DNA of 64,000 nt, from positions 14,212,928 to 14,276,927 of the forward strand of contig CM037867.1 in the NCBI GenBank assembly GCA_021292105.1, read 5' to 3'. The notes beneath the pieces were generated by a model. It made no database searches. It worked only from the letters and a program-made list of their open reading frames with translations, and was not told where the DNA came from. This document shows, piece by piece, positions 1 through 64,000 of this stretch. Position 1 is the first letter of the stretch. Each line of letters opens with the position of its first letter. The translations under genes and the position numbers were made by a program. This DNA is from Anadara kagoshimensis. Taxonomy: Eukaryota; Mollusca; Bivalvia; Arcoida; Arcidae.

Positions 1-379
1 TTATAGGTTTACTGCAAACATTTAGGCTAATGATGCCATTGTGTATAGTTTTTTCAATAAAAAATATAGCTTATAATATGTACCTGGCAATAACCATAAC
101 AACCAAGCACGCTAATTAACAAAAGATTGGAATAGAAATTATTCAGAAATTAGGTTCTGAAAAATGTTAAATGAACTAGAGAAGCATAGACAATGTTCAG
201 AAAATCAAGTTTGATTCGAGATGTTCATCTAGTCCAATCAATTTTAACACATAGTAGTATTTTAAAAATATTATTCATTGCAAAACTCACTACTTTGAAC
301 GGACAAAACAATATCAAGTAGCGTGGTTCAAGTCGATACCAGGTCCGTGCCGGCAAACTTATTTTTCTTTTATTGTTGT

Positions 380-465
380 GTACACTTTGTTGTCTATAGA
401 GAGTACGGTGAAGTAACAGTCAAGATTTTTTCACTTATATCGTGGCGGTTAGGCATTTGATTGTA
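380..465 (-). mobile_element. SINE-A 3' fragment
   Basis: On the minus strand, CCGCCACGATATAAGTGAAA followed by TTGACTG matches the 3' part of the tRNA-derived SINE-A copies at 4.3, 19.9 and 51.3 kb. Confidence 0.45.
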
Positions 466-1274
466 GAAAAATATCTCGCACTAGGACCCGTGGTATTTCA
501 TCTTAGGCGGTGAGAGGCTGTGGTATATAGACTTGTTATATAACATAGTTACGAAGTTATATACATGGTATTTGAATGGTTCAACTTTGTTGTTTATTTG
601 AACTTTTTTAAAATACTTTTTATCAAACTTCGATTCGTATTTTAAGTGTAAATTCAGTAAATGAATGTTCTTTTAATTGCAAATGCAAATAAAATCGGGC
701 GTATCTGTTCCAAGCTTCAGATAAGGTGCCATACGTGCATGACTGTGAATTAGGTATTTCTAATTATACATGTACTATAAATTAATTTCTCCTTAGCCTT
801 GTAACTTATGACTACCATTTAAAAAAAAAAACAAACAAACAAAAAAAAAACCACATAATTAATGATGTGTGTGGCCCGTCATATACTTTTTCAGTTTATC
901 TTCCAATACATTTATACTAACGTATAAAACAGCATACAGAAAACCCGTGTTTTAATGTCCTTTAATACCAACTGACATTACATACGCAACACTATTTTAA
1001 AGTTCAAAAAATATTTCTTATGATTTTTTACAATCGTTCCTCAATCTTTTTTTAAAACACACCCTTTATAAGGCCAATTGGTCGAACAAATAATAGCAAT
1101 GAATCTCTATTATAACGCCAACATTTAACTGAACAAATAATGGTTGCAATGAATCGAGTTTGTTTTAACCGTTTCGTCAAAATACATTTTGTTTGTTTAT
1201 AATTTTTTTCAAAAATAACACAAAAAGATATTTGCTGAGATTGATATTTATTGATATTTTTTAAAAAAGCATGT

Positions 1275-1580
1275 ATATCAAGGCCCTCAAAAAGTTTTAT
1301 GGCCGTCATCACAGTATTGTTGATAAGTTTGATGTCTCTGTGTCCAGGATTGCCCTAGATATATTTGACGTCTCATAGTTTCATGTTTCTTTCACACAAT
1401 TTTGATTACACACGTAACGGGTGTAGCCAGCTAAACAGAAGGGGCTTACCCTTCCGGACCACCCGGCCTCACTTTCCTGGTGGAAGTTCACGTGTCTAAC
1501 CTAACTTGTCAGTTCCAAAGTGTTGACTTTGCTTCTGGATTGTGATTCGGACATGGATTAGTATATTTGGTTTTTTTTAT
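1275..1580 (+). mobile_element. RT-A retroelement 3' end
   Basis: 5'-truncated copy starting in the RT C-terminus (KALKKFYGRHHS-like, then DVSVSRI). It continues through a 3' UTR with GTAGCCAGCTAAACAG, CTTCCGGACCACCCGG, TGGTGGAAGTTCACGTGTC and TGGATTGTGATTCGGACATG, ending in the usual GTTTTTT/GATT-type 3' end. One of the better-preserved copies. Confidence 0.8.
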
Positions 1581-2167
1581 TCTATACGTTTTGTGATTTG
1601 ATGTTTATCATATCAGATTGTTGCACACAATATGATGCAATATTAGATGAACAATTGGTATTTCAATTAATGATTCCCTGATCAGTCATTGTTTTCACTT
1701 TGTCGCCAAAATATTTTATATTTTTAGTTCCAAATGTCATTTTATTTTAAATTCTTAATGTATTGATAATTCGCTGGTTAATCAATTCATTGATTAAAGG
1801 AATTAATATTTAAACAACTGGTCCCAGATGTTATGGGCAAAATGGATTTTATAACTTAATAACTAACAATTGTAATTTTAAAACGTTTATCATCGAATAT
1901 CTATTCATTGTGACCAGATGTTAATTACTAATGATCAGTTTCTTGTTGGTAGGAAGAAACTATGGACAAAGAACAAGAAATAACATGTACTCATGGCGGT
2001 CGTTGTTTCAAGTGAAAGGTTATTCTCGTTCCTTAGGCTAAAATAGATATAAAGTATGGATATATTTTCGAGTAAAAATATATATACATGTATTTCAACC
2101 TGCCACTGGGCAAAAAAGCAAACACCATGTTCAAATGACAAATGGCCTTTTATATCACGGTTTCAAC
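1581..2167. other. No feature recognised
   Basis: AT-rich sequence with no supported gene or repeat; the short open frame at 1935-2141 has no recognisable content. Confidence 0.5.
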
Positions 2168-2504
2168 GTTTAATCTATTTTGCCAGTTTTCAAAGTTTTT
2201 ACTTTGCTTTTTGGATTATGATTTGAACCTGGGTCGGTATTTTTGTTTTTGATTATGATTCATCACAATTTTGTTGATAAATATGGTGTCTTTGCATTCA
2301 AAATTATCCTGGATGTACTGACGTTCTATGAATCAATGTATCTTTTGTTCTCAATTTTTGGTTTGTATATGACGAATGTAGTTAGCTAGACAGAAACTCC
2401 TTCCTCTTCTGGAGAACCCGGCCCCTAACGTATTTTTGCGTATAATCATCTTTTTCTTTGCTTTTTGGAATATGATTTTGACGTGGACTGGTGCGTTTAT
2501 AATT
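2168..2504 (+). mobile_element. RT-A 3' ends, two in tandem
   Basis: A short 3' end (2168-2252, finishing GTTTTTGATT) is followed by a longer diverged copy (2254-2504) that begins in the DKYGVFAF-like RT tail. The tandem order suggests insertion at the tail of an older copy. Confidence 0.65.
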
Positions 2505-2617
2505 GATTGCTATTGTTTTTAATATGCGATGATTTCTTGCACGAGTATTATGTTTCTGAAGTTCTACCCCATCCTATATGTTAAGATGACTTTACAGTAG
2601 TCTATGTAACAGTATAC

Positions 2618-2740
2618 AATAATTGCCCTCTATGTATGTCGACATCCATAACTGTCATCCGACAGAAGATATGCCTTCGGGTGAAAACTCTTCTGAAGGG
2701 TGACAATTCTGGAGGTCCACATACATAGAGGGCAATTATT
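2618..2740. mobile_element. Fold-back MITE (long hairpin)
   Basis: A 123-bp near-palindrome: AATAATTGCCCTCTATGTAT at 2618 is inverted at the right end, and arm similarity of about 55 bp runs almost to the centre. Single-stranded DNA or RNA would form a long hairpin. Confidence 0.8.
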
Positions 2741-3394
2741 ATTTTATTATACCGAAACAAAGCTTACCATGTAAAATGACACAAACAATATTTAAATTTT
2801 AAATTAAATTAAATGCTGCCAGTTTGCACTTTCAACCATGTTTTTACGATCGCCTGCATACTTTAGCTTCTATAGTAGCTGTGCATGGGTCTCTTGGGAG
2901 TAAGAATCTAGGTTTACCTCTCTTTTCGTTTCCATCAAATACATTTTCAATATTTATACTGAAGCTTGGGTCACCCCTTTTGTGTTTTCTGCATCTTTGT
3001 CATGCATATTTAATTCAAGTCTGCTTCCGACGAACATAAAAAATGACTGGCCGCCATTGTTATTGTTTACGAAATGACAGCACGGTACTGTTGTACAAGT
3101 TATTTCCCTTGTACCGGGTTATCACCGGGTGATAATAGTGTGTCGATTTTTGAGAGGTTGTCACAAACTGACAGCAATTTTGTTGGAAATATCTCATTTG
3201 TTAATGTCATGTAATTGGAAAACATCCAATGAAATGTGTTTTAATACTAGGAGGTATAATAATTGTTCTTATATTAACTCCTGTTTCTGAAAATTGCACT
3301 TCCTGTAATGGGAATATCGGTCACATACACGTCTTTAAAATTCCTCGCCTTGGCGCTCAGTATTAAAAAGACATAGTATCGGCTGGTTCACCGG

Positions 3395-3478
3395 TGTCAA
3401 AATAATAAGATTTGAGGAGTGGCATGCTTGTATGCAATATAAAAACGACCTAGCACCTAAAAGTCAACCTGAGTGTGA
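3395..3478 (+). mobile_element. SINE-B fragment
   Basis: GGAGTGGCATGCTTGTATGC and TATAAAAACGACC resemble the middle of SINE-B; it abuts the fold-back MITE at 3483. Confidence 0.4.
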
Positions 3479-3482
3479 ACTA

Positions 3483-3718
3483 GTACAAGACAGACAATTG
3501 ACGTTTCGCCGACCACGCCCACAGTGTTCCGATAAAGGGCCGGCATGCTTGAATTTCACGCAAAAAGAATGAAAACTCGGCCTGGATTGTGCGTCCTAAT
3601 GACGTCACTGACACTAGAACGTCATTAGTTGCCGTGACACTGTTTTGGTAGCGTGATGGCGGCCAGTGTCGGAACATTGTGGGCGTGGCCGGCGATACGT
3701 CAATTAAACACACTGGTA
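3483..3718. mobile_element. Fold-back MITE with about 50-bp arms
   Basis: The left arm (ACGTTTCGCCGACCACGCCC, AGTGTTCCGA) is inverted on the right (TCGGAACATTGTGGGCGTGG, CGATACGTC). A smaller inverted pair around ATGACGTCA lies inside. GC-richer than its surroundings, suggesting recent arrival. Confidence 0.75.
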
Positions 3719-4274
3719 CATATCACGCATACAGTACCTTGTTCTTACATTAATCTTTAGAGATTGATAAACGTTAATACTAAAGTGTTATCAAATAGCC
3801 ATATTAACTAATAACATACCGCACAAAACCTTAGGACAAGACGTAATTTAGACCATCGGTTATTGAAATCCCTTTGCATGTGCTAGTGGCATAATGATAA
3901 ATTATCGCCTATAGTTTTATCTTAAGTAAATATACCTCAGAGAATAAGCATCACATTGTCTAAAGGTTCAACAGGTTGTAGTATTGCAATTTAACATGAA
4001 TGCCTTATTTGAAACTAATAAACTAGCATTTCATTTAAGACCCAAGGCTGTCATTTGAAATATAAGAAATGTTTTTATATTAATGCCGTTTCGAGTTTGT
4101 TGTAGCTAATTGGCAAGAAAAAGAAAAATTCCTATAAGTTTCAGAACGATCGATTATAAGAATTTTATTTGGTATTATGGAGTCGGATATATCAAGTGGA
4201 ATAAATCTTGATATAGGTAATGAAATATTTTTGTTGCTGAAACGATTTTTATTATAGCTGTAACAATAAGCGAG

Positions 4275-4580
4275 ATGGTTGGCGGACATGTATTAGCACT
4301 TAGTAAGTAGGTAGTCGTGGGTTCGAACCCAAGGTATGACCCAAGACTTGAAAGTGGGCAGAGAATGTATATTCGCCAAACACTCGACATTAAAAAATGA
4401 AAGCCACTGTTCTTTTGGATGGAAACTAAAAATTAAACGAGGTCCATAGCAAGAAAACCTTGCTGTATAATGCCATCAGCACAACGCAAAGTCAAAATTT
4501 CTACACGTTCGCATATATATGGTGAAATATTATTGACGACTGGAACGTTAATCATCATTTCTCAACTGAACTCAACTCAC
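4275..4580 (+). mobile_element. SINE-A (tRNA-derived)
   Basis: The B-box-like GGGTTCGAACCC sits at 4319-4330 downstream of a degraded A box. The body has GACCCAAGACTTGAAAGTGG, AAACGAGGTCC and ATGCCATCAGCACAACGCA, and the tail is ACTGAACTCAACTCAC. Non-coding and non-autonomous. Confidence 0.75.
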
Positions 4581-4814
4581 AAAACCCGATTTGTATACTT
4601 GATATTGTCTATGAATATACAGGTATATGTAGATAATTATAGTTAATGTTTAATTTCTGGAAGAAAAATATCTTCTGATGCAAAACACCGTCGCCATTTC
4701 TGGTGTCACTTGCGATAACATGCAGTACAGACCTGTTGTAAATTAAACAAAACGTTGACATATTAGTGCCGAATCGGTAGCTTATCTCGGCAACTTGTTA
4801 GCCATATTTTGACA

Positions 4815-5049
4815 CCTCACCTCACCTCACCTATCCTCTTCGTGCCCATTGGCACATAAGGTCCCGATACACCTCCTCCAATTTGGCCGGTCTTTTGCTG
4901 CCACTCTTGCCTGTGCCCATGTGGTCCATCCCAGGTGGTCTCTTTCCTGCTCTGTTGTTCTCCATGTTGTTTTTGGCTGACCTACTTTCCTTCTGCCCTC
5001 CGGATGCCATGTAAGGGCTGTTGTGCATATCCTCTTACTGCTGTTGAAT
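4815..5049 (-). mobile_element. 5'-truncated LINE fragment (RTE-like RT C-terminus)
   Basis: The minus strand encodes a typical C-terminal tail of a non-LTR endonuclease-reverse transcriptase: ICTTALTWHPEGRRKVGQPK, then TTWRTTEQERD, then DRPNWRRCIGTLCANGHEED. It ends in a GGTGA-type simple tail (4815-4832). TTTTGACA flanks it at 4807-4814 and 5050-5057 as a probable target duplication inside the TcM MITE. Only about 70 codons remain. Confidence 0.85.
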
Positions 5050-5070
5050 TTTTGACAGCTTATTACTAAT

Positions 5071-5480
5071 CGGGCGCGGATCCAGTCGGGGGCACACCCG
5101 GCCTGTGCCCCCCCCCCCCTAAAATTATAGAACTAAAGGTTTTTGTATTCTTGTATTCTTAATAAGAATTCCTAAATATCCATAAAGTGCAATGTGTAAA
5201 ATATAAATATGAATCAGCACAAGGTTATTATAGGAGACTGGATCATTTAGCCAACTCGCAGACACATAGCGTTTGTTGGGATGAATTAATAATACCCCCT
5301 CTGGCAGTTAGCTGAGAAACGCTGAACACCCATTCTCAAATAAATGTACCGTATGTGGGAATATGTATGGAACAATAAAAGAATGCTGACTGACGTGGTA
5401 AAACAACGCAGGCGAGTGACTTTGTGACTCGGTCAGTGTGCCCCCCCCCCTCCCCACATAGAATCCTGGATCTGCCACTG
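5071..5480. mobile_element. hAT-like MITE with C-rich subterminal runs
   Basis: The left end CGGGCGCGGATCCAG and right end (inverse of CAGTGGCAGATCCAGG) are inverted, each followed inward by a long C or G run. CTAAT occurs on both sides (5066-5070 and 5481-5485), a possible 5-bp target duplication as in hAT5-type elements. No coding sequence. Confidence 0.6.
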
Positions 5481-6096
5481 CTAATGGCGCGCGTTAGCTA
5501 TGATAAGCTATCCATATCTCGGCCCTCGTTGGCTATATTTTCTGTCACTAGCTATGATACTCTTTCCATATCTTAGGCACTTGGCAGCTGGGCAGCTATA
5601 TAACTTTTCTTTATTGCAGTGTTAAACTTTCGACATGCCTGTACTGTATGAAGCGGTATCTAAGAAAGCTAATACTGGTATGTCGCAATATCAAATATAT
5701 TATTATGTATACTTCTAATAAAATAAGAAAAAAACGTCTCATTAACGTCTCATAGATTCTAATAATAATAGACTAGCTTTTTATTTCAGACATGAGAACT
5801 GTATGATTAATGAGTTTTCATAACAATGTCGTTTGGCCTTTAGTTTCGCTAATTGACAAAAAGGTAGCTATTAATTCTCCTACAGATCAAAAAGATTGTA
5901 TAGGTATTGGCATTTTACTTGAAACACGTAATAGTATCTTAGTATTTTGCTAATAGAAATTCCCAACAAAACATATACATCAAAAGGTTTACTTTCCCTA
6001 AAAATGAGATGTACCAGAGTCATGTATATATTGATGTTATAAACAAATATTACCTGTATTATGGTTTTAAATAAGAGAAACAAAGTCATCGTGGAT

Positions 6097-6203
6097 GAAA
6101 CTGTCTGACAAATACGAACCGTCTGACAAATACGAAACTGTCTGACAAATACGAAACTGTCCGACAAATACGAATTGTCTGACAAATACGAAACTGTCCG
6201 ACA
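6097..6203 (+). repeat. 18-bp minisatellite, 6 copies
   Basis: Unit GAAACTGTCTGACAAATAC with few changes. It creates a spurious repetitive peptide on the minus strand. Confidence 0.9.
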
Positions 6204-6339
6204 TTTATCAATGCAAAGCAACCGGGGTGCCACAGTCGGAAACAATCTGCAACGTTTGTTGACATAATTTTAAAATCACTAACACGCCAGCAGGACTGGT
6301 GTCAACAATGTTACAAATATAAAACAAAAACGGATTCGG

Positions 6340-6435
6340 ATGATTCCGGACCACTCGGGGTTTCGCGATCGGGTTCGAATCTATGACCTCCGGCTCTGGA
6401 GGCAGACGCTCTAACACTGAACCATCGAGGCGGTT
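6340..6435 (-). mobile_element. tRNA-derived head (SINE or tRNA pseudogene)
   Basis: Minus strand: ATGGTTCAGTGTTAGAGCG (A box), an anticodon-like arm CTCCAGAGCCGGAG, and ATTCGAACCC (B box). The acceptor ends do not pair, so it is not scored as a functional tRNA. Confidence 0.55.
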
Positions 6436-6683
6436 CTATTAAGGTATCTGCAATTAAGCGGCTCATTTCTTTTTGTGTCCGTTTATTTAAATGACAAATT
6501 CGCTTAAAATGTATCGATGTCTCTTTGATATGCCTGCTTCAGTGATTATCTCTATATTAGGACCACCATTAACTGTCATTAACAACCCCTGTGCAAACAA
6601 AGAGAACCTCTATATATAGGGTATTTATATTCAATGACGATCTCGCTACAAACATGTTTATTATATATGTTAATGTGTTAACT

Positions 6684-6745
6684 CAATTTGCCAGCTTTAA
6701 ATGTTTTACTTTGGTTTTGGATTGTGATTTGGACATGGGCTGGCC
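6684..6745 (+). mobile_element. RT-A 3'-end fragment
   Basis: Only TTTGCCAGCTTTAAATG and GGATTGTGATTTGGACATGG remain. Confidence 0.5.
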
Positions 6746-7479
6746 CCGGTTCCACTATAATTCCTTAGATAAGATTTCCCTTAACTTAAATACAGCAAAA
6801 GATATTCAGGAATTTAAGGTGTCATTCTTAAGATCATTTCTAGATTAAAACATTTGAATTTAGTTTTGACAAAAATGTTCACCAGTGATTCCAAAAAGAG
6901 ATTATAAAAATTTGATAAATTTAAGTTAAGGAATATCTTAGCTAAGGAATGATTGTAAAACCGGGGCCTGGTATGTCATGTTTGATTGTACATATACAGG
7001 TTTAACTGTAGATTGATATTGCGCAAAAGATTAAAACATAACTGTACTTGACTATCCTATAATGATATAATGTATTGATATCCATTAATCAGGAAATTTA
7101 CAAACACGAAATTACCTAGTAAAGAGGCTTATCACCACTTCCTAAACATATTAATGATATCAACAAACCATAAAGAAGAAGATAAGTTATGAAGTAGAAC
7201 AATAACTTGTTCTTATCTTATCCTGTTTTGTGTTTAGTAGTCATGGTTAACACCAAAACACTTGCAAAACTCACGCACTGCTTGAACTTATGAACGCGTA
7301 CATTCTCCAGACATTAATAAGTTATGATGAATTGCATTATAACTGCAAAATTGTTCATTCAACGGTAAGCAATTTACAGAATTATCTAACCAAGCATGTT
7401 TATTTCTGAGAATATATTGAAAATTAGTGTGCAGCCAAGGCATATCAATACCCTTAAGGTCCATCATTACAATATTGTT

Positions 7480-7715
7480 GTTAAGTATGTTCTGTCTATA
7501 ACCAAAATCATCCATGATATCTATGTCGTCTCATAGTTCTATTTTCTTTTTATCTTTTTTTTATTTCACACGAGTCGGGCGTAGTTAGCTAAATAGGAAA
7601 TATTTAACTTTCCGTGGCAACCGCTCTCAATTACCTGTTTGAAACCCACGTGTTGACCTTACTGTCAGTTTCAAAGCTTTACTTTGTTTCGGATTGTGAT
7701 TTCCGTAGCACCCGT
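7480..7715 (+). mobile_element. RT-A 3' end, diverged
   Basis: Contains ATGTCGTCTCATAG (end of the RT frame), GTAGTTAGCTAAATAGG, the variant CCGTGGCAACCGCTC and GGATTGTGATTTCC. Confidence 0.6.
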
Positions 7716-8099
7716 CCTGAGTCAAGGGAGGAGTTAAATTGCTTAACTTAATTTTTCAGTTTTCAGTTATTTATTTGCCTTTTGGATTATGGTTTATTTA
7801 TTATTGATAAATAATTGGACCGTATGTTTACGTTTGATATTAATAAATTATTGAGATTTAACTGCAATTGTTTAATCAACGATGAACAATGTATACAATA
7901 TGTAAATGTTACTTGAGAATTTTACCAAAACAATTTGAAAATTAGTTGCTCAAGGAAACAAATGTAACTCTATTTATATCAAAATGGCGCCATTAGCATT
8001 TCTAGTCAACTTAAGGTACTCTTTGAAATAAATATCCGTAGCATTTAAAGAATTAATAATTGAAACAGATAAGAAATTGTCATAAGTCTGGTCGATTAG

Positions 8100-8225
8100 G
8101 CAAAATGCATTTTGCTCAGTTTTACATCTTTAAAATATTGCGTTTCCACAAATTTGATCCAAGCAATACTGATGAGGAATTTTATTCCAAAACTGGAAAA
8201 TTAAAACAAATTTAGTAATAATCAT
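8100..8225 (+). mobile_element. HHR element fragment with decayed ribozyme
   Basis: CTGATGA and a perfect stem II (GGAAT/ATTCC) are kept at 8169-8188, but GAAAC reads AAAAC, and the GTC and stem I partner are lost. Confidence 0.6.
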
Positions 8226-8321
8226 AATTAATATTGAACATAAGTGGTAGATATTTAATGGAACTTATTGTACAGTGACAATTTATCTTCTTTAGTAGAA
8301 ATGTTATCATAAAATGTTACG

Positions 8322-8625
8322 GGGTATTGGAAGCCTAGACTTATCAAAGCCGTCAAAAATGTTTATGGCTTTCATCACAATATTGTTTGATGTCTCTGTG
8401 CCCACGATTGCCGTGTAGATAGATCCGTGTTCTTTTTACTCAATTTTTGTTAAACACGTGGTAAGTGTATCTAGCTTAACAGAAAGTGCTTAACATTTCG
8501 GAGCACCCGACCTCAATTCCCTGGTGGAAGTTTACGTGTTAACCTAACTTGTCAGTTTCAAGTTTTTACTTTGCTTCTGAATTGTGATTTGGACACGAAT
8601 GTTTTTTGTTTGTCATCGTTTTTTA
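8322..8625 (+). mobile_element. RT-A 3' end
   Basis: Starts GGAAGCCTAGACTTATCAAA (RT tail), with the standard 3' UTR blocks in order and a GTTTTTTGTTTGTC end. Confidence 0.75.
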
Positions 8626-8661
8626 AGTTAAAAATAAAATATTTCGTGTTTAGATCATTAA

Positions 8662-9275
8662 ATGAAATATACAAGAAATTATAAAACATTCATATACAGA
8701 CACCTTAAAGATAAGGATCAAATACTTATATTAAATGTCATTATTTCTGCTCATAAAAGGTTAGAAAGGCTAGATTTGAAACTGTATGACAAACTTGATG
8801 ACTTCAATTTTTCTATTGTGAACCTTTCTTTTCTTTGCACCATTATACCTGCTTTTTTTGCTTATGGAATATTTGTTTCCCAATTAATACCGTAAGGTTG
8901 AGCGTGTTTCCACTACGAGAAGTGTTGCTTACAAATACATTTTTTACCAAGGGATATTGCAAGCCTCGACTTATGAGGGCCGTTAAAATTTTTACAGCCA
9001 TCATCTCAGTGTTGTTGATAAGTAAAATGTCTTTGTGTCCTGGATGCCCTGGATATTATTTGACGCCCATAGCTCCGTGTTCATTTCACTGAATTTTGAT
9101 TACGGACTTTGCAGGTGTAGCTACCTACACAAAAGTTGCTAACCTTCTGCAGCACCCGACCTCATTTCCCTGATAGAAATTCACGTGTTTCACCTTATTT
9201 GCCAGTTTTAAAGTTTTAACTTTGCCTTAAATATATTGTGATTCGACATGAATTAGTGTGTGATTTTTATTAATA
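8662..9275 (+). mobile_element. RT-A retroelement, longest RT remnant
   Basis: The translated 5' part reads LDLKLYDKLDDFNFSIVNLS, FLCTIIPAFFAYGIFVSQLI, then after a frameshift SQGYCKPRLMRAVKIF-like sequence. This matches the conserved C-terminal part of reverse-transcriptase ORFs of non-LTR-like retroelements that end in a (Y/F)GVYVSQLIRYAR-type motif. The 3' UTR follows to about 9275. Frameshifts make it non-functional. The clade (LINE or other) is uncertain. Confidence 0.75.
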
Positions 9276-9886
9276 TGCTTGAAAGCAGGACAACGACAAC
9301 ACAAACAGGTATATACCATGTAAAACCGACATTAGTTAATTTAATGTAACTATATAGTTTTAAAAATATGGTTTCAAAAATTGAAGCCTTAATTTATGAA
9401 CTTCATTTTATCAGAATAATTGTATCTAATTTGCGTTTCTAGGAAGGAAAGGTTCGGATAAATTAAAACAAAAATATATATCAATATGGGAACAAAATCA
9501 ATGAAAAGATTGTTTAATAGTTCCTAATGCTAAATTCTTACTGTCTCCGATTTGTCTCGAGTTCTATGTATAGTCTACTCATTTAAAATCTTCAAACACA
9601 TATGTAATACATTTGCAAGATCGTAAATATAATAAGTAAATAAAATGCATTAACATATCTTGGATTTCCGTCAATGTCTCTTCATACAAACATATCAAAG
9701 AAAGAGTATTCTCACAAATTTCTAATTAGCAAGGTGGTTTCGTTTTCAATTGCTTGATTCAGAGGGTGTTAGTTGACTGGCAAATATTAGTTTGTGAATT
9801 TAGATAGTATATATTGATCGTGCGATAAATTTTCAACAAAAAACAAATAACTAAATTAGCCTTTTTTCCTTTCTTGAATGCCCTTC

Positions 9887-10017
9887 TTTAACTCGGGAGG
9901 TAAGTAATTACACTTCCGGAGCACCCTTCCTCACTTCCCTGGTGGAAATCCATTCAAGTTTTAGGTTTGCTTTTGGGATTGAAGTTTGACATGGATCGAT
10001 ATATTTGTTTTTGATTC
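9887..10017 (+). mobile_element. RT-A 3'-end fragment
   Basis: Begins in CTTCCGGAGCACCC, keeps TCCCTGGTGGAAATCC and ends TATTTGTTTTTGATT, the family 3' terminus. Confidence 0.7.
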
Positions 10018-10404
10018 CACGCAATAGGGAAATTTGGTTTTTAACAAAATTCATTTTGATCATCGAAATTTCAATTGCTATAACACTGAAATTGTATTTC
10101 TTAATAACATTCTATTTTGTCTTTATGATTTATTTTATGTACACGATTCAGCAGTCGTTTTTGTAACAAAACTACGGTTAGTTTTTTACCTACCAGGAAA
10201 TGAAAAATACGATAAAATTATGTCGAATAATCTGACATCATATGTCTGAAATCAAGCACAGAAAACAACAACAGTTAAATGTCTAATATTTTTCATATGA
10301 AACACAATATTGATTTCCAAGCAATTTATAATATTTTTCCAAATTAAATATTCTCGTGTTTCTGTTATATTTCAATAAGAACCGAAAAAGATTTGTTTCG
10401 TTTT

Positions 10405-10625
10405 AGAAGATACCATATCATATGTTACAATATTAAGGAAAAGTTTAAATAGTTTGCAGAAACAAATTACACACAACTGAAGCATCTAAGATATTACTAT
10501 ATTAACATGGTTTAAAGACTCTTAAAAATTGTTTTGTTCGTAGACAATACCATATTATATTTTACGACATTTAAATAAAGGTTATTTAGTTTGCAGTAAC
10601 AAAGTGCACGCAACTGGAGGATCAA
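10405..10625 (+). repeat. Short tandem duplication, unit about 140 bp
   Basis: AGATACCATATCATATGTTA...TAGTTTGCAGAAACAAATTA is repeated about 140 bp later as ATACCATATTATATTTTACG...TAGTTTGCAGTAACAAAGTG. Confidence 0.65.
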
Positions 10626-10639
10626 ATGTTTCTTTAAGG

Positions 10640-12080
10640 GTAATGTAGTAGAAATTCATTTGAAAACCGTTTGGTTGAAATGCGTGAAAGAGGGATATAA
10701 TTAGAAATTACCTACACAAGAGTGAAGATTTATAATAAAAATAAAGTAGGATTGATAACTTAAGAGTTTATAAAATATTTGTTTGCATTTTTTAAAGAAA
10801 ATTTTTGCAAAATTACACGTGTTGGGGGAAAAAGGTTACACCTTGTATACGAATTAATTTTTAAAAAATGAAAAGATATTAAGATAGTCAACAATATTAT
10901 TCAACATCATATTGCAGTGCAAAGAGGGCAGAGTTTGTTAAAGAAATACAAGGTTTTTGAAAACTGGATAATTTACGGTGGAGGTTTTCTATGATTTGTT
11001 TTCCTTTTAAAATGCGTGTACCATCGTGATAGTTCATATTCTAAGGCTACCAACGATCCAGAAGGATTATAAAGCTAAGTTTGTATATTACTTGATTATT
11101 GTTTGAGGCATATTCGTCTTTATATATTCAACATTGTTCAAACCAAACAATATTTCCACCTCAATTCAAATAGAACAGTATTGTGTGACTGTGCACTTTT
11201 AGTGACCTATTGTATTTTGGATTATAAGTGGCCTTAGAATATAAATATCACTGGTAATTAAAACTGGTATAATATGTAATTTGGTTGCTTGATGGACTAA
11301 ATATTTAGTTATATAATCTGATTATAGCAGGTGGTCTCTGATGGTTATCAAAATAATTTTGAAAGTAGAAATTATTAAAGTCGTTAAGCACTCACTTAAT
11401 GTAACAATCGCCTATTTAAAACAGACCTTAAAATATGATATCAGTACTACTTGTAGTAGACGGGACGATCAATGCTCCTGACTCGTAAATGTATATATCT
11501 TTTCATGCAAGTCAATAGTCAATGTATGAGTAGGACCGCTTTCGGTCACACTTGTAAATGATGTTAATGGCTAAAGTAATCTACAGAGTTTCACATAGAA
11601 TAGATTCAGCATGTGTTCAAGCTTAACTGTGAATACTAGAAGGGCATGGTTGGCTGTATCACGAAGAAAATCTTTATATTTTTGACACAGTAATGATCAA
11701 TAAACCTTCATCACTACATCATATACAATATTACAAACTAATGTTAAAGATGTAACAGAAAACTGGCATAGAGCTTTACTAATTCATTTCTCTAAAACCA
11801 CAACATCAGGCAACAAAAAATCGTTTCCTCAGATTGTAGAAAGTTAACAAGCAAATTTAAATGTAATTGAAGCCATACATCAATTCTATTCAATACATTA
11901 TTCTATACTCTATAGTTTACCTTTAACACTGAAATATGATCAGTTGCAACAACTTACATACAATGCAGAATGCTGATTCTAGATTGCTCGCACTCCATAG
12001 TTTGATCGGAGTTGTTTATCTAGACGGGAAATGTCAACAAACAGGAACATACAAAAGCAAGCACGTAGCATAAATTACAT
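10640..12080. other. No gene recognised
   Basis: AT-rich DNA. Only a short HHR-tail-like segment (AATTAAAACTGGTATAATAT near 11260) is recognisable. Confidence 0.5.
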
Positions 12081-12084
12081 ATTA

Positions 12085-12150
12085 TACCAGTTTCAATTTT
12101 ACAGCACTGGACAGTTGTTTAGTAACTTAATACCAACTAGACTTGCCAGT
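12085..12150 (-). mobile_element. HHR element 3'-end fragment
   Basis: On the minus strand, GTCCAGTGCTGTAAAATTGA and the tail AAACTGGTATAATATGTAAT are kept; the ribozyme core is not. Confidence 0.5.
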
Positions 12151-12785
12151 TAAGAAACAATGTAAGTATAAATTAAAATTACAATTTTACTGAAAACTGC
12201 GTATTATAAACTGTAGACAAAACTGACATACTGCGCATTAAAAACTGTAGACAAAACTGACATACTTTAAAATAGTTCGCAAGCACTTATTGTATAAAAA
12301 GATTCCAATAAGAAAAAATGTGTCATTGATTGTTATAACATTCATTTGATAAAAATTAATTATTCAAAATAAAATTTATTTATCGGATCATCGGTTATAC
12401 TTCAATAACAATTGTCGTTATACAGCAGATTTAAATCATTCTGAAACACTTTACCATCATAAATATTAATTTGTCATTATATAAACGCGCAAAAAGACTT
12501 TCCAGTTCAGAAACAATACAAGTATAAATTCAAATTACACTTGCGTATTATAAACTGTAGACAAAACTGACACACTTTAAAATAGTGCGCAAGCACTTAT
12601 TGTATAAAAAAGATTCTAACAAGAAAAATGTGTCATAGATTGTTATTCATTTGATGAAAATTAATTATTCAACAAAAAAATTATTTATTGTGATATCGGT
12701 TAAATTAAAAAAGTATTGTCTTATACAGTAGATTAAAATCATTCTGAAACACTACACCATCATAAATATTAATATGTTAGAATAT
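12130..12785 (+). repeat. Tandem duplication, unit about 355 bp, with nested 34-bp repeat
   Basis: Copies at 12130-12480 and 12490-12785 share AACTGTAGACAAAACTGACA, GCAAGCACTTATTGTATAAA and CATTCTGAAACACT. The AACTGTAGACAAAACTGACA block is itself duplicated within the first copy. Confidence 0.85.
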
Positions 12786-13109
12786 GGAAACAACATCAAG
12801 ACAAACAAAAACAATCATGGTAATAATTTATTGTTCTATTATAAAATGGAGAATATCTCTATGTACCATATATAAGTATGAAATATACCATTATCTAGAC
12901 GCATAAAAAAGAAAAAATAATGCTTAAATATGAATAAAAACGAAAACAAAAGCATGCTGATATTCAATTGTTTCTCTCAAAAATGTAAAAATATCAAACT
13001 TTGTTTTATTTGATTGACACATTGAAGAGTATAGTAGGACAGATTTTGAATTCCATGGTATAGCTAAACAACAATGATCAGTCCGTTTGATCTTGAACTT
13101 AAACAATTA

Positions 13110-13275
13110 TTATGAACTAGCATATTTATATATCATGAACCAGGTGTTTATTTCGCTTATATCATTGGCAACATGCATCGTTTTGTATTAACTGGTACTC
13201 CCAACACTACCTATGGTTTGGTGTATTATCGTACATGAAAGGTCAAGTGGACTGGTCAATTTTGTTCCCCTATTC
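13110..13275. mobile_element. TIR MITE fragment (GGCAAACAACATTG family)
   Basis: Keeps the internal AGGTGTTTATTTCGCTTAT, ACATGCATCG and a degraded right end (AAGGTCAAGTGGACTGGTCA); the left end is missing. Confidence 0.55.
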
Positions 13276-13459
13276 TGTAAACTATAGATAATATATATTT
13301 ACACAGGGCTTAAAACGAATCAAAATATATATTGTTTATGGACATAGGTTTACTTTTATTCTTCAAAGTTGTCATTTTGTAAAGATAAATTACAAACCTG
13401 ATTAGTGGATTTTTTTACACAATGTTAGTTTACGTATACAAACATCAATTCATATTACA

Positions 13460-13695
13460 GGCAAACAACATTGACCTGTCCGTTTGACCTCTCATTAAGA
13501 ATATTCATATGGATATAGGAGGATTCACCTAATACATAGGTAACATAAGAATTCAAACTTAATGCGTAAACAATGCCTGTGTACCATGAAGCAGGCGAAA
13601 TATACGGATGTACTCCCAATACATAAATATACTAATACATGTTCACAATAAATATTTAAATTAATGTTCAAGCAGACTGGTCAAAGTAGTTTGCC
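13460..13695. mobile_element. TIR MITE (GGCAAACAACATTG family)
   Basis: Ends GGCAAACAACATTGACCTG and CTGGTCAAAGTAGTTTGCC; 236 bp. The internal region is in the opposite orientation to the 50.9-kb copy. Confidence 0.75.
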
Positions 13696-13699
13696 TATA

Positions 13700-14680
13700 T
13701 CGCTAGATGAAAATCAATTGTTGTATTTTATCATCAAATTTAATTGTTTGTGCTCAGGACTGTTATAAGATAAGTATAGATTTCATAAACCGGTGACTCA
13801 AAACAATTCGTTTAAAATGTCTATTTCTAGAAATTTGACAATGTCTGTCTAACATCGATCCCAAAAAACAATTACATTAAATTGTTTAATATTTTTAAAT
13901 ATGTAATACTAGATTGTTTATAACTTATTGGATTTCATTTTTTTCAGTATTTTATAAAGTAATTTTAAACCATTATTAATTTTACAAGTCGTATTTTTGT
14001 AATCATTTAATTTGAAAGAAATACAATATGAAACATATGTTAAATGTAATTGTCTTTTAATTTCAATCGACTTTTACAACATTAGGTATGTGATAAAATG
14101 TGCACGCCACGCAATTGTATGGACCAAAATTCGCAAATCCACAGACTGATTACATGTTATAGTCAGACAAGAGGTTTTTATTCTCCTAGTGGATCATGTT
14201 TACCACAATTTTATAGGTTTTTTTTAGTTTTTTTGTTGTTTTAGTGATTGTTTATACATTGTATTTGTAATAATACTAATGCCATAAAGCAATTAGTTGT
14301 TGATACTGAAATCGTGGAGTATCTATATATTCTGTCTTTTATGTATTAACACAGCATTTTGTTCGAGTTTTTATTCGTATTATAAGATAAATCAAGGTAT
14401 CATAACAGTCCATTTATATATATGTAAAATTAAAACTGGTACAATATGTAATAACCAAGGCATCAGAATTAGTTATCGTCACATTGTTTTAAGGACAAAA
14501 TACTATTAGATTTGAACCATATGTTGTGTTAAAGAGGCTCACAAGTCCTATCTTGTCAAGAAAGTGTAGAAAATTAACTATTTAAAGAAGTTCATCGTGT
14601 CAAATGAGCAAACGTCCCAGCCTTTGTTGTAGAATTAAAAAGTTGTTAGTGTTTAATTTAAGAAAGAACTATGTAAATGT
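13700..14680. other. No gene recognised
   Basis: AT-rich DNA with a short HHR-tail-like segment (AAAACTGGTACAATATG near 14432). The 70-aa open frame at 14297 has no domain signature. Confidence 0.5.
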
Positions 14681-14689
14681 TGTGTCCTG

Positions 14690-15755
14690 AAGAATATCAG
14701 AGAAGACTGTTATATAACCTGATATTTACGACGAATACTGAAATAACTACACTGTACTTCATTTTAATGTTATCCGTTTTATATTTTTATGTTTCTACTA
14801 TAAATCGGAAAATTTCTGCGAAAGTAAAATTTTCCAAGAATCGCCAATTCAAGGCAGTCGCGTAAATTATAACAAAATAAATTATTCGTGAAAGTAATGT
14901 ATTTGTGTCGTTTTCCTGCTGTAAAGCTTAATTAAAATCACGAGCACGAAAATGTTTTGACTTCAGTTTGTTTAAGTGATAATTTTGTACTATGTTGTTC
15001 AGTTCAACAAGGTTATATCAAAATGAATCGATTTATTTTTATTACCATATTTAGACTAAAATATTTTTATGAATATCATTTATTCAAGCAAAAACTCGCT
15101 CACTTTTAGAAAAATGTCTGTAATAAAATTTTGTATCAAGACGGACGAAATAAATCCAAAAATAAATCAGTTAGACCAGTGTTCAATAAACCAAGTTATG
15201 ACAAAATGTTAAAATCATTAGATAGTTAATGTTAATAAAATCCAGCGAGGGAAGACTATTTTATAAAATCATAATTATGACGAATACTGAATGAACTATA
15301 TTGTACTTCATTTTAATGGTATCCGTTTTAATAATTCATGTATCTATTGTAAATTGGGAAGTTTTCGCCTATATTAATTGTTATGAAAGTCGTTAATTCA
15401 AAGACGACACATCGTCAGATTGCAAGTGAATTATATCAAAATAAATGTTCTGACTTCAGTTTTTTAGTTATTAATTTTTTGTTTTATGTTCTTTTTCGCA
15501 AGTAAATATTTTTCAGTTCAAAAAGGTAAAATCAAAATGAATCGATTTGTTATTATTACTATAATTAGACTAAAATATTTTTATGAATGTCATTTATTCA
15601 GCAAATAGTTGTACTATTTTAGAAAAATGTCTGTAATAAAATATTTTTATGAAGACGGGCGAAATAAATCGAATAATAAATCAGTTAGAACAGTGTTTAT
15701 CAAAGTCAGTTATGATAAGATGTTAAAATCATTATATATGTAATGTTAATAAAGC
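14690..15755 (+). repeat. Tandem duplication, unit about 520-550 bp
   Basis: Copies at 14690-15240 and 15244-15755 share GACGAATACTGAA, TGTACTTCATTTTAATG, AAAATGAATCGATTT, TTTAGAAAAATGTCTGTAAT and AAATAAATCAGTTAGA. Confidence 0.85.
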
Positions 15756-16071
15756 ACACCTTTCCAATCATCAACTCTCTGTATTGAAGTAGCAATGAAT
15801 TGTGATAATAATGGAACATGGAAGCCAAAATTATTGTAAGACTATACTTTAGAGCATAGTTAAAGTTTTTAGGAATTTTTTAATTTTTAGATCTACGAAG
15901 CAAATAGTTTTGATTAACAATGTTTATCTGACAACAAAATGTATTGTCTCTAGGGTTAACCATATCTGCGGGGATGCCTAGTCCACTACATAAGTTCCAG
16001 TCCAGCTTTTGTAATGTTTAAATAAATTGTTCACCTCACACGCTATTTCCTTTCACTTTGTATATTGTATA

Positions 16072-16320
16072 ATCAAAAACAAACATACTAATTCATGTCC
16101 GAATCACAATCCAGAAGCAAAGTAAACACTTTGGAACTGACAAGTTAGGTTACACACGTGAACATCCACCAGGGAAGTGAGGCCGGGTGTTCCGGAAGGG
16201 TAGCACCTCCTGTTTAGCTAGCTACACCTGCCACGTGTGAAATCAAAATTGTGTGAAAGGAACGTGGAACTATGAGACGTCAAATATATCCAGGGCAATC
16301 CTGGACACAGAGATAATTAT
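16072..16320 (-). mobile_element. RT-A 3' end, well preserved
   Basis: Minus-strand copy from the 3' terminus (AATCAAAAACAAACATACTA) to the RT stop region (GACGTCAAATATATCCAGGG). It lies 0.17 kb from a plus-strand copy, forming an inverted pair. Confidence 0.82.
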
Positions 16321-16479
16321 TATCTTGACCTTCAAACGTTTATAATAAGATATGTCATAGTTAATTTTACAGCATTAGACTTTATGAATAAGTTTCCAGT
16401 GTGAAAAATACAAATGTAACTTGGGTTTAAAGGTTTAAAAGTATTAAAAATGGTTTATAGACTTCGATGCGCAAGAACA

Positions 16480-16780
16480 TGGTTATACGTACTCTCTTTA
16501 AGTTTTATGGTCGTTGTCAAAATATTGTTGATACGTATGATGTCTTTGTGCCCAGAGTAACCCTGATTATATTTGACGTTCCATAGTTCCTTTAGCTCTG
16601 AATTTTGATTACGCACGTGACTGACTAAACAGGAGGTGCTTACCTTTCCGGGGCATCCGGCCTCAATTTCTTTGTGGAATTTCACGTACTTAACCTAATT
16701 TCTTAACCTTATTTGTCAGTTTCAAAGTTTTACTATGTGATTGTTATTTAGGTATTCATTTGTATATTTGTTTTATCGCT
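16480..16780 (+). mobile_element. RT-A 3' end
   Basis: Starts in the RT tail (KFYGRCQNIVDTYDVFVPRV-like reading), has the 3' UTR blocks, then TGTATATTTGTTTTATCG. Confidence 0.72.
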
Positions 16781-16964
16781 TGTAATGAATCCAAAAGGAG
16801 AATGAATTATGCTAGTGAGACGAATGGTTATGATGAAAAATGAAAGTTCAACCATGAAACCGACTAGCAAAGGTTAGGTGTCCTAATGCGAATTTAAAAA
16901 TTAATAAAGCAATGGCGAAAGTTGTTGATAATTGTTTTAGTAGTTATTTATGCAAACAATTACA

Positions 16965-17195
16965 CAGCACTAGACAGCCGTTTTAGAATACAATAATACA
17001 ATTCGTAGTGCTTGGGCAAATTTGTAAAACCAATTTTTTTTAAAAGTTCATTAATATATTTTACCAAATTAAGCTAAGGAAATACGTTGCATGAGGGAGT
17101 AAACTTAAGTTTTTATGGGATTTCAAATTTCATTAAGCATCAAATTTAGACAATAGTATATTTCTGACAGTAATACACAATCATTGCCTACTGTG
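16965..17195 (-). mobile_element. HHR element with lost ribozyme core
   Basis: Carries the family order in minus orientation, from GTAGGCAATGATTGTG (17165-17180) to AGCACTA and GTCTAGTGCTGTG. CTGATGA has been replaced, so only stem I and the GTC triplet remain. Confidence 0.62.
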
Positions 17196-17924
17196 TTTGT
17201 GACACTTATGCAAACAATTGAGTTATTTCATGACATTCTTTGTTCTTCGTCATACACTTGTTATATTTGTACTTCAAAAGAGTATCAAATTTTAAATAGA
17301 CAGAATTCTGTCACATGACATTAGCAAATGATACCAATTTCAGTATACTAATTGCTATTTTTCGGTCCTAAAAGTCTAATAATGTTTGTACAACAATATA
17401 CAAAGCTAAATAATTAGATATATGTAGCATTAGGAAAGAGTAAGACACAAAAATTACAAATCCCACCTGGGTAAAAACATAAGCTAACTGCATATACATG
17501 ATTATCTTTAATTTGAACCAAATAATTAGGTATACATGAACCTATCATTGAACAAAGAAAAAGAAGTGATTGTTACAAATATGATTCAGTCTAAATATCT
17601 AGACTTAAATTCCAGTATAATTGCCTAATTACATCAGCTAATTACATATACTGATATCATATTGAAGGTAATTTTTACATTCCGGTTCTACCTGGTATTG
17701 TTCGTATTTATCGACGACATGACCAATTTCCATGTCAAATATAGACCGTTATAGAAATGATAATCGTTGTGCTGGAAACCAATTACACAATCCTCATACA
17801 AGATATAAGTGATTGTTGATTTGTCAGAACATATCTATAAACACTTGTAAAATTAGAGAGGGGTTCTGAAAAATGAGCCTATTTTTTTTCAAAATAGACT
17901 TAATAGGGTTTAAGGTTCCAGTCG

Positions 17925-18142
17925 AGAATATTTTACTTGTATCGATACATCACTGCTTATAGGTGAAGTATTAACCTTGGCAGCGCGCTTAGAGCAATGT
18001 CATGGTTTTCTATGAGGCATCGGTATTTAAGGTCCGTTCCAAAAGACCCCTTCCCGTGACTTTCATTTCTAAATGCGAGTACTTGGCGAAAAAAACAGTC
18101 ACTACCTTTTTCTCAAGTCTTGGTCAGACCCTGCCGGGGTTT
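17925..18142 (-). mobile_element. SINE-A, 5'-truncated
   Basis: Minus-strand body with TGACCAAGACTTGAGAAAAA, GCCAAGTACTCGCATTTAG and a GATACAAGTAAAATATTCTC tail. Confidence 0.6.
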
Positions 18143-18432
18143 TTTTCTGCAAAAGAGTAACAGTAGCTATAAGAAATAAATAAGTATATTCAGTTACAAT
18201 TTTGAGAAAAAAACATTTAAAATACTTTACTATTTAATTTGTTTTGATAAATATTTAATTTAATTAACAAGGGAATCTTTTTAGTCGAATTTCTTAATTG
18301 ATATGAAAATAAGAATAAACTTTATCTGTTAAACGCAGTTACAAAACTTTTTAATCTACGCAACGTTAGATAATCAAATTTGTGGACATGTTCCTAATCA
18401 TGTTGCATTTAAATACGTATTAGATTCAAGAT

Positions 18433-18518
18433 TAACTTGGGTTGTCAGTTTTAAAGTTTTTTTTATTTTTACTCTGGAGTTGTGATTTGGAAATTGATTT
18501 GCTGTTTGTTTTTGATAA
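18433..18518 (+). mobile_element. RT-A 3'-end fragment
   Basis: TTGTCAGTTTTAAAGTTTTT and GAGTTGTGATTTGGAAATTG followed by the GTTTGTTTTTGAT end. Confidence 0.5.
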
Positions 18519-18629
18519 ATACAATCACTCATTACTTGAGTTACAAGATTGAGAAATATCAAATTTAATTTCAAATGGAGTATGTTTTGTACAGAATTAG
18601 GTTTAGCGAGTTTAAATACGCGTATATCT

Positions 18630-18740
18630 GTGGCAAAACTTTAATTTTGCACCACTAGGCAGGCATTTCAGAAAATTCCTCATCAGTAGTGCTTGGACCA
18701 AAATTGTAGAAATTCAAATATTTCAAGATGTTTAAATGAA
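18630..18740 (-). mobile_element. HHR element fragment with decayed ribozyme
   Basis: The minus strand reads AGCACTACTGATGAGGAATT, then GAAATGCCTGCC and TAGTGGT (ribozyme 18648-18693). The core CTGATGA is kept, but the cleavage triplet is GCC and GAAAC is GAAAT. Predicted inactive. Confidence 0.65.
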
Positions 18741-19671
18741 AAAAAGAAGTGACAAAATGTATGTAACGAAATCCAACTATGCTAATGATCAACTAAACGT
18801 GAGTTGACGTTTTTCTCTTTTGCGCCAAAAATTATTCAATCAAAACCAAACATACATATAAATGTCCAAATGACATAACCGGTTTATAACCACTTGTGAA
18901 AAAATCACTAAAACCGATTCAATTTCACAAACAAGTGAAAGTCATTACATTTGAGCGCCTGTCAATCGACAGAAAATAAATAAATAATTCTCTGCACAAA
19001 AAAGCTAATTTAACTAAAGTCAATTTCAAAACAAGTGAATATTTGACAGTTGGGTGTCTGTCGATCATATCATATGCAACTGTGGTTATTAATAAATGAA
19101 AACGTTATATAGGCTAACAAGCACCCGGGCATAAGACGACATTGAATTCAGCACAAGTCTTTTTTTTTTGTCAATTTCTTGACTTGAAGTGCCATAAATG
19201 ACAATCATAATTACTTATGCATTTGTACATTACCTAATTTAAGCAGTACTAGTTGGGTGATGTATAATCCCCGATGAATTGTTAAGACTTACAGAAATTA
19301 GAAAAAAAACTTTTCAAAATTAATATTTGTTACAAGAGTTATTGACAAGGCAATTTGTTTCCAACGTGTTTTATCACAAATAATGTTTGACATTTAGTTA
19401 AAATCAATGAAACAAAACAAGTACCTTAATTAAGGCCGTTTACGTAGACCAAATCTTCAATATAAAACGAGTAAAATGTCAAATGGAAACTTTTATCATC
19501 TTCTTTATATATTAAAAAGTAATAGTTCAATATTGCGGTTTATGAGTGAGTAGAAAAGTATGTAATCGAAAATGAGAATTAAAGAAACAAAGAACTTTGT
19601 CACGCCAAATATGTAATAGTTTAATACTACAGCTTATGAGAAAGAGGATAAACTTAACCGGGTTTTAAAAC

Positions 19672-19763
19672 TTCCTTATCTTCCGGAGTACCCGGTCTCA
19701 CTTCCCTTGTGGAATTTCACGTGTTTAACTTAATTACTGGCTTACTTTGTTTTTGGATATGTT
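19672..19763 (+). mobile_element. RT-A 3'-end fragment
   Basis: CTTCCGGAGTACCCGGTCTC and GGAATTTCACGTGTTTAAC are clear; the extreme 3' end is missing. Confidence 0.6.
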
Positions 19764-19872
19764 TACTTAGCATAAAATGACGTTCATAAAATTCAAATAT
19801 GAAACCAAAACATCATCGAGATCTAACCAACAGAAAAAAAATTTTTTGTATCCCGATATTCTACAACTAAGC

Positions 19873-20215
19873 ACACACTGCGGTTGCTCCGTTGGAAGAG
19901 CGCTCGCACCATAACTGGAGGCCGAGGTATAAACCCCAACCAGGTCTGACCCAAAACTTGAAAGCGGGTAGTGACTGTTCTTTCGCCAAGCTCTCGGCGG
20001 AACGAAAGGACTGTTACGATCTTTCGGATGGGCCCTGGATATAAACGAGGTCCCGTGCCACGGTAGGCTTGGCACGATAAAGCACCTTGTTGTATTATGC
20101 CATGAGCGCAACGCACAGGCCGAAACTATGCAACTTGGCCTATAGCTGGCGATGTCTCGATTTAAGTGAAATATTTAACTGGTACGTTAAACACTATTAC
20201 TTAACTGAACTCTAC
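19873..20215 (+). mobile_element. SINE-A, near full length
   Basis: The tRNA-like head keeps an A box (TTGCTCCGTTGGAAGAGCG) and a degraded B box (GGTATAAACCCC). The body has GACCCAAAACTTGAAAGCGG, TATAAACGAGGTCCCGTGCC and TTATGCCATGAGCGCAACGC, and the 3' end is GTTAAACACTATTACTTAAC. About 340 bp; no reading frame of its own. Confidence 0.8.
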
Positions 20216-20544
20216 AGATAAGCAAGATTGCAAGTCGATAGATGTTCTTGAAAATTAAATTACTTGTAAAGAATTATTTAATAGGTTTTATGCAACAAAC
20301 TCATAAAATTACCTGTTTTTAAACCCATTAATGTAGAAATCATCCGTGTGTGCAATTCTCTTCTGTTTGATGTTTTTAATATTATTTTCATAAATCAAAT
20401 AATCTCTCTCAAATTTCTCCTTATGGGAAATGCTAGATATAAAAGATGAAAGGTCTAGCATTTATATTTTTAAAAAGATTTTCCATTTTATTGAGCCCCA
20501 AGGATACAAAGCACCATTGTTTTACTTTTCATGGATCACAATTT

Positions 20545-20999
20545 TTAAAAATCTAATTTCTCTGTATCCAAAATATCTTAGTGTATTTGTTTCCCAATTA
20601 ATACGCTATGGTAGAGTTGTTCCCACTATGGGACTTTGTACACGTAGTAGGCTGCTTGCAAATAAATTGTTCACTCAGGGAATTTGCAAGCCTAGACTTA
20701 TCAAGGCCCTCAAAAAGTTTTTATGACGTCTTCATCATATTGTTGATAACTCTGATGTCTCTGTGTCCTGGATTTCCCAGGATATATTTGACGTCTCATA
20801 GTTCCATATCCCTTTCACACAATTTTGATTACACACGTGGCGGGTGTAGCTAGCTAAACAGGAGGTGCTTACCCTTTCGGAGCACCCGGCATCACTTCCC
20901 TGGTGGAAGTTCACGTGTCTAACCTAGCTTGTTAGTTCCAAAGTTTTTACTTTGCTTCTGGATTGTGATTCGGACATGGATTAGTATGTTTGTTTTTGA
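20545..20999 (+). mobile_element. RT-A retroelement with RT C-terminus
   Basis: Encodes SVFVSQLIRYGRV, then (other frame) RLLANKLFTQGICKPRLIKA, LKKF and, after a stop, RLHHIVDNSDVSVSWISQDI. This is the conserved C-terminal segment of the family's reverse transcriptase. The 3' UTR is near the consensus of the young copies and ends GTTTGTTTTTGATT at 20999. The two internal lesions make it dead. Confidence 0.82.
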
Positions 21000-21137
21000 T
21001 TAGATATATTTGTTGTCCGCGTAGTTCCATGTTCCTTTCATTCTAACTTTTGATTTTACAATTGGTGGGTGCGTGTAGGTAGCTAAAAAGGCAGTGCTTA
21101 CCCTTCCGGAGCACTCGACCTCAATTCCCTTGTGGTT
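21000..21137 (+). mobile_element. RT-A fragment directly behind another copy
   Basis: AGTTCCATGTTCCTTTCATT, GTAGGTAGCTAAAAAGG and CTTCCGGAGCACTCG follow immediately after the 3' end of the copy at 20545. Confidence 0.62.
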
Positions 21138-21814
21138 TAACTTAACAATAGACAACCTTTTCGGAGTTAAATTCATGATAAGTACTGCTCTGAACAAAAT
21201 CTAAATTGTTAATTTAAATACTTATTAAAACTAGCATAATATGTAATTTATGATATCGAAATAAGATTAATAACTAATAATTGTAATAATTTATCAAAAA
21301 TCGTAAACATACTTGAGAAGAGAATATTATATCATAAACGTTGTCTGGAGATGTGATTGAAATTTATTTTTTATCGTTTTTTGAGGATCTCGTTAACTTC
21401 AAATCTTGTTGACCTAAAAAGCAAACATTTTAACAACATAAAGCTCATAACACAGATCGATAATTCAAACACTTGTAACAGATTACTAGACTGACATGTA
21501 GAAATTTCCAACTAATAAATCTGTCAACTTTAATAAAATGTTCGTGGATCGTAATCTAGCTAACACGAACACGTTGTAATAATGCTTCATATTACTGAGG
21601 TGTTATGAAATATTGCCGACATTAATTCAATTCAGTAGCGAGAACAAGATAAATTACTTCCGTGAATATAAATTGAAGTTCTAATGTTGAGTATGTATGG
21701 ACATCGTAGAAATGATAGTTATGCATTATTTAAAACAATATTTCATGCTAACACATTTTAAAACTTGTGTAAAGATGGTGAAAAGAAATACAATGATTTA
21801 TGTATAACATATTA

Positions 21815-21995
21815 TGCCAGTTTACATTTTACAGAATTCGACGGACGTTTCAAAAGATAATTCTTTATCACTAGTCCCAAGACCACAATTTTGAAACCAA
21901 AATTTATTCAAGGGTTTGAAAAAGCTAAAGAACCAAATTTGTCTAAGAAAATACTTTGCATGAGGGAGTATACCTTAGTTTTTGTAATTTTAAAG
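21815..21995 (-). mobile_element. HHR element, decayed, first of a close pair
   Basis: Family blocks TTTTGGTTTCAAAATTGTGG-like and TATACTCCCTCATGCAAAG are present; ribozyme remnant at 21832-21878. A second copy in the same orientation lies about 381 bp away. Confidence 0.58.
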
Positions 21996-22027
21996 TCACC
22001 CTGAATGCGTGCTATTACAAGAAAGAC

Positions 22028-22150
22028 CATACAACACACTCGCACTTCACATGCATACACGAACTTGTTCACAGATTAATTCATTGAGATAAATTAAGTA
22101 GTTTTCGTCGCGAATAGGTGAAAAATTACTGATGCGACGTTCGCAAAAAT
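22028..22150 (+). mobile_element. SINE-B fragment
   Basis: CGCACTTCACATGCATACAC, GAAAAATTACTGATGCGACG and nothing of the head; the 3' tail is lost. Confidence 0.6.
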
Positions 22151-22189
22151 CGTTTACATTCGTACATTGCTAAAATAAAAACATAATAA

Positions 22190-22330
22190 TCACTAAACTG
22201 GCTTTAATTTTGCAGCGCAAGACAGCCATTTCAAAATAAAATCTCTTCAGTGCGCAGACCGAAATTATGGAAATTTAAATTCTTTTGAAGATGTTCATTA
22301 TTATATTTATAATATCCAGCGGTAATGCAA
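22190..22330 (-). mobile_element. HHR element, decayed, second of a close pair
   Basis: Ribozyme remnant at 22213-22256 (GCGCAC and TTGCGC still pair as stem I; core lost). With the copy at 21815 it forms a pair spaced about 381 bp. Confidence 0.52.
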
Positions 22331-22334
22331 TTGT

Positions 22335-23595
22335 TTCTTTTATCCTCACGTGATACAAGAATTTAATAATCGGATTGCAGATTCCCTTGTCTGATGATTG
22401 TTAATCTTAAAATATGTTTTCAATAATACGGATAAATTGTTTATATTCTAGCTTTAGTGTGATAATTTTTCCCACCTTTTTGTATTTAATATTAATTGTT
22501 CAATTTTGATAGCACCCTTCTTTGATTTGAATTGCAGTAAACTAATTTGGCATTTCGTAAAAAAGGACATCATTTTGCAAATGAATTACTTTTTAAGATC
22601 GGTATATACAATTTTTCTACTCCAACGACACTTGACATTTTTCTGTGTTAACAGGCAGAATTCCACTTTTAATACAACACAAGGCAATAAATTTAAATAA
22701 ATTGCAATGGACAATTCCCTGTTGTGAAAAGTAATATTTGTCTCGGTGGATATAATACTAAATATTAAAAATTGTTGATTTCATGCAATACGAAATGCAT
22801 TAAAATACACGACAGATCAAACAAAAGAGAACAGAAGGAAGAACGAATAATAAATTTAATAAACATCAATTTCGTAAGCCTTCAAACCTTTTTTTCTTGT
22901 TCTTAAGCGACATATCGGACAAGAACTACTCCCAAAACAGGTTGTTAAATAGTGTGACGTTATTCATTCAGAACTAATCGAGGGATATCTGTCTGTTGGC
23001 AACCCGTTAAAAGTACATTTGGTGATTATTCAACATTCAAACAGGCTAACACAATGCTTCGAAGAAATGTCAAACTGTCTATTTCAGTCTTGTTTTTCGA
23101 ATCGAATGAACGATTGTGTTTTACAGATACGAACTAAGGTTCAGACTATAACATGGAATAACATTTGGTTGGGTGTTAAAAACATAATTTCCAACATCTG
23201 TAGGAGTTCATATATATATTATATTATTCCGTGCCATTATCGGTCTTTCTGCAATCTAAATTGAAAAAACGATATATCGTCAAAACGTGTCATTTTGCAA
23301 TTTATCTTCATTTAGGTATAGCCTAAACTTCATTTACGACGCCTACGCGCACTTAACAACTTTCTCCGTTAACATGAAGCATTCAATATCGTTTATACAT
23401 TTGATATATGTTGTTTTAAACATATCATTGTCTGTTGTGAAAAATAATACTTTGGTTACTATGGATAAAATAAAAAAATGCTGAACACATACAAATGGTA
23501 AATGGGAGAATAAAAAGGGCCGATCATCAATTGGTCATGTGACTTAACTTGGGATAACATACATTTTTCGAAAGGCTTGAGGAAACATTACCGTG
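22335..23595. other. No gene recognised
   Basis: Open frames of 64-81 codons (22506, 23019, 23287) show no conserved motif and are compatible with chance. Confidence 0.45.
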
Positions 23596-24079
23596 AATTT
23601 AAATATCCACGGTTACAAAAGTGGTTGTGGTGCACGTCTGATGTTCTAAGTTTTAATGTATATTATTGACAATCTAAATTAACATCTTTGCGAAAATCTT
23701 TAAACTTTAATCGCTGTTGCTTTTAGACAAACGATAAAAAATATTGGTGAAGAATAATGATACAGAAATAGATGCATGGTTAAAAAAGTAATACAAAAAA
23801 GAAAAACAAATCAATAAAATTAACAAAAACGAAAAAAGATATTATAGTGAAAGTTATAGTTACATGTCACCTTGCTGCTTCGTGTGATGTCATATCAACA
23901 CGTCCAGCTTACGTCAGATGACAGATAACGTGACTTAAAATACATTTACTGTCTTTTCACTGCAACCTTAGATCAAGAGTTGCAAAAGAAAAAAATGATA
24001 CAGACAGTGATGCATCATTTAAAATAATTATACTTCAATCGTTATCTAATTTTTGTGAATAATAGAATAAATTCCAATA

Positions 24080-24315
24080 AAATAAAAACAAGCATGCTAA
24101 TCCATGTCCGAATATCAATCAAGAAGCAAACTAAAAAGTTTGAAACTGATAGGTCAGGTTAAACACGTAAATTCCACCAGAGAATTCGGGCCGGGTGCTC
24201 CGGAATGATAAGAACCTCCTTTTTAGAGACCCGCCACGCGCGTAATCAAAATTGAGTGAAAGTAACATGGAGCTATGTGAGATCAAATATATCCAGGGCA
24301 ATCCTGGACAAAAAT
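24080..24315 (-). mobile_element. RT-A 3' end
   Basis: Minus-strand copy from ACAAGCATGCTAATCCATG to CAAATATATCCAGGGCAATC. It interrupts the 23.6-26.9 kb repeat array. Confidence 0.75.
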
Positions 24316-25540
24316 GGTATGTAATGATTATTTATGTTTGAAAAGCGCCGTCTCAAAATTATTCGTGAATTTTATGTGTCAAAGAAGAGTTGAACCCTGT
24401 TAGAAAACAACACGACATCAGAAGCATGCACCACACAGCTTGGTACCATCTTAGTTATTATGATTGGTGCACGTCTGATGTAGGTAGTCAAAATTTTCTT
24501 TACATTTCAAAATTTACATAGGAGCGAAATTCTTATATCTTTATCACTTTTGCTTTGATACAAAATACAAAAAAATTACGGTGAAAAATAATGATACAGA
24601 AAATGGTGCATCGTTAACAAAGAAATAAAAAGAATAAAGAAAGAAAAAGGGAAATAATGTATAAAAGTTACATGTGCTCTTGCTGAGTTGTTCAATAGAT
24701 TTACCAACACTTTTAACTGGATGATAGAAAACATGACTAAATGTATATTTATTGTCTGAACACTACAGATCTACCAAATTGAATGCAATTTTAAAATATT
24801 TCTACTATCTGTATGTCTCTTTGGAAGCTTTAAAAATACCGATAATTAAAAAAACAACTACTTTGAGACAAAATGCAAAAACATTATAATGAAGAAAAAT
24901 GGTATGAATATTGATGCGTTATAAAAAAGAAATTAAAAGAAAGAAAAAAGATTATAGTTACATGTCACCTTGCTGCTTTGTTTAATGGTTTTACCAACAC
25001 TTTAAGGTTATATCGAATTATAGCGAACTTGGCATAACCCATATTTATTATCTAATTGCAGCAGGTTTAGACAGATCTATAGCTCTATTTCTACTATCTG
25101 TATTCCCGTTTGAAAGTCTCTTAAAATACGGATGATTAACAATATAAATTTTAATTGCAAAAACATCATGATGAAGAAAATTGGTATGGACAATGATGCA
25201 TCATTAAAACAGAAATAATGAGTAGAAATGAAGAAAAGAAAAATGATGATAGTAACAATAAAAAAGAAAAAAAAATTAAAAGAAGTAAAAGTCCTTAATT
25301 TCAATAAATGTTATCGTCAATCTAAATTTACATCGTTGCGAAAATCGTAAATCTTAATCGCAGTTGCTTGCAGACATAAGACAACAATTATAGTACAGAA
25401 AAATGTCACAGAAAAGATACATGATTTAAAAAGGAAATATAAAAAAATAAGAAAGAAAAAATGTACTATCGTTAAAGTTATGGTTACATGTAACCTTGCT
25501 ACTTCGCTTAATTACTTTACCAACTATAGCTTACATCGGA

Positions 25541-25855
25541 GTCGATATCTGTGCTGGTGGCTGGTGTCCCGAGGATATTACAAACTAAGTAGGCAAAAAT
25601 TGTGTATTGTTGTCTGAAATACACTATGGTATAAATTTGCTGCTAGTTAAAATTTGAAATTCCTCAAAAACTAAGGTATATTCCCTCATGCAAAATATTT
25701 CCTTAGCTTAATTTGGTAAAATATTTTTTTTTTACTTTGGGTATAATTTTAATAATTTTGGTTTCATAATTTTGTCCAAGCACTACTGATGAGGAATTCT
25801 ATTCCGAAACGACGGCCGTCTAGTACTGTGAAATTAAATTTTGTATAATTTACCC
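25541..25855 (+). mobile_element. HHR element with 13-bp target duplication
   Basis: The best-preserved member of the hammerhead-bearing family. AGCTTACATCGGA occurs on both sides (25528-25540 and 25856-25868), and the flanks join into a normal unit of the surrounding 24-27 kb repeat, so this 315-bp block is an insertion. It contains GTAGGCAAAAATTGTG, then a block shared by all copies (CCCTCATGCAAAATATTTCC), then the ribozyme, then a short AT-rich tail. It has no open reading frame, so it is non-autonomous. Confidence 0.8.
25779..25827 (+). ncRNA. Hammerhead ribozyme (type I), core intact
   Basis: Self-cleaving RNA motif read directly from the sequence. Stem I is AGCACTA (25779-25785) with TAGTACT (25821-25827), one mismatch. 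Core CTGATGA is at 25786-25792. Stem II is GGAAT/ATTCC with a TCT loop. Core GAAA is at 25806-25809. Stem III is ACG/CGT with a 5-nt loop. The cleavage triplet GTC is at 25818-25820. All invariant core bases are present, so activity is plausible. The short stem III is like that of hammerheads that cleave better as dimers. Confidence 0.85.
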
Positions 25856-26039
25856 AGCTTACATCGGATGGCAGATTAATTGACTGACATGTATTTTTAT
25901 TTAATTGCAACATAATAAAGATCAATGGCTGCATTTCTAAAATAATTTTACGATCGGTATGCCTCTTGGAAATTCATATTATTGGATAAAGTCTGTTAGA
26001 CACGAATATTTTATACATCTGAAGTCATTTCATATATAA

Positions 26040-26215
26040 TATTCCTTAAAAACTAAGCTATGCATTATTGTTCGAAGTATTGCTGGATTTCTATTTTTTT
26101 TTCATTTCAAAATTTAAAAATATTTGGAATTCTACACTTTTGGTTTGAGCACTACTAATGGGGAATTTGAGTTCAAATTGACCGTCTGGTGCTGCAACAT
26201 AAAACAGTTAAGAAA
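26040..26215 (+). mobile_element. HHR element, decayed copy
   Basis: Shares the CTTAAAAACTAAGCTATGCA-like block and the ribozyme region with the copy at 25541. The pair may be an old tandem dimer or two separate insertions into the same array. Confidence 0.6.
26148..26193 (+). ncRNA. Decayed hammerhead ribozyme copy
   Basis: Stem I halves AGCACTA and TGGTGCT still pair, and GTC is kept at 26184-26186, but CTGATGA has become CTAATGG and GAAAC is lost. Predicted inactive. It lies about 366 bp downstream of the intact copy, in the same orientation. Confidence 0.65.
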
Positions 26216-26894
26216 TAATTATTATAATCTGTATATGAGAAAATACAGAGACGCTTGAACAGTATTTTATCGAAAAAGTTGAGTACTACTAAAACTACGA
26301 CACGTTGTGTACGGCAAAGATTCTATATCACCAAAAGCATGCACCACACTTGGTACCGTCATAGTTTATTATTAAGACTGGTGCTCGTCTAGGTACGTTG
26401 TCGCATAATGTGTTACCATCAGCATGAATTGACAACATAGCGAAAGTCTTAAAAATATCAATGATTAAACACACATAGCTTTGAGACAAATAAGGAAATA
26501 ATAATGAAGAAAAATGACGAAGGCAGTGATGTTTGATTTATAAGACATACAAAAAAATAGAAAAAAAGAAACAAGAAAAAAAGATGATAGTTACAATAAA
26601 ACAATAAATAAAAAGACAGAAAAATGATTAAAGTTACATGTCGCCTTGCTGCTTCCTTTAATTGCTTTACCAACTCGTCTAGCGTACATCGGATGATAGA
26701 TAACTTGATTTAACTGATATTTATTGTCTGAACACTGCAAGTTAGATATATCTATAGCTGTCTTTTTAAAAAAATATTTCAATGATCTGCATCTCCCTTG
26801 GAAATTGTGGAAAGTCATGTTATTGGATAAATGTCGTAAAAGAGAGAGATTTTTAATCTTCGGAGTTATTTCATTTCTGCTCATGATTGAATAA

Positions 26895-28480
26895 AATAGA
26901 ATTTAAAAAATGGTTTGTAATCTTTTGCAATATAGGAAAACAGAGCACTGTCTTCAAAGTTTTCGCAAGTTATTGCTATTTTGTCAAGAAAAAGGTTTAA
27001 TACTGTTTTCAAAATATCACCCATCTTCAATATTTTATAACGTATATAGTTCCATATTTTATCAACAGTATTCAACTCTTGATTCGACTGAAACTGTAGA
27101 TGCAGATAAAGTATAAATAATTCTGCTTCAAAACCCTGGCTAGAAATAATAACTCTATCGTTTATCTGAATAAAAAGGACAATATTTATCTTAATTGTTT
27201 CAAGTTTGCATATTCATATATGTATGTATTGGTATTTGACAAAGTTGGCTCTAACTTGCCATCATTGTTTGTTCGGTCTAAGTTTCATAAAACTGATGCT
27301 TTGCTGATGCTTTACCTGTGCCCCGTTGACAACGTTGCTGACGAAACCAAGCAAATGAGTTTCCATTCATGAGCATTTGGCCTTTTTCTAAGGTCAATTT
27401 TGGTAAAAAAATTTCATAAGGATGTTGTTCATTTTTTTCTCAGTAAAGCATTAGTTTTTTTGAAATTTAAACTAAACTAATGATAATGTTATGTTTCAAA
27501 ACTTTTTCTAATACCAATATACGCGTTAGCGCCGATATTAATTCTTTCTTTCACAGAATGAACAGTTTGAGGCTTCTCTCCAACTTAAAACATTGCACTT
27601 CTTTGTGTAAATAAAATACAGCTATAAATCCCCATTCATTAAATAATGGATAGTTGTAGGTGAAAATAACTTTGGTCAACAGGTCAACGTACATCACAAT
27701 TCACAACTCATTTGGATGGTAGGTAGCTTCACACTGTGTTAAGTGAAAAGTATTCGTCTTACAGAGTGAGGTAAAATCATGATTTTTGTGAGTTGTACTT
27801 ACAAGATTACTAAATATTCCATCTGATCAGATCTTTTTTTAAAATGTCATCAAATACTAAGGGCACATTTTACTAAATCTAAGTGCCCATAAAAATTATA
27901 ATCATTCAGAAAGATGTTATGTTTCTAATTTTTATGAAAATACTGGATTCGAGGATTTTTTACAAATTAGTCTGCACAACAGTATCACTAGATTTAAACA
28001 AAAAAATTATTGCAAAAAAAAAACACAGCATCGGTCTGATGCCACAAAACAGTAATATAAATGCATTTTTCGTAATAAATATAAGGGGTATTTTACAACG
28101 CGAATTTTCTAAAATGGGAGAAAAAATAAGTCTCATATTGTACAAATTGAAACAGTAAATGTTTCTGATATAGTGGATAGTTCAATTGAAGAGCATGTTA
28201 AATTTCTAAATTCGAAAGTAAAATAAGTATGTGAAGGGAGTCTAATTCTACTGGAATTAAATAAAACTATTCAGTATGATGTGAATAGAGAGACATGAGC
28301 TAGAAATGTGAAAATTTACAGTTTCCCCAAATTAGTTTCTGTTCCTTTTTTTCTGTTATTGGATACTCAGGCTGTTTTGAATGGATAATAAGTTCACCTG
28401 CAACTGTTTTATAAGTTAATCTAGCTGTATATCTAACTATCCATTCGGTTAGTTAATATACAGTTGTATCAACTATATTC
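26895..28480. other. No gene recognised
   Basis: A 91-codon frame at 27883-28158 is Lys/Ile-rich, is matched by an overlapping antisense frame and has no recognisable domain. Treated as chance. Confidence 0.45.
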
Positions 28481-28493
28481 AACCTCTTCGGTT

Positions 28494-29065
28494 TCCAAAA
28501 ATTAAAGACTTTTTCCTATGTTTGTTCCAAGATAAGAATATTGATTCTGTGAATCAATCAACAGCAACATATTCAAATCTAGTTTTTGTTTCATGTAACC
28601 TTACTGTATGATTTAATAGACTCGCTAACGCTTTAAGCGTGTATAGGATAGTCAGCAAACTTGAATACTTAAACATTAGTTGAATTATTATACGTATCTT
28701 TCTTTTATACAGATTGAATTTAATATAGGAAAATGTTCTCTTTCTTTAAAAAAAGGATTCATTGTCTTTAAAAAAATGAAAACAAAAACACCATAGCCGT
28801 CCTTATTCATTATCTATATTCGATTGAAAAAGACTTTTTTCCAAATTACTATGTTCGTTCCGTGATAAGAATATTGATTCTATGAATCAATCGGCAGCAA
28901 CATATTCAAATCTAGTTCTTGTTTCATGTAACCTTCCTGTGTGATTTAATAGACTCGCTAACGCTTCGCTTTAAGCATGTATAGGATAGTGAGCACATTT
29001 GAATAATTTGACATTAGCTGAATTATTTTACGTATCTTCCTTTTATACAGAATGATTTTAATGTC
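28494..29065 (+). repeat. Tandem duplication, unit about 330-355 bp
   Basis: Two copies (28494-28740 and 28822-29065) share GATAAGAATATTGATTCTRT, GCAACATATTCAAATCTAG, TTTCATGTAACCTT and AATAGACTCGCTAACGCTT. The TTTCATGTAACCTT block relates them to the 23.6-26.9 kb array. Confidence 0.8.
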
Positions 29066-29764
29066 GTTTGAGGAAATTAAAATACAGTAAATAAATTAAA
29101 TACAGTCACGGAGCAAAAGTTATTCACCCCTGATATGAGCAAAAGTGTTGTTATCAAAAAATTACTTTGTATTCATCCCAAGCTGTTCCATCATATATAT
29201 CGCAGGCAAATTAACAAGTAGGTCTCAGTTTCACTCAATTTACCCTTTATACATGCTTAAATTCCATTTGACATGCTAAGGATCAAGGGGGCTGTAGAAC
29301 TACCAGAATGCTATATTTTGAAACAAAAGTATAGTAATTAAGCCTCTTTAAACAATTGAAAGGTTTCTTAATTAATCTGAATTTCATTTTGTTTTGTGTA
29401 TTTTTGTTTCGAAAAGGTAAAAATATCTTTTAAAAGTGGAATTTCATTTCTGTTTAAAATCAAACAACATGTATTTTTATTGTAAACTATTTGCAATTTA
29501 AGCCACATTTTTTTAACGCTTTTCTGGCATGTAACGATGTTCTGCATTGTCTGTTTCATCACAAAGGCAACAACTTTAATCAATAATTCATTAACTTAAT
29601 GAGTTTTACAAATCTTCAATAAACTTAACGAAAGATTTGTATTGATGAGATAATTAAACATTCTTTGATTGAAATCGGTTACAAATTTATTGTCTAGGTT
29701 TTAGGCCGTTGAGATACTGCACTTCTGTAATTTGAGAATTTTTTGAATCAACTAATTTTCAAAA

Positions 29765-29872
29765 AAAAGAACAGACTAATCCAAGTCCAAAACAGAAGAA
29801 AAGTAAAAACTTTAAAACTGACAAATTAGGTGAACTTTCATCAAGAAAGTTAGGCTGGGTGCTCCAGACGGA
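29765..29872 (-). mobile_element. RT-A 3'-end fragment
   Basis: Minus-strand remnant with AAAACTTTAAAACTGACAAA and GGCTGGGTGCTCCAGACGG. Confidence 0.55.
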
Positions 29873-30510
29873 TTAGTTATTCGCATACTTTCATTTCAGC
29901 TCCATTTGGGTATTAGGAACTATAATTCCACGGAATTTATTTTAATATAAAACTTTTGTCAAGGTTTTATAACTTTTTTCGTTTCTCTCGCGAAGTTTCG
30001 CAAAATTAAAACATACACGGAACTTTCTCGATTTACTTTACTGCAAAAAGAGTAATTCAGTTGCAACTTTCCCTGTCAAAGATTGAACGCGTGATCTTCC
30101 ATTATGAAACAAGCACTCGTGTCAAAGAATAGGTGCTAATTTATTTTAAATGCAGCATTCACACGGGATCATCAGTGCAATCGTCTAAAAGAAAGGAAGG
30201 GGATTTCATTATTTATTAGCAAAATATGTTTTGCAATTGTTTTAAATTGACCAAAAATAAGATATCTACTTGTTAACATAAGGCCTCCCATTCATAAAAT
30301 CAATTGACTTTTTAAAAGCAGTTTCTTTTCTCGTAAATAATGACTTGTTATTCAGCTCGTTCATATCGCATGGGAAATGCCATATATCTTATACGAGACC
30401 ACGGCTATGACACAAATGAAGATAAATTGCAGGGACGTCTACTTTTCACACCATGTCCATCAATATCCATTTAAAAATACATTGTTTTACGATGGAATCG
30501 TCACCTTTCA

Positions 30511-30650
30511 AATAAGCATCAAGTCTTATTTTCGCTCGATTTATTGAAAATTGACACGTATGGAGTCTATGCAAACGATATAATTCTCGAATAATGTCTC
30601 CATTTGGATCGATTCTCAATTAATCGAACGAAAAATAAGACTCGGTGCTT
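30511..30650. mobile_element. Fold-back element with about 40-bp arms
   Basis: The left arm AAGCATCAAGTCTTATTTTC and on into CGATTTATTGAAAATTGAC is inverted on the right (CTCAATTAATCGAACG, ATAAGACTCGGTGCTT). Confidence 0.7.
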
Positions 30651-30779
30651 AATCTATAGTTATAATTAATTTTTGTAAATTCGAGTGACTAAACATTGAA
30701 TATTTTTGATATTGTATTATGTATTAAGTAAACATCGAATTGTGCGTATGGACGCTTGTCATTAGTTCCAACTGGTCGG

Positions 30780-30980
30780 CTTGATTATGGCATCATGCAA
30801 ATTATTTCCTTAGCTTAATTTGGTAAAATATATTTTGGTCCTTTGGGTAGCTATTCAACGTCTTCAAAATAATTTTGGTTTCATAATTTTGGCCAAAACA
30901 CTACTGATAAGGAATTGTATTCCGAAACGGCCGTCTAGTGCTGTAAAATTAAAACTGGTATAATATGTAATTAATTTAAA
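30780..30980 (+). mobile_element. HHR element
   Basis: Contains the family blocks CATGCAAATTATTTCCTTAG, then TTCATAATTTTGGCC, the ribozyme, and the tail AAAACTGGTATAATATG. Target duplications were not found. Confidence 0.75.
30897..30942 (+). ncRNA. Hammerhead ribozyme with G8-to-A core change
   Basis: Stem I AACACTA/TAGTGCT has one mismatch; stem II GGAAT/ATTCC, GAAAC, loop GGCC and GTC (30933-30935) are perfect. The core reads CTGATAA instead of CTGATGA; the changed G is normally essential for cleavage, so it is predicted inactive or very slow. Confidence 0.75.
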
Positions 30981-30984
30981 ATCT

Positions 30985-32320
30985 AATCGACAGCATTATT
31001 CAATCAAAACAGTAGATATTTAAAAGAACCTTGATCATGCATACATTAAAACAAATTAAAGAACAATATAGTATTCAATTCACGTTGGACAAGATAAAAT
31101 CAAATTGGAGTTTTTCAAAAAGAAGTTTCATAGAATGTGAATGAATTATTAAATGCCAAAATAAAATGCATGATACCGTTCTGTTTCAAAGATACTGACC
31201 TGCTATCTGGGCTTATAAGCGCTGTTGTTATATACAACTGCAATCCAAAAACGTAAAACTTCCTTTAACGTTTTTGTTTTTTATTTCAATAAGTAAATTA
31301 TATGTATCTTTTCAATAACATCCTTTTCAGTTTATTTATGATAACAAACATTTGTCACGTGATCAACAGATGACTGAGTTCGCGGTTGTCAATGGTTACA
31401 AACTCATTACGTCAATTGAAGTAATTTGTATTAATGCGCCATATAACGGTGGCAATTTGAATGTAAAGCTGTAAAAACATTTGTCATTAAAATTATAAGT
31501 ATTATTGCAAAATTGTTTTCGATTAATAATAAAAGTAATTACTGTTTTGGGTTTATCGTTTAAACCATCAAAACCAGTGTGTAAACTTTTGTATCAGGTT
31601 TTGAGCGCACTTGGCAACAAACATAGCAAATGAGTATATTAAAACCTCGCTATAATACCTTTAAAAAGTTTGCTTTTCACAACATTTGGTTATCTCCTAT
31701 ATGACCTCTAATTATCAAACAAAATTTTATAACATCAAGATCTGCTAGAACAGATACTGGCACTGAATTTATAGCACGGACATGCATTCTTTTTGTATTT
31801 TGATCATTGAGTTTCAAGAGTCAATAGAGAGTAAGACAATATAAACACATTTGCTTCTTGCTGGAAGAATTGTATTCCCAAAAGCCAAAAACAGTGTCAA
31901 ATGGTAAAAAGAAATTCTGGTGGATTAAGCTAAGTGTTATCAAAGTTGTCTCAGAAATATCGTACTGGTTTTAGCTTAAACACTGTTGATATACCTCAGT
32001 TGAGGAATTGCATTATTTTCTGATTATGTGCTGCGTAGGCGTGTTTCATTGTGTGTCCTGTTTACTTAGAAGAATTACATCCGGTAATGTAATGTTAGTA
32101 TAATCAACTGTGTCAACAGGCTTTTTGATCATCAAACACTGTAACTAACGATTTGATAAAGGAGTATTTGATAAAATATTCACTGCAAATTTATCCATCA
32201 TTTTTGTTGTGTGATTCAATTAATAGCGATTAAAGTATGTATCAACCATTCATCTTCTGTCTGGAGTGGTGATACTTTATACGATTTTTTTATTATTTGA
32301 TTAAAATTGAAAATATTACT
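30985..32320. other. No gene or repeat recognised
   Basis: Unique-looking AT-rich DNA within this window. Confidence 0.45.
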
Positions 32321-32324
32321 AATC

Positions 32325-32412
32325 ACACACATAAATACCTGTTCTGATTCAAATCACAATCCAAAAGGCAAAGTAGAAAACCCTTGGGAAACTGGCAAAT
32401 TTGTTTTAACAC
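32325..32412 (-). mobile_element. RT-A 3'-end fragment
   Basis: Minus-strand remnant with AAATCACAATCCAAAAGGCA and AACTGGCAAATTTG. Confidence 0.5.
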
Positions 32413-32604
32413 GTGGAGACTGACTATGGAAGTAATACTGGGTGCGCGATATTTGAATTCATTATCATTTTCAATAGATACGTCACGGATTTAACCGTGA
32501 TTATACCATTGAAATTAATGTACTTATATGGTTTCGACCTGAAAAGTATAGTAATGGTGGTCAATTCAGAGATGGTGCAAGAAATTGTATTGTCCGTGGT
32601 AACC

Positions 32605-32720
32605 TAATTTCCTTCGACTCTCGAACGTTCAAGGATCTGCACCGAGGGGGCTTCGAACGTAGAAGAAAAAGAGGCACAGTGATCCGTAAACCCGCTTTGG
32701 ACCACTAGACACCCAAGGGA
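32605..32720 (-). mobile_element. tRNA-derived SINE head (SINE-C-like)
   Basis: Minus strand: TGTCTAGTGGTCCAAAGCG as A box and CTACGTTCGAAGCCCC as B box. Confidence 0.5.
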
Positions 32721-32834
32721 TTGAGTGATAACCATAAACCAAGCTTTGTAGTTTGTCTTTTTCAAATTGGTGTAGTACTATAGTAGTTACATATCGATGG
32801 ATAAATGAAACACGTAAACTTGTCTGTCTATGGA

Positions 32835-33030
32835 AGTCTCACATACCTTTTATTTGCAATTTGTATAATGTACGTGGCTGGTGTGACCAGATAAACAGGG
32901 AGTACTTACCATTCCAGAATATCAAGTCTCGCTTCACTTGTGGAAATTCATATGTAAAACTAAATGTCCCTGTTTTCAAAGTTTACTTGTTTGAGTTGTG
33001 ATTTGACCATTGATTGGTAGGTTTTTAAAT
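32835..33030 (+). mobile_element. RT-A 3' end, diverged
   Basis: GTACGTGGCTGGTGTGACCAG, CTTACCATTCCAGAATATC and GAGTTGTGATTTGACCATTG in family order. Confidence 0.58.
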
Positions 33031-33174
33031 ACTATTCGTGGCTTTGTTTTATGTAGTATTTAACGGTTTCATTCAATTATTCTTTATTCAATTGGCAACT
33101 ACCACTCTCGTCTAAGATTATATAACAAACCCCTTTCTCTGGCTGAGCTGGTTCTGGTGTCTTATTGGCTTATA

Positions 33175-33425
33175 GGTGACACGGTGGCCCAGTGATCTAA
33201 AGCGAGTACTTATGGATGACAGGCCTCTCACCGTCTGAGTTCAAATCCCATTCGGGACATTTCCTAGTATGAGAAGGCTGCCAGTTTGCTTTTCGATGGT
33301 TGATGGTTTTCTCCGGTTACTCTAATTTCCTCCATCATCCCTGAACTGACCATCTCTACATAAATGAATAACTCTCGACTTGAGCGTAAGACACTATTTA
33401 AACATATTGAATTATAACACGCAAT
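33175..33425 (+). mobile_element. SINE-C (tRNA-derived)
   Basis: A box GGTGGCCCAGTGATCTAAAG, B box GAGTTCAAATCCC, then GATGGTTTTCTCCGGTTACT and the end CTCTCGACTTGAGCGTAAG. Confidence 0.7.
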
Positions 33426-33894
33426 ACGTCTTTTTCACATCCGGTTATTGACTGACCCTATAAGTCGAGATTTCTCATCAGGATTGGGATCGGCTAAACT
33501 GACTTTTTTTAATCGTTTGCATTTAATGATAACCGATTAGGAAATAAGTAAGATAATTAGGTCCCTCTGTACATGTATACTCTAATAACACTGCTTGATA
33601 GAATTTGTAATTATACATCTCACCCCCACACACAAAAACAAAATGGACAGATAGTAAATTTTGTAATGAGGTTTTGATCTGAACAGGCATTAAGATCATG
33701 TCTAATATTAAATTAAGATTTGCCCCTCAGTTGCTTTCCAAACACCGTTGCTAAGCAACAGTCTATGCTAACGTTTAACTTGGGATGTGTTTACAAAGAC
33801 TATAACTAGCATCCTTGGGGTATCGTTAAGCCAAAAGGCAATACATAGTATTGTCGGATAAAAAATATTCATTAGAATTAGCTGTTTATGTTTA

Positions 33895-34092
33895 AGCTTT
33901 AAATTGCCTTAAAAACTAAACTTTGCTTTGTAGTTCAAAGTGTTGGCCAAGGTGGGTTGGGTAGCGTGCATTTCGGTCCTTCTGTTTTATTTATTTTGGC
34001 CAATCGCGGGTGTTTGGATTTTTGCAGTTTTGGTCCAAAACGTACTGGTCAGAAGTTGCTAGACTGTCATCTGGTGCTGCAGAGTTGAAGTA
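33895..34092 (+). mobile_element. HHR element, old copy
   Basis: TTTTGGTCCAAAACGTACTG and TCATCTGGTGCTGCAGAG are recognisable; the ribozyme core is lost. Upstream it keeps GCCTTAAAAACTAAACTTTG. Confidence 0.5.
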
Positions 34093-34354
34093 GATTTAGT
34101 AAAAACTAAGAATTTATTATACAGAAAACATCATTACTTATTTATATTGCGCCAAAGTAGTACAAGTATATAGTGCATCCTTATATCCCCTTCAAGAGAT
34201 ATATCTAACATACAGATTGTTGATAAGAATTCTTACTTAAAATATTAAAGAAATAGTTTTATTTATATATTTTTGATATCTTTTCAACAACTTTCAAAAC
34301 CTATCCTGGATTTAACTTCCAAATTCATGATCTCTGAAAACTTCAACTGGTTTT

Positions 34355-34372
34355 ACATATATCTAATGACAT

Positions 34373-34419
<47 letters not shown>

Positions 34420-34450
34420 ATATATATATAGCAATGTCAATTAGATTTTG
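34355..34450. repeat. AT microsatellite inside a short palindrome
   Basis: An (AT)n tract (about 34375-34431) is flanked by CTAATGACATTG on the left and its near-inverse CAATGTCAATTAG on the right, so the whole block can extrude as a cruciform. Confidence 0.8.
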
Positions 34451-34489
34451 CATCTCAAATTTATCCTTGATATTTTGACAATCATATTT

Positions 34490-34668
34490 CCATGTTACCT
34501 CCATTCCCAGTTATGCCTTCGCAAGTGGTATTTAGCTAGCTAGGCAGAAGATGTTTGCACTTCCAGAGCACACTATTCGCGTGTTAAACATTATTTGCCA
34601 GTTTTCACAGATTTTACTTTGCTTTTGGGGTTGCGGTTTGAACATCGATCGGTAAATTTGTGCTTGGT
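34490..34668 (+). mobile_element. RT-A 3' end, diverged
   Basis: GTATTTAGCTAGCTAGGCAG, CTTCCAGAGCACAC and GGGTTGCGGTTTGAACATCG are in order. Confidence 0.58.
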
Positions 34669-34734
34669 TTTATGCTTATTTTATACAGGCATCAGCGCAT
34701 TTCAACCATTGGGTATGAATAGGTATGAACTCTT

Positions 34735-35012
34735 TCAAACCCGGGCAGGTGCTTCTGTTTGACACTACCCGGGTTTAAAACTGAATATATGAACGTCTGC
34801 CTAGATACTCTCCTACGGATCACAGCCCCTCTCACTACCTTGGTTGATATTCCACTGACTTGGACAAACCCTAGTGTGAAACAGTTCGTCCGTTGGCTTG
34901 CAAAAAGCCGACTTTTTCCACCATTTCAGAACTGATTTTCCTCGATATCATGAAATAATTGAAAGAATCTTGACTTGGGCGTATTACACCATTACTTTGT
35001 ATGTAAGTTTTA
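34735..35012 (+). mobile_element. SINE-C-like copy, 5' part degraded
   Basis: The 3' part (TTTCAGAACTGATTTTCC, then TCTTGACTTGGGCGTATTAC) matches SINE-C; the head is unclear. Confidence 0.45.
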
Positions 35013-35177
35013 TGTTGCCAAAGGAAATTTCAAAATCACTACATTATCTAATTCCTTAATCAGTACGTGGGTTTTATGCGTTAGAACTATGTTTATTTTT
35101 ATTTTCAAAACTCGGATATACTGTTTTGAAATTATTAAAGATAGTAATTAAGGTTATCTAAAATCTCTTGGTTAGTA

Positions 35178-35381
35178 TAGTACAGAGTTGTCGAATGTTT
35201 AGCACGAAACTATTGAATTTGCACCGAATCACAACCCCTCGTCATCTATATCTCGACAGCTGTTATCTATCACTTGTCAGCCATCTTTTCTGTGACTATT
35301 TACCACATTTCGGCCATTCGATATCCATGCGTTGACTTCTTTTCTTTAGCTAGGGGTTAAAATCTCGACAGGTCTGTACTG
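35178..35381. mobile_element. TcM MITE, diverged copy
   Basis: The left end TAGTACAGAGTTGTCGAATG and right end ATCTCGACAGGTCTGTACTG are inverted and flanked by TA. The body keeps CCCCTCGTCATCTATATCTC-like blocks shared with other copies. About 204 bp. Confidence 0.7.
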
Positions 35382-35644
35382 TACGTGGGTTGTACAGAAT
35401 ATTTATTCTATCAGAACTAATTATCGACGAGGCTATATTTACTGTCATTTGTTCTACAAGACGCCGCTAGGATAATCAATATTCGTAGACGATTTATGGC
35501 TTCTCTTGAACTCAATTATGTAATTTTTAAATCTCTCGTAAATTTGTCGTGTTTTATGTTCATCTTTAGCAAAGATGCATCATACAAAGCCTGTAAATAA
35601 TGTTAGTAGGTCGGCTTAAATCAAATACAAAAATGCCGATCTAT

Positions 35645-35865
35645 GTTCTGAAAACCCCCTCCTGGAGCATCCTGCTTTACTTCCCTGTTGGAAGTTAACG
35701 TGCTTAGGAATTGTTCAAGCTAATTGATTTAAGTCTTACATAAACATACCAGTACATTTCCAAATCACAATTCTAAAAGTAAACTAAAATCTTAGAAATC
35801 TAGTAAATTAAACACTTGAACTTACATCAGGGTACTGAGGCCATAGCTTTTTAAAGTCAAATTTA
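35645..35865. mobile_element. Two RT-A fragments in opposite orientation
   Basis: A plus fragment (35645-35708, CTGGAGCATCCTGCTTTAC and TGTTGGAAGTTAACGTG) faces a minus fragment (35745-35865, CAAATCACAATTCTAAAAGT and ACATCAGGGTACTGAGGCC). Confidence 0.52.
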
Positions 35866-36519
35866 GGGGAGTCCCTTAAGGGGTGAAAACGTTAGCTCAA
35901 ACTCAATTCCAGGATTTGTTTAAATTATTTATTTATCATGTGCAAGACATTAAGATGATTGTCGCTAATGTTGTATATATACTTTTGTACAAAAGTACAA
36001 AAAATTGGGTTAATATAAGATAGCAATCTAGTAAAAACAGTTATTAATGCAATAAACTATATTGTAATATAAATCAGTAAGTATGTCTGATTTCTTATCA
36101 TCACGGAAAATTAATTTCATGATCAGAATATCTTATAGAATTTATCCAAAGCAATTTATTATTATTGCTTTTTACCAAGAAATAAAATGGGTTAGTACGT
36201 TCAAAAGCATCAATTCCACTTTCTAGAAATTGTTTCCGATATCTAGATATTTGTGTTATAACTTTAATTTCCGTTACTTAACAAAATATTTTGCCGTTAT
36301 AATTATTGTTTTTCCATCTCCTATAACATATTTTATCGACTCGAATTAAAGCTATAACACATTTAATTATTTTATCTCCACGTTCCACGTGTACTGCCTT
36401 AACATAACAAAAGGATACAAGGTTATATTTTTAAGGTATACACACTGGGTTATTGGCTGAATACATAATATTGTCAAAATAAATTGTTAAAAAAATTACC
36501 TGTTACCTAAATTTTTAAG

Positions 36520-36690
36520 TACACGCGTGGCGATGTAGCTAGCTAAACAGATGACGTGCTCCCCCTCAGAACACCCGGCTTCACCTCCCTGGTGGAAGTT
36601 CAAGTGTTTAACTTAATATGTCAGTTTCAAACTTTTTGCTATTCTCAGGGTTTGTGGTTTGGACAAGAATTGATATGTTTGTATCATCCT
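36520..36690 (+). mobile_element. RT-A 3' end
   Basis: GCGTGGCGATGTAGCTAGCT, CTCAGAACACCCGGCTTCAC and TCCCTGGTGGAAGTTCAAG are clear. Confidence 0.7.
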
Positions 36691-36844
36691 TATTTTACCT
36701 AAATTCAGCAAATGCTTTGGATAGTCGGTCGTTTTTAAAGCATTATTTCATGGAAATTATTAAATCTAACTCTATATAACAATTCAATAAAACGAGAATT
36801 AAATCAATATTATTTATATATATTAAGCATCCCACTTAACACAC

Positions 36845-37062
36845 GACTATAAAGCACCGGTTTACTGACTACATTGTTTGTAGACGTCTAGCTTCGAATT
36901 CCTCTCGGGTATATCTATAGGTGAAAACTTTGTCAGTTCGGTAATGGAGGGTCTTTTTATACATCGTGTATTCCGGTTTCCGCCACTATCCAAGAACTCA
37001 CCGCCTCGGTTTCAGTGAAAGAAATTTGACTGTTGCGTAATAGCCACGCCACTCCATACGTC
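36845..37062 (+). mobile_element. SINE-C-like copy
   Basis: GTCTAGCTTCGAATTCCTCTC as a B-box-like segment, then ATTCCGGTTTCCGCCACTAT and CCAAGAACTCACCGCC. Confidence 0.5.
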
Positions 37063-37379
37063 TTCGTTTATGTTACTTTTCCTTGTATAGAATTTATCGT
37101 TTTATTGGATTTCAAGCTGTGAAACTATTAACCGATATTTTCATTTCAGTATAATCACTTCCTGGAAACGTTCATGGTATTAAAAACCTGTTACAAACTA
37201 AACCATCCCATTTTAAATGATATTGATCAGTCTCTCTGTGTATAAATATAATTATGTGATAAAATTGATACTGATAAAGTTTTACTTGGTACCAGCCAAC
37301 GCAAACAAGAACATAACACAAAACAAGTAAGTTTTAACCCTCGATTATTCAAGATTGTTCCAAGTTATTGAGACGGTGT

Positions 37380-37548
37380 AATAAGAGTTGGTGGAGAATA
37401 CCATTGACCTTCAGCAGGCGAACTGTACGAATTTCTAATTCCATGGTTTTCTCGAAGTTGGAATCTGTTTTTCCCAAGTTGGAATCGAACCCAATCAGAG
37501 GCATTGTGGTCCGTTAGCCCACGCTTTAGATCATTCGCCATTTCTTAG
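37380..37548 (-). mobile_element. SINE-C
   Basis: Minus strand: A box TGGCGAATGATCTAAAGCG, B box GGGTTCGATTCC, then TGCTGAAGGTCAATGG. Confidence 0.62.
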
Positions 37549-37709
37549 CAATAAATAATTTGGAAGTTTGAGAATTGGTGTTTCTGTTTGAGCTTTTTAA
37601 GCAGACAAATCCAAGGATTTAAAAAATAGAATCTTTGGTACCTGCAAAACTATTGCTCAATTCTGTTCACTATCAGGGTCCTTTTTGACAAAAGGATTGT
37701 TTAATTCCC

Positions 37710-37918
37710 GTACACAAACATAACCATGTTCAAATCAAAATCCCAAAACACAAAGTACAAATTGTAAACTGACAAATGAAATTAAACCCGTGAACTCCCA
37801 AAAGGAAAGTGAGACCTGGTGTTCTGGAAGGGCATACATCTCCTGTCCAGCTAGCAACGTACGCCACGTGTAAAATAAAAATTGAGATTTAAAAGATTAT
37901 GGGACTATGGGAAGTCTG
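37710..37918 (-). mobile_element. RT-A 3' end
   Basis: Minus-strand copy with ACTCCCAAAAGGAAAGTGAG, CTGGTGTTCTGGAAGGGC and GCCACGTGTAAAATAAAAAT. Confidence 0.68.
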
Positions 37919-38239
37919 TTTTATTAGTGGGATGATGGTAGAGGCCAAACCACGTTAATACGATTTGGAACCGTTCGCTATTACATAATAAAAAATTCAG
38001 TGTACATGCAGTGTACATGATCCAAAGTAATTTGTTACAAATAACTTGGTTTCATTTGTTATTGCCAATTTCATATATTCAGCGTCTTTACATGCATCAA
38101 CATACTTCATAAATCATTAAATCTGATAGTATTAAATGTTTTATCTATATAATATTAATTTGTGCTTTTTATAATATAAATTTAACGTCTGTCAGATTAT
38201 AACTCTTATTTCTTGATCTTTGGATCTTTATGGCATGTG

Positions 38240-38513
38240 ACGTCATTAGCCAGCTATACAGGAGGTGCATACTCTTCTGGGTTTTAGCTAGCTAGACAAG
38301 AGGTACATACTTCACCAGTCTCACTTGCCTTGTGGAAGTTACTATATTTAAATATATTTGCCAGCTTTTAAAGGTATTGCTTACCCTTCCGGAGCACCCG
38401 GCCTCACTTTCCTGGTGGAAGTTTACGTGTTTAACCTAACTTGTCAGTTCCAAAGTTTTTACTTTGCTTCTGGATTGTGATTCGGACATGGATTAGTATG
38501 TTTGTTTTTGATT
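38240..38513 (+). mobile_element. RT-A 3' ends, fragment plus well-preserved copy
   Basis: A scrambled fragment with a repeated AGCTAGCTAGACA block (38240-38365) is followed by a near-consensus 3' end (38375-38513) finishing GTATGTTTGTTTTTGATT. Confidence 0.72.
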
Positions 38514-39039
38514 TGCTCTTTGGATGATTTTTAGATATAGTTATCTTTGTGTTGATTCATATACAAATATGTGATCAATACTTAAATTGCCCTTTGTAAT
38601 AGACAACAGCTATAATATAGATCAATATTTTTTCCAATATGAGTTTTATTTAAATACTGACTAAATCATATAGTAAATTATCAATCAGGTCCCATATATC
38701 TTGATTAATGTCTCCGTAATAATCAATTTTCCATACAAGTTGAATAATTAAGAAAGAAGCTTATGAAAAATAACTGCTGACCATAAATAATAAAGTCAAC
38801 TAAATGATATATTACATGTTTGGAAAAGTTGCCTTAACAACAATCACGAATATTGCTTCAAAAGACATATTTCTTGATAATTTTAATGATATCTCTTTTA
38901 TATCATCATTTCAAGATTTACTATTATGCATATTAAATACTTCTTAATGCAAGTTTTTAATGACAGGAGCACACACTGTAGAAATGTGCAATGTGAACAG
39001 AATGAGGGCTATATGTATGGACGGTAAAATGCTCTTTTT

Positions 39040-39218
39040 CATCATGTGGAATGAGTAATGTAGTCAAAAAATTTTTACTTATATCGGGGTGGTCATTTGA
39101 GGGGATAGTGGAAGAAATCGCAGTGCCCGGAGAAAACCAACGACCTTCAGCAAGAGAAATAACACATTTTCTCACACTAGGTTGTGCCCAGAGTGGGTGT
39201 TCTATGTCAAAAGCCGCT
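39040..39218 (-). mobile_element. SINE-C, head missing
   Basis: Minus strand: TTGCTGAAGGTCGTTGG, TTTTCTCCGGGCACTG, then CCGATATAAGTAAAAATT. Open frames on both strands here are chance. Confidence 0.55.
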
Positions 39219-39424
39219 GTTATCCATAAAGATCTCCTATGTCCCATTGTTTTTAATGGTGCAATCAGGTATTGCTCTATTAAAGTAACTGTATCGCCTG
39301 ATCGCAGTGATTTATGTCATTGATGATAAACCAGATTTTTAAATTTTACTCACATAACATGTATTATTTAAATACAAAAATCTAGTTTTCTATCAATAAG
39401 CTTTAATATAAACACATGTGATTT

Positions 39425-40505
39425 ATTAAATATTTGTATACTAACTGGTTCGACACCGAGTGTTTATAAATGCTTTTATATTGCTATATAAAACGCACAT
39501 GCATAAATAACCATTAAATCGAATGCAGGTTTATCTAGTTTATAGTCATTGATAAATGATTGGATACGAATTAATGTGCTGATTTGTGGTTTGTGTGTAC
39601 TTTCGCGTGATTTCCATACTGGATCGACAGAAATTTATAAATGTATTAAAATGTGTGTACACGGATTACGTTTCATTTTGACTGAAGGCATAAAGTATTG
39701 ATGGTCATTGAAAAATGATTGGATACGCATTTTAATTAATGTGCCGATTTGTGGTTCATGTGCATTTCGCAAACACGCGTGATTGATACAATTTCCAAAA
39801 CTGGATCGACAGAAATTGTATAAATGCTTTTAAGTGTAAATACAATGTACATAGATTATGTTTAACGTTTGCAGGTATAACTGGTAATCAACAAATGATT
39901 GGATACGAGTTTCAATTAATGTTCCTAATAGTAGCTTAGATTCACTTTCGTAAACACGCGTGATTGATTTAGTTCCTATACTAACTGGATCGACAGTAAT
40001 TACATAAATGTTTTTTTCAATGCAAATAAATGGGTAAAGTTTTACTTTGAATGTAGGTATGAATTATTGATATTAATGACAAATGATTGGATACGCGTTT
40101 TTTAGTAATGCGCCGATTAGTGGTTTATTTATGTGCATTTTCGTTAATTTGCGTGCTTGATTTAAGGTAACCAGTAAAATTGGCCTTTAGGGGCAGGTGG
40201 CCTTTATATACAGGCTCAAATAATATGAATAAAAAAAATTGGTATACAATTCTACTGGCCTTTATAAGCAGGTGGCCCTTATATAGAGGTTGCCTTTAAG
40301 GCAGGTTGGACTGTAGTTCCTACACTAACTGTATAGACAGCAATTGTGCAAATGTATGTTGCATAGATTACTATTTACTTTGATTACAGTCATATCCTAT
40401 TGATAGTCGCCGATGAATGATTGAATGCGAGTTTAAATTAATGTGACGATTAGTAGCCTAAATAGACTCGTAAACACGCGTGATTGATATAGTTCCTATA
40501 CTATA
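39425..40505 (+). repeat. Satellite array of about 160-190 bp monomers, left part
   Basis: Each monomer has a segment like ATGATTGGATACGAGTTT, then ACACGCGTGATTGATATAG, then GGATCGACAG plus a run ending in aaatg. The ATTGGATACG landmark falls near 39559, 39719, 39899, 40084 and 40424, spaced 160-187 bp once the insertion at 40165 is removed. Monomers are clearly diverged. No coding potential. Confidence 0.85.
40165..40313. mobile_element. About 149-bp MITE-like insertion in a satellite monomer
   Basis: Removing this segment plus TA restores a monomer of about 185 bp, matching its neighbours. It is flanked by TA (40163-40164 and 40314-40315). It is built from repeated GGCCTTTATA and CAGGTGGCC motifs and has no coding capacity. 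The superfamily is unclear; TA flanks hint at Tc1/mariner-type mobilisation. Confidence 0.6.
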
Positions 40506-40971
40506 GGTCGCGCACGATAACTTGGCACATCCGGGGTTTTTCAGTTTGTAAATAAGCATTGCAGCTCGTTCGATAAATGTTATGTTTTGGCCCATAGTGT
40601 ATAACGGGGACAAGTGTTGAGAGTTCTATCCTGCTATAATACATTTTTTTTAACAAAAAAGTTTGATTAAGCCCATTAATAATAGTAATTTTAATAACAA
40701 TAATGTCATTAATAATAATATCGTCAATATATTGCCGTGTGCTATTTTGACTCTATATTTATTTAATAAAAAGTCAAAATAGAAAATAATAATAATAATT
40801 TCTTATTATTTGCTGTATCAAATAATAAATTCTTCACCATGAAATGTATGCTGAATATATTTAAAACAAGTTACTGAATGGCTTTGCGAAAAATTTTAAT
40901 TCAAAACTATTCATTTATTAATCTTATGTACTTAGTCTTATTCTGTTTTGTTTTTATTTTGTGTCTGGAAT

Positions 40972-42419
40972 TTATAATTGTGCAGCTCCATGCAAGTTGG
41001 TAACAGTAAAAATTTCGTCAGCTGTATCAGTCGTATCTTCTTCTGAAATGGTTGATTCTTCGTCGGCCGTCACTGTAGATGTTTCTTCTTCCTCATCCTC
41101 TTCTTCTTCTGTTGCTGTGTCTGTGTCTTCGTCGCTGGAATCGGTATCGTCCAAGTTTATTACAAATTTCTCTATTTCTTCATCGACTGCGATGTCATTT
41201 TTCCAGTAATCGGTTTCTATTTTCTTTACGTGTTCAACACACCTTTTCCATTTTTCTGTCGATATGTCTTTCAATTGTTTTTCTGCAAGTTGTTGCACGT
41301 CCGAAAGTTTAAATTTTAAATTTTGTGAAGCAACATATGATTTTAGATCAGCCCAAATTAATTCTATAGGATTTAAGTCTGCATGATAAGGTGGTAATCT
41401 TAAAATTTTATGTCCATGTTCTCTTAATATATAATCAATTCTGTAGGAAGGTGGAATAATTTGTTGTTTGCATATTGTAAGTAACTGTGCGCGAACCATG
41501 TCTTCTGTAAATTTAATGTTGTGTTTTGTAAGCCATTCCTGAATGTTTTTTCTTCCACGATGTTGTTGGTTTTTTGTCTTCTTGGACGTTATGATAAGAT
41601 GCATTATCGACTACCAAGACGGAATTTGGTTCAAGGTTTGGAATTAATTTTTCGCGAAGCCATTTAGTGAAATTCTCAGCATTCATTTCATGATGATAAT
41701 CACCTGTTGATGACTTGGCTTTATATATAAGGCTTGCATTAGGAACAAAACCCTTTTCTGAACCAGCATCAACAACAATCAGACGGTCACCTGCTCCGAT
41801 TGGAACACTTAAACCGTTCCCATCCAGCTGCCAACACTTGGGTACAGTGTGTGAAGAGTTTATATACGTTTCATCCATATAAATAATGTTGTGTCCAGTT
41901 TCTCTAAGTTTTTTAATTTCGCGAAGGTAATTTATTCTTTTTGATACGATATCTGGTTTTTCCATAAGGATTTTTCTATTTGTGCTGCATTTTTCCAGTT
42001 AAACCCCATTTTTTAAGCAATTTTCTGAGAATTGTTTTACCCCCCTTAAAGTCAATTTTGTTAATTATTTCCGAATGAATAGCATTTATAGTTGGAAGAA
42101 CGCGTTTATTTAAATACATATTAATTATTGTTCTTCTAATTACGCAGATATCAAAATCATCAATAAAAAATTTATCTGATCTCTGTTTTCTATCAGCCTG
42201 TTTGGTTTCTATTCCGAACGATTTTAATCTTGATAATGTTCTCCTCGGCACACCCGTCATTGCACTTGCTATCTCCAAGGGACAGCTGATGGGATTTATG
42301 AGACATTTTTGTTTTGCCTCATCAAAGCAATGTTTTACAACATTGATGGCAATTTGTTTTGCCTGTGAATTTAATACAATCTTTTTATTTTCAGACATCT
42401 TCTCGGTTATGAAAATCAC
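40972..42419 (-). pseudogene. Transposase of the DD80E element, interrupted by two +1 frameshifts
   Basis: DDE transposase that would cut and rejoin the element's own ends at TA-rich targets. Three overlapping reading frames (41976-42419, 41513-41965, 40972-41604) form one protein of about 481 aa once two single-base differences are allowed for. In order: an N-terminal helix-turn-helix-like region (IASAMTGVPRRTLSRLKSFG); catalytic D1 in YMDETY (codon at 41873-41875); D2 in VVDNASYH (41606-41608); E in HADLNPIELIW (41362-41364); then a very acidic tail rich in Asp, Glu, Ser and Thr. About 80 residues separate D2 and E, far more than the 34-41 of usual Tc1/mariner enzymes. Both breaks lie in A runs on the coding strand (41990-41994 and 41546-41551), each with one base too many. 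They may be real decay or assembly homopolymer errors. All three catalytic residues are present. Confidence 0.88.
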
Positions 42420-43721
42420 ACGTGTTGTCTCGTTTTCGCCTTATACCTATTATACTATATTCTCACATTTTTACGAGGGCGTGACCATTCAACTCGTTCG
42501 CATGTTCTAATTAATGGTCCAATTAACTTAATAATTAACATCTTGTCCCTTTTAACTCTCAGATCCACCCAACGCCATGATATGTTGGAATTCATATCCT
42601 ATTGTATTATATTATTAATTAGAACAAACACCTGCTGCAATCTCTTGCATCACAAATTGGAAACTGGTACATTTGATTCACTTTAATTTTGAATCTATTA
42701 ATAAAAATTATAAATGAATGCATTAATATGAGTTGTGTTGTTGGACATAAAATATTTCACTTGTAAGAAAGAATTGTATTTTTATATTTCGCACAGCGTC
42801 ATGTGGAGCATTTTGAATTTTAACAGAGAAAAATATTAAATTTAAAATTATGCACATGACAACAATATTAACTGTCTATTCCCAGATATGAATAAATAAA
42901 ATAAATTAATTAAAAAAACAATAAATAAATGAATAAACACAGTATAAAATTTATTGATGTTGGCATCCTTTTCCAAATTAATATAGGTTTACAGTTTGAT
43001 TTTTTCGTATGACGCGGCGGTGAGGTACGGATTAATAATAGTGATTAGTCCCAAATAGTGCTAATATTTTGATTTCTGTATGAAACGAGACGTTAAAATT
43101 TTGCCCTGTGCTAATTTTAAATGTTATGTAGTTCTGGTAGAAATAATTTCCACAAGAATTTTAAAATTTAGGTTGTTCATACATTTACAAGATAGAAATT
43201 ATTAATTATTAGCCGATAGCACATTTAAATAATTAGTATAGATTCATTTATTTTTTTACTTTTTAATTGAAAAGTTTTTATAATAAAAATTAAAAACAAA
43301 ATTAGATAAAATTAAAAAATATATATGTATGACCGGTATTGTTCGAACTCACTTGTGACAAAATTATATAGCTGTCTACTAACTGTAAGATATGTTACAT
43401 ACCACTGAGCCAAGGAAGACAGTAACCTATCCTATCAAATTAAAGGTATTAAGGACAAATACCTTGTTATATCTTCAGACAATTCGTTCCACAGTTATGT
43501 GGAACTTCACAAAAATTATGCAGAAATGAAAAATTTCATGGAATATTTAAAAAGTTTCAAATAAAGAACATAAATGAAAATGTCCAAGATAAGTGGAATA
43601 TGATAAATATTTATATTTCAACAAAAATATGTATGAAGGTGCAGCATGGACATTGGCGAGTTGTTCAATGTGCGTGTTTCATGAGTCCGAGTTTACAATG
43701 TTTATTTACAAAATGAATAAG
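42420..43721 (-). other. Non-coding 5' region of the DD80E transposon
   Basis: About 1.3 kb between the transposase start and the right terminal repeat, expected to hold the element's promoter. No second gene is visible. Confidence 0.6.
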
Positions 43722-43751
43722 CCCGGATGTGCCAAGTTATCGTGCGCGACC

Positions 43752-45085
43752 TATAAATAGACCGACAGCAATTCTATAAATGTATTTTAATGCAAATGAA
43801 TGGGTAGTGTTTTACTTTGACTGTAGGTATAAACTACTGATACCCAATGACAAATAATTGGATGCAGGTTTTTATTAATGTGATGATTAGTGGCTTAGAT
43901 GAATTCTCGTAAACACTTGTAAATAACATAGTTCCTATACTAAATACAGCAACAGCAATTGTATAAATGTATTAACGGGTTGCACGTACATGGATTACTT
44001 TGATTGCGGGTAAACTTAATTGATATTTCTGACAAATGATTGGATACGTGTTTTAAGTAGTGTGCCGACTAGTGGTTCATGTGCATTTTCGTAAAACGCG
44101 TGGTTAATATAATTTCTATAATGGATCCACAGTAACATATCTAAACACGCATATTTAAACTTTGTACTTAGATTGCATTTGTATCTATTGATAGTCACCG
44201 TTAAATGATTGGATGAGAGTTTTAATTAATGTGACGATAACTGGTTTAAATGTATTTTCGTAAACGCGTAATTCATATTCATATAATTGCTATACTGGAT
44301 CGACAGAAACATATTTAATTGCACATACATAAATTACTTTTTACGATAATTCCATGTAAATCTAATTGATTTCATTGACAAACGATTAGATACGAGTTTT
44401 AATTGATGTCATAATTAGCGCTTTAGAGGCGTTAGTTATTTATACAATTTTTATTTTAAATTGATCAGCAGTAATTTTACTTCGAATACTCTTTGTGTTG
44501 ATCGTTGATTACAGGTATATTCAATTCATAGTCACCGATAAATAACTGGAAGTGCGTTGATAAGTGTTTTAGATGCGTAAGTGATTTATACCATTTTATT
44601 CTATCCGCATCGACAGCAAGTTAAATTGCACTTAAGCTTAAGTCGATTACTGTTTGCGTTGATCGTTGATTACATGTATTTATAATTCATAGACACGGAT
44701 TAATTGGATACGTGTTGTAGTTATTGTGTTGATAAGTGTTTTATATGCGCATGTGATTTATACCATTTTACCTTATCTTGCTAGACATCAACTTTGTAAC
44801 TGCATTCAAATGCATATATGCGTTGATAAAAGATAATAATCTTCGATTAATTTATTAAACTAAAATGATTACGTGTTTAATAAGTATGTTGATTAGTGTT
44901 TTAGAGTTTTTGATGCGCATGTGATTTATACCATTTTTACCCTATCTTGCTCGACAGCAAGTTTGTAACTGCATTCAAATGCATATATGCGTATATATAT
45001 ATTTCGATACAGTTATTTCTAGCTTATAGTCATCGATGAATTTATTAATAACTGAAATAATTATCTACGTGTTTTGATCAATTAT
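43752..45085 (+). repeat. Satellite array of about 160-190 bp monomers, right part
   Basis: Continuation of the same array beyond the DD80E transposon. Landmarks fall near 43858, 44038, 44208, 44388, 44548, 44702, 44865 and 45058. Divergence rises toward the right edge, where the GGATCGACAG block becomes GCTCGACAGC. Confidence 0.82.
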
Positions 45086-45489
45086 GTGCTGTTTTGCTCA
45101 TTAATGCATTCACGACGATTGTTATTAAAGTTGACTTTAGTCTGTATGTTGATACATACATAAAAATCATATGTATTTAAAAATATAGATTAATGAAAAT
45201 CTAGTGATTCCATGGATACCAATTCATTCGGCTGATTGTGGGAATTATTCGACCGATATATGTACATGGATACTAAGTACTTCGGTTAATTGCAGGTAAA
45301 TTATTAATTTATTATTACTTTTCTTTCATTTATCTGAATCAATATTTTAAACTTCAGGTTGTATTAGTTATTACATATTTTATACATAAATGCGAACTAT
45401 CATTAACCTAGGAGGCAATGATAGAATTGTCAGATAAATATTGTTTATACAATATCTCCTTATTATGTTTTAATCACCAAAAACAACAG

Positions 45490-45670
45490 CTATGGTTTAT
45501 CGTCCAAAGTATTCCCTAAAGTGGATTTTGTTAAATAAATTTTTGTCCTTCTATTTCTTCTATTTTTATCATTTTAACATCTTGAAAATATTTGGATTTC
45601 AAAATTTCGTCCGAGCACTACTGAGGAACTTTATTCGAAACGGCCTTTTGCTGCAAAATCAAAACTTGAA
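45490..45670 (+). mobile_element. HHR element with deleted ribozyme core
   Basis: AGCACTA at 45614 and GAAACGGCC remain, but the core has a three-base deletion (CTGAGGAA) and the GTC triplet is gone. The upstream family block TATTCCCTAAAG is kept. Confidence 0.6.
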
Positions 45671-45784
45671 TAGTGTCGATGCATGCATAATCATTGATTT
45701 TGCAAATACTCAGTAGATTGCGCAGGTATTTTAAGTCGAGAGTAAACTGAAAAATAGGGTTGTTTATAACTAAATGACCATCAA

Positions 45785-45962
45785 TTAAACACAAACATAA
45801 CTGTCCATGTCAAAATCATAACCCAATAGCAAAATAAAATCTTTGTAAATGGCAAATTAACATAAACACGCGAACTTCCTCTAGGAAAGTGAGACCTGGT
45901 GCTCTCAAGGGACAAGGACCTCAAGCTAGCTTCATTCACAACGTGTAGAATTGAAATTGATA
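45785..45962 (-). mobile_element. RT-A 3' end
   Basis: Minus-strand copy (CCATGTCAAAATCATAACCC, then AGTGAGACCTGGTGCTC). It abuts a plus-strand copy, giving an inverted pair. Confidence 0.62.
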
Positions 45963-46212
45963 ATAAAACTCATTTGTGGTCGTCATGACAATATAATTGA
46001 CAAATGCAATATCCAAAATTATCCTGGACATATTTGACGTTTCATGTACCTTTTATTCTCAATTTTGATATCACACGTAGTGGGTGCACATAGCTGGAGA
46101 CGGTTGAATGTACCATTCGTCTCCCTGACAGAAATTCATGCCATTTACTTCATTTTCTAAGTTTATAAAGGTTGGCTTTGCTTTTGGGCTTGTGATTTAT
46201 TTATTGCAAGGA
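45963..46212 (+). mobile_element. RT-A 3' end, diverged
   Basis: Starts in the RT tail (VVVMTI-like, GACATATTTGACGTTTCATG) and runs through CACATAGCTGGAGACGG to GGGCTTGTGATTTATTT. Confidence 0.6.
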
Positions 46213-46544
46213 TATGATTAATTCCCATTATCTTTATTGACTAAATGGGAACAACAACAATGGAATTGCTTTTAAATTGTTTCACAGAGACTGATGCATT
46301 CAATGTATTTTCATGGATGGATAAAATGTATTTTCATGGATGGATAATTTAGTTGCTTGCAGGTATATCGTTAATTCACATACGTAAAATGAAGTATAAA
46401 TCAGATTTAAAACTGAATGGAGAACAGGTGTCTATAAAGTGATACGAAGAACAATAATATTATGAGTGCCATATGCATGGATTGTGATTGAAACTTTGGC
46501 TGGTTGTATACTGACTCGCATACCAAAATAAAACAAACTTGTTT

Positions 46545-46730
46545 TTTTTTTTTTTTAATTTTGCAGCACTAGATGGCCTTTTTGGAATAACATTCCTTAT
46601 CAGTAATGGTCCGGCCAAAAGTGTGGGATTCCAAATATTTTTGAGATGATAAAATGATAAAAAACATGGCTTATGTTTTAGGAGTTTCAAACTTTATAAA
46701 ACATAATTTACAATGTTTATCTGACAACAC
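46545..46730 (-). mobile_element. HHR element with decayed ribozyme
   Basis: The minus strand reads ACTGATAAGGAATGTTATTC with TCTAGTGCTGC downstream: G8-to-A change as in the 30.9-kb copy, GAAAC lost, ATC in place of GTC. It is followed by an A-rich run on the minus strand. Confidence 0.6.
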
Positions 46731-47289
46731 AATGTATTGACTCCTGGATTAATGATTATCCCACTATCTCTCATGAATATTATCTATTATGAAAGGTAGC
46801 ATTGATTTGCGTAAAAAACAATTACATGGATAAATACTTTTCTTGTTTGTAAGTGTATTATTTATTCATACTAAAGAAACATGTTTATCAACCAGCTGGA
46901 AAAACAAAACAACAAGGCTAAGTGTATTTTAATACATTTGCAGAGACTGATATTTCAAAAACAATTTTATGGTTAGATACTTTGGATGATTTAAAGACTC
47001 TCATTTATTTATATTTCACATGCATAAAAATAACTAACTTGATGGACGACAAGTGTGTGAAACTTGATAAACGTTATCCATAATGATATAAAACTCATAT
47101 GTATTCATTGCTTCTACGGTTGAGTTGATTAATATACAAAAACATAACAAGAAACTCATTTTATTTTTAATTAATTTGCAAAAATTGGTATAAAAATGCC
47201 CTTTTGATTTTGCACATGCATATACAAATGAACCCAAAATACAAGAAGCGTATTTAAATTGATTCGTAAAAAATAATGCGTAAAATATA

Positions 47290-47578
47290 ATTTCGTCATC
47301 ACAGTACTGTTGATAAGTTTGATGTCTCTGTGTCCAGGGTTGCCCTGGATATATTTGACGTCTCATAGTTCCATGTTCCTTTCACACAATTTTGATTACA
47401 CACGTGGCTAGTGTAGCTAGCTAAACAGGAGGTGCCTACCCTTCCGGAGCACCCGGTCTCACTTCCCTGGTGGAAGTTCATGTGTCTAACCTAACTTGTC
47501 AGTTCCAAAGTTTTTACTCTGCTTCTGGATTGTGCTTCGGACATGGATTGGTATGTTTGTTTTTCATTAGTGGATTAG
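47290..47578 (+). mobile_element. RT-A 3' end, well preserved
   Basis: Near-consensus copy from CATCACAGTACTGTTGATAA to GTATGTTTGTTTTTCATT. Its RT tail reads VDKFDVSVSRVALDIFDVS then stop. Confidence 0.85.
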
Positions 47579-47944
47579 AAGTCTATCTATTATAAATGCA
47601 TCTAATCTGTAGTAAGCAACTAGAAAAACGCAGCAACAAGTGTCCTAAATAGATTCGCAGAGATTGATGTTCAAAATTCAATTTCATGGTTAGATACTTT
47701 TGACGGTTTATAGTCATGGGCATTATTATTATTTCCTATAATCTAATAAAATTACTAGAAAAATGGATTAATAAATGTATTTATTGATTCATAGAGACTG
47801 GTGTTATTTATTGTTTCATGTAGGGTATGTCACTTATTGACATTTTAATTGTTCCTCCCACTGACGGGATAAATCCTGTTTGGATATTACTATAGACTAT
47901 AGAAAAATCCATTTTAGTGATATTAAAACCTACCATAGATATAC

Positions 47945-48110
47945 ATGTATTTGACATGTCATAGTTCCACGGGCCTTTCATTCTTAATTTTGCTTTCATA
48001 CGTGTCGAATGTACATGACTAAATAGGAGGTGCCTACATTTCTGGAACAGCCGGCCTAATTTCCCCGATGGAAGTTCATGTGTTAAACTAGGTTTGTTTG
48101 TTTTTAATTA
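47945..48110 (+). mobile_element. RT-A 3' end
   Basis: TTTGACATGTCATAGTTCC, ACTAAATAGGAGGTGCC, CTGGAACAGCCGGCC and the GTTTGTTTTTAATT end; part of the 3' UTR is deleted. Confidence 0.65.
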
Positions 48111-48182
48111 GTATTTTTTAATTTAATTTTAGACGGTTTACGAGTATTGATTGTCATCATATAAACCACCTGTTGGATAATA

Positions 48183-48397
48183 GGTAAACAACATTGACAC
48201 GTCCCCTTGACCTTTAATTTAAATATTTATAATTGGCCAGAACATTAACATGGCGATATGCATTTTGTCTACATCGTGTTAAACATGTATTGTTGTTATT
48301 CGAATCCCTTCACTAACCAAGAATGGGGAATCTATTTGTTTATCAATATTCAATATTCCTGACGAAAGACCAATCGGACAGATCAATGTTGTTTGCC
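48183..48397. mobile_element. TIR MITE (GGCAAACAACATTG family)
   Basis: 215 bp flanked by TA. The left end GGTAAACAACATTGACACG is inverted as AGATCAATGTTGTTTGCC on the right. The ends of about 30 bp are shared with copies at 13.46 and 50.87 kb. No coding capacity. Confidence 0.8.
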
Positions 48398-48404
48398 TAT
48401 ACAA

Positions 48405-50085
48405 ATACAGTTTTTGCTCTATACATACATACTCCTCAACGAAAACCTTGGATTTCTATTTTCGGTTGATTGAGGAAGTATTTAAACTAGTGCACTATGA
48501 CCGAATTGGATTCTTTTCAATAAACAGGTATATTTTAAAATTGAAAAGGTAGGTATGTATCTACACGCTGTAAAATGTATACAATTTATTTTATTTCAAT
48601 TCATATAAAATGCATATGCGTATATCAAAGCTGTTAATATACAGGAGTTTGATGAGTTATATCACATTGAATATGAACATTTGTTGACACTATATGGAAT
48701 TGATCTTTTAGTAAGTACTTAATTTTTTATATATTCTTTTACAATATTGGTTGTAGTTTTGGCTGGGTTATGCATTGCTATCTTAGAGGTTACGAATACT
48801 TTCCGTTGCATAAGAGATATTCGAGGTATTAAAGGTATTTGTAAGCGTTACGATAACCTAGCCCTGGTTCATCAAACATTTTTCAGACCTGTCTAATTGA
48901 TATTGTTATACGGAAGTGTTTGGAATAGTCGCCAGTCCCGAATACTGTGTTGTATTGGTAATTTTTTTTTGGGGGGGGGAGGTGGTCGATTTTATTTTGG
49001 TTTCAACATTTACCAACAGTACAGAGTGTCCTTTACCGAATTAGGGTAGATATGGTTTGGTCTGAGAATTGAAAGAACAAATAGTTTTCTGGATCTCGAT
49101 CTCATCCGATGTACAAGGAAAAATTAACCACCACTTCTTTTCTGTTACCACATTACATAGGTGAAAATTTCACCAATCTCAGATACAAGATCTGACTCGA
49201 TATAAGTGGAATAATTATTGACCGGAACTCAAAACTAGCTTCGCTCGCTAGCCTCAAAATGGCGGAGTGGTAAAAAAACACCGGGGTTTTTATCACAGCG
49301 GGGTCAGTCGTTTTATTGGTCACTCCGAATCCATCCATTATACCCGCGTCGATATTGGCCAGGGTTAAGACAAGGCCGAGTTCAAAGAAATTAATATCGT
49401 TAAAAATTGAATCAATTTAATGTTTATAAATTATAGATAATACAAGTTACGACATGTGTAACCGGAAGTTTTGAATTCATACACATCCATTGGAATAAAA
49501 TGTGCTGTAATGTGACTTGAATAGATTAGAAAATTGTGTAAGGAATATTAAAATTAATATCGATTTTACGACATAACATGAAAACGGATTTACCGGATGC
49601 AAACTTCAGTCTACTAGACAAATTGTTCTGACCGTCAAGCGCTTAATTGATGGATCAGCGTCTCATTAACGCTATGATTTATTCATATCTTCCGGTTGTT
49701 TTAAAGTTATGTATATAATTGAATACATGAGAATGTGTATATCAATATATATTGATGATACAGAGATTATCGGCGCAGTCATTGATTTGAAGTCAGATAA
49801 TTTATCAATATACTGCAAATGCCAATATATGTTATACTGCAGGGACTTTGGTAACCAGGGACCCAGTAGCCTATTGCTCCTAAAATTGAGTTTGGGTCCC
49901 TTAATTCTACTCATTTTAGTTTTATATTACCATTGTCGTTTCTTTCCTCACGTGAGTCCACAATAAGGTTCATCCCTGCACAAGACAAGCTGATATTTAA
50001 GCCATTGCAAATTGGTTTTGAAAGAAAAGATCTGCAACTAATGTTTTAGCCAAAATTGATAACGTTTTCGAGTTTATTTATGACA
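48405..50085. other. No gene recognised
   Basis: Mostly unique-looking. A G-run (48972-48981) and a T-run precede it. Frames of 60-85 codons near 49.2 and 49.7 kb lack known motifs. A CCGGAAGT pair around 49.46 and 49.69 kb was noted without interpretation. Confidence 0.45.
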
Positions 50086-50089
50086 TATG

Positions 50090-50275
50090 TATATTATACC
50101 AGTAATGATTTTACAGCACTGAACAGGCGTTTCTAAATGCAATTCCTCATCAGTAGTACTTAGACCAAAATTGTGAAACCAATTTTTTTCACAAGACGTT
50201 GAAAAAATATTCAAAAGGACCAAAATATATTTTTTACCAAGAGAATACTTTGCATGAGGGAGCATATCTTACTAT
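50090..50275 (-). mobile_element. HHR element
   Basis: Minus-strand copy with the tail (ACTGGTATAATATAC), the ribozyme, TTTTGGTCC-like block and CTCCCTCATGCAAAGTATTC in the expected order. Confidence 0.72.
50115..50160 (-). ncRNA. Hammerhead ribozyme, core kept, weak stem II
   Basis: On the minus strand: AGTACTA, CTGATGA, a weakened stem II (GGAAT/ATTTA), GAAAC, GCCT loop, GTT as cleavage triplet, and CAGTGCT. Stem I has one wobble and one mismatch. The core is intact and GTT is an allowed triplet, so weak activity is possible. Confidence 0.65.
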
Positions 50276-50874
50276 CCCCTGTGTATGTTTTAGTTGTCTA
50301 TATGTTATTTAAATATTATTATCAAATGTTTACGAAAGCTTACTAACAAATTGAACGATTTTCCGTTTTCTTATCTGTATACATCATCAGCAAAGAGTCT
50401 CAAGTGATTGATCGTCATTTTTTCCAGACAATTTTATCTTTAGTAATCTGTAATGCAGCATTAATATTTACGGAACCCCTCTGGTGATACGAAGAAATAT
50501 ATTCAAAACTCGTGCACACGACCTTTTTAAGTCCTGCGCACAGCTCGTGCACAGGACTTATCTAACTAGTACGCACGATTTTTTAACACGTGTGCACGAA
50601 TTGTAACGGCTAGTGCAATACACAGACGCCAGAAAGATTGAGGGGTACTTCATATGGTGTGGAATATGTAATAGACGATTATAAACAACCTCTATTAAAT
50701 ACAAGTTGTGTAAAACGATTTGAAAGTCTGCACGAGTAACAGAAGTCGTGCACACAAGTTTAAAAAAAAGTCGTGCGAACGAGTTTGAAATATATTTTTT
50801 CGTGTCACGAAAGGGCCTCCGTAGATATTTATGCGTTTCATAAAAATCATTTAATATCAATACATACATGTATA

Positions 50875-51096
50875 GGTTAACAACATTGACCTGTCTGCTT
50901 GACCTTTAATTTAAATATGTATAATGTGCCAGTGCACTTATGTATAGGATACACAAGTGTTTATTTTGCTTGCATCTTGGGTAACATGCATTTTTTGTAA
51001 TAACCGAGTATCCTAACATTACCTATGTATTGGGGGGAACATCCTATATGAATATTCCTGGTAAAAGGTCAAACGGACAGGTCAATGTTGTTTGCC
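50875..51096. mobile_element. TIR MITE (GGCAAACAACATTG family)
   Basis: 222 bp flanked by TA; ends GGTTAACAACATTGACCTG and CAGGTCAATGTTGTTTGCC. The internal part matches the 48.18-kb and 13.1-kb copies (GTGTTTATTTTGCTTGC). Confidence 0.82.
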
Positions 51097-51261
51097 TAGT
51101 AAATGACTTGCCTACAGCACAACACTTGCTACTGCTGATCCAGACATATTAATGGTTTTAGGTTATATACCTGAAGTATAATATCGGGTTTCCATGGAAT
51201 ACTTGTATTTAATGCACATCTGTTGTCCACATTCAAGCTGTAAAACGTATTATCGCGAACC

Positions 51262-51605
51262 CGAGGTCATCTGTCCTCGAGAAGAGTTTAGTAATGGTGT
51301 TTACCGCCCAGTCAGGAATATTTCACTTATATCGGGACGTCGCCAGCTATAGGCGAAGGTCCTGATTTCTGTGCTTGTTCGTTGCGCTGATGCCATTATA
51401 CATCAGGGTTCTTTATCGTGTCATGCCTACCGTGACACGGGACCTCGTTTATTTTTGGTTCCCACCCGTGTGTCGAGTGCTTGGCGAAAAAAAACAGTCA
51501 CTAACCACTTTCAAGGCTTGGATCAGACCCAGTCGGGGTTCGAACCCAAGACCTCCCACATACCGAGCGAGCACTCTACAAAATGATCTACCGCAGTGGT
51601 TCAAA
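51262..51605 (-). mobile_element. SINE-A, near full length
   Basis: Minus-strand copy with A box (TTTTGTAGAGTGCTCGC), B box (GGGTTCGAACCCC), AAACGAGGTCCCGTGTCACG and 3' end GGTAAACACCATTACTAAAC. Open frames across it are fortuitous. Confidence 0.8.
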
Positions 51606-51758
51606 ATTTAACTAAAAGACGTGCACTTTGCAAATAAACAATTTAACCAAGAATACGGCAAGAACAAAATTTAAAAAACCCAAACATGATTATGGCTCAA
51701 ATCTAGGATTTACAGGAGGGTCTGATAAATTAGCATTTTTCTGTAACGCGAATTGGCA

Positions 51759-51762
<4 letters not shown>

Positions 51763-51805
<43 letters not shown>

Positions 51806-51807
51806 AA
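51763..51807. repeat. (AAAT)n microsatellite
   Basis: About 11 tandem AAAT units. Confidence 0.95.
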
Positions 51808-52804
51808 ACACTTAAATATTTTGGGTGTGGTAGAATGCAAATGTAAAATAAAGCTCGAAATTGTTGGATATATATGGTATCAACTTGAAAAATCAATGAA
51901 TACGATGAAATCATTTTTTGTTTTTGATGTTCTTACTTAGTAAAAAAATAAACATTTACTTTATCGGCAAAAACTATTTATTAAGAAGATATGAAAGACG
52001 TTACATCTTTTTGCCCGAGTTCCTACAAGAAAAAGTTTTATTACAGCGACCAGTTGCAATTACTGTATATTGCTTTATTTTCGCGGTGTCAAATTTTCGC
52101 TGACTTGTCTGATTAAAGGGAAAAAAGCGGGTGAGAACCTGAAACGTTTACTTATTTACAATAAATGCTGTATTTTCGCGGGAATACACCGGACCGCGAA
52201 TACAGCGAAATATAATCATTATACAATATAAGACTCCTGGGTTATTGTAAAATGCTTAGTAGCTTATAACCAGTATATAACATCGGGAGGCTCCATATAA
52301 AAAAATCACGTATTTATTTTGACAGTCTTGAGTAGCCAGTTGTGTCATATCTCTCTAACATTGTATGTTTTGATTATTTTTATCAGATGATAACACAGCT
52401 TAAGCATCCCATGGTCGACCTCACCAAAATTTGATTATAAAATGCCAAAAAATGTTGTTATAGTAAAAAAGACGACCCCAAATAAAATGGATCTCGGTGT
52501 TTACTAGTATATTTTATTGATGATCTTGAGTAGCCTGAGAGGAACATATATGTTTCATAAATATGCCTCCAACATTTTGTATTTTGATTTTTTTATCAGA
52601 TAATAACACAGCCTAAGTATCCCACGGCTGATCTCATCAACATTGTATATTTTGATTATATTTTATTCAGATAATAAATTAAGCATCCCATGGCCGATTT
52701 CACATAAAATGCTAAATAGTTAAGTTATAGTAATAGGGGTACCCCTAATAAAATAGACCTGTGATTCAATTTTAGTTATTATATTGATGGTCTTAACAGC
52801 AAAT

Positions 52805-52930
52805 ACAACACAAACTGTCGAAAGATTAATACCAGGCTAACGAATAACTGCCAAATGGTGGCTCATCTCGGCCCTAGTTAGCTACATATATTTTGACAGC
52901 TTTCTGATATATATATATATATCTTGTCAG
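52805..52930. mobile_element. TcM MITE fragment
   Basis: Decayed left end (AAACTGTCGAAAGATTAAT) and body (GCTCATCTCGGCCCTAGTTAGC), abutting the better-preserved copy at 52934 and separated from it by a short AT microsatellite. Confidence 0.6.
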
Positions 52931-52933
52931 CTA

Positions 52934-53227
52934 CAGTACAGACCTGTCGAAAGTTTAACACTTAGCTAAGAATTGACAGCTCATATCCGTCCCTCGTTAG
53001 AAACTTCTCGGCAATTTTTCGCCGGCTGCTCTAAAATATTTCTCTGTAAATTTTCGATCCATATCTCGGCCACTCGGCAGCCTAACTTCAACTCCCGTTT
53101 CATGTTTTTAGCTATCTCGGTGTTAAACTGTCGACAAGGCTTTACTGTAGCTATGCCAGCCACTCGGCAGCCAAGCTTCGACTCCCTTTCGTTAGCTGAG
53201 TGTTACACTTTCGACAGGTCTGTACTG
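52934..53227. mobile_element. TcM MITE, single copy with duplicated right end
   Basis: Tc1/mariner-type MITE of 294 bp flanked by TA. The left end CAGTACAGACCTGTCGAAAG mirrors the right end CTTTCGACAGGTCTGTACTG. An extra right end finishes near 53150, so the terminal 75-110 bp is present twice in tandem, a small-scale version of the large arrays at 55.7 and 58.9 kb. It lies within the repeat block upstream of the GPCR exon. Confidence 0.8.
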
Positions 53228-53555
53228 TAAATGTTTCATATTCTCCTAACAGTGTACGTTTTGATTATTTTCAAGTTTTAGCATGGATTAAGCAATCTAT
53301 GGTCGAGCTGATCTCACTAGATTTTGATTATAGAATACCAAATATTATAGTTATAGTAATATAGAAGGTCCAAAATGGATCGGAGTTCGTATATTGCATC
53401 AATGGTCTTAAGTAGCTAGTGAAAATATGTTTCATATCTCTCCAACGTTGCATGTTTTGATTATTTTCAGATAATGTCACAGATTAATATAATCCTACAC
53501 CGGTGACAGTGTAAGATTGAAAAATCTCAAACGAGGATGAGTATTTTCCTGTCCA

Positions 53556-53615
53556 GACCAAGATTTCGGTTTCTTTTCGTTAGCTCAGTGTTAAACTTTC
53601 GACAGTTCTGTACTG
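53556..53615. mobile_element. TcM MITE right-end fragment upstream of the GPCR acceptor
   Basis: A solo right end (TTAGCTCAGTGTTAAACTTT through TCTGTACTG then TA) stops about 30 bp before the acceptor tract. It lies in the open extension of the GPCR reading frame and would encode a MITE-derived N-terminus if the intron were retained. Confidence 0.7.
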
Positions 53616-53644
53616 TATATGTTTTATGTTTCTCATACACTATA

Positions 53645-53662
53645 TATTTTGATTATTTTCAG
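53645..53662 (+). promoter_or_regulatory. Predicted 3' splice acceptor of the GPCR exon
   Basis: A T-rich tract ending in ttttcag lies 24 bases upstream of the ATG at 53687. Similarity to the upstream 200-bp repeat copies continues across this site, so the acceptor looks repeat-derived or was copied into the repeats. No transcript evidence is available here. Confidence 0.55.
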
Positions 53663-54979
53663 ATAGAACCACAGACTAAACATTCCATGGCCGCCGATAT
53701 CACCAATTTGACAGTGTATATAAACACATCGGATATAAATATATCCTTAAACTATGTGGAATATCAGCTCTTCCTGAAGGATTTACCCGCCTTCATTTAT
53801 CTCGTTGTGCTGTTTTTTGTCGGAACCATCGGAAATATCCATACATTAGTTATATATTATAAGCAGTTCTCGGCTTCGAACCACAGAACCATTGTGTTGG
53901 CGCTGTCGGTTATAGATTTAATCGGATGCACTGTTGCTGTTCCGTATGACATACTGGACATGCGGCACTATCTGACGATTCCGACGGATTTTAACTGTAG
54001 GTTCTTTATTTTCTTGGATTTTTTCACCGGAATTGGATCCGTGGTTTTATTAGCGTTTATTGCTTTGGAAAGATTTAGAAAAATATGTAAACCACACAGC
54101 AGGCAATTGACCATAAGTGAAACAAAATCAGGCTGTTTGTTGATTATCATTTTCTCCGCCGGCGCCTCCGCTCCTTGCCTCCTGTTATACACACAGGCAA
54201 TGGAGGAAACTGAATATCCGGGAATTTATAGAACGATGTGCGTTGATGCCAAAAATAGTGTGAAAATGTTTTATTTTAGAATATATAATACACTTTTGTT
54301 AGGCCTCTCAGCCATTTTGTTAATTATCTGTGTAATATTATATTTATTTCTGAGTAGTAAATTACGAAACCATCGGCGCCGGTTGTCAAATGTCCGCGTA
54401 TCATTTTCACAAGAAGCAGTCAGGAGGACGAACTCCGACCCCAAAACATCCGATACCCAAGATTCATCCAATCAAACGGGCGATACGAAATCTACTTATC
54501 AAAATGGAGTTTATTTAAATATAGATGTAAATGTTGAACCGGAACAGACAACGGTTCAGTGTTCCGAATATGAAGTTAAAAATGATTCTGAACAGCCAAA
54601 AATTCCAGCGGAGGTTAGACTCTTAGCCAAGCAATCAAGCAAGAGAGAAAAGCATTTACAACGCTCAGAGCGGATTACGTTGGTTTTTTTAGTGACAACT
54701 TTTGTATCATACGGGTGTTTTTTAACCACAGTCGTTACTGAATTCTTATGGAGTTGGGGTCACAATTTTGCAACGAACTTAGGAGCTGTTTTTGCTTTTA
54801 TTTTGCGTTTTCAATTCATAAACAACGCAGTTAATCCCATTGTGTATTACGTATTAGACAACAGATTTAGAAAAGAAGTGAAACAATTATATATTGATCT
54901 TTTTAGAAAATACTTCAGGAGAGAACCAATCAGAAGACAGAGTTTGATATCAGTCGGGTCAAATTTCAAATTTATCTAG
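53663..54979 (+). CDS. Rhodopsin-family (class A) G protein-coupled receptor, main coding exon
   Basis: Seven-transmembrane plasma-membrane receptor predicted to signal through heterotrimeric G proteins; ligand unknown. The likely start is the ATG at 53687 (context ccATGG), giving 430 aa. The exon probably begins at 53663, after a pyrimidine-rich tract and CAG acceptor ending at 53662; the reading frame stays open upstream to 53537, but that part is a MITE end. The N-terminus has three N-glycosylation sequons (N7, N13, N18). TM1 carries GN (N50); TM2 LSVID (D77); a TM3 cysteine (C104) can pair with C185 in extracellular loop 2. The TM3 end reads ERF (128-130) instead of DRY. Intracellular loop 3 is long and polar (about 225-328). 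TM7 has NPIVY (383-387), followed by an FRKE helix 8 and a basic RRQS site near the C-terminus. TM6 lacks CWxP and TM4 lacks the usual Trp. Family certain; subtype (peptide or amine-like orphan) not assignable. Any upstream non-coding exon was not found. Confidence 0.9.
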   Translation: MEPQTKHSMAADITNLTVYINTSDINISLNYVEYQLFLKDLPAFIYLVVLFFVGTIGNIHTLVIYYKQFSASNHRTIVLALSVIDLIGCTVAVPYDILDMRHYLTIPTDFNCRFFIFLDFFTGIGSVVLLAFIALERFRKICKPHSRQLTISETKSGCLLIIIFSAGASAPCLLLYTQAMEETEYPGIYRTMCVDAKNSVKMFYFRIYNTLLLGLSAILLIICVILYLFLSSKLRNHRRRLSNVRVSFSQEAVRRTNSDPKTSDTQDSSNQTGDTKSTYQNGVYLNIDVNVEPEQTTVQCSEYEVKNDSEQPKIPAEVRLLAKQSSKREKHLQRSERITLVFLVTTFVSYGCFLTTVVTEFLWSWGHNFATNLGAVFAFILRFQFINNAVNPIVYYVLDNRFRKEVKQLYIDLFRKYFRREPIRRQSLISVGSNFKFI

Positions 54980-55039
54980 ATCCTATTCCATTATCATATA
55001 TATTCAGTGTCACAATTGTTTTTTTTTTGTAAATATCAA

Positions 55040-55045
55040 AATAAA
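55040..55045 (+). promoter_or_regulatory. Candidate polyadenylation signal (AATAAA) of the GPCR gene
   Basis: The first canonical AATAAA downstream of the stop codon lies 61 bases beyond it, implying a short 3' UTR. The hexamer is common by chance in such AT-rich DNA. Confidence 0.4.
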
Positions 55046-55149
55046 AAGTCTGAAAAAATTCTAAAAATAACGAGCTGCTTTTATCCTATTTTATTAGAGA
55101 AGTCGGCCACCATGAAATCTTACCATCCCCATATATGAACGTTTTTGCT

Positions 55150-55437
55150 AGGTTCTGAACGGTTGGTTGATTTAATGTTGCTTAACGTCGCATCAGTAAT
55201 TTTTCAGCTATTCGCGGCGAGAATTATTTTATTAATCTCTATGGATTAATCTATGAACAATTTCGTGTATGCATGTGAAGCGCGAGCGTGTTGTATGGAC
55301 TGCCTTCTACTAGCGCGCAGTCAGGGCGACTTTACCGTGCTAGCTTACCAAGACGGTACGCCAAAGACAAGCATACCACTCCCCCAGTCCATTATACTGG
55401 TAGAACATGGAATCAGGCGACAGTGCGTTTTGTGATT
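55150..55437 (-). mobile_element. SINE-B copy downstream of the GPCR gene
   Basis: Opposite orientation to the 58.5-kb copy, sharing GCATACCACTCCCCCAGTC, GCATGTGAAGCGCGAG and TTGCTTAACGTCGCATCAG (plus-strand readings). The short open frame across it is not a gene. Confidence 0.72.
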
Positions 55438-55732
55438 TAAACATGGATTGGTATGCTTGTGTTTGTGTTTAGTTAAGTCAGACAGATTTATAAAGACATA
55501 TGGAACTTGTTTAAACAATTATATCATGATTTGAGTATCAAACAGAACTTCTTGATATTAAAAATAACTGTTTCTCATTGATTTTCAAATCCATTAAGGC
55601 ACGATAGTCATAAAGCATCAGACACTGATTAATATTTATAGAACAGTATAATTGACTGTCAAATGTAAAATATGAGTACTTCGATTTAATATCCCGTCAC
55701 GTGATTTATTTAATCACTGAACAAATGAGATA

Positions 55733-57663
55733 CAGTACAGAACAGTCTAAAGTTTAACACTGAGCTAAACAAAAGGACTCAAGGCACACCTGCCGAGTGA
55801 CCGAGATACAGTACAGGCCAGTCTAAAGTTTAACACTGAGCTAAACAAAAGGACTCAAGGCACACCTGCCGAGTGACCGAGATACAGTACAGACCAGTCT
55901 AAAGTTTAACACTGAGCTAAGCAAAAGGACTCAAGGCACACCTGCCGATTGAACGAGATACAGTACAGACCAGTCTAAAGTTTAACACTGAGCTAAACAA
56001 AAGGACTCAAGGCACGCCTGCCGAGTGACCGAGATACAGTACAAAACAGTCTAAAGTTTAACTCTGAGCTAAGCAAAAGGACTCAAGGCACACCTGCCGA
56101 TTGAACGAGATACAGTACAAAACAGTCTAAAGTTTAACACTGAGCTAAACAAAAGGACTCAAGGCACGCCTGCCGAGTGACCGAGATACAGTACAAAACA
56201 GTCTAAAGTTTAACACTGAGCTAAACAAAAGGACTCAAGGCACGCCTGCCGATTGAACGAGATACAGTACAAAACAGTCTAAAGTTTAACTCTGAGCTAA
56301 ACAAAAGGACTCAAGGCACACCTGCCGAGTGACCGAGATACAGTACAGACCAGTCTAAAGTTTAACACTGAGCTAAGCAAAAGGACTCAAGGCACACCTG
56401 CCGAGTTACCGAGATACAGTACAGACCAGTCTAAAGTTTAACACTGAACTAAGCAAAAGGACTCAAGGCACACCTGCCGAGTTACCGAGATACAGTACAG
56501 AACAGTCTAAAGTTTAACGCTGAGCTAAACAAAAGGACTCAAGGCACACCTGCCGAGTGACCGAGATACAGTACAGACCAGTCTAAAGTTTAACGCTGAG
56601 CTAAACAAAAGGACTCAAGGCACACCTGCCGAGTGACCGAGATACAGTACAGAACAGTCTAAAGTTTAACGCTGAGCTAAACAAAAGGACTCAAGGCACA
56701 CCTGCCGAGTTACCGAGATACAGTACAGACCAGTCTAAATTCAACACTGAGCTAAACAAAAGGACTCAAGGCACACCTGCCGAGTTACCGAGATACAGTA
56801 CAGACCAGTCTAAAGTTTAACACTGAGCTAAGCAAAAGGACTCAAGGCACACCTGCCGAGTTACCGAGATACAGTACAGACCAGTCTAAAGTTTAACACT
56901 GAGCTAAGCAAAAGGACTCAAGGCACACCTGTCGAGTGACTGAGATACAGTACAGACCAGTCTAAAGTTTAACATTGAGCTAAACAAAAGGACTCAAGGC
57001 ACGCCTGCTATGTGACTGAGATACAGTACAGGCTAGTCTAAAGTTTAACACTGAGCTAAGCAAAAGGACTCAAGGCACAACTGCCGAGTGACCGAGATAC
57101 AGTACAGAACAGTCTAAAGTTTAACACTGAGCTAAACAAAAGGACTCAAGGCACGCCTGCTATGTGACTGAGATACAGTACAGGCTAGTCTAAAGTTTAA
57201 CACTGAGCTAAACAAAAGGACTCAAGGCACGCCTGCTATGTGACTGAGATACAGTACAGGCTAGTCTAAAGTTTAATACTGAGCTAAACAAAAGGACTCA
57301 AGGCACGCCTGCTATGTGACCGAGATACAGTACAGAACAGTCTAAAGTTTAACACTGAGCTAAACAAAAGGACTCAAGGCACGCCTGCCGAGTTACCGAG
57401 ATACAGTACAGAGTTTAAAGTTTACCTCTGAGATAAACAAAAGGACTCAAGGCACACCTGCCGAGTGACCGAGATACAGTACAGAACAGTCTAAAGTTTA
57501 ACACTGAGCTAAACAAAAGGGCTCAAGGCACACCTGCCGAGTGACCGAGATACAGTACAGAACAGTCTAAAGTTTAACACTGAGCTAAACAAAAGGACTC
57601 AAGGCACGCCTGCCGAGTGACCGAGATACAGTACAGACCAGTCTAAAGTTTAACACTGAGCTA
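55733..57663 (-). repeat. 76-bp satellite array (about 25 copies) built from a TcM MITE end
   Basis: About 25 units of 76 bp plus a partial unit. Each starts with CAGTACAGACCAGTCTAAAG, continues through GTTTAACACTGAGCTAA, and ends CCGAGTGACCGAGATA before the next CAGTACAG. The first bases are the terminal repeat of TcM MITEs elsewhere in the window. Variant types cluster: alternating GATTGAACGA/GAGTGACCGA near 55.9-56.3 kb, GAGTTACCGA at 56.4-56.9 kb, and TATGTGACTGA with CAGGCTAGT at 57.0-57.3 kb. This pattern indicates local homogenisation. Confidence 0.93.
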
Positions 57664-57874
57664 ATAGAAAGAAGTCGCCATGATATGTCTACAAGCAAGG
57701 TCAGTGGCCGGAAAGCTCACGGAAAATAGACAGCAATTGCCGAAAAGCCGTCGACTGTCGAAAGTTTAGCACTGAGCAATCTGCTGAAATCTGTCTAGAT
57801 ATAGCTAACGAGGGGCTGAGATGTGCTGCGCGTAAGCGTCGGCTTAATTTTAAACTTTCCACAGGTCTGTACCG
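55733..57874. mobile_element. TcM MITE copy expanded by the 76-bp array
   Basis: The array begins at a TcM terminal repeat preceded by TA (55731-55732). A right terminal repeat (ACTTTCCACAGGTCTGTACCG) followed by TA lies at 57875-57876. The whole block can therefore be read as one MITE whose left end was amplified internally. The 57664-57874 segment is unamplified body with another partial end near 57750. Confidence 0.65.
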
Positions 57875-57979
57875 TATGTAAAATTTGGTCGTACGTGTGG
57901 TAAAGCTATTCATGGGATACCAATGATGATGTGCATTATTCTGTTTGCCAAAAATAGCTACGTAACTAATTAATCTTTA

Positions 57980-58135
57980 ACCACTACGATAGTTAAGTTT
58001 GTAGAGTGTTCAATCCTCGTGTGAGAGATCGGTGTTCGAACCTCGTCCGGGTCTGGCAGATATGAATATAGGAAGTGACCGATCTTGCGCCAAGCAATTG
58101 GCATGCATCTAACTGAAAGCCGCGGGGTCTTTTAT
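57980..58135 (+). mobile_element. SINE-A-related tRNA-derived head
   Basis: A box-like TTAAGTTTGTAGAGTG, B box GTGTTCGAACCTC, then a body that keeps only GCCAAGCAATTGGC-like similarity. Confidence 0.5.
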
Positions 58136-58525
58136 TTTACATGATTTTTAAAATATTGAAAAATAAAGAATTTCAATCAATAACGAAACCAATATAGAGA
58201 CACCGTTTATACTTTGTTTATCGCTTAATGCAAATAGTTTAAAATTCCTAATTCAGAATATTGTTATAGGACATTTATTCTTTCATAAATATTCCATGAT
58301 TATTTTTTCCCTGCAATAAACAACTTATTCAGCGATAATTGGTGGAATTTGATCCATCCCATAGAAACAGAATAAATTAGTTGCTTTGTATATTTTGTCA
58401 TCAATCTTAATTTATATATTGTCAATGGACCTTACAAAGTTCATCAAAAGGCTAACATACAGTACAGACCTGTCGAAAGTTTAACACTGAACCAATTAGT
58501 ACAACACATATCGGTCCCTTGTTAG

Positions 58526-58824
58526 CTGAGTTCGAGCCTCACTCAGACAACATGTAGGAAAGTGAATTTTCCTTGACGTTTGTCTTTACTGGTTCACCTG
58601 GTATCAGTATAATGTGACTGAGGGAGTGGTATGCTTGTCTGCGGCGTACTGACGTTAAAGTGCGCGCTAGTACAAGGCAGCCTATAAAAACGCACTCGCA
58701 CTTCACATGCATACACAAAATTGTTCATAGAATAATCAATAGAGATTAATAAAATAGTTCTCATTGCGAATGGCTGAAAAATTGCTGAGGCGACGTTAAG
58801 CAACATTCAACCAACCAACCAACG
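58526..58824 (+). mobile_element. SINE-B with CAAC tail, inserted in a TcM MITE
   Basis: A 299-bp insertion flanked by CTTGTTAG (58518-58525 and 58825-58832). It starts in a B-box-like GAGTTCGAGCCTC and ends CGACGTTAAGCAACATTC followed by CCAACCAACCAAC, a typical SINE 3' tail. It splits the left part of the MITE that carries the 123-bp array. Confidence 0.78.
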
Positions 58825-58865
58825 CTTGTTAGACTCGGATATATTTTGACAGCTTTTCGATAGAT

Positions 58866-60708
58866 GCTATTTATTTCCCGTGAGCTCTCCACCCACTTGC
58901 TAGCTATATCTCAGCCACTCCTAAGCCAAGGTTCAACTCACTACTTTCCCCTTAGCCCAGTGTTAAACTATCGACAGGTCTGTGCTGTTAGTCTTTATCT
59001 AATGTGGCTCTCCACCCACTTGCTAGCTATATTTCAGCCACTCGTAAGCCAAGGCTCAACTCACTACTTTCCCTTAGCTCAGTGTTAAACTATCGACAGG
59101 TCCGTGCTGTTAAGTCTTTATCTAATGTGGCTCTCCACCCACTTGCTAGCTATATTTCAGCCACTCGTAAGCCAAGGTTCAACTCACTACTTTCCCCTTA
59201 GCCCAGTGTTAAACTATCGACAGGTCCGTGCTGTTAAGTCTTTATCTAATGTGGCTCTCCACCCACTTGCTAGCTATATTTCAGCCACTCGTAAGCCAAG
59301 GCTCAACTCACTACTTTCCCTTAGCTCAGTGTTAAACTATCGACAGGTCCGTGCTGTTAAGTCTTTATCTAATGTGGCTCTCCGCCCACTTGCTAGCTAT
59401 ATTTCAGCCACTCGTAAGCCAAGGTTCAACTCACTACTTTCCCCTTAGCCCAGTGTTAAACTATCGACAGGTCCGTGCTGTTAGTCTTTATCTAATGTGG
59501 CTCTCCACCCACTTGCTAGCTATATTTCAGCCACTCGTAAGCCAAGGCTCAACTCACTACTTTCCCCTTAGCCCAGTGTTAAACTATCGACAGGTCCGTG
59601 CTGTTAGTCTTTATCTAATGTGGCTCTCCACCCACTTGCTAGCTATATCTCAGCCACTCGTAAGCCAAGGTTCAACTCACTACTTTCCCCTTAGCCCAGT
59701 GTTAAACTATCGACAGGTCTGTGCTGTTAGTCTTTATCTAATGTGGCTCTCCACCCACTTGCTAGCTATATTTCAGCCACTCGTAAGCCAAGGCTCAACT
59801 CACTACTTTCCCCTTAGCCCAGTGTTAAACTATCGACAGGTCCGTGCTGTTAGTCTTTATCTAATGTGGCTCTCCACCCACTTGCTAGCTATATTTCAGC
59901 CACTCGTAAGCCAAGGCTCAACTCACTACTTTCCCCTTAGCCCAGTGTTAAACTATCGACAGGTCTGTGCTGTTAAGTCTTTATCTAATGTGGCTCTCCA
60001 CCCACTTGCTAGCTATATTTCAGCCACTCGTAAGCCAAGGCTCAACTCACTACTTTCCCCTTAGCCCAGTGTTAAACTATCGACAGGTCTGTGCTGTTAA
60101 GTCTTTATCTAATGTGGCTCTCCACCCACTTGCTAGCTATATTTCAGCCACTCGTAAGCCGAGATTCAACTCACTACTTTCCCTTAGCTCAGTGTTAAAC
60201 TATCGACAGGTCCGTGCTGTTAGTCTTTATCTAATGTGGCTCTCCGCCCACTTGCTAGCTATATTTCAGCCACTCGTAAGCCGAGATTCAACTCAATACT
60301 TTCCCTTAGCTCAGTGTTAAACTATCGACAGGTCCGTGCTGTTAAGTCTTTATCTAATGTGGCTCTCCACCCACTTGCTAGCTATATTTCAGCCACTCGT
60401 AAGCCAAGGTTCAACTCACTACTTTCCCTTAGCTCAGTGTTAAACTATCGACAGGTCCGTGCTGTTAGTCTTTATCTAATGTGGCTCTCCGCCCACTTGC
60501 TAGCTATATTTCAGCCACTCGTAAGCCGACCTTCGACTCACTACTTTCCCTTAGCTCAGTGTTAAACTTTCGACAGGTCTGTGCTGTTAGTCTTTATCTA
60601 ATGTGGCTCTCCAGCCACTTGCTAGCTATACCTCAGCCACTCGTAAGCCGACCTTCGACTCACTACTTTCCCTTAGCTCAGTGTTAAACTTTCGACAGGT
60701 CTGTGTTG
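58866..60708 (+). repeat. 123-bp satellite array (about 15 copies) built from a TcM MITE end
   Basis: About 15 units of 122-124 bp, each ending in a block like CAGTGTTAAACTATCGACAG followed by GTCYGTGCTG, which is the TcM terminal repeat in the opposite orientation to the 55.7-kb array. The preceding part (GCCACTCGTAAGCCAAGG and upstream) matches the subterminal region of single TcM copies at 53.1 kb. Because 123 is divisible by three, long stop-free frames run through the array; they are not genes. Confidence 0.93.
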
Positions 60709-61127
60709 TATGTATACTCTTTATCTAATGTGTATAAAAGTCATAACAACAAGTGATTGGAAACTTACTGGAAAATTATTTTCACTTTTATGTATTCTAA
60801 TCACGAGTCAATATAATAATAAGGGATAACATACCATTACGAACATAAACCATAAAAAAGTATTAATATAAAAACATTAAGAGCCAATGTAAGAGAATGC
60901 TGGCATATAAAGATGATAAATTATAAAAAATATTAATATAAAAACATTTATTAATCGCAAAGTGTTCTTTTCTGTTCGCTAATCAACATTTTTAATGTAA
61001 CCCAGTATTTTTTGCAGAGTAAAATATGCAATTTTATGTAGTTAAATTGATGGCGATAAAATGACTCCAAAAATTTTTTTTTATTTTAGTTCTGAAGTAT
61101 ATTTAAAGTCCACATTTACAATTTCGC

Positions 61128-61315
61128 TCTCAACTAGGGCTCAACTATTTTGACATTTGCTCAACTAGTCTTGACAATTGCTAAAACAAGTTTGAACTTG
61201 GTTTGACTTGTCAACTAGGTTTGACATTTGCATAACTACGTTTCGCATTTGTACAACTAGGTTTGATTTTTTCAACTAGGTTTTGGCATTTTCTCAACTA
61301 GGTTTGACATTTCAA
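61128..61315 (+). repeat. Degenerate minisatellite (unit about 21-27 bp)
   Basis: About eight loose copies of CTCAACTAGGTTTGACATTTG with insertions and substitutions. Confidence 0.75.
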
Positions 61316-61484
61316 TCAGCCATGTATTAGAATAGGTGACTTGTTCAGAAAAGCTTTAGGTCAACAATAATGTTCTATCTGTCGTGGCTTACAATACCGA
61401 ATATTGTTTCTGATCTGCATAGTATTAACGCACACTGGTGCTAAATAACTTGACTTCATATGAACAATACAGACCCTTCAATCT

Positions 61485-61905
61485 ATATTGCTGATCCCAT
61501 CAGTCCTACGGTCCAAACATCGAATCATGATACACTGAACATTCCTTGGAATTACAAAGATAAATGTAATAATGCACTTTAATAGTAAATGTGCTTATTC
61601 AGCTTTGTCACAAATAAATATCAAACAGTGTATCAATTGACTTCGTCACTCGTGATAATTTCTGCATGGAAAATGCTTAAATCAGCAGATCACCTGAACC
61701 ATAATGCTGATCCAACCAGTCCATACCTACGGTCCAAATTTAGAATCATTGTACATTCCTGTCAGCAATATACGCACTTAAATAAAAATGTGCTGAATCG
61801 GCAACTCTATAGCTTTATCACAAATAAATATGAAGATAGAGTATCGATTTACTCGTGATAAATAAATCTTTTTTCTTCGTGGAAAATGCTTCATCAGCAA
61901 TTCAG
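61485..61905 (+). repeat. Tandem duplication, unit about 220 bp
   Basis: Copies at 61485-61690 and 61705-61905 share ATGCTGATCC, CCTACGGTCCAAA, ATCACAAATAAATAT, TGATAAWT and TGGAAAATGCTT. The 89-aa open frame across it shows no recognisable domain. Confidence 0.78.
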
Positions 61906-61984
61906 ATTAGGTAAGTATCAAGTGTGATGCATTATGGTTCTTGAAGATTTATGATCAACACGTTGTTGATGTAGATAGTAAAAC

Positions 61985-62048
61985 ATTAGGTGCTTACCCT
62001 TCTAGAGCTCCTGCCATGGATTCCCTGGTGAAAGTACACGTGTATGCT
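61985..62048 (+). mobile_element. RT-A internal 3' UTR fragment
   Basis: TTAGGTGCTTACCCTTCTAG and TTCCCTGGTGAAAGTACACG only. Confidence 0.5.
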
Positions 62049-62869
62049 TTGGCTTGACCACTACTTGACTTTTTAGCGTCGATACAAAAGTCTTGTTTTT
62101 GTTCTTTTTCACATTAATGTCAGGGCTTCGATTATTCACTCGTCCACTTGTCCTGACGAGTGAAATGTGTACTGGGACGAGTGATGTTGTTATTGCACTT
62201 GTCATGGTGCCAAGTTAAATTTATCAGACATGTACATCATGGACATGTTACAATTAATAAACAACAGACAATTTAGTGTAGGTCAGGAAAATCTTGTATA
62301 AGGATATCAATTGTAACTATCTGGTGCAAACCGTTTCGCATTCGGCAGTTACTTAGTGTAACGTAACATCCTACCGATGTTCCGAGTGTTAAATTTAATC
62401 TTGTACATATATCACAATATTATCTTTTACACTTATGGTGACTGTGCCGAGTGGTTTTCTTATTCAACTAGGCACTGTGCCAAGTGGAATCAAGAATTCT
62501 ATCTAAGGCCTGTAATGTTTGTTTGCAAGTTATTACAGAATAAACATGTTTCCTATTAAAACAACCTACATACTGCTATTACCATATTAATACACAAAAA
62601 TCGATATGCAATCATGTATTAATTTGAATACTTTTATGTAACATTGCTGTATCAAAGGCATATAATTATTATAATTTTACAATCGCCTTGGTTATATTAT
62701 TGAATAATAGAAATAATGATTGGCAGTAAGTTTTCAATTTATTATCAAACTCCTTTCATGAACATCAACTCAATAATTTTTTACCAAACCAAAAAAAAAT
62801 ACAAAAATTGAAAGAAAAACTCAGACGTTAGTTACTAGAGAAGTTGATATAGTGATTTACATCGCCCAA

Positions 62870-63128
62870 TAAATTGGTAGAGTGTCCGCTCCGTAATTGG
62901 TAGATCGTGGGTTGAACCCCAACAGGGTCTGATCCAAGACTTCAAAGTGGGTAGTGTCTGTTCGTTAACCAAGCACTCGACATTACGAAATGAAAGGCAA
63001 AATTCTTTTGGATTGAAACTTAAAATAAACGAGGACGAGATTCCGTGTCATGGAAGGCGTGGCTCAATAAATAACACTGCTGTATAATGCCATCAGCGCA
63101 AAACAAAGACAAAATTTGTATTTACGGA
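62870..63128 (+). mobile_element. SINE-A
   Basis: A box TTGGTAGAGTGTCCGC, B box GGGTTGAACCCC, then CTGATCCAAGACTTCAAAGT, AATAAACGAGGACGAG and AATGCCATCAGCGCAAA. Confidence 0.75.
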
Positions 63129-63346
63129 GTTATGCCTCTTTTACCGTCGGTATCTCATAGTATTTAAACAACATGGTATTGAGTTGAGCATTTACCTATA
63201 GTTTTGGTGCATTACTTTTTTCTGAACCTATAAACATTTTTAAAGGTAGAATCAGCAATAACTGTAGTGGCCTAAAGGGAGACATTATCAAACTACGATA
63301 GAATCGCAGAATGAAAATAGTTTTCTTCAGCATCATGAACAAACAC

Positions 63347-63700
63347 CCACCTACCTACCTTCCTTTTTACGCCCGGGGGTACATAGGGCAAGGACTAGAG
63401 TTTTCCACTTTTCTCTATCTTGTGCCATTCTCTCCAGTTCTCCCCAAGTTAGTCTATGTTCTTTCATTTCCTTCTCCACAGTTCTTTTCCAGATGTTTTG
63501 TGGTCTGCCTTGCTTCCTTTTTCCTTCCGGCGTCCATCTGAGAGCAACTATTGTGATGTTATTCATAGGCTTTCTGAGCACATGTCCTATCCATCTCCAT
63601 CTTGATCTTGTCAGAATAGTTCTTATGTTATCTGTGTTATTTATGGAGCTCCTGATTAGTGATCCTGGCTGGCCAGTAAATCCTCATAGTCTTTCTAAGG
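63347..63700 (-). mobile_element. 5'-truncated LINE (RTE-like) with perfect 13-bp target duplication
   Basis: The minus strand encodes ITNQELHK, then after a frameshift RSRWRWIGHVLRKP, ALRWTPEGKRKQGRP, KRTVEKEMKEHRLTWGELER and DREKWKTLVLALC, the usual C-terminal end of RTE-like endonuclease-RT proteins. The 3' end has a GGTA-type simple tail (63347-63362). CATGAACAAACAC lies on both sides (63334-63346 and 63701-63713). 5' truncation plus the duplication is the signature of target-primed reverse transcription. A different subfamily from the fragment at 4815 (different tail and sequence). Confidence 0.9.
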
Positions 63701-63713
63701 CATGAACAAACAC

Positions 63714-63910
63714 AGTAGGCAATAATTGTGTATTATTGTCAGAAATGTACTTTTGTTTTGTTAGAAATATACTATTTGGTTAAATGTATTTTGGTCCTTT
63801 GGAAATTTTTCAACCCATTGAAGAATTTTTGGTTTTACAATTTTGGTCCAAGCACTACTGCTGAAGAATTGTATTCCGAAACCACCGTCTGGTGCTGTGA
63901 AATTAACACT
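63714..63910 (+). mobile_element. HHR element, interrupted upstream by a LINE
   Basis: Starts AGTAGGCAATAATTGTG and continues through TTTTGGTCCTTTGG to the ribozyme and the tail CTGTGAAATTAACACT. A LINE fragment (63347-63700) is inserted just upstream, with its duplicated target lying in this element's 5' region. Confidence 0.7.
63851..63896 (+). ncRNA. Hammerhead ribozyme with core substitution
   Basis: Stem I AGCACTA/TGGTGCT pairs fully (one G-U), and GAAAC and GTC (63887-63889) are kept. The core is CTGCTGA instead of CTGANGA, and stem II has one mismatch. Probably inactive. Confidence 0.7.
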
Positions 63911-64000
63911 AAACGTTTCGGCAGTTTTACTTTGCTTTGAGATTTTGATTTGGATATGAACTTGTATATTTCTTTTTACGTTCCTTTGGGATTGTGATTT
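63910..64000 (+). mobile_element. RT-A 3' end running off the window edge
   Basis: GCAGTTTTACTTTGCTTTGA and GATTTGGATATGAACTTGT, followed by a second GGGATTGTGATTT at the edge. It directly follows an HHR element. Confidence 0.55.

What the first reader, a model, noticed from the sequence alone, without database searches (positions are those of the whole stretch)
25779..25827. Type I hammerhead ribozyme with complete catalytic core in a dispersed repeat
Seen directly: paired AGCACTA/TAGTACT, CTGATGA, a five-pair stem II, GAAAC, a three-pair stem III and GTC in the right order. The same architecture recurs with different lesions in at least ten other places. Hammerheads in Penelope-like elements and in short retrozyme-like repeats of metazoans are established knowledge; whether this particular family is described is unknown to me.
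Basis: partly seen in the sequence, partly recalled or inferred. Interest (0 to 1): 0.88.

Follow-up and report, generated by a model that had tools for sequence, protein, structure and literature searches.

The report
Worn ribozyme retrozyme with Penelope-like ending
The window holds a worn copy of a small self-cutting RNA element that is very numerous in this animal genome; most young copies end at one fixed point just past the ribozyme, as Penelope retrotransposons of the same genome do, which hints at the enzyme that spreads them.

Summary
The motif is real: type I hammerhead at 25779-25827, predicted cut after C25820. This copy is worn (C·A mismatch in stem I, 3-nt insertion in stem III) and gets no Rfam hit. 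It sits in a 315-bp insertion (25541-25855) with a perfect 13-bp target-site duplication, inside another repeat. Fourteen further relatives in the window are mostly decayed.

The window's genome was searchable. The family is a non-coding unit of mostly 335-339 bp, found singly, in multimers and in rows of at least 13 units. Its 39-nt ribozyme occurs 2404 times exactly (reversed control 0); four intact units match Rfam Hammerhead_1 (28.2 bits, E 1.8e-4, below the 34-bit cut-off). This is a metazoan non-LTR retrozyme, a known kind.

Less expected is the insertion geometry. Of 69 young insertions examined, 59 end at one base, 36 nt beyond the cleavage site (67 within 2 nt), while 5' ends scatter; 30 are multi-unit. 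Two Penelope-like families of the same genome also mostly end at one point beyond their own hammerheads (+46 in 43 of 46; about +71 in 26 of 40). I infer reverse transcription from a fixed internal site through the ribozyme junction, probably round a circle, probably by a Penelope enzyme. Cleavage, circles and enzyme are untested.

The parts
25779..25827 (+). type I hammerhead motif of this copy; predicted cleavage between C25820 and T25821
   Evidence: lesions seen by comparison
25541..25855 (+). whole inserted element (315 bp), one near-complete retrozyme unit, about 85% identical to unit U of L004
   Evidence: TSD; similarity
25821..25855 (+). tail: stretch from the cleavage site to the insertion's 3' end (35 nt here, 36 nt in the family)
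25528..25540 (+). left copy of 13-bp target-site duplication AGCTTACATCGGA
   Evidence: (p 0.015 against random flanks), letters
25856..25868 (+). right copy of the 13-bp target-site duplication
25479..25527 (+). left part of another dispersed repeat interrupted by the insertion; relatives near 23884, 24695, 24985, 26661
25869..26033 (+). right part of that interrupted repeat
26053..26204 (+). second, older copy with mutated ribozyme (CTAATGG); I do not read its 369-nt spacing to the first as a tandem array
30789..30971 (+). 5'-truncated copy, 93% to U161-337; ribozyme with CTGATAA and AACACTA
16962..17205 (-). copy with perfect 14-bp TSD AATTGTTTGCATAA (17206-17219 and 16948-16961); its 3' end lies only 11 nt past the cleavage site, an exception to the +36 rule
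50091..50273 (-). 5'-truncated copy with full core CTGATGA, GAAA
63706..63910 (+). copy with CTGCTGA core change
18639..18796 (-). copy of a second subfamily (TGCAAAATTAAA tail), shortened stem II
21807..21995 (-). decayed copy
22193..22296 (-). decayed copy, second subfamily
33809..34095 (+). long decayed copy
45398..45675 (+). long decayed copy, second subfamily
46553..46756 (-). decayed copy, second subfamily
8088..8207 (+). decayed 5'-truncated copy
21134..21200 (-). short decayed copy
12075..12131 (-). short copy starting inside the ribozyme
15828..15974 (-). fragment of the 5' half of the unit, no ribozyme
14423..14452 (+). tail-only fragment (U308-337)
11256..11281 (+). tail-only fragment (U313-337)
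21224..21251 (+). tail-only fragment (U314-337)

Best explanation
The motif belongs to a metazoan non-LTR retrozyme. SHOWN from sequence: a non-coding unit of mostly 335-339 nt with one type I hammerhead, present singly and in head-to-tail rows; most young insertions end at one base 36 nt 3' of the cleavage site, with scattered 5' ends, multi-unit inserts that begin with a partial unit, and occasional target-site duplications. INFERRED: tandem copies are transcribed; the hammerhead (2-pair stem III with GGCC loop alone, or an 8-pair palindromic stem III in a dimer) cuts the RNA into unit lengths; the units are closed into circles; a reverse transcriptase starts at the fixed +36 site on a nicked AT-rich target, copies through the ligated ribozyme junction and round the circle one or several times, and stops anywhere, leaving 5'-truncated monomers and multimers. 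The most likely enzyme is that of a Penelope-like element, because Penelope-like copies in the same genome carry a hammerhead followed by their own fixed-end tail. The copy at 25541-25855 is one such insertion, now decayed and probably inactive.
For: Unit and arrays: (one row of at least 13 units, spacings 336-339). 2404 exact ribozymes, control 0. Hammerhead_1 match of four intact units, E 1.8e-4. 3' end exactly at U337 in 59 of 69 young insertions, 67 of 69 within 2 nt (18 of 20 exact among loci chosen by element similarity, 41 of 49 among those chosen by ribozyme); 30 of 69 multi-unit, 29 of these 30 with a partial first unit. Units inside an array more alike than between arrays in 23 of 29. 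TSDs of 13 and 14 bp in the window, 32 bp in L036, TSDs of 7 bp or more in 8 of 69 against 2.6 expected. Dimer fold of the ribozyme is the dimeric hammerhead, -34.5 against 2 x -12.3 kcal/mol. PLE copies of the same genome mostly end at one point after their hammerhead: +46 in 43 of 46, about +71 in 26 of 40. Literature: PLE reverse transcription starts internally and defines the tail (PMC11167929, section 3 read); mussel and axolotl retrozymes of similar size make circles (PMC7229834, sections 13-15 and 17 read).
Against: No RNA or activity data. The best Rfam score is below the curated cut-off, and none of 12 retrozyme and 6 PLE loci scanned reached it. No covariation signal and only slight extra conservation of the ribozyme in window copies (0.827 against 0.791, rank 21 of 192 windows). 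Predicted circle no more stable than shuffles (z -0.85). Most young insertions lack a clear TSD. In 6 of 29 arrays units are not more alike within than between. One window copy with a clean TSD ends at +11, not +36. Retrozyme and PLE tails differ in length; sequence similarity to the L106 PLE tail varies with the test (p 0.0008 to 0.24) and is not seen for L110, a relative of L106, nor for the families of L102, L103/L109 and L107 (p 0.085 to 0.95). A linear uncut multimer could serve as template as well as a circle: for the Anolis PLE the uncut RNA is the dominant substrate in vitro (PMC11167929).
Confidence: 0.7

Rival explanations
1. The copies are solo pseudo-LTRs shed by a Penelope-like element rather than an independent retrozyme; the ribozyme belongs to that element's pLTR.
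For: Same order, hammerhead then fixed tail, as PLE pLTRs (PMC3846280 passages); similar distance from the ATG in the core to the 3' end (65 nt here, 73 nt in the L106 family, by arithmetic).
Against: 450 exact unit-to-unit junctions and a row of at least 13 units at unit spacing, so without coding sequence between them; no plus-strand frame over 39 aa in the circular unit; a blastn of the unit against 12 PLE pieces found no pLTR-like match, only a separate retrozyme fragment beside L102 and short chance-level hits.
Confidence: 0.12
2. A LINE or another target-primed reverse transcriptase, not a PLE, moves the element in SINE fashion, starting at an RNA 3' end that lies 36 nt past the ribozyme.
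For: Fixed 3' end, 5' truncation and long TSDs in some copies are also LINE hallmarks (recalled).
Against: No poly(A) or simple-repeat tail at the family's 3' end; multi-unit inserts with partial first units; PLEs with similar hammerhead-tail geometry are present in the genome. LINEs of the genome were not searched.
Confidence: 0.15
3. DNA-level spread: a satellite moved by unequal exchange, extrachromosomal circles or a Helitron-like rolling-circle transposon.
For: Tandem rows and dispersed single units.
Against: One fixed end with scattered other ends fits neither random circle reintegration nor a Helitron with two fixed ends; TSDs of 13, 14 and 32 bp. Unequal exchange may still lengthen long rows.
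Confidence: 0.06
4. The hammerhead letters are a relic without activity in any copy.
For: No covariation, weak conservation, this copy not recognised by Rfam.
Against: 2404 exact ribozymes, and intact units match Hammerhead_1 over all 45 positions; related ribozymes cleave in mussel and, mainly as dimers, in axolotl (PMC7229834).
Confidence: 0.05

Closest known systems
Metazoan non-LTR retrozymes (mussel, about 350-390 bp; axolotl, 330 and 350 bp; Cervera and de la Pena 2020, PMC7229834)
   Same: short non-coding tandem repeats with one type I hammerhead, low GC (35% here), very many copies, weak stem III
   Different: sequence relation to the mussel families could not be tested; here the unit is mostly 335-339 bp, and a fixed insertion end 36 nt past the ribozyme is shown, a point not found in the sections and passages that I read
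Penelope-like elements with pLTR hammerheads and a 30-40-bp tail (PMC11167929, PMC3846280; also L100-L111 here)
   Same: hammerhead with short, mostly palindromic stem III followed by a tail with a fixed 3' end; 5' truncation
   Different: no reverse transcriptase or GIY-YIG gene in the unit; other sequence; tail 36 nt against 46 and about 71 nt in two PLE families of this genome
Rfam RF00163 Hammerhead_1
   Same: four intact units align over model positions 1-45
   Different: 28.2 bits is below the gathering score of 34; the copy of the finding gives no hit
Plant LTR retrozymes (PMC4918200, seen as search listing; described in PMC7229834 section 13 and PMC7761336 passages)
   Same: hammerhead repeats proposed to move through circular RNA
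   Different: plant elements have type III hammerheads, LTRs and 4-bp TSDs; the family here has a type I hammerhead, no LTR, and TSDs that are long or absent

Membership tests
Type I hammerhead ribozyme | CUGANGA and GAAA core with three stems in type I order and NUH cleavage triplet (recalled definition) | tested here: met
Type I hammerhead ribozyme | Rfam Hammerhead_1 at or above the gathering score | tested here: not met
   this copy: no hit; intact units 28.2 bits against 34, E 1.8e-4; none of 18 loci over the score
Type I hammerhead ribozyme | self-cleavage at the predicted site | not testable with these tools
   needs transcripts
Type I hammerhead ribozyme | compensatory changes in the stems | tested here: inconclusive
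   38 variants, 3 double-sided cells against 1.8 in shuffles, reached by 256 of 1000
Metazoan non-LTR retrozyme | non-coding tandem repeat of 150-450 bp carrying a type I hammerhead in each unit | tested here: met
Metazoan non-LTR retrozyme | no LTR; GC below 50%; TSD longer than 4 bp when present | tested here: met
   GC 35%; TSDs of 13, 14, 32 bp, often absent
Metazoan non-LTR retrozyme | abundant circular and linear unit-length RNA | not testable with these tools
   no RNA data held
Penelope-like element | ORF with reverse transcriptase and GIY-YIG endonuclease | tested here: not met
   longest frame 39 aa on the plus and 58 aa on the minus strand of the circular unit
Penelope-like element | hammerhead followed by a tail with a fixed insertion end | tested here: met
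   retrozyme +36 in 59 of 69; PLE of the same genome +46 in 43 of 46 and about +71 in 26 of 40
Helitron | both ends fixed, no TSD (recalled definition) | tested here: not met
   5' ends scattered, some TSDs

The most novel reading that the evidence does not exclude
Animal retrozyme circles are copied into the genome by rolling target-primed reverse transcription from one fixed internal site 36 nt past the ribozyme, by the enzyme of a Penelope-like element that recognises a short tail of its own kind; retrozymes would be the circular, non-autonomous partners of Penelope, and the hammerhead-tail block the shared signal.
Probability: 0.45. Interest if true: 0.8.

Novelty: new member of a known kind. 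Interest (0 to 1): 0.58.

Why it matters
[quoted passage not shown] PLEs were proposed there on other grounds. The fixed +36 insertion end and the matching Penelope geometry in the same genome give such a lead. They turn the question into a test on one RNA and one protein: does Penelope protein start reverse transcription at +36?

Tried and rejected
A 369-nt spacing between the two ribozymes near 25820 and 26186 looked like a tandem retrozyme; rejected, because the space between them reads as another repeat split by the first insertion. A ~380-nt spacing at 21840/22221 likewise: upstream of the first copy lies a different repeat, shared with 55184 and 58797. Head-to-head inverted copies as in PLEs: in the 59 loci then at hand, 9 held copies on both strands; in L037 a young copy lies inside an older one of the other strand, and no clear head-to-head pair was seen. 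Covariation, conservation and circle stability gave no support. Of 10 window ORFs scanned against Pfam one gave a GPCR and two DDE_3; no reverse transcriptase was seen among them. An excess of arrays starting at the cleavage site (3 of 30 within 2 nt, p about 0.01) would point to cut linear templates; the genome-wide count to test it was only partly answered (21 junctions of one variant; 450 of another; unanswered), so it is left open. The 5' ends of multi-unit inserts are scattered but not quite uniform (KS p 0.042). A first conservation script had its columns out of register and was replaced. In one search some cleavage positions were set wrongly; one search replaces it.

Full report
OBSERVATION. 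The letters at 25779-25827 are as reported: stem I AGCACTA/TAGTACT with one C·A mismatch (6 of 7 pairs), CTGATGA, stem II GGAAT/ATTCC, GAA, stem III ACG/CGT with a 5-nt loop, GTC with cleavage expected after C25820. Rfam finds no hammerhead in this copy at any threshold tried. Iterated nhmmer finds 15 copies of the repeat in the window, this one included. In most of them homology ends about 30-36 nt past the cleavage site, and their 5' ends differ; three tail-only fragments exist.

THE COPY ITSELF. The ribozyme lies near the 3' end of a 315-bp insertion, 25541-25855, with the perfect direct repeat AGCTTACATCGGA on both sides (25528-25540, 25856-25868). The insertion splits another dispersed repeat whose relatives lie near 23884, 24695, 24985 and 26661. 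A second copy (16962-17205, minus strand) has a perfect 14-bp duplication, and ends at +11 instead of +36. The other 13 of the 15 copies tested have no duplication that stands out (p 0.144 or more), as expected for old copies.

THE FAMILY. The element's near-full-length relatives among the 51 listed are 81-85% identical, and several stand head to tail. Most ribozyme spacings in the loci are 335-339 nt; L013 has 325 and L016 330. The reference unit U is a real copy, 337 nt of L004, with 35% GC. The family ribozyme is AGCACTA-CTGATGA-GGAATTGTATTCC-GAA-ACGGCCGT-C-TAGTGCT; its 39-nt part from CTGATGA on occurs 2404 times exactly, the reversed control never. One exact 48-nt string across a unit junction occurs 450 times; one row holds at least 13 units at spacings of 336-339. 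Four units of L002 match Rfam Hammerhead_1 from position 1 to 45 at 28.2 bits, E 1.8e-4; the gathering score is 34, and none of 12 retrozyme and 6 PLE loci scanned reached it. Compared with the family ribozyme, the copy of the finding has two lesions, the C·A pair and three extra bases in stem III. The circular unit has no frame longer than 39 aa on the plus strand and 58 aa on the minus strand.

INSERTION GEOMETRY. In 99 loci I found 103 distinct insertions, after removing duplicates by their flanks and dropping 7 that reached a locus edge. L001-L029 were chosen by similarity to the window's element (and re-fetched stretches); L030-L099 are 70 loci around the first-listed exact ribozymes, all on contig C1. 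So the set is enriched for copies with a ribozyme, not for a given end. Of 69 young insertions (91% identity or more) the 3' end is at U337, that is 36 nt past the cleavage site, in 59; at 336 in 6, 335 in 2, 332 in 1, 287 in 1. By set: 18 of 20 and 41 of 49 exact. Of 34 older ones 15 end at 337. The 5' ends scatter over the unit; 30 of 69 are multi-unit, and 29 of these begin with a partial unit. Their 5' ends are not quite uniform (KS p 0.042). In 29 multi-unit arrays compared, units within an array are more alike than units of different arrays in 23; 159 of 434 non-consensus cells are shared, 104 of them in L002 and L030. Duplications of 7 bp or more at the ends are found in 8 of 69, expected 2.6; L036 has 32 bp. 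The first base after the insertion is T in 54 of 69, which may be the unit's own next base.

READING. A fixed end with scattered other ends means synthesis that starts at one site and stops anywhere: target-primed reverse transcription. The start lies past the ribozyme, so most copies contain the intact cleavage junction. A cut linear monomer cannot give this beyond a 36-nt piece. A circle, or an uncut multimer, can; multi-unit inserts with partial first units fit repeated rounds on a circle. Dimer folding predicts the dimeric hammerhead as the best structure, -34.5 kcal/mol against twice -12.3; the monomer's best fold is not the hammerhead. Axolotl ribozymes of this class cleave poorly in monomeric and much better in dimeric constructs (PMC7229834, section 15 read).

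WHICH ENZYME. GIY-YIG, the endonuclease domain of Penelope-like elements (PLEs), is found at 50 places above cut-off, 150 of 248 candidates scored. Twelve pieces 3' of such places were taken. Nine of the 12 (L100, L102, L103, L104, L106, L107, L109, L110, L111) show a CTGANGA...GAAA hammerhead-like core, most with a short palindromic stem III; L101, L105 and L108 do not. For the family of L106 the genome search gives 46 non-self matches, of which 43 end at the same base, 46 nt past the cleavage site. For the family of L109, leaving out self and 6 local tandem matches, 26 of 40 end at one base about 71 nt past it, the others between query positions 187 and 206. For the family of L102 the ends are blurred by TA repeats. 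Published PLEs have an optional 30-40-bp tail that marks internal starts of reverse transcription (PMC11167929, section 3 read; PMC3846280, passages). So retrozyme and PLE share the order ribozyme, short tail, fixed end. The retrozyme tail resembles the L106 tail in register: end-anchored p 0.0008 and 0.001 with L106, 0.009 and 0.019 with L111; other forms of the test gave 0.017, 0.014 and, for L111, 0.24, and 0.0955. These are several tests on AT-rich sequence. L110, a relative of L106, gives 0.53, and the tails of L102, L103/L109 and L107 give 0.085 to 0.95. I take the geometry as the main argument and the letters as a hint.

KNOWN OR NEW. Short tandem repeats with type I hammerheads that make circular RNA are described in corals, mussel and axolotl (PMC7229834, sections 13, 14, 15, 17 read). 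This is a new member of that kind. In the passages found for truncation, junction, integration and target sites in that paper, and in those of PMC7761336, no fixed insertion end is mentioned; the latter says that no motif points to the autonomous partner. In the listings of searches I saw no title or start of abstract on this point; supplements and closed papers were not available, including the 2014 paper on PLE hammerheads.

LIMITS. Host unnamed; that it is a bivalve is only my guess from genome size and about 19 large contigs. No RNA or activity data. Covariation, conservation and circle stability gave no support. The genome search scores only its best candidates, so counts other than those of exact patterns are lower bounds. 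LINEs of the genome were not searched.

Noticed in passing
55727-57664: tandem array, 76-bp unit, 25.6 copies, 93% matches
   Followed up: no
58884-60709: tandem array, 123-bp unit, 14.9 copies, also reported with a 493-bp period
   Followed up: no
40972-42440 minus: decayed DNA transposon: two frames with DDE_3 matches and a third adjoining frame without a match
   Followed up: partly
53507-54979 plus: uninterrupted frame of 490 aa, rhodopsin-like GPCR, Pfam 7tm_1 E 3.8e-27
   Followed up: partly
30512-30652 and 2632-2726: long palindromes that ring weakly as microRNA precursors in Rfam, below the gathering scores; probably foldback mobile elements
   Followed up: no
G000 C17:4533875-4534026, C1:5484675-5484825, C14:52480599-52480739, C18:30409300-30409441, C15:11878092-11878233, C15:926149-926293: six head-to-head inverted pairs made of the ribozyme-tail block of the L106 Penelope family, about 140-155 bp each; 13 of the 46 matches start at query 87-93, at the ribozyme core
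   Followed up: no
L008 292-363 and 544-600: two tRNA-like matches above the gathering score, perhaps tRNA genes or a tRNA-derived SINE
   Followed up: no
L004, L009, L067: three multi-unit arrays begin within 2 nt of the ribozyme cleavage site, a possible trace of cut linear templates
   Followed up: partly
8077-8277, 18569-18769, 22131-22331, 26074-26274, 33960-34160, 45535-45735, 46484-46684: second subfamily of the element with a different tail (TGCAAAATTAAA and similar)
   Followed up: partly
L037 1348-1797: a young retrozyme copy inserted into an older one of the opposite strand; the older copy's two parts overlap by 8 unit positions, as a target duplication would give
   Followed up: no
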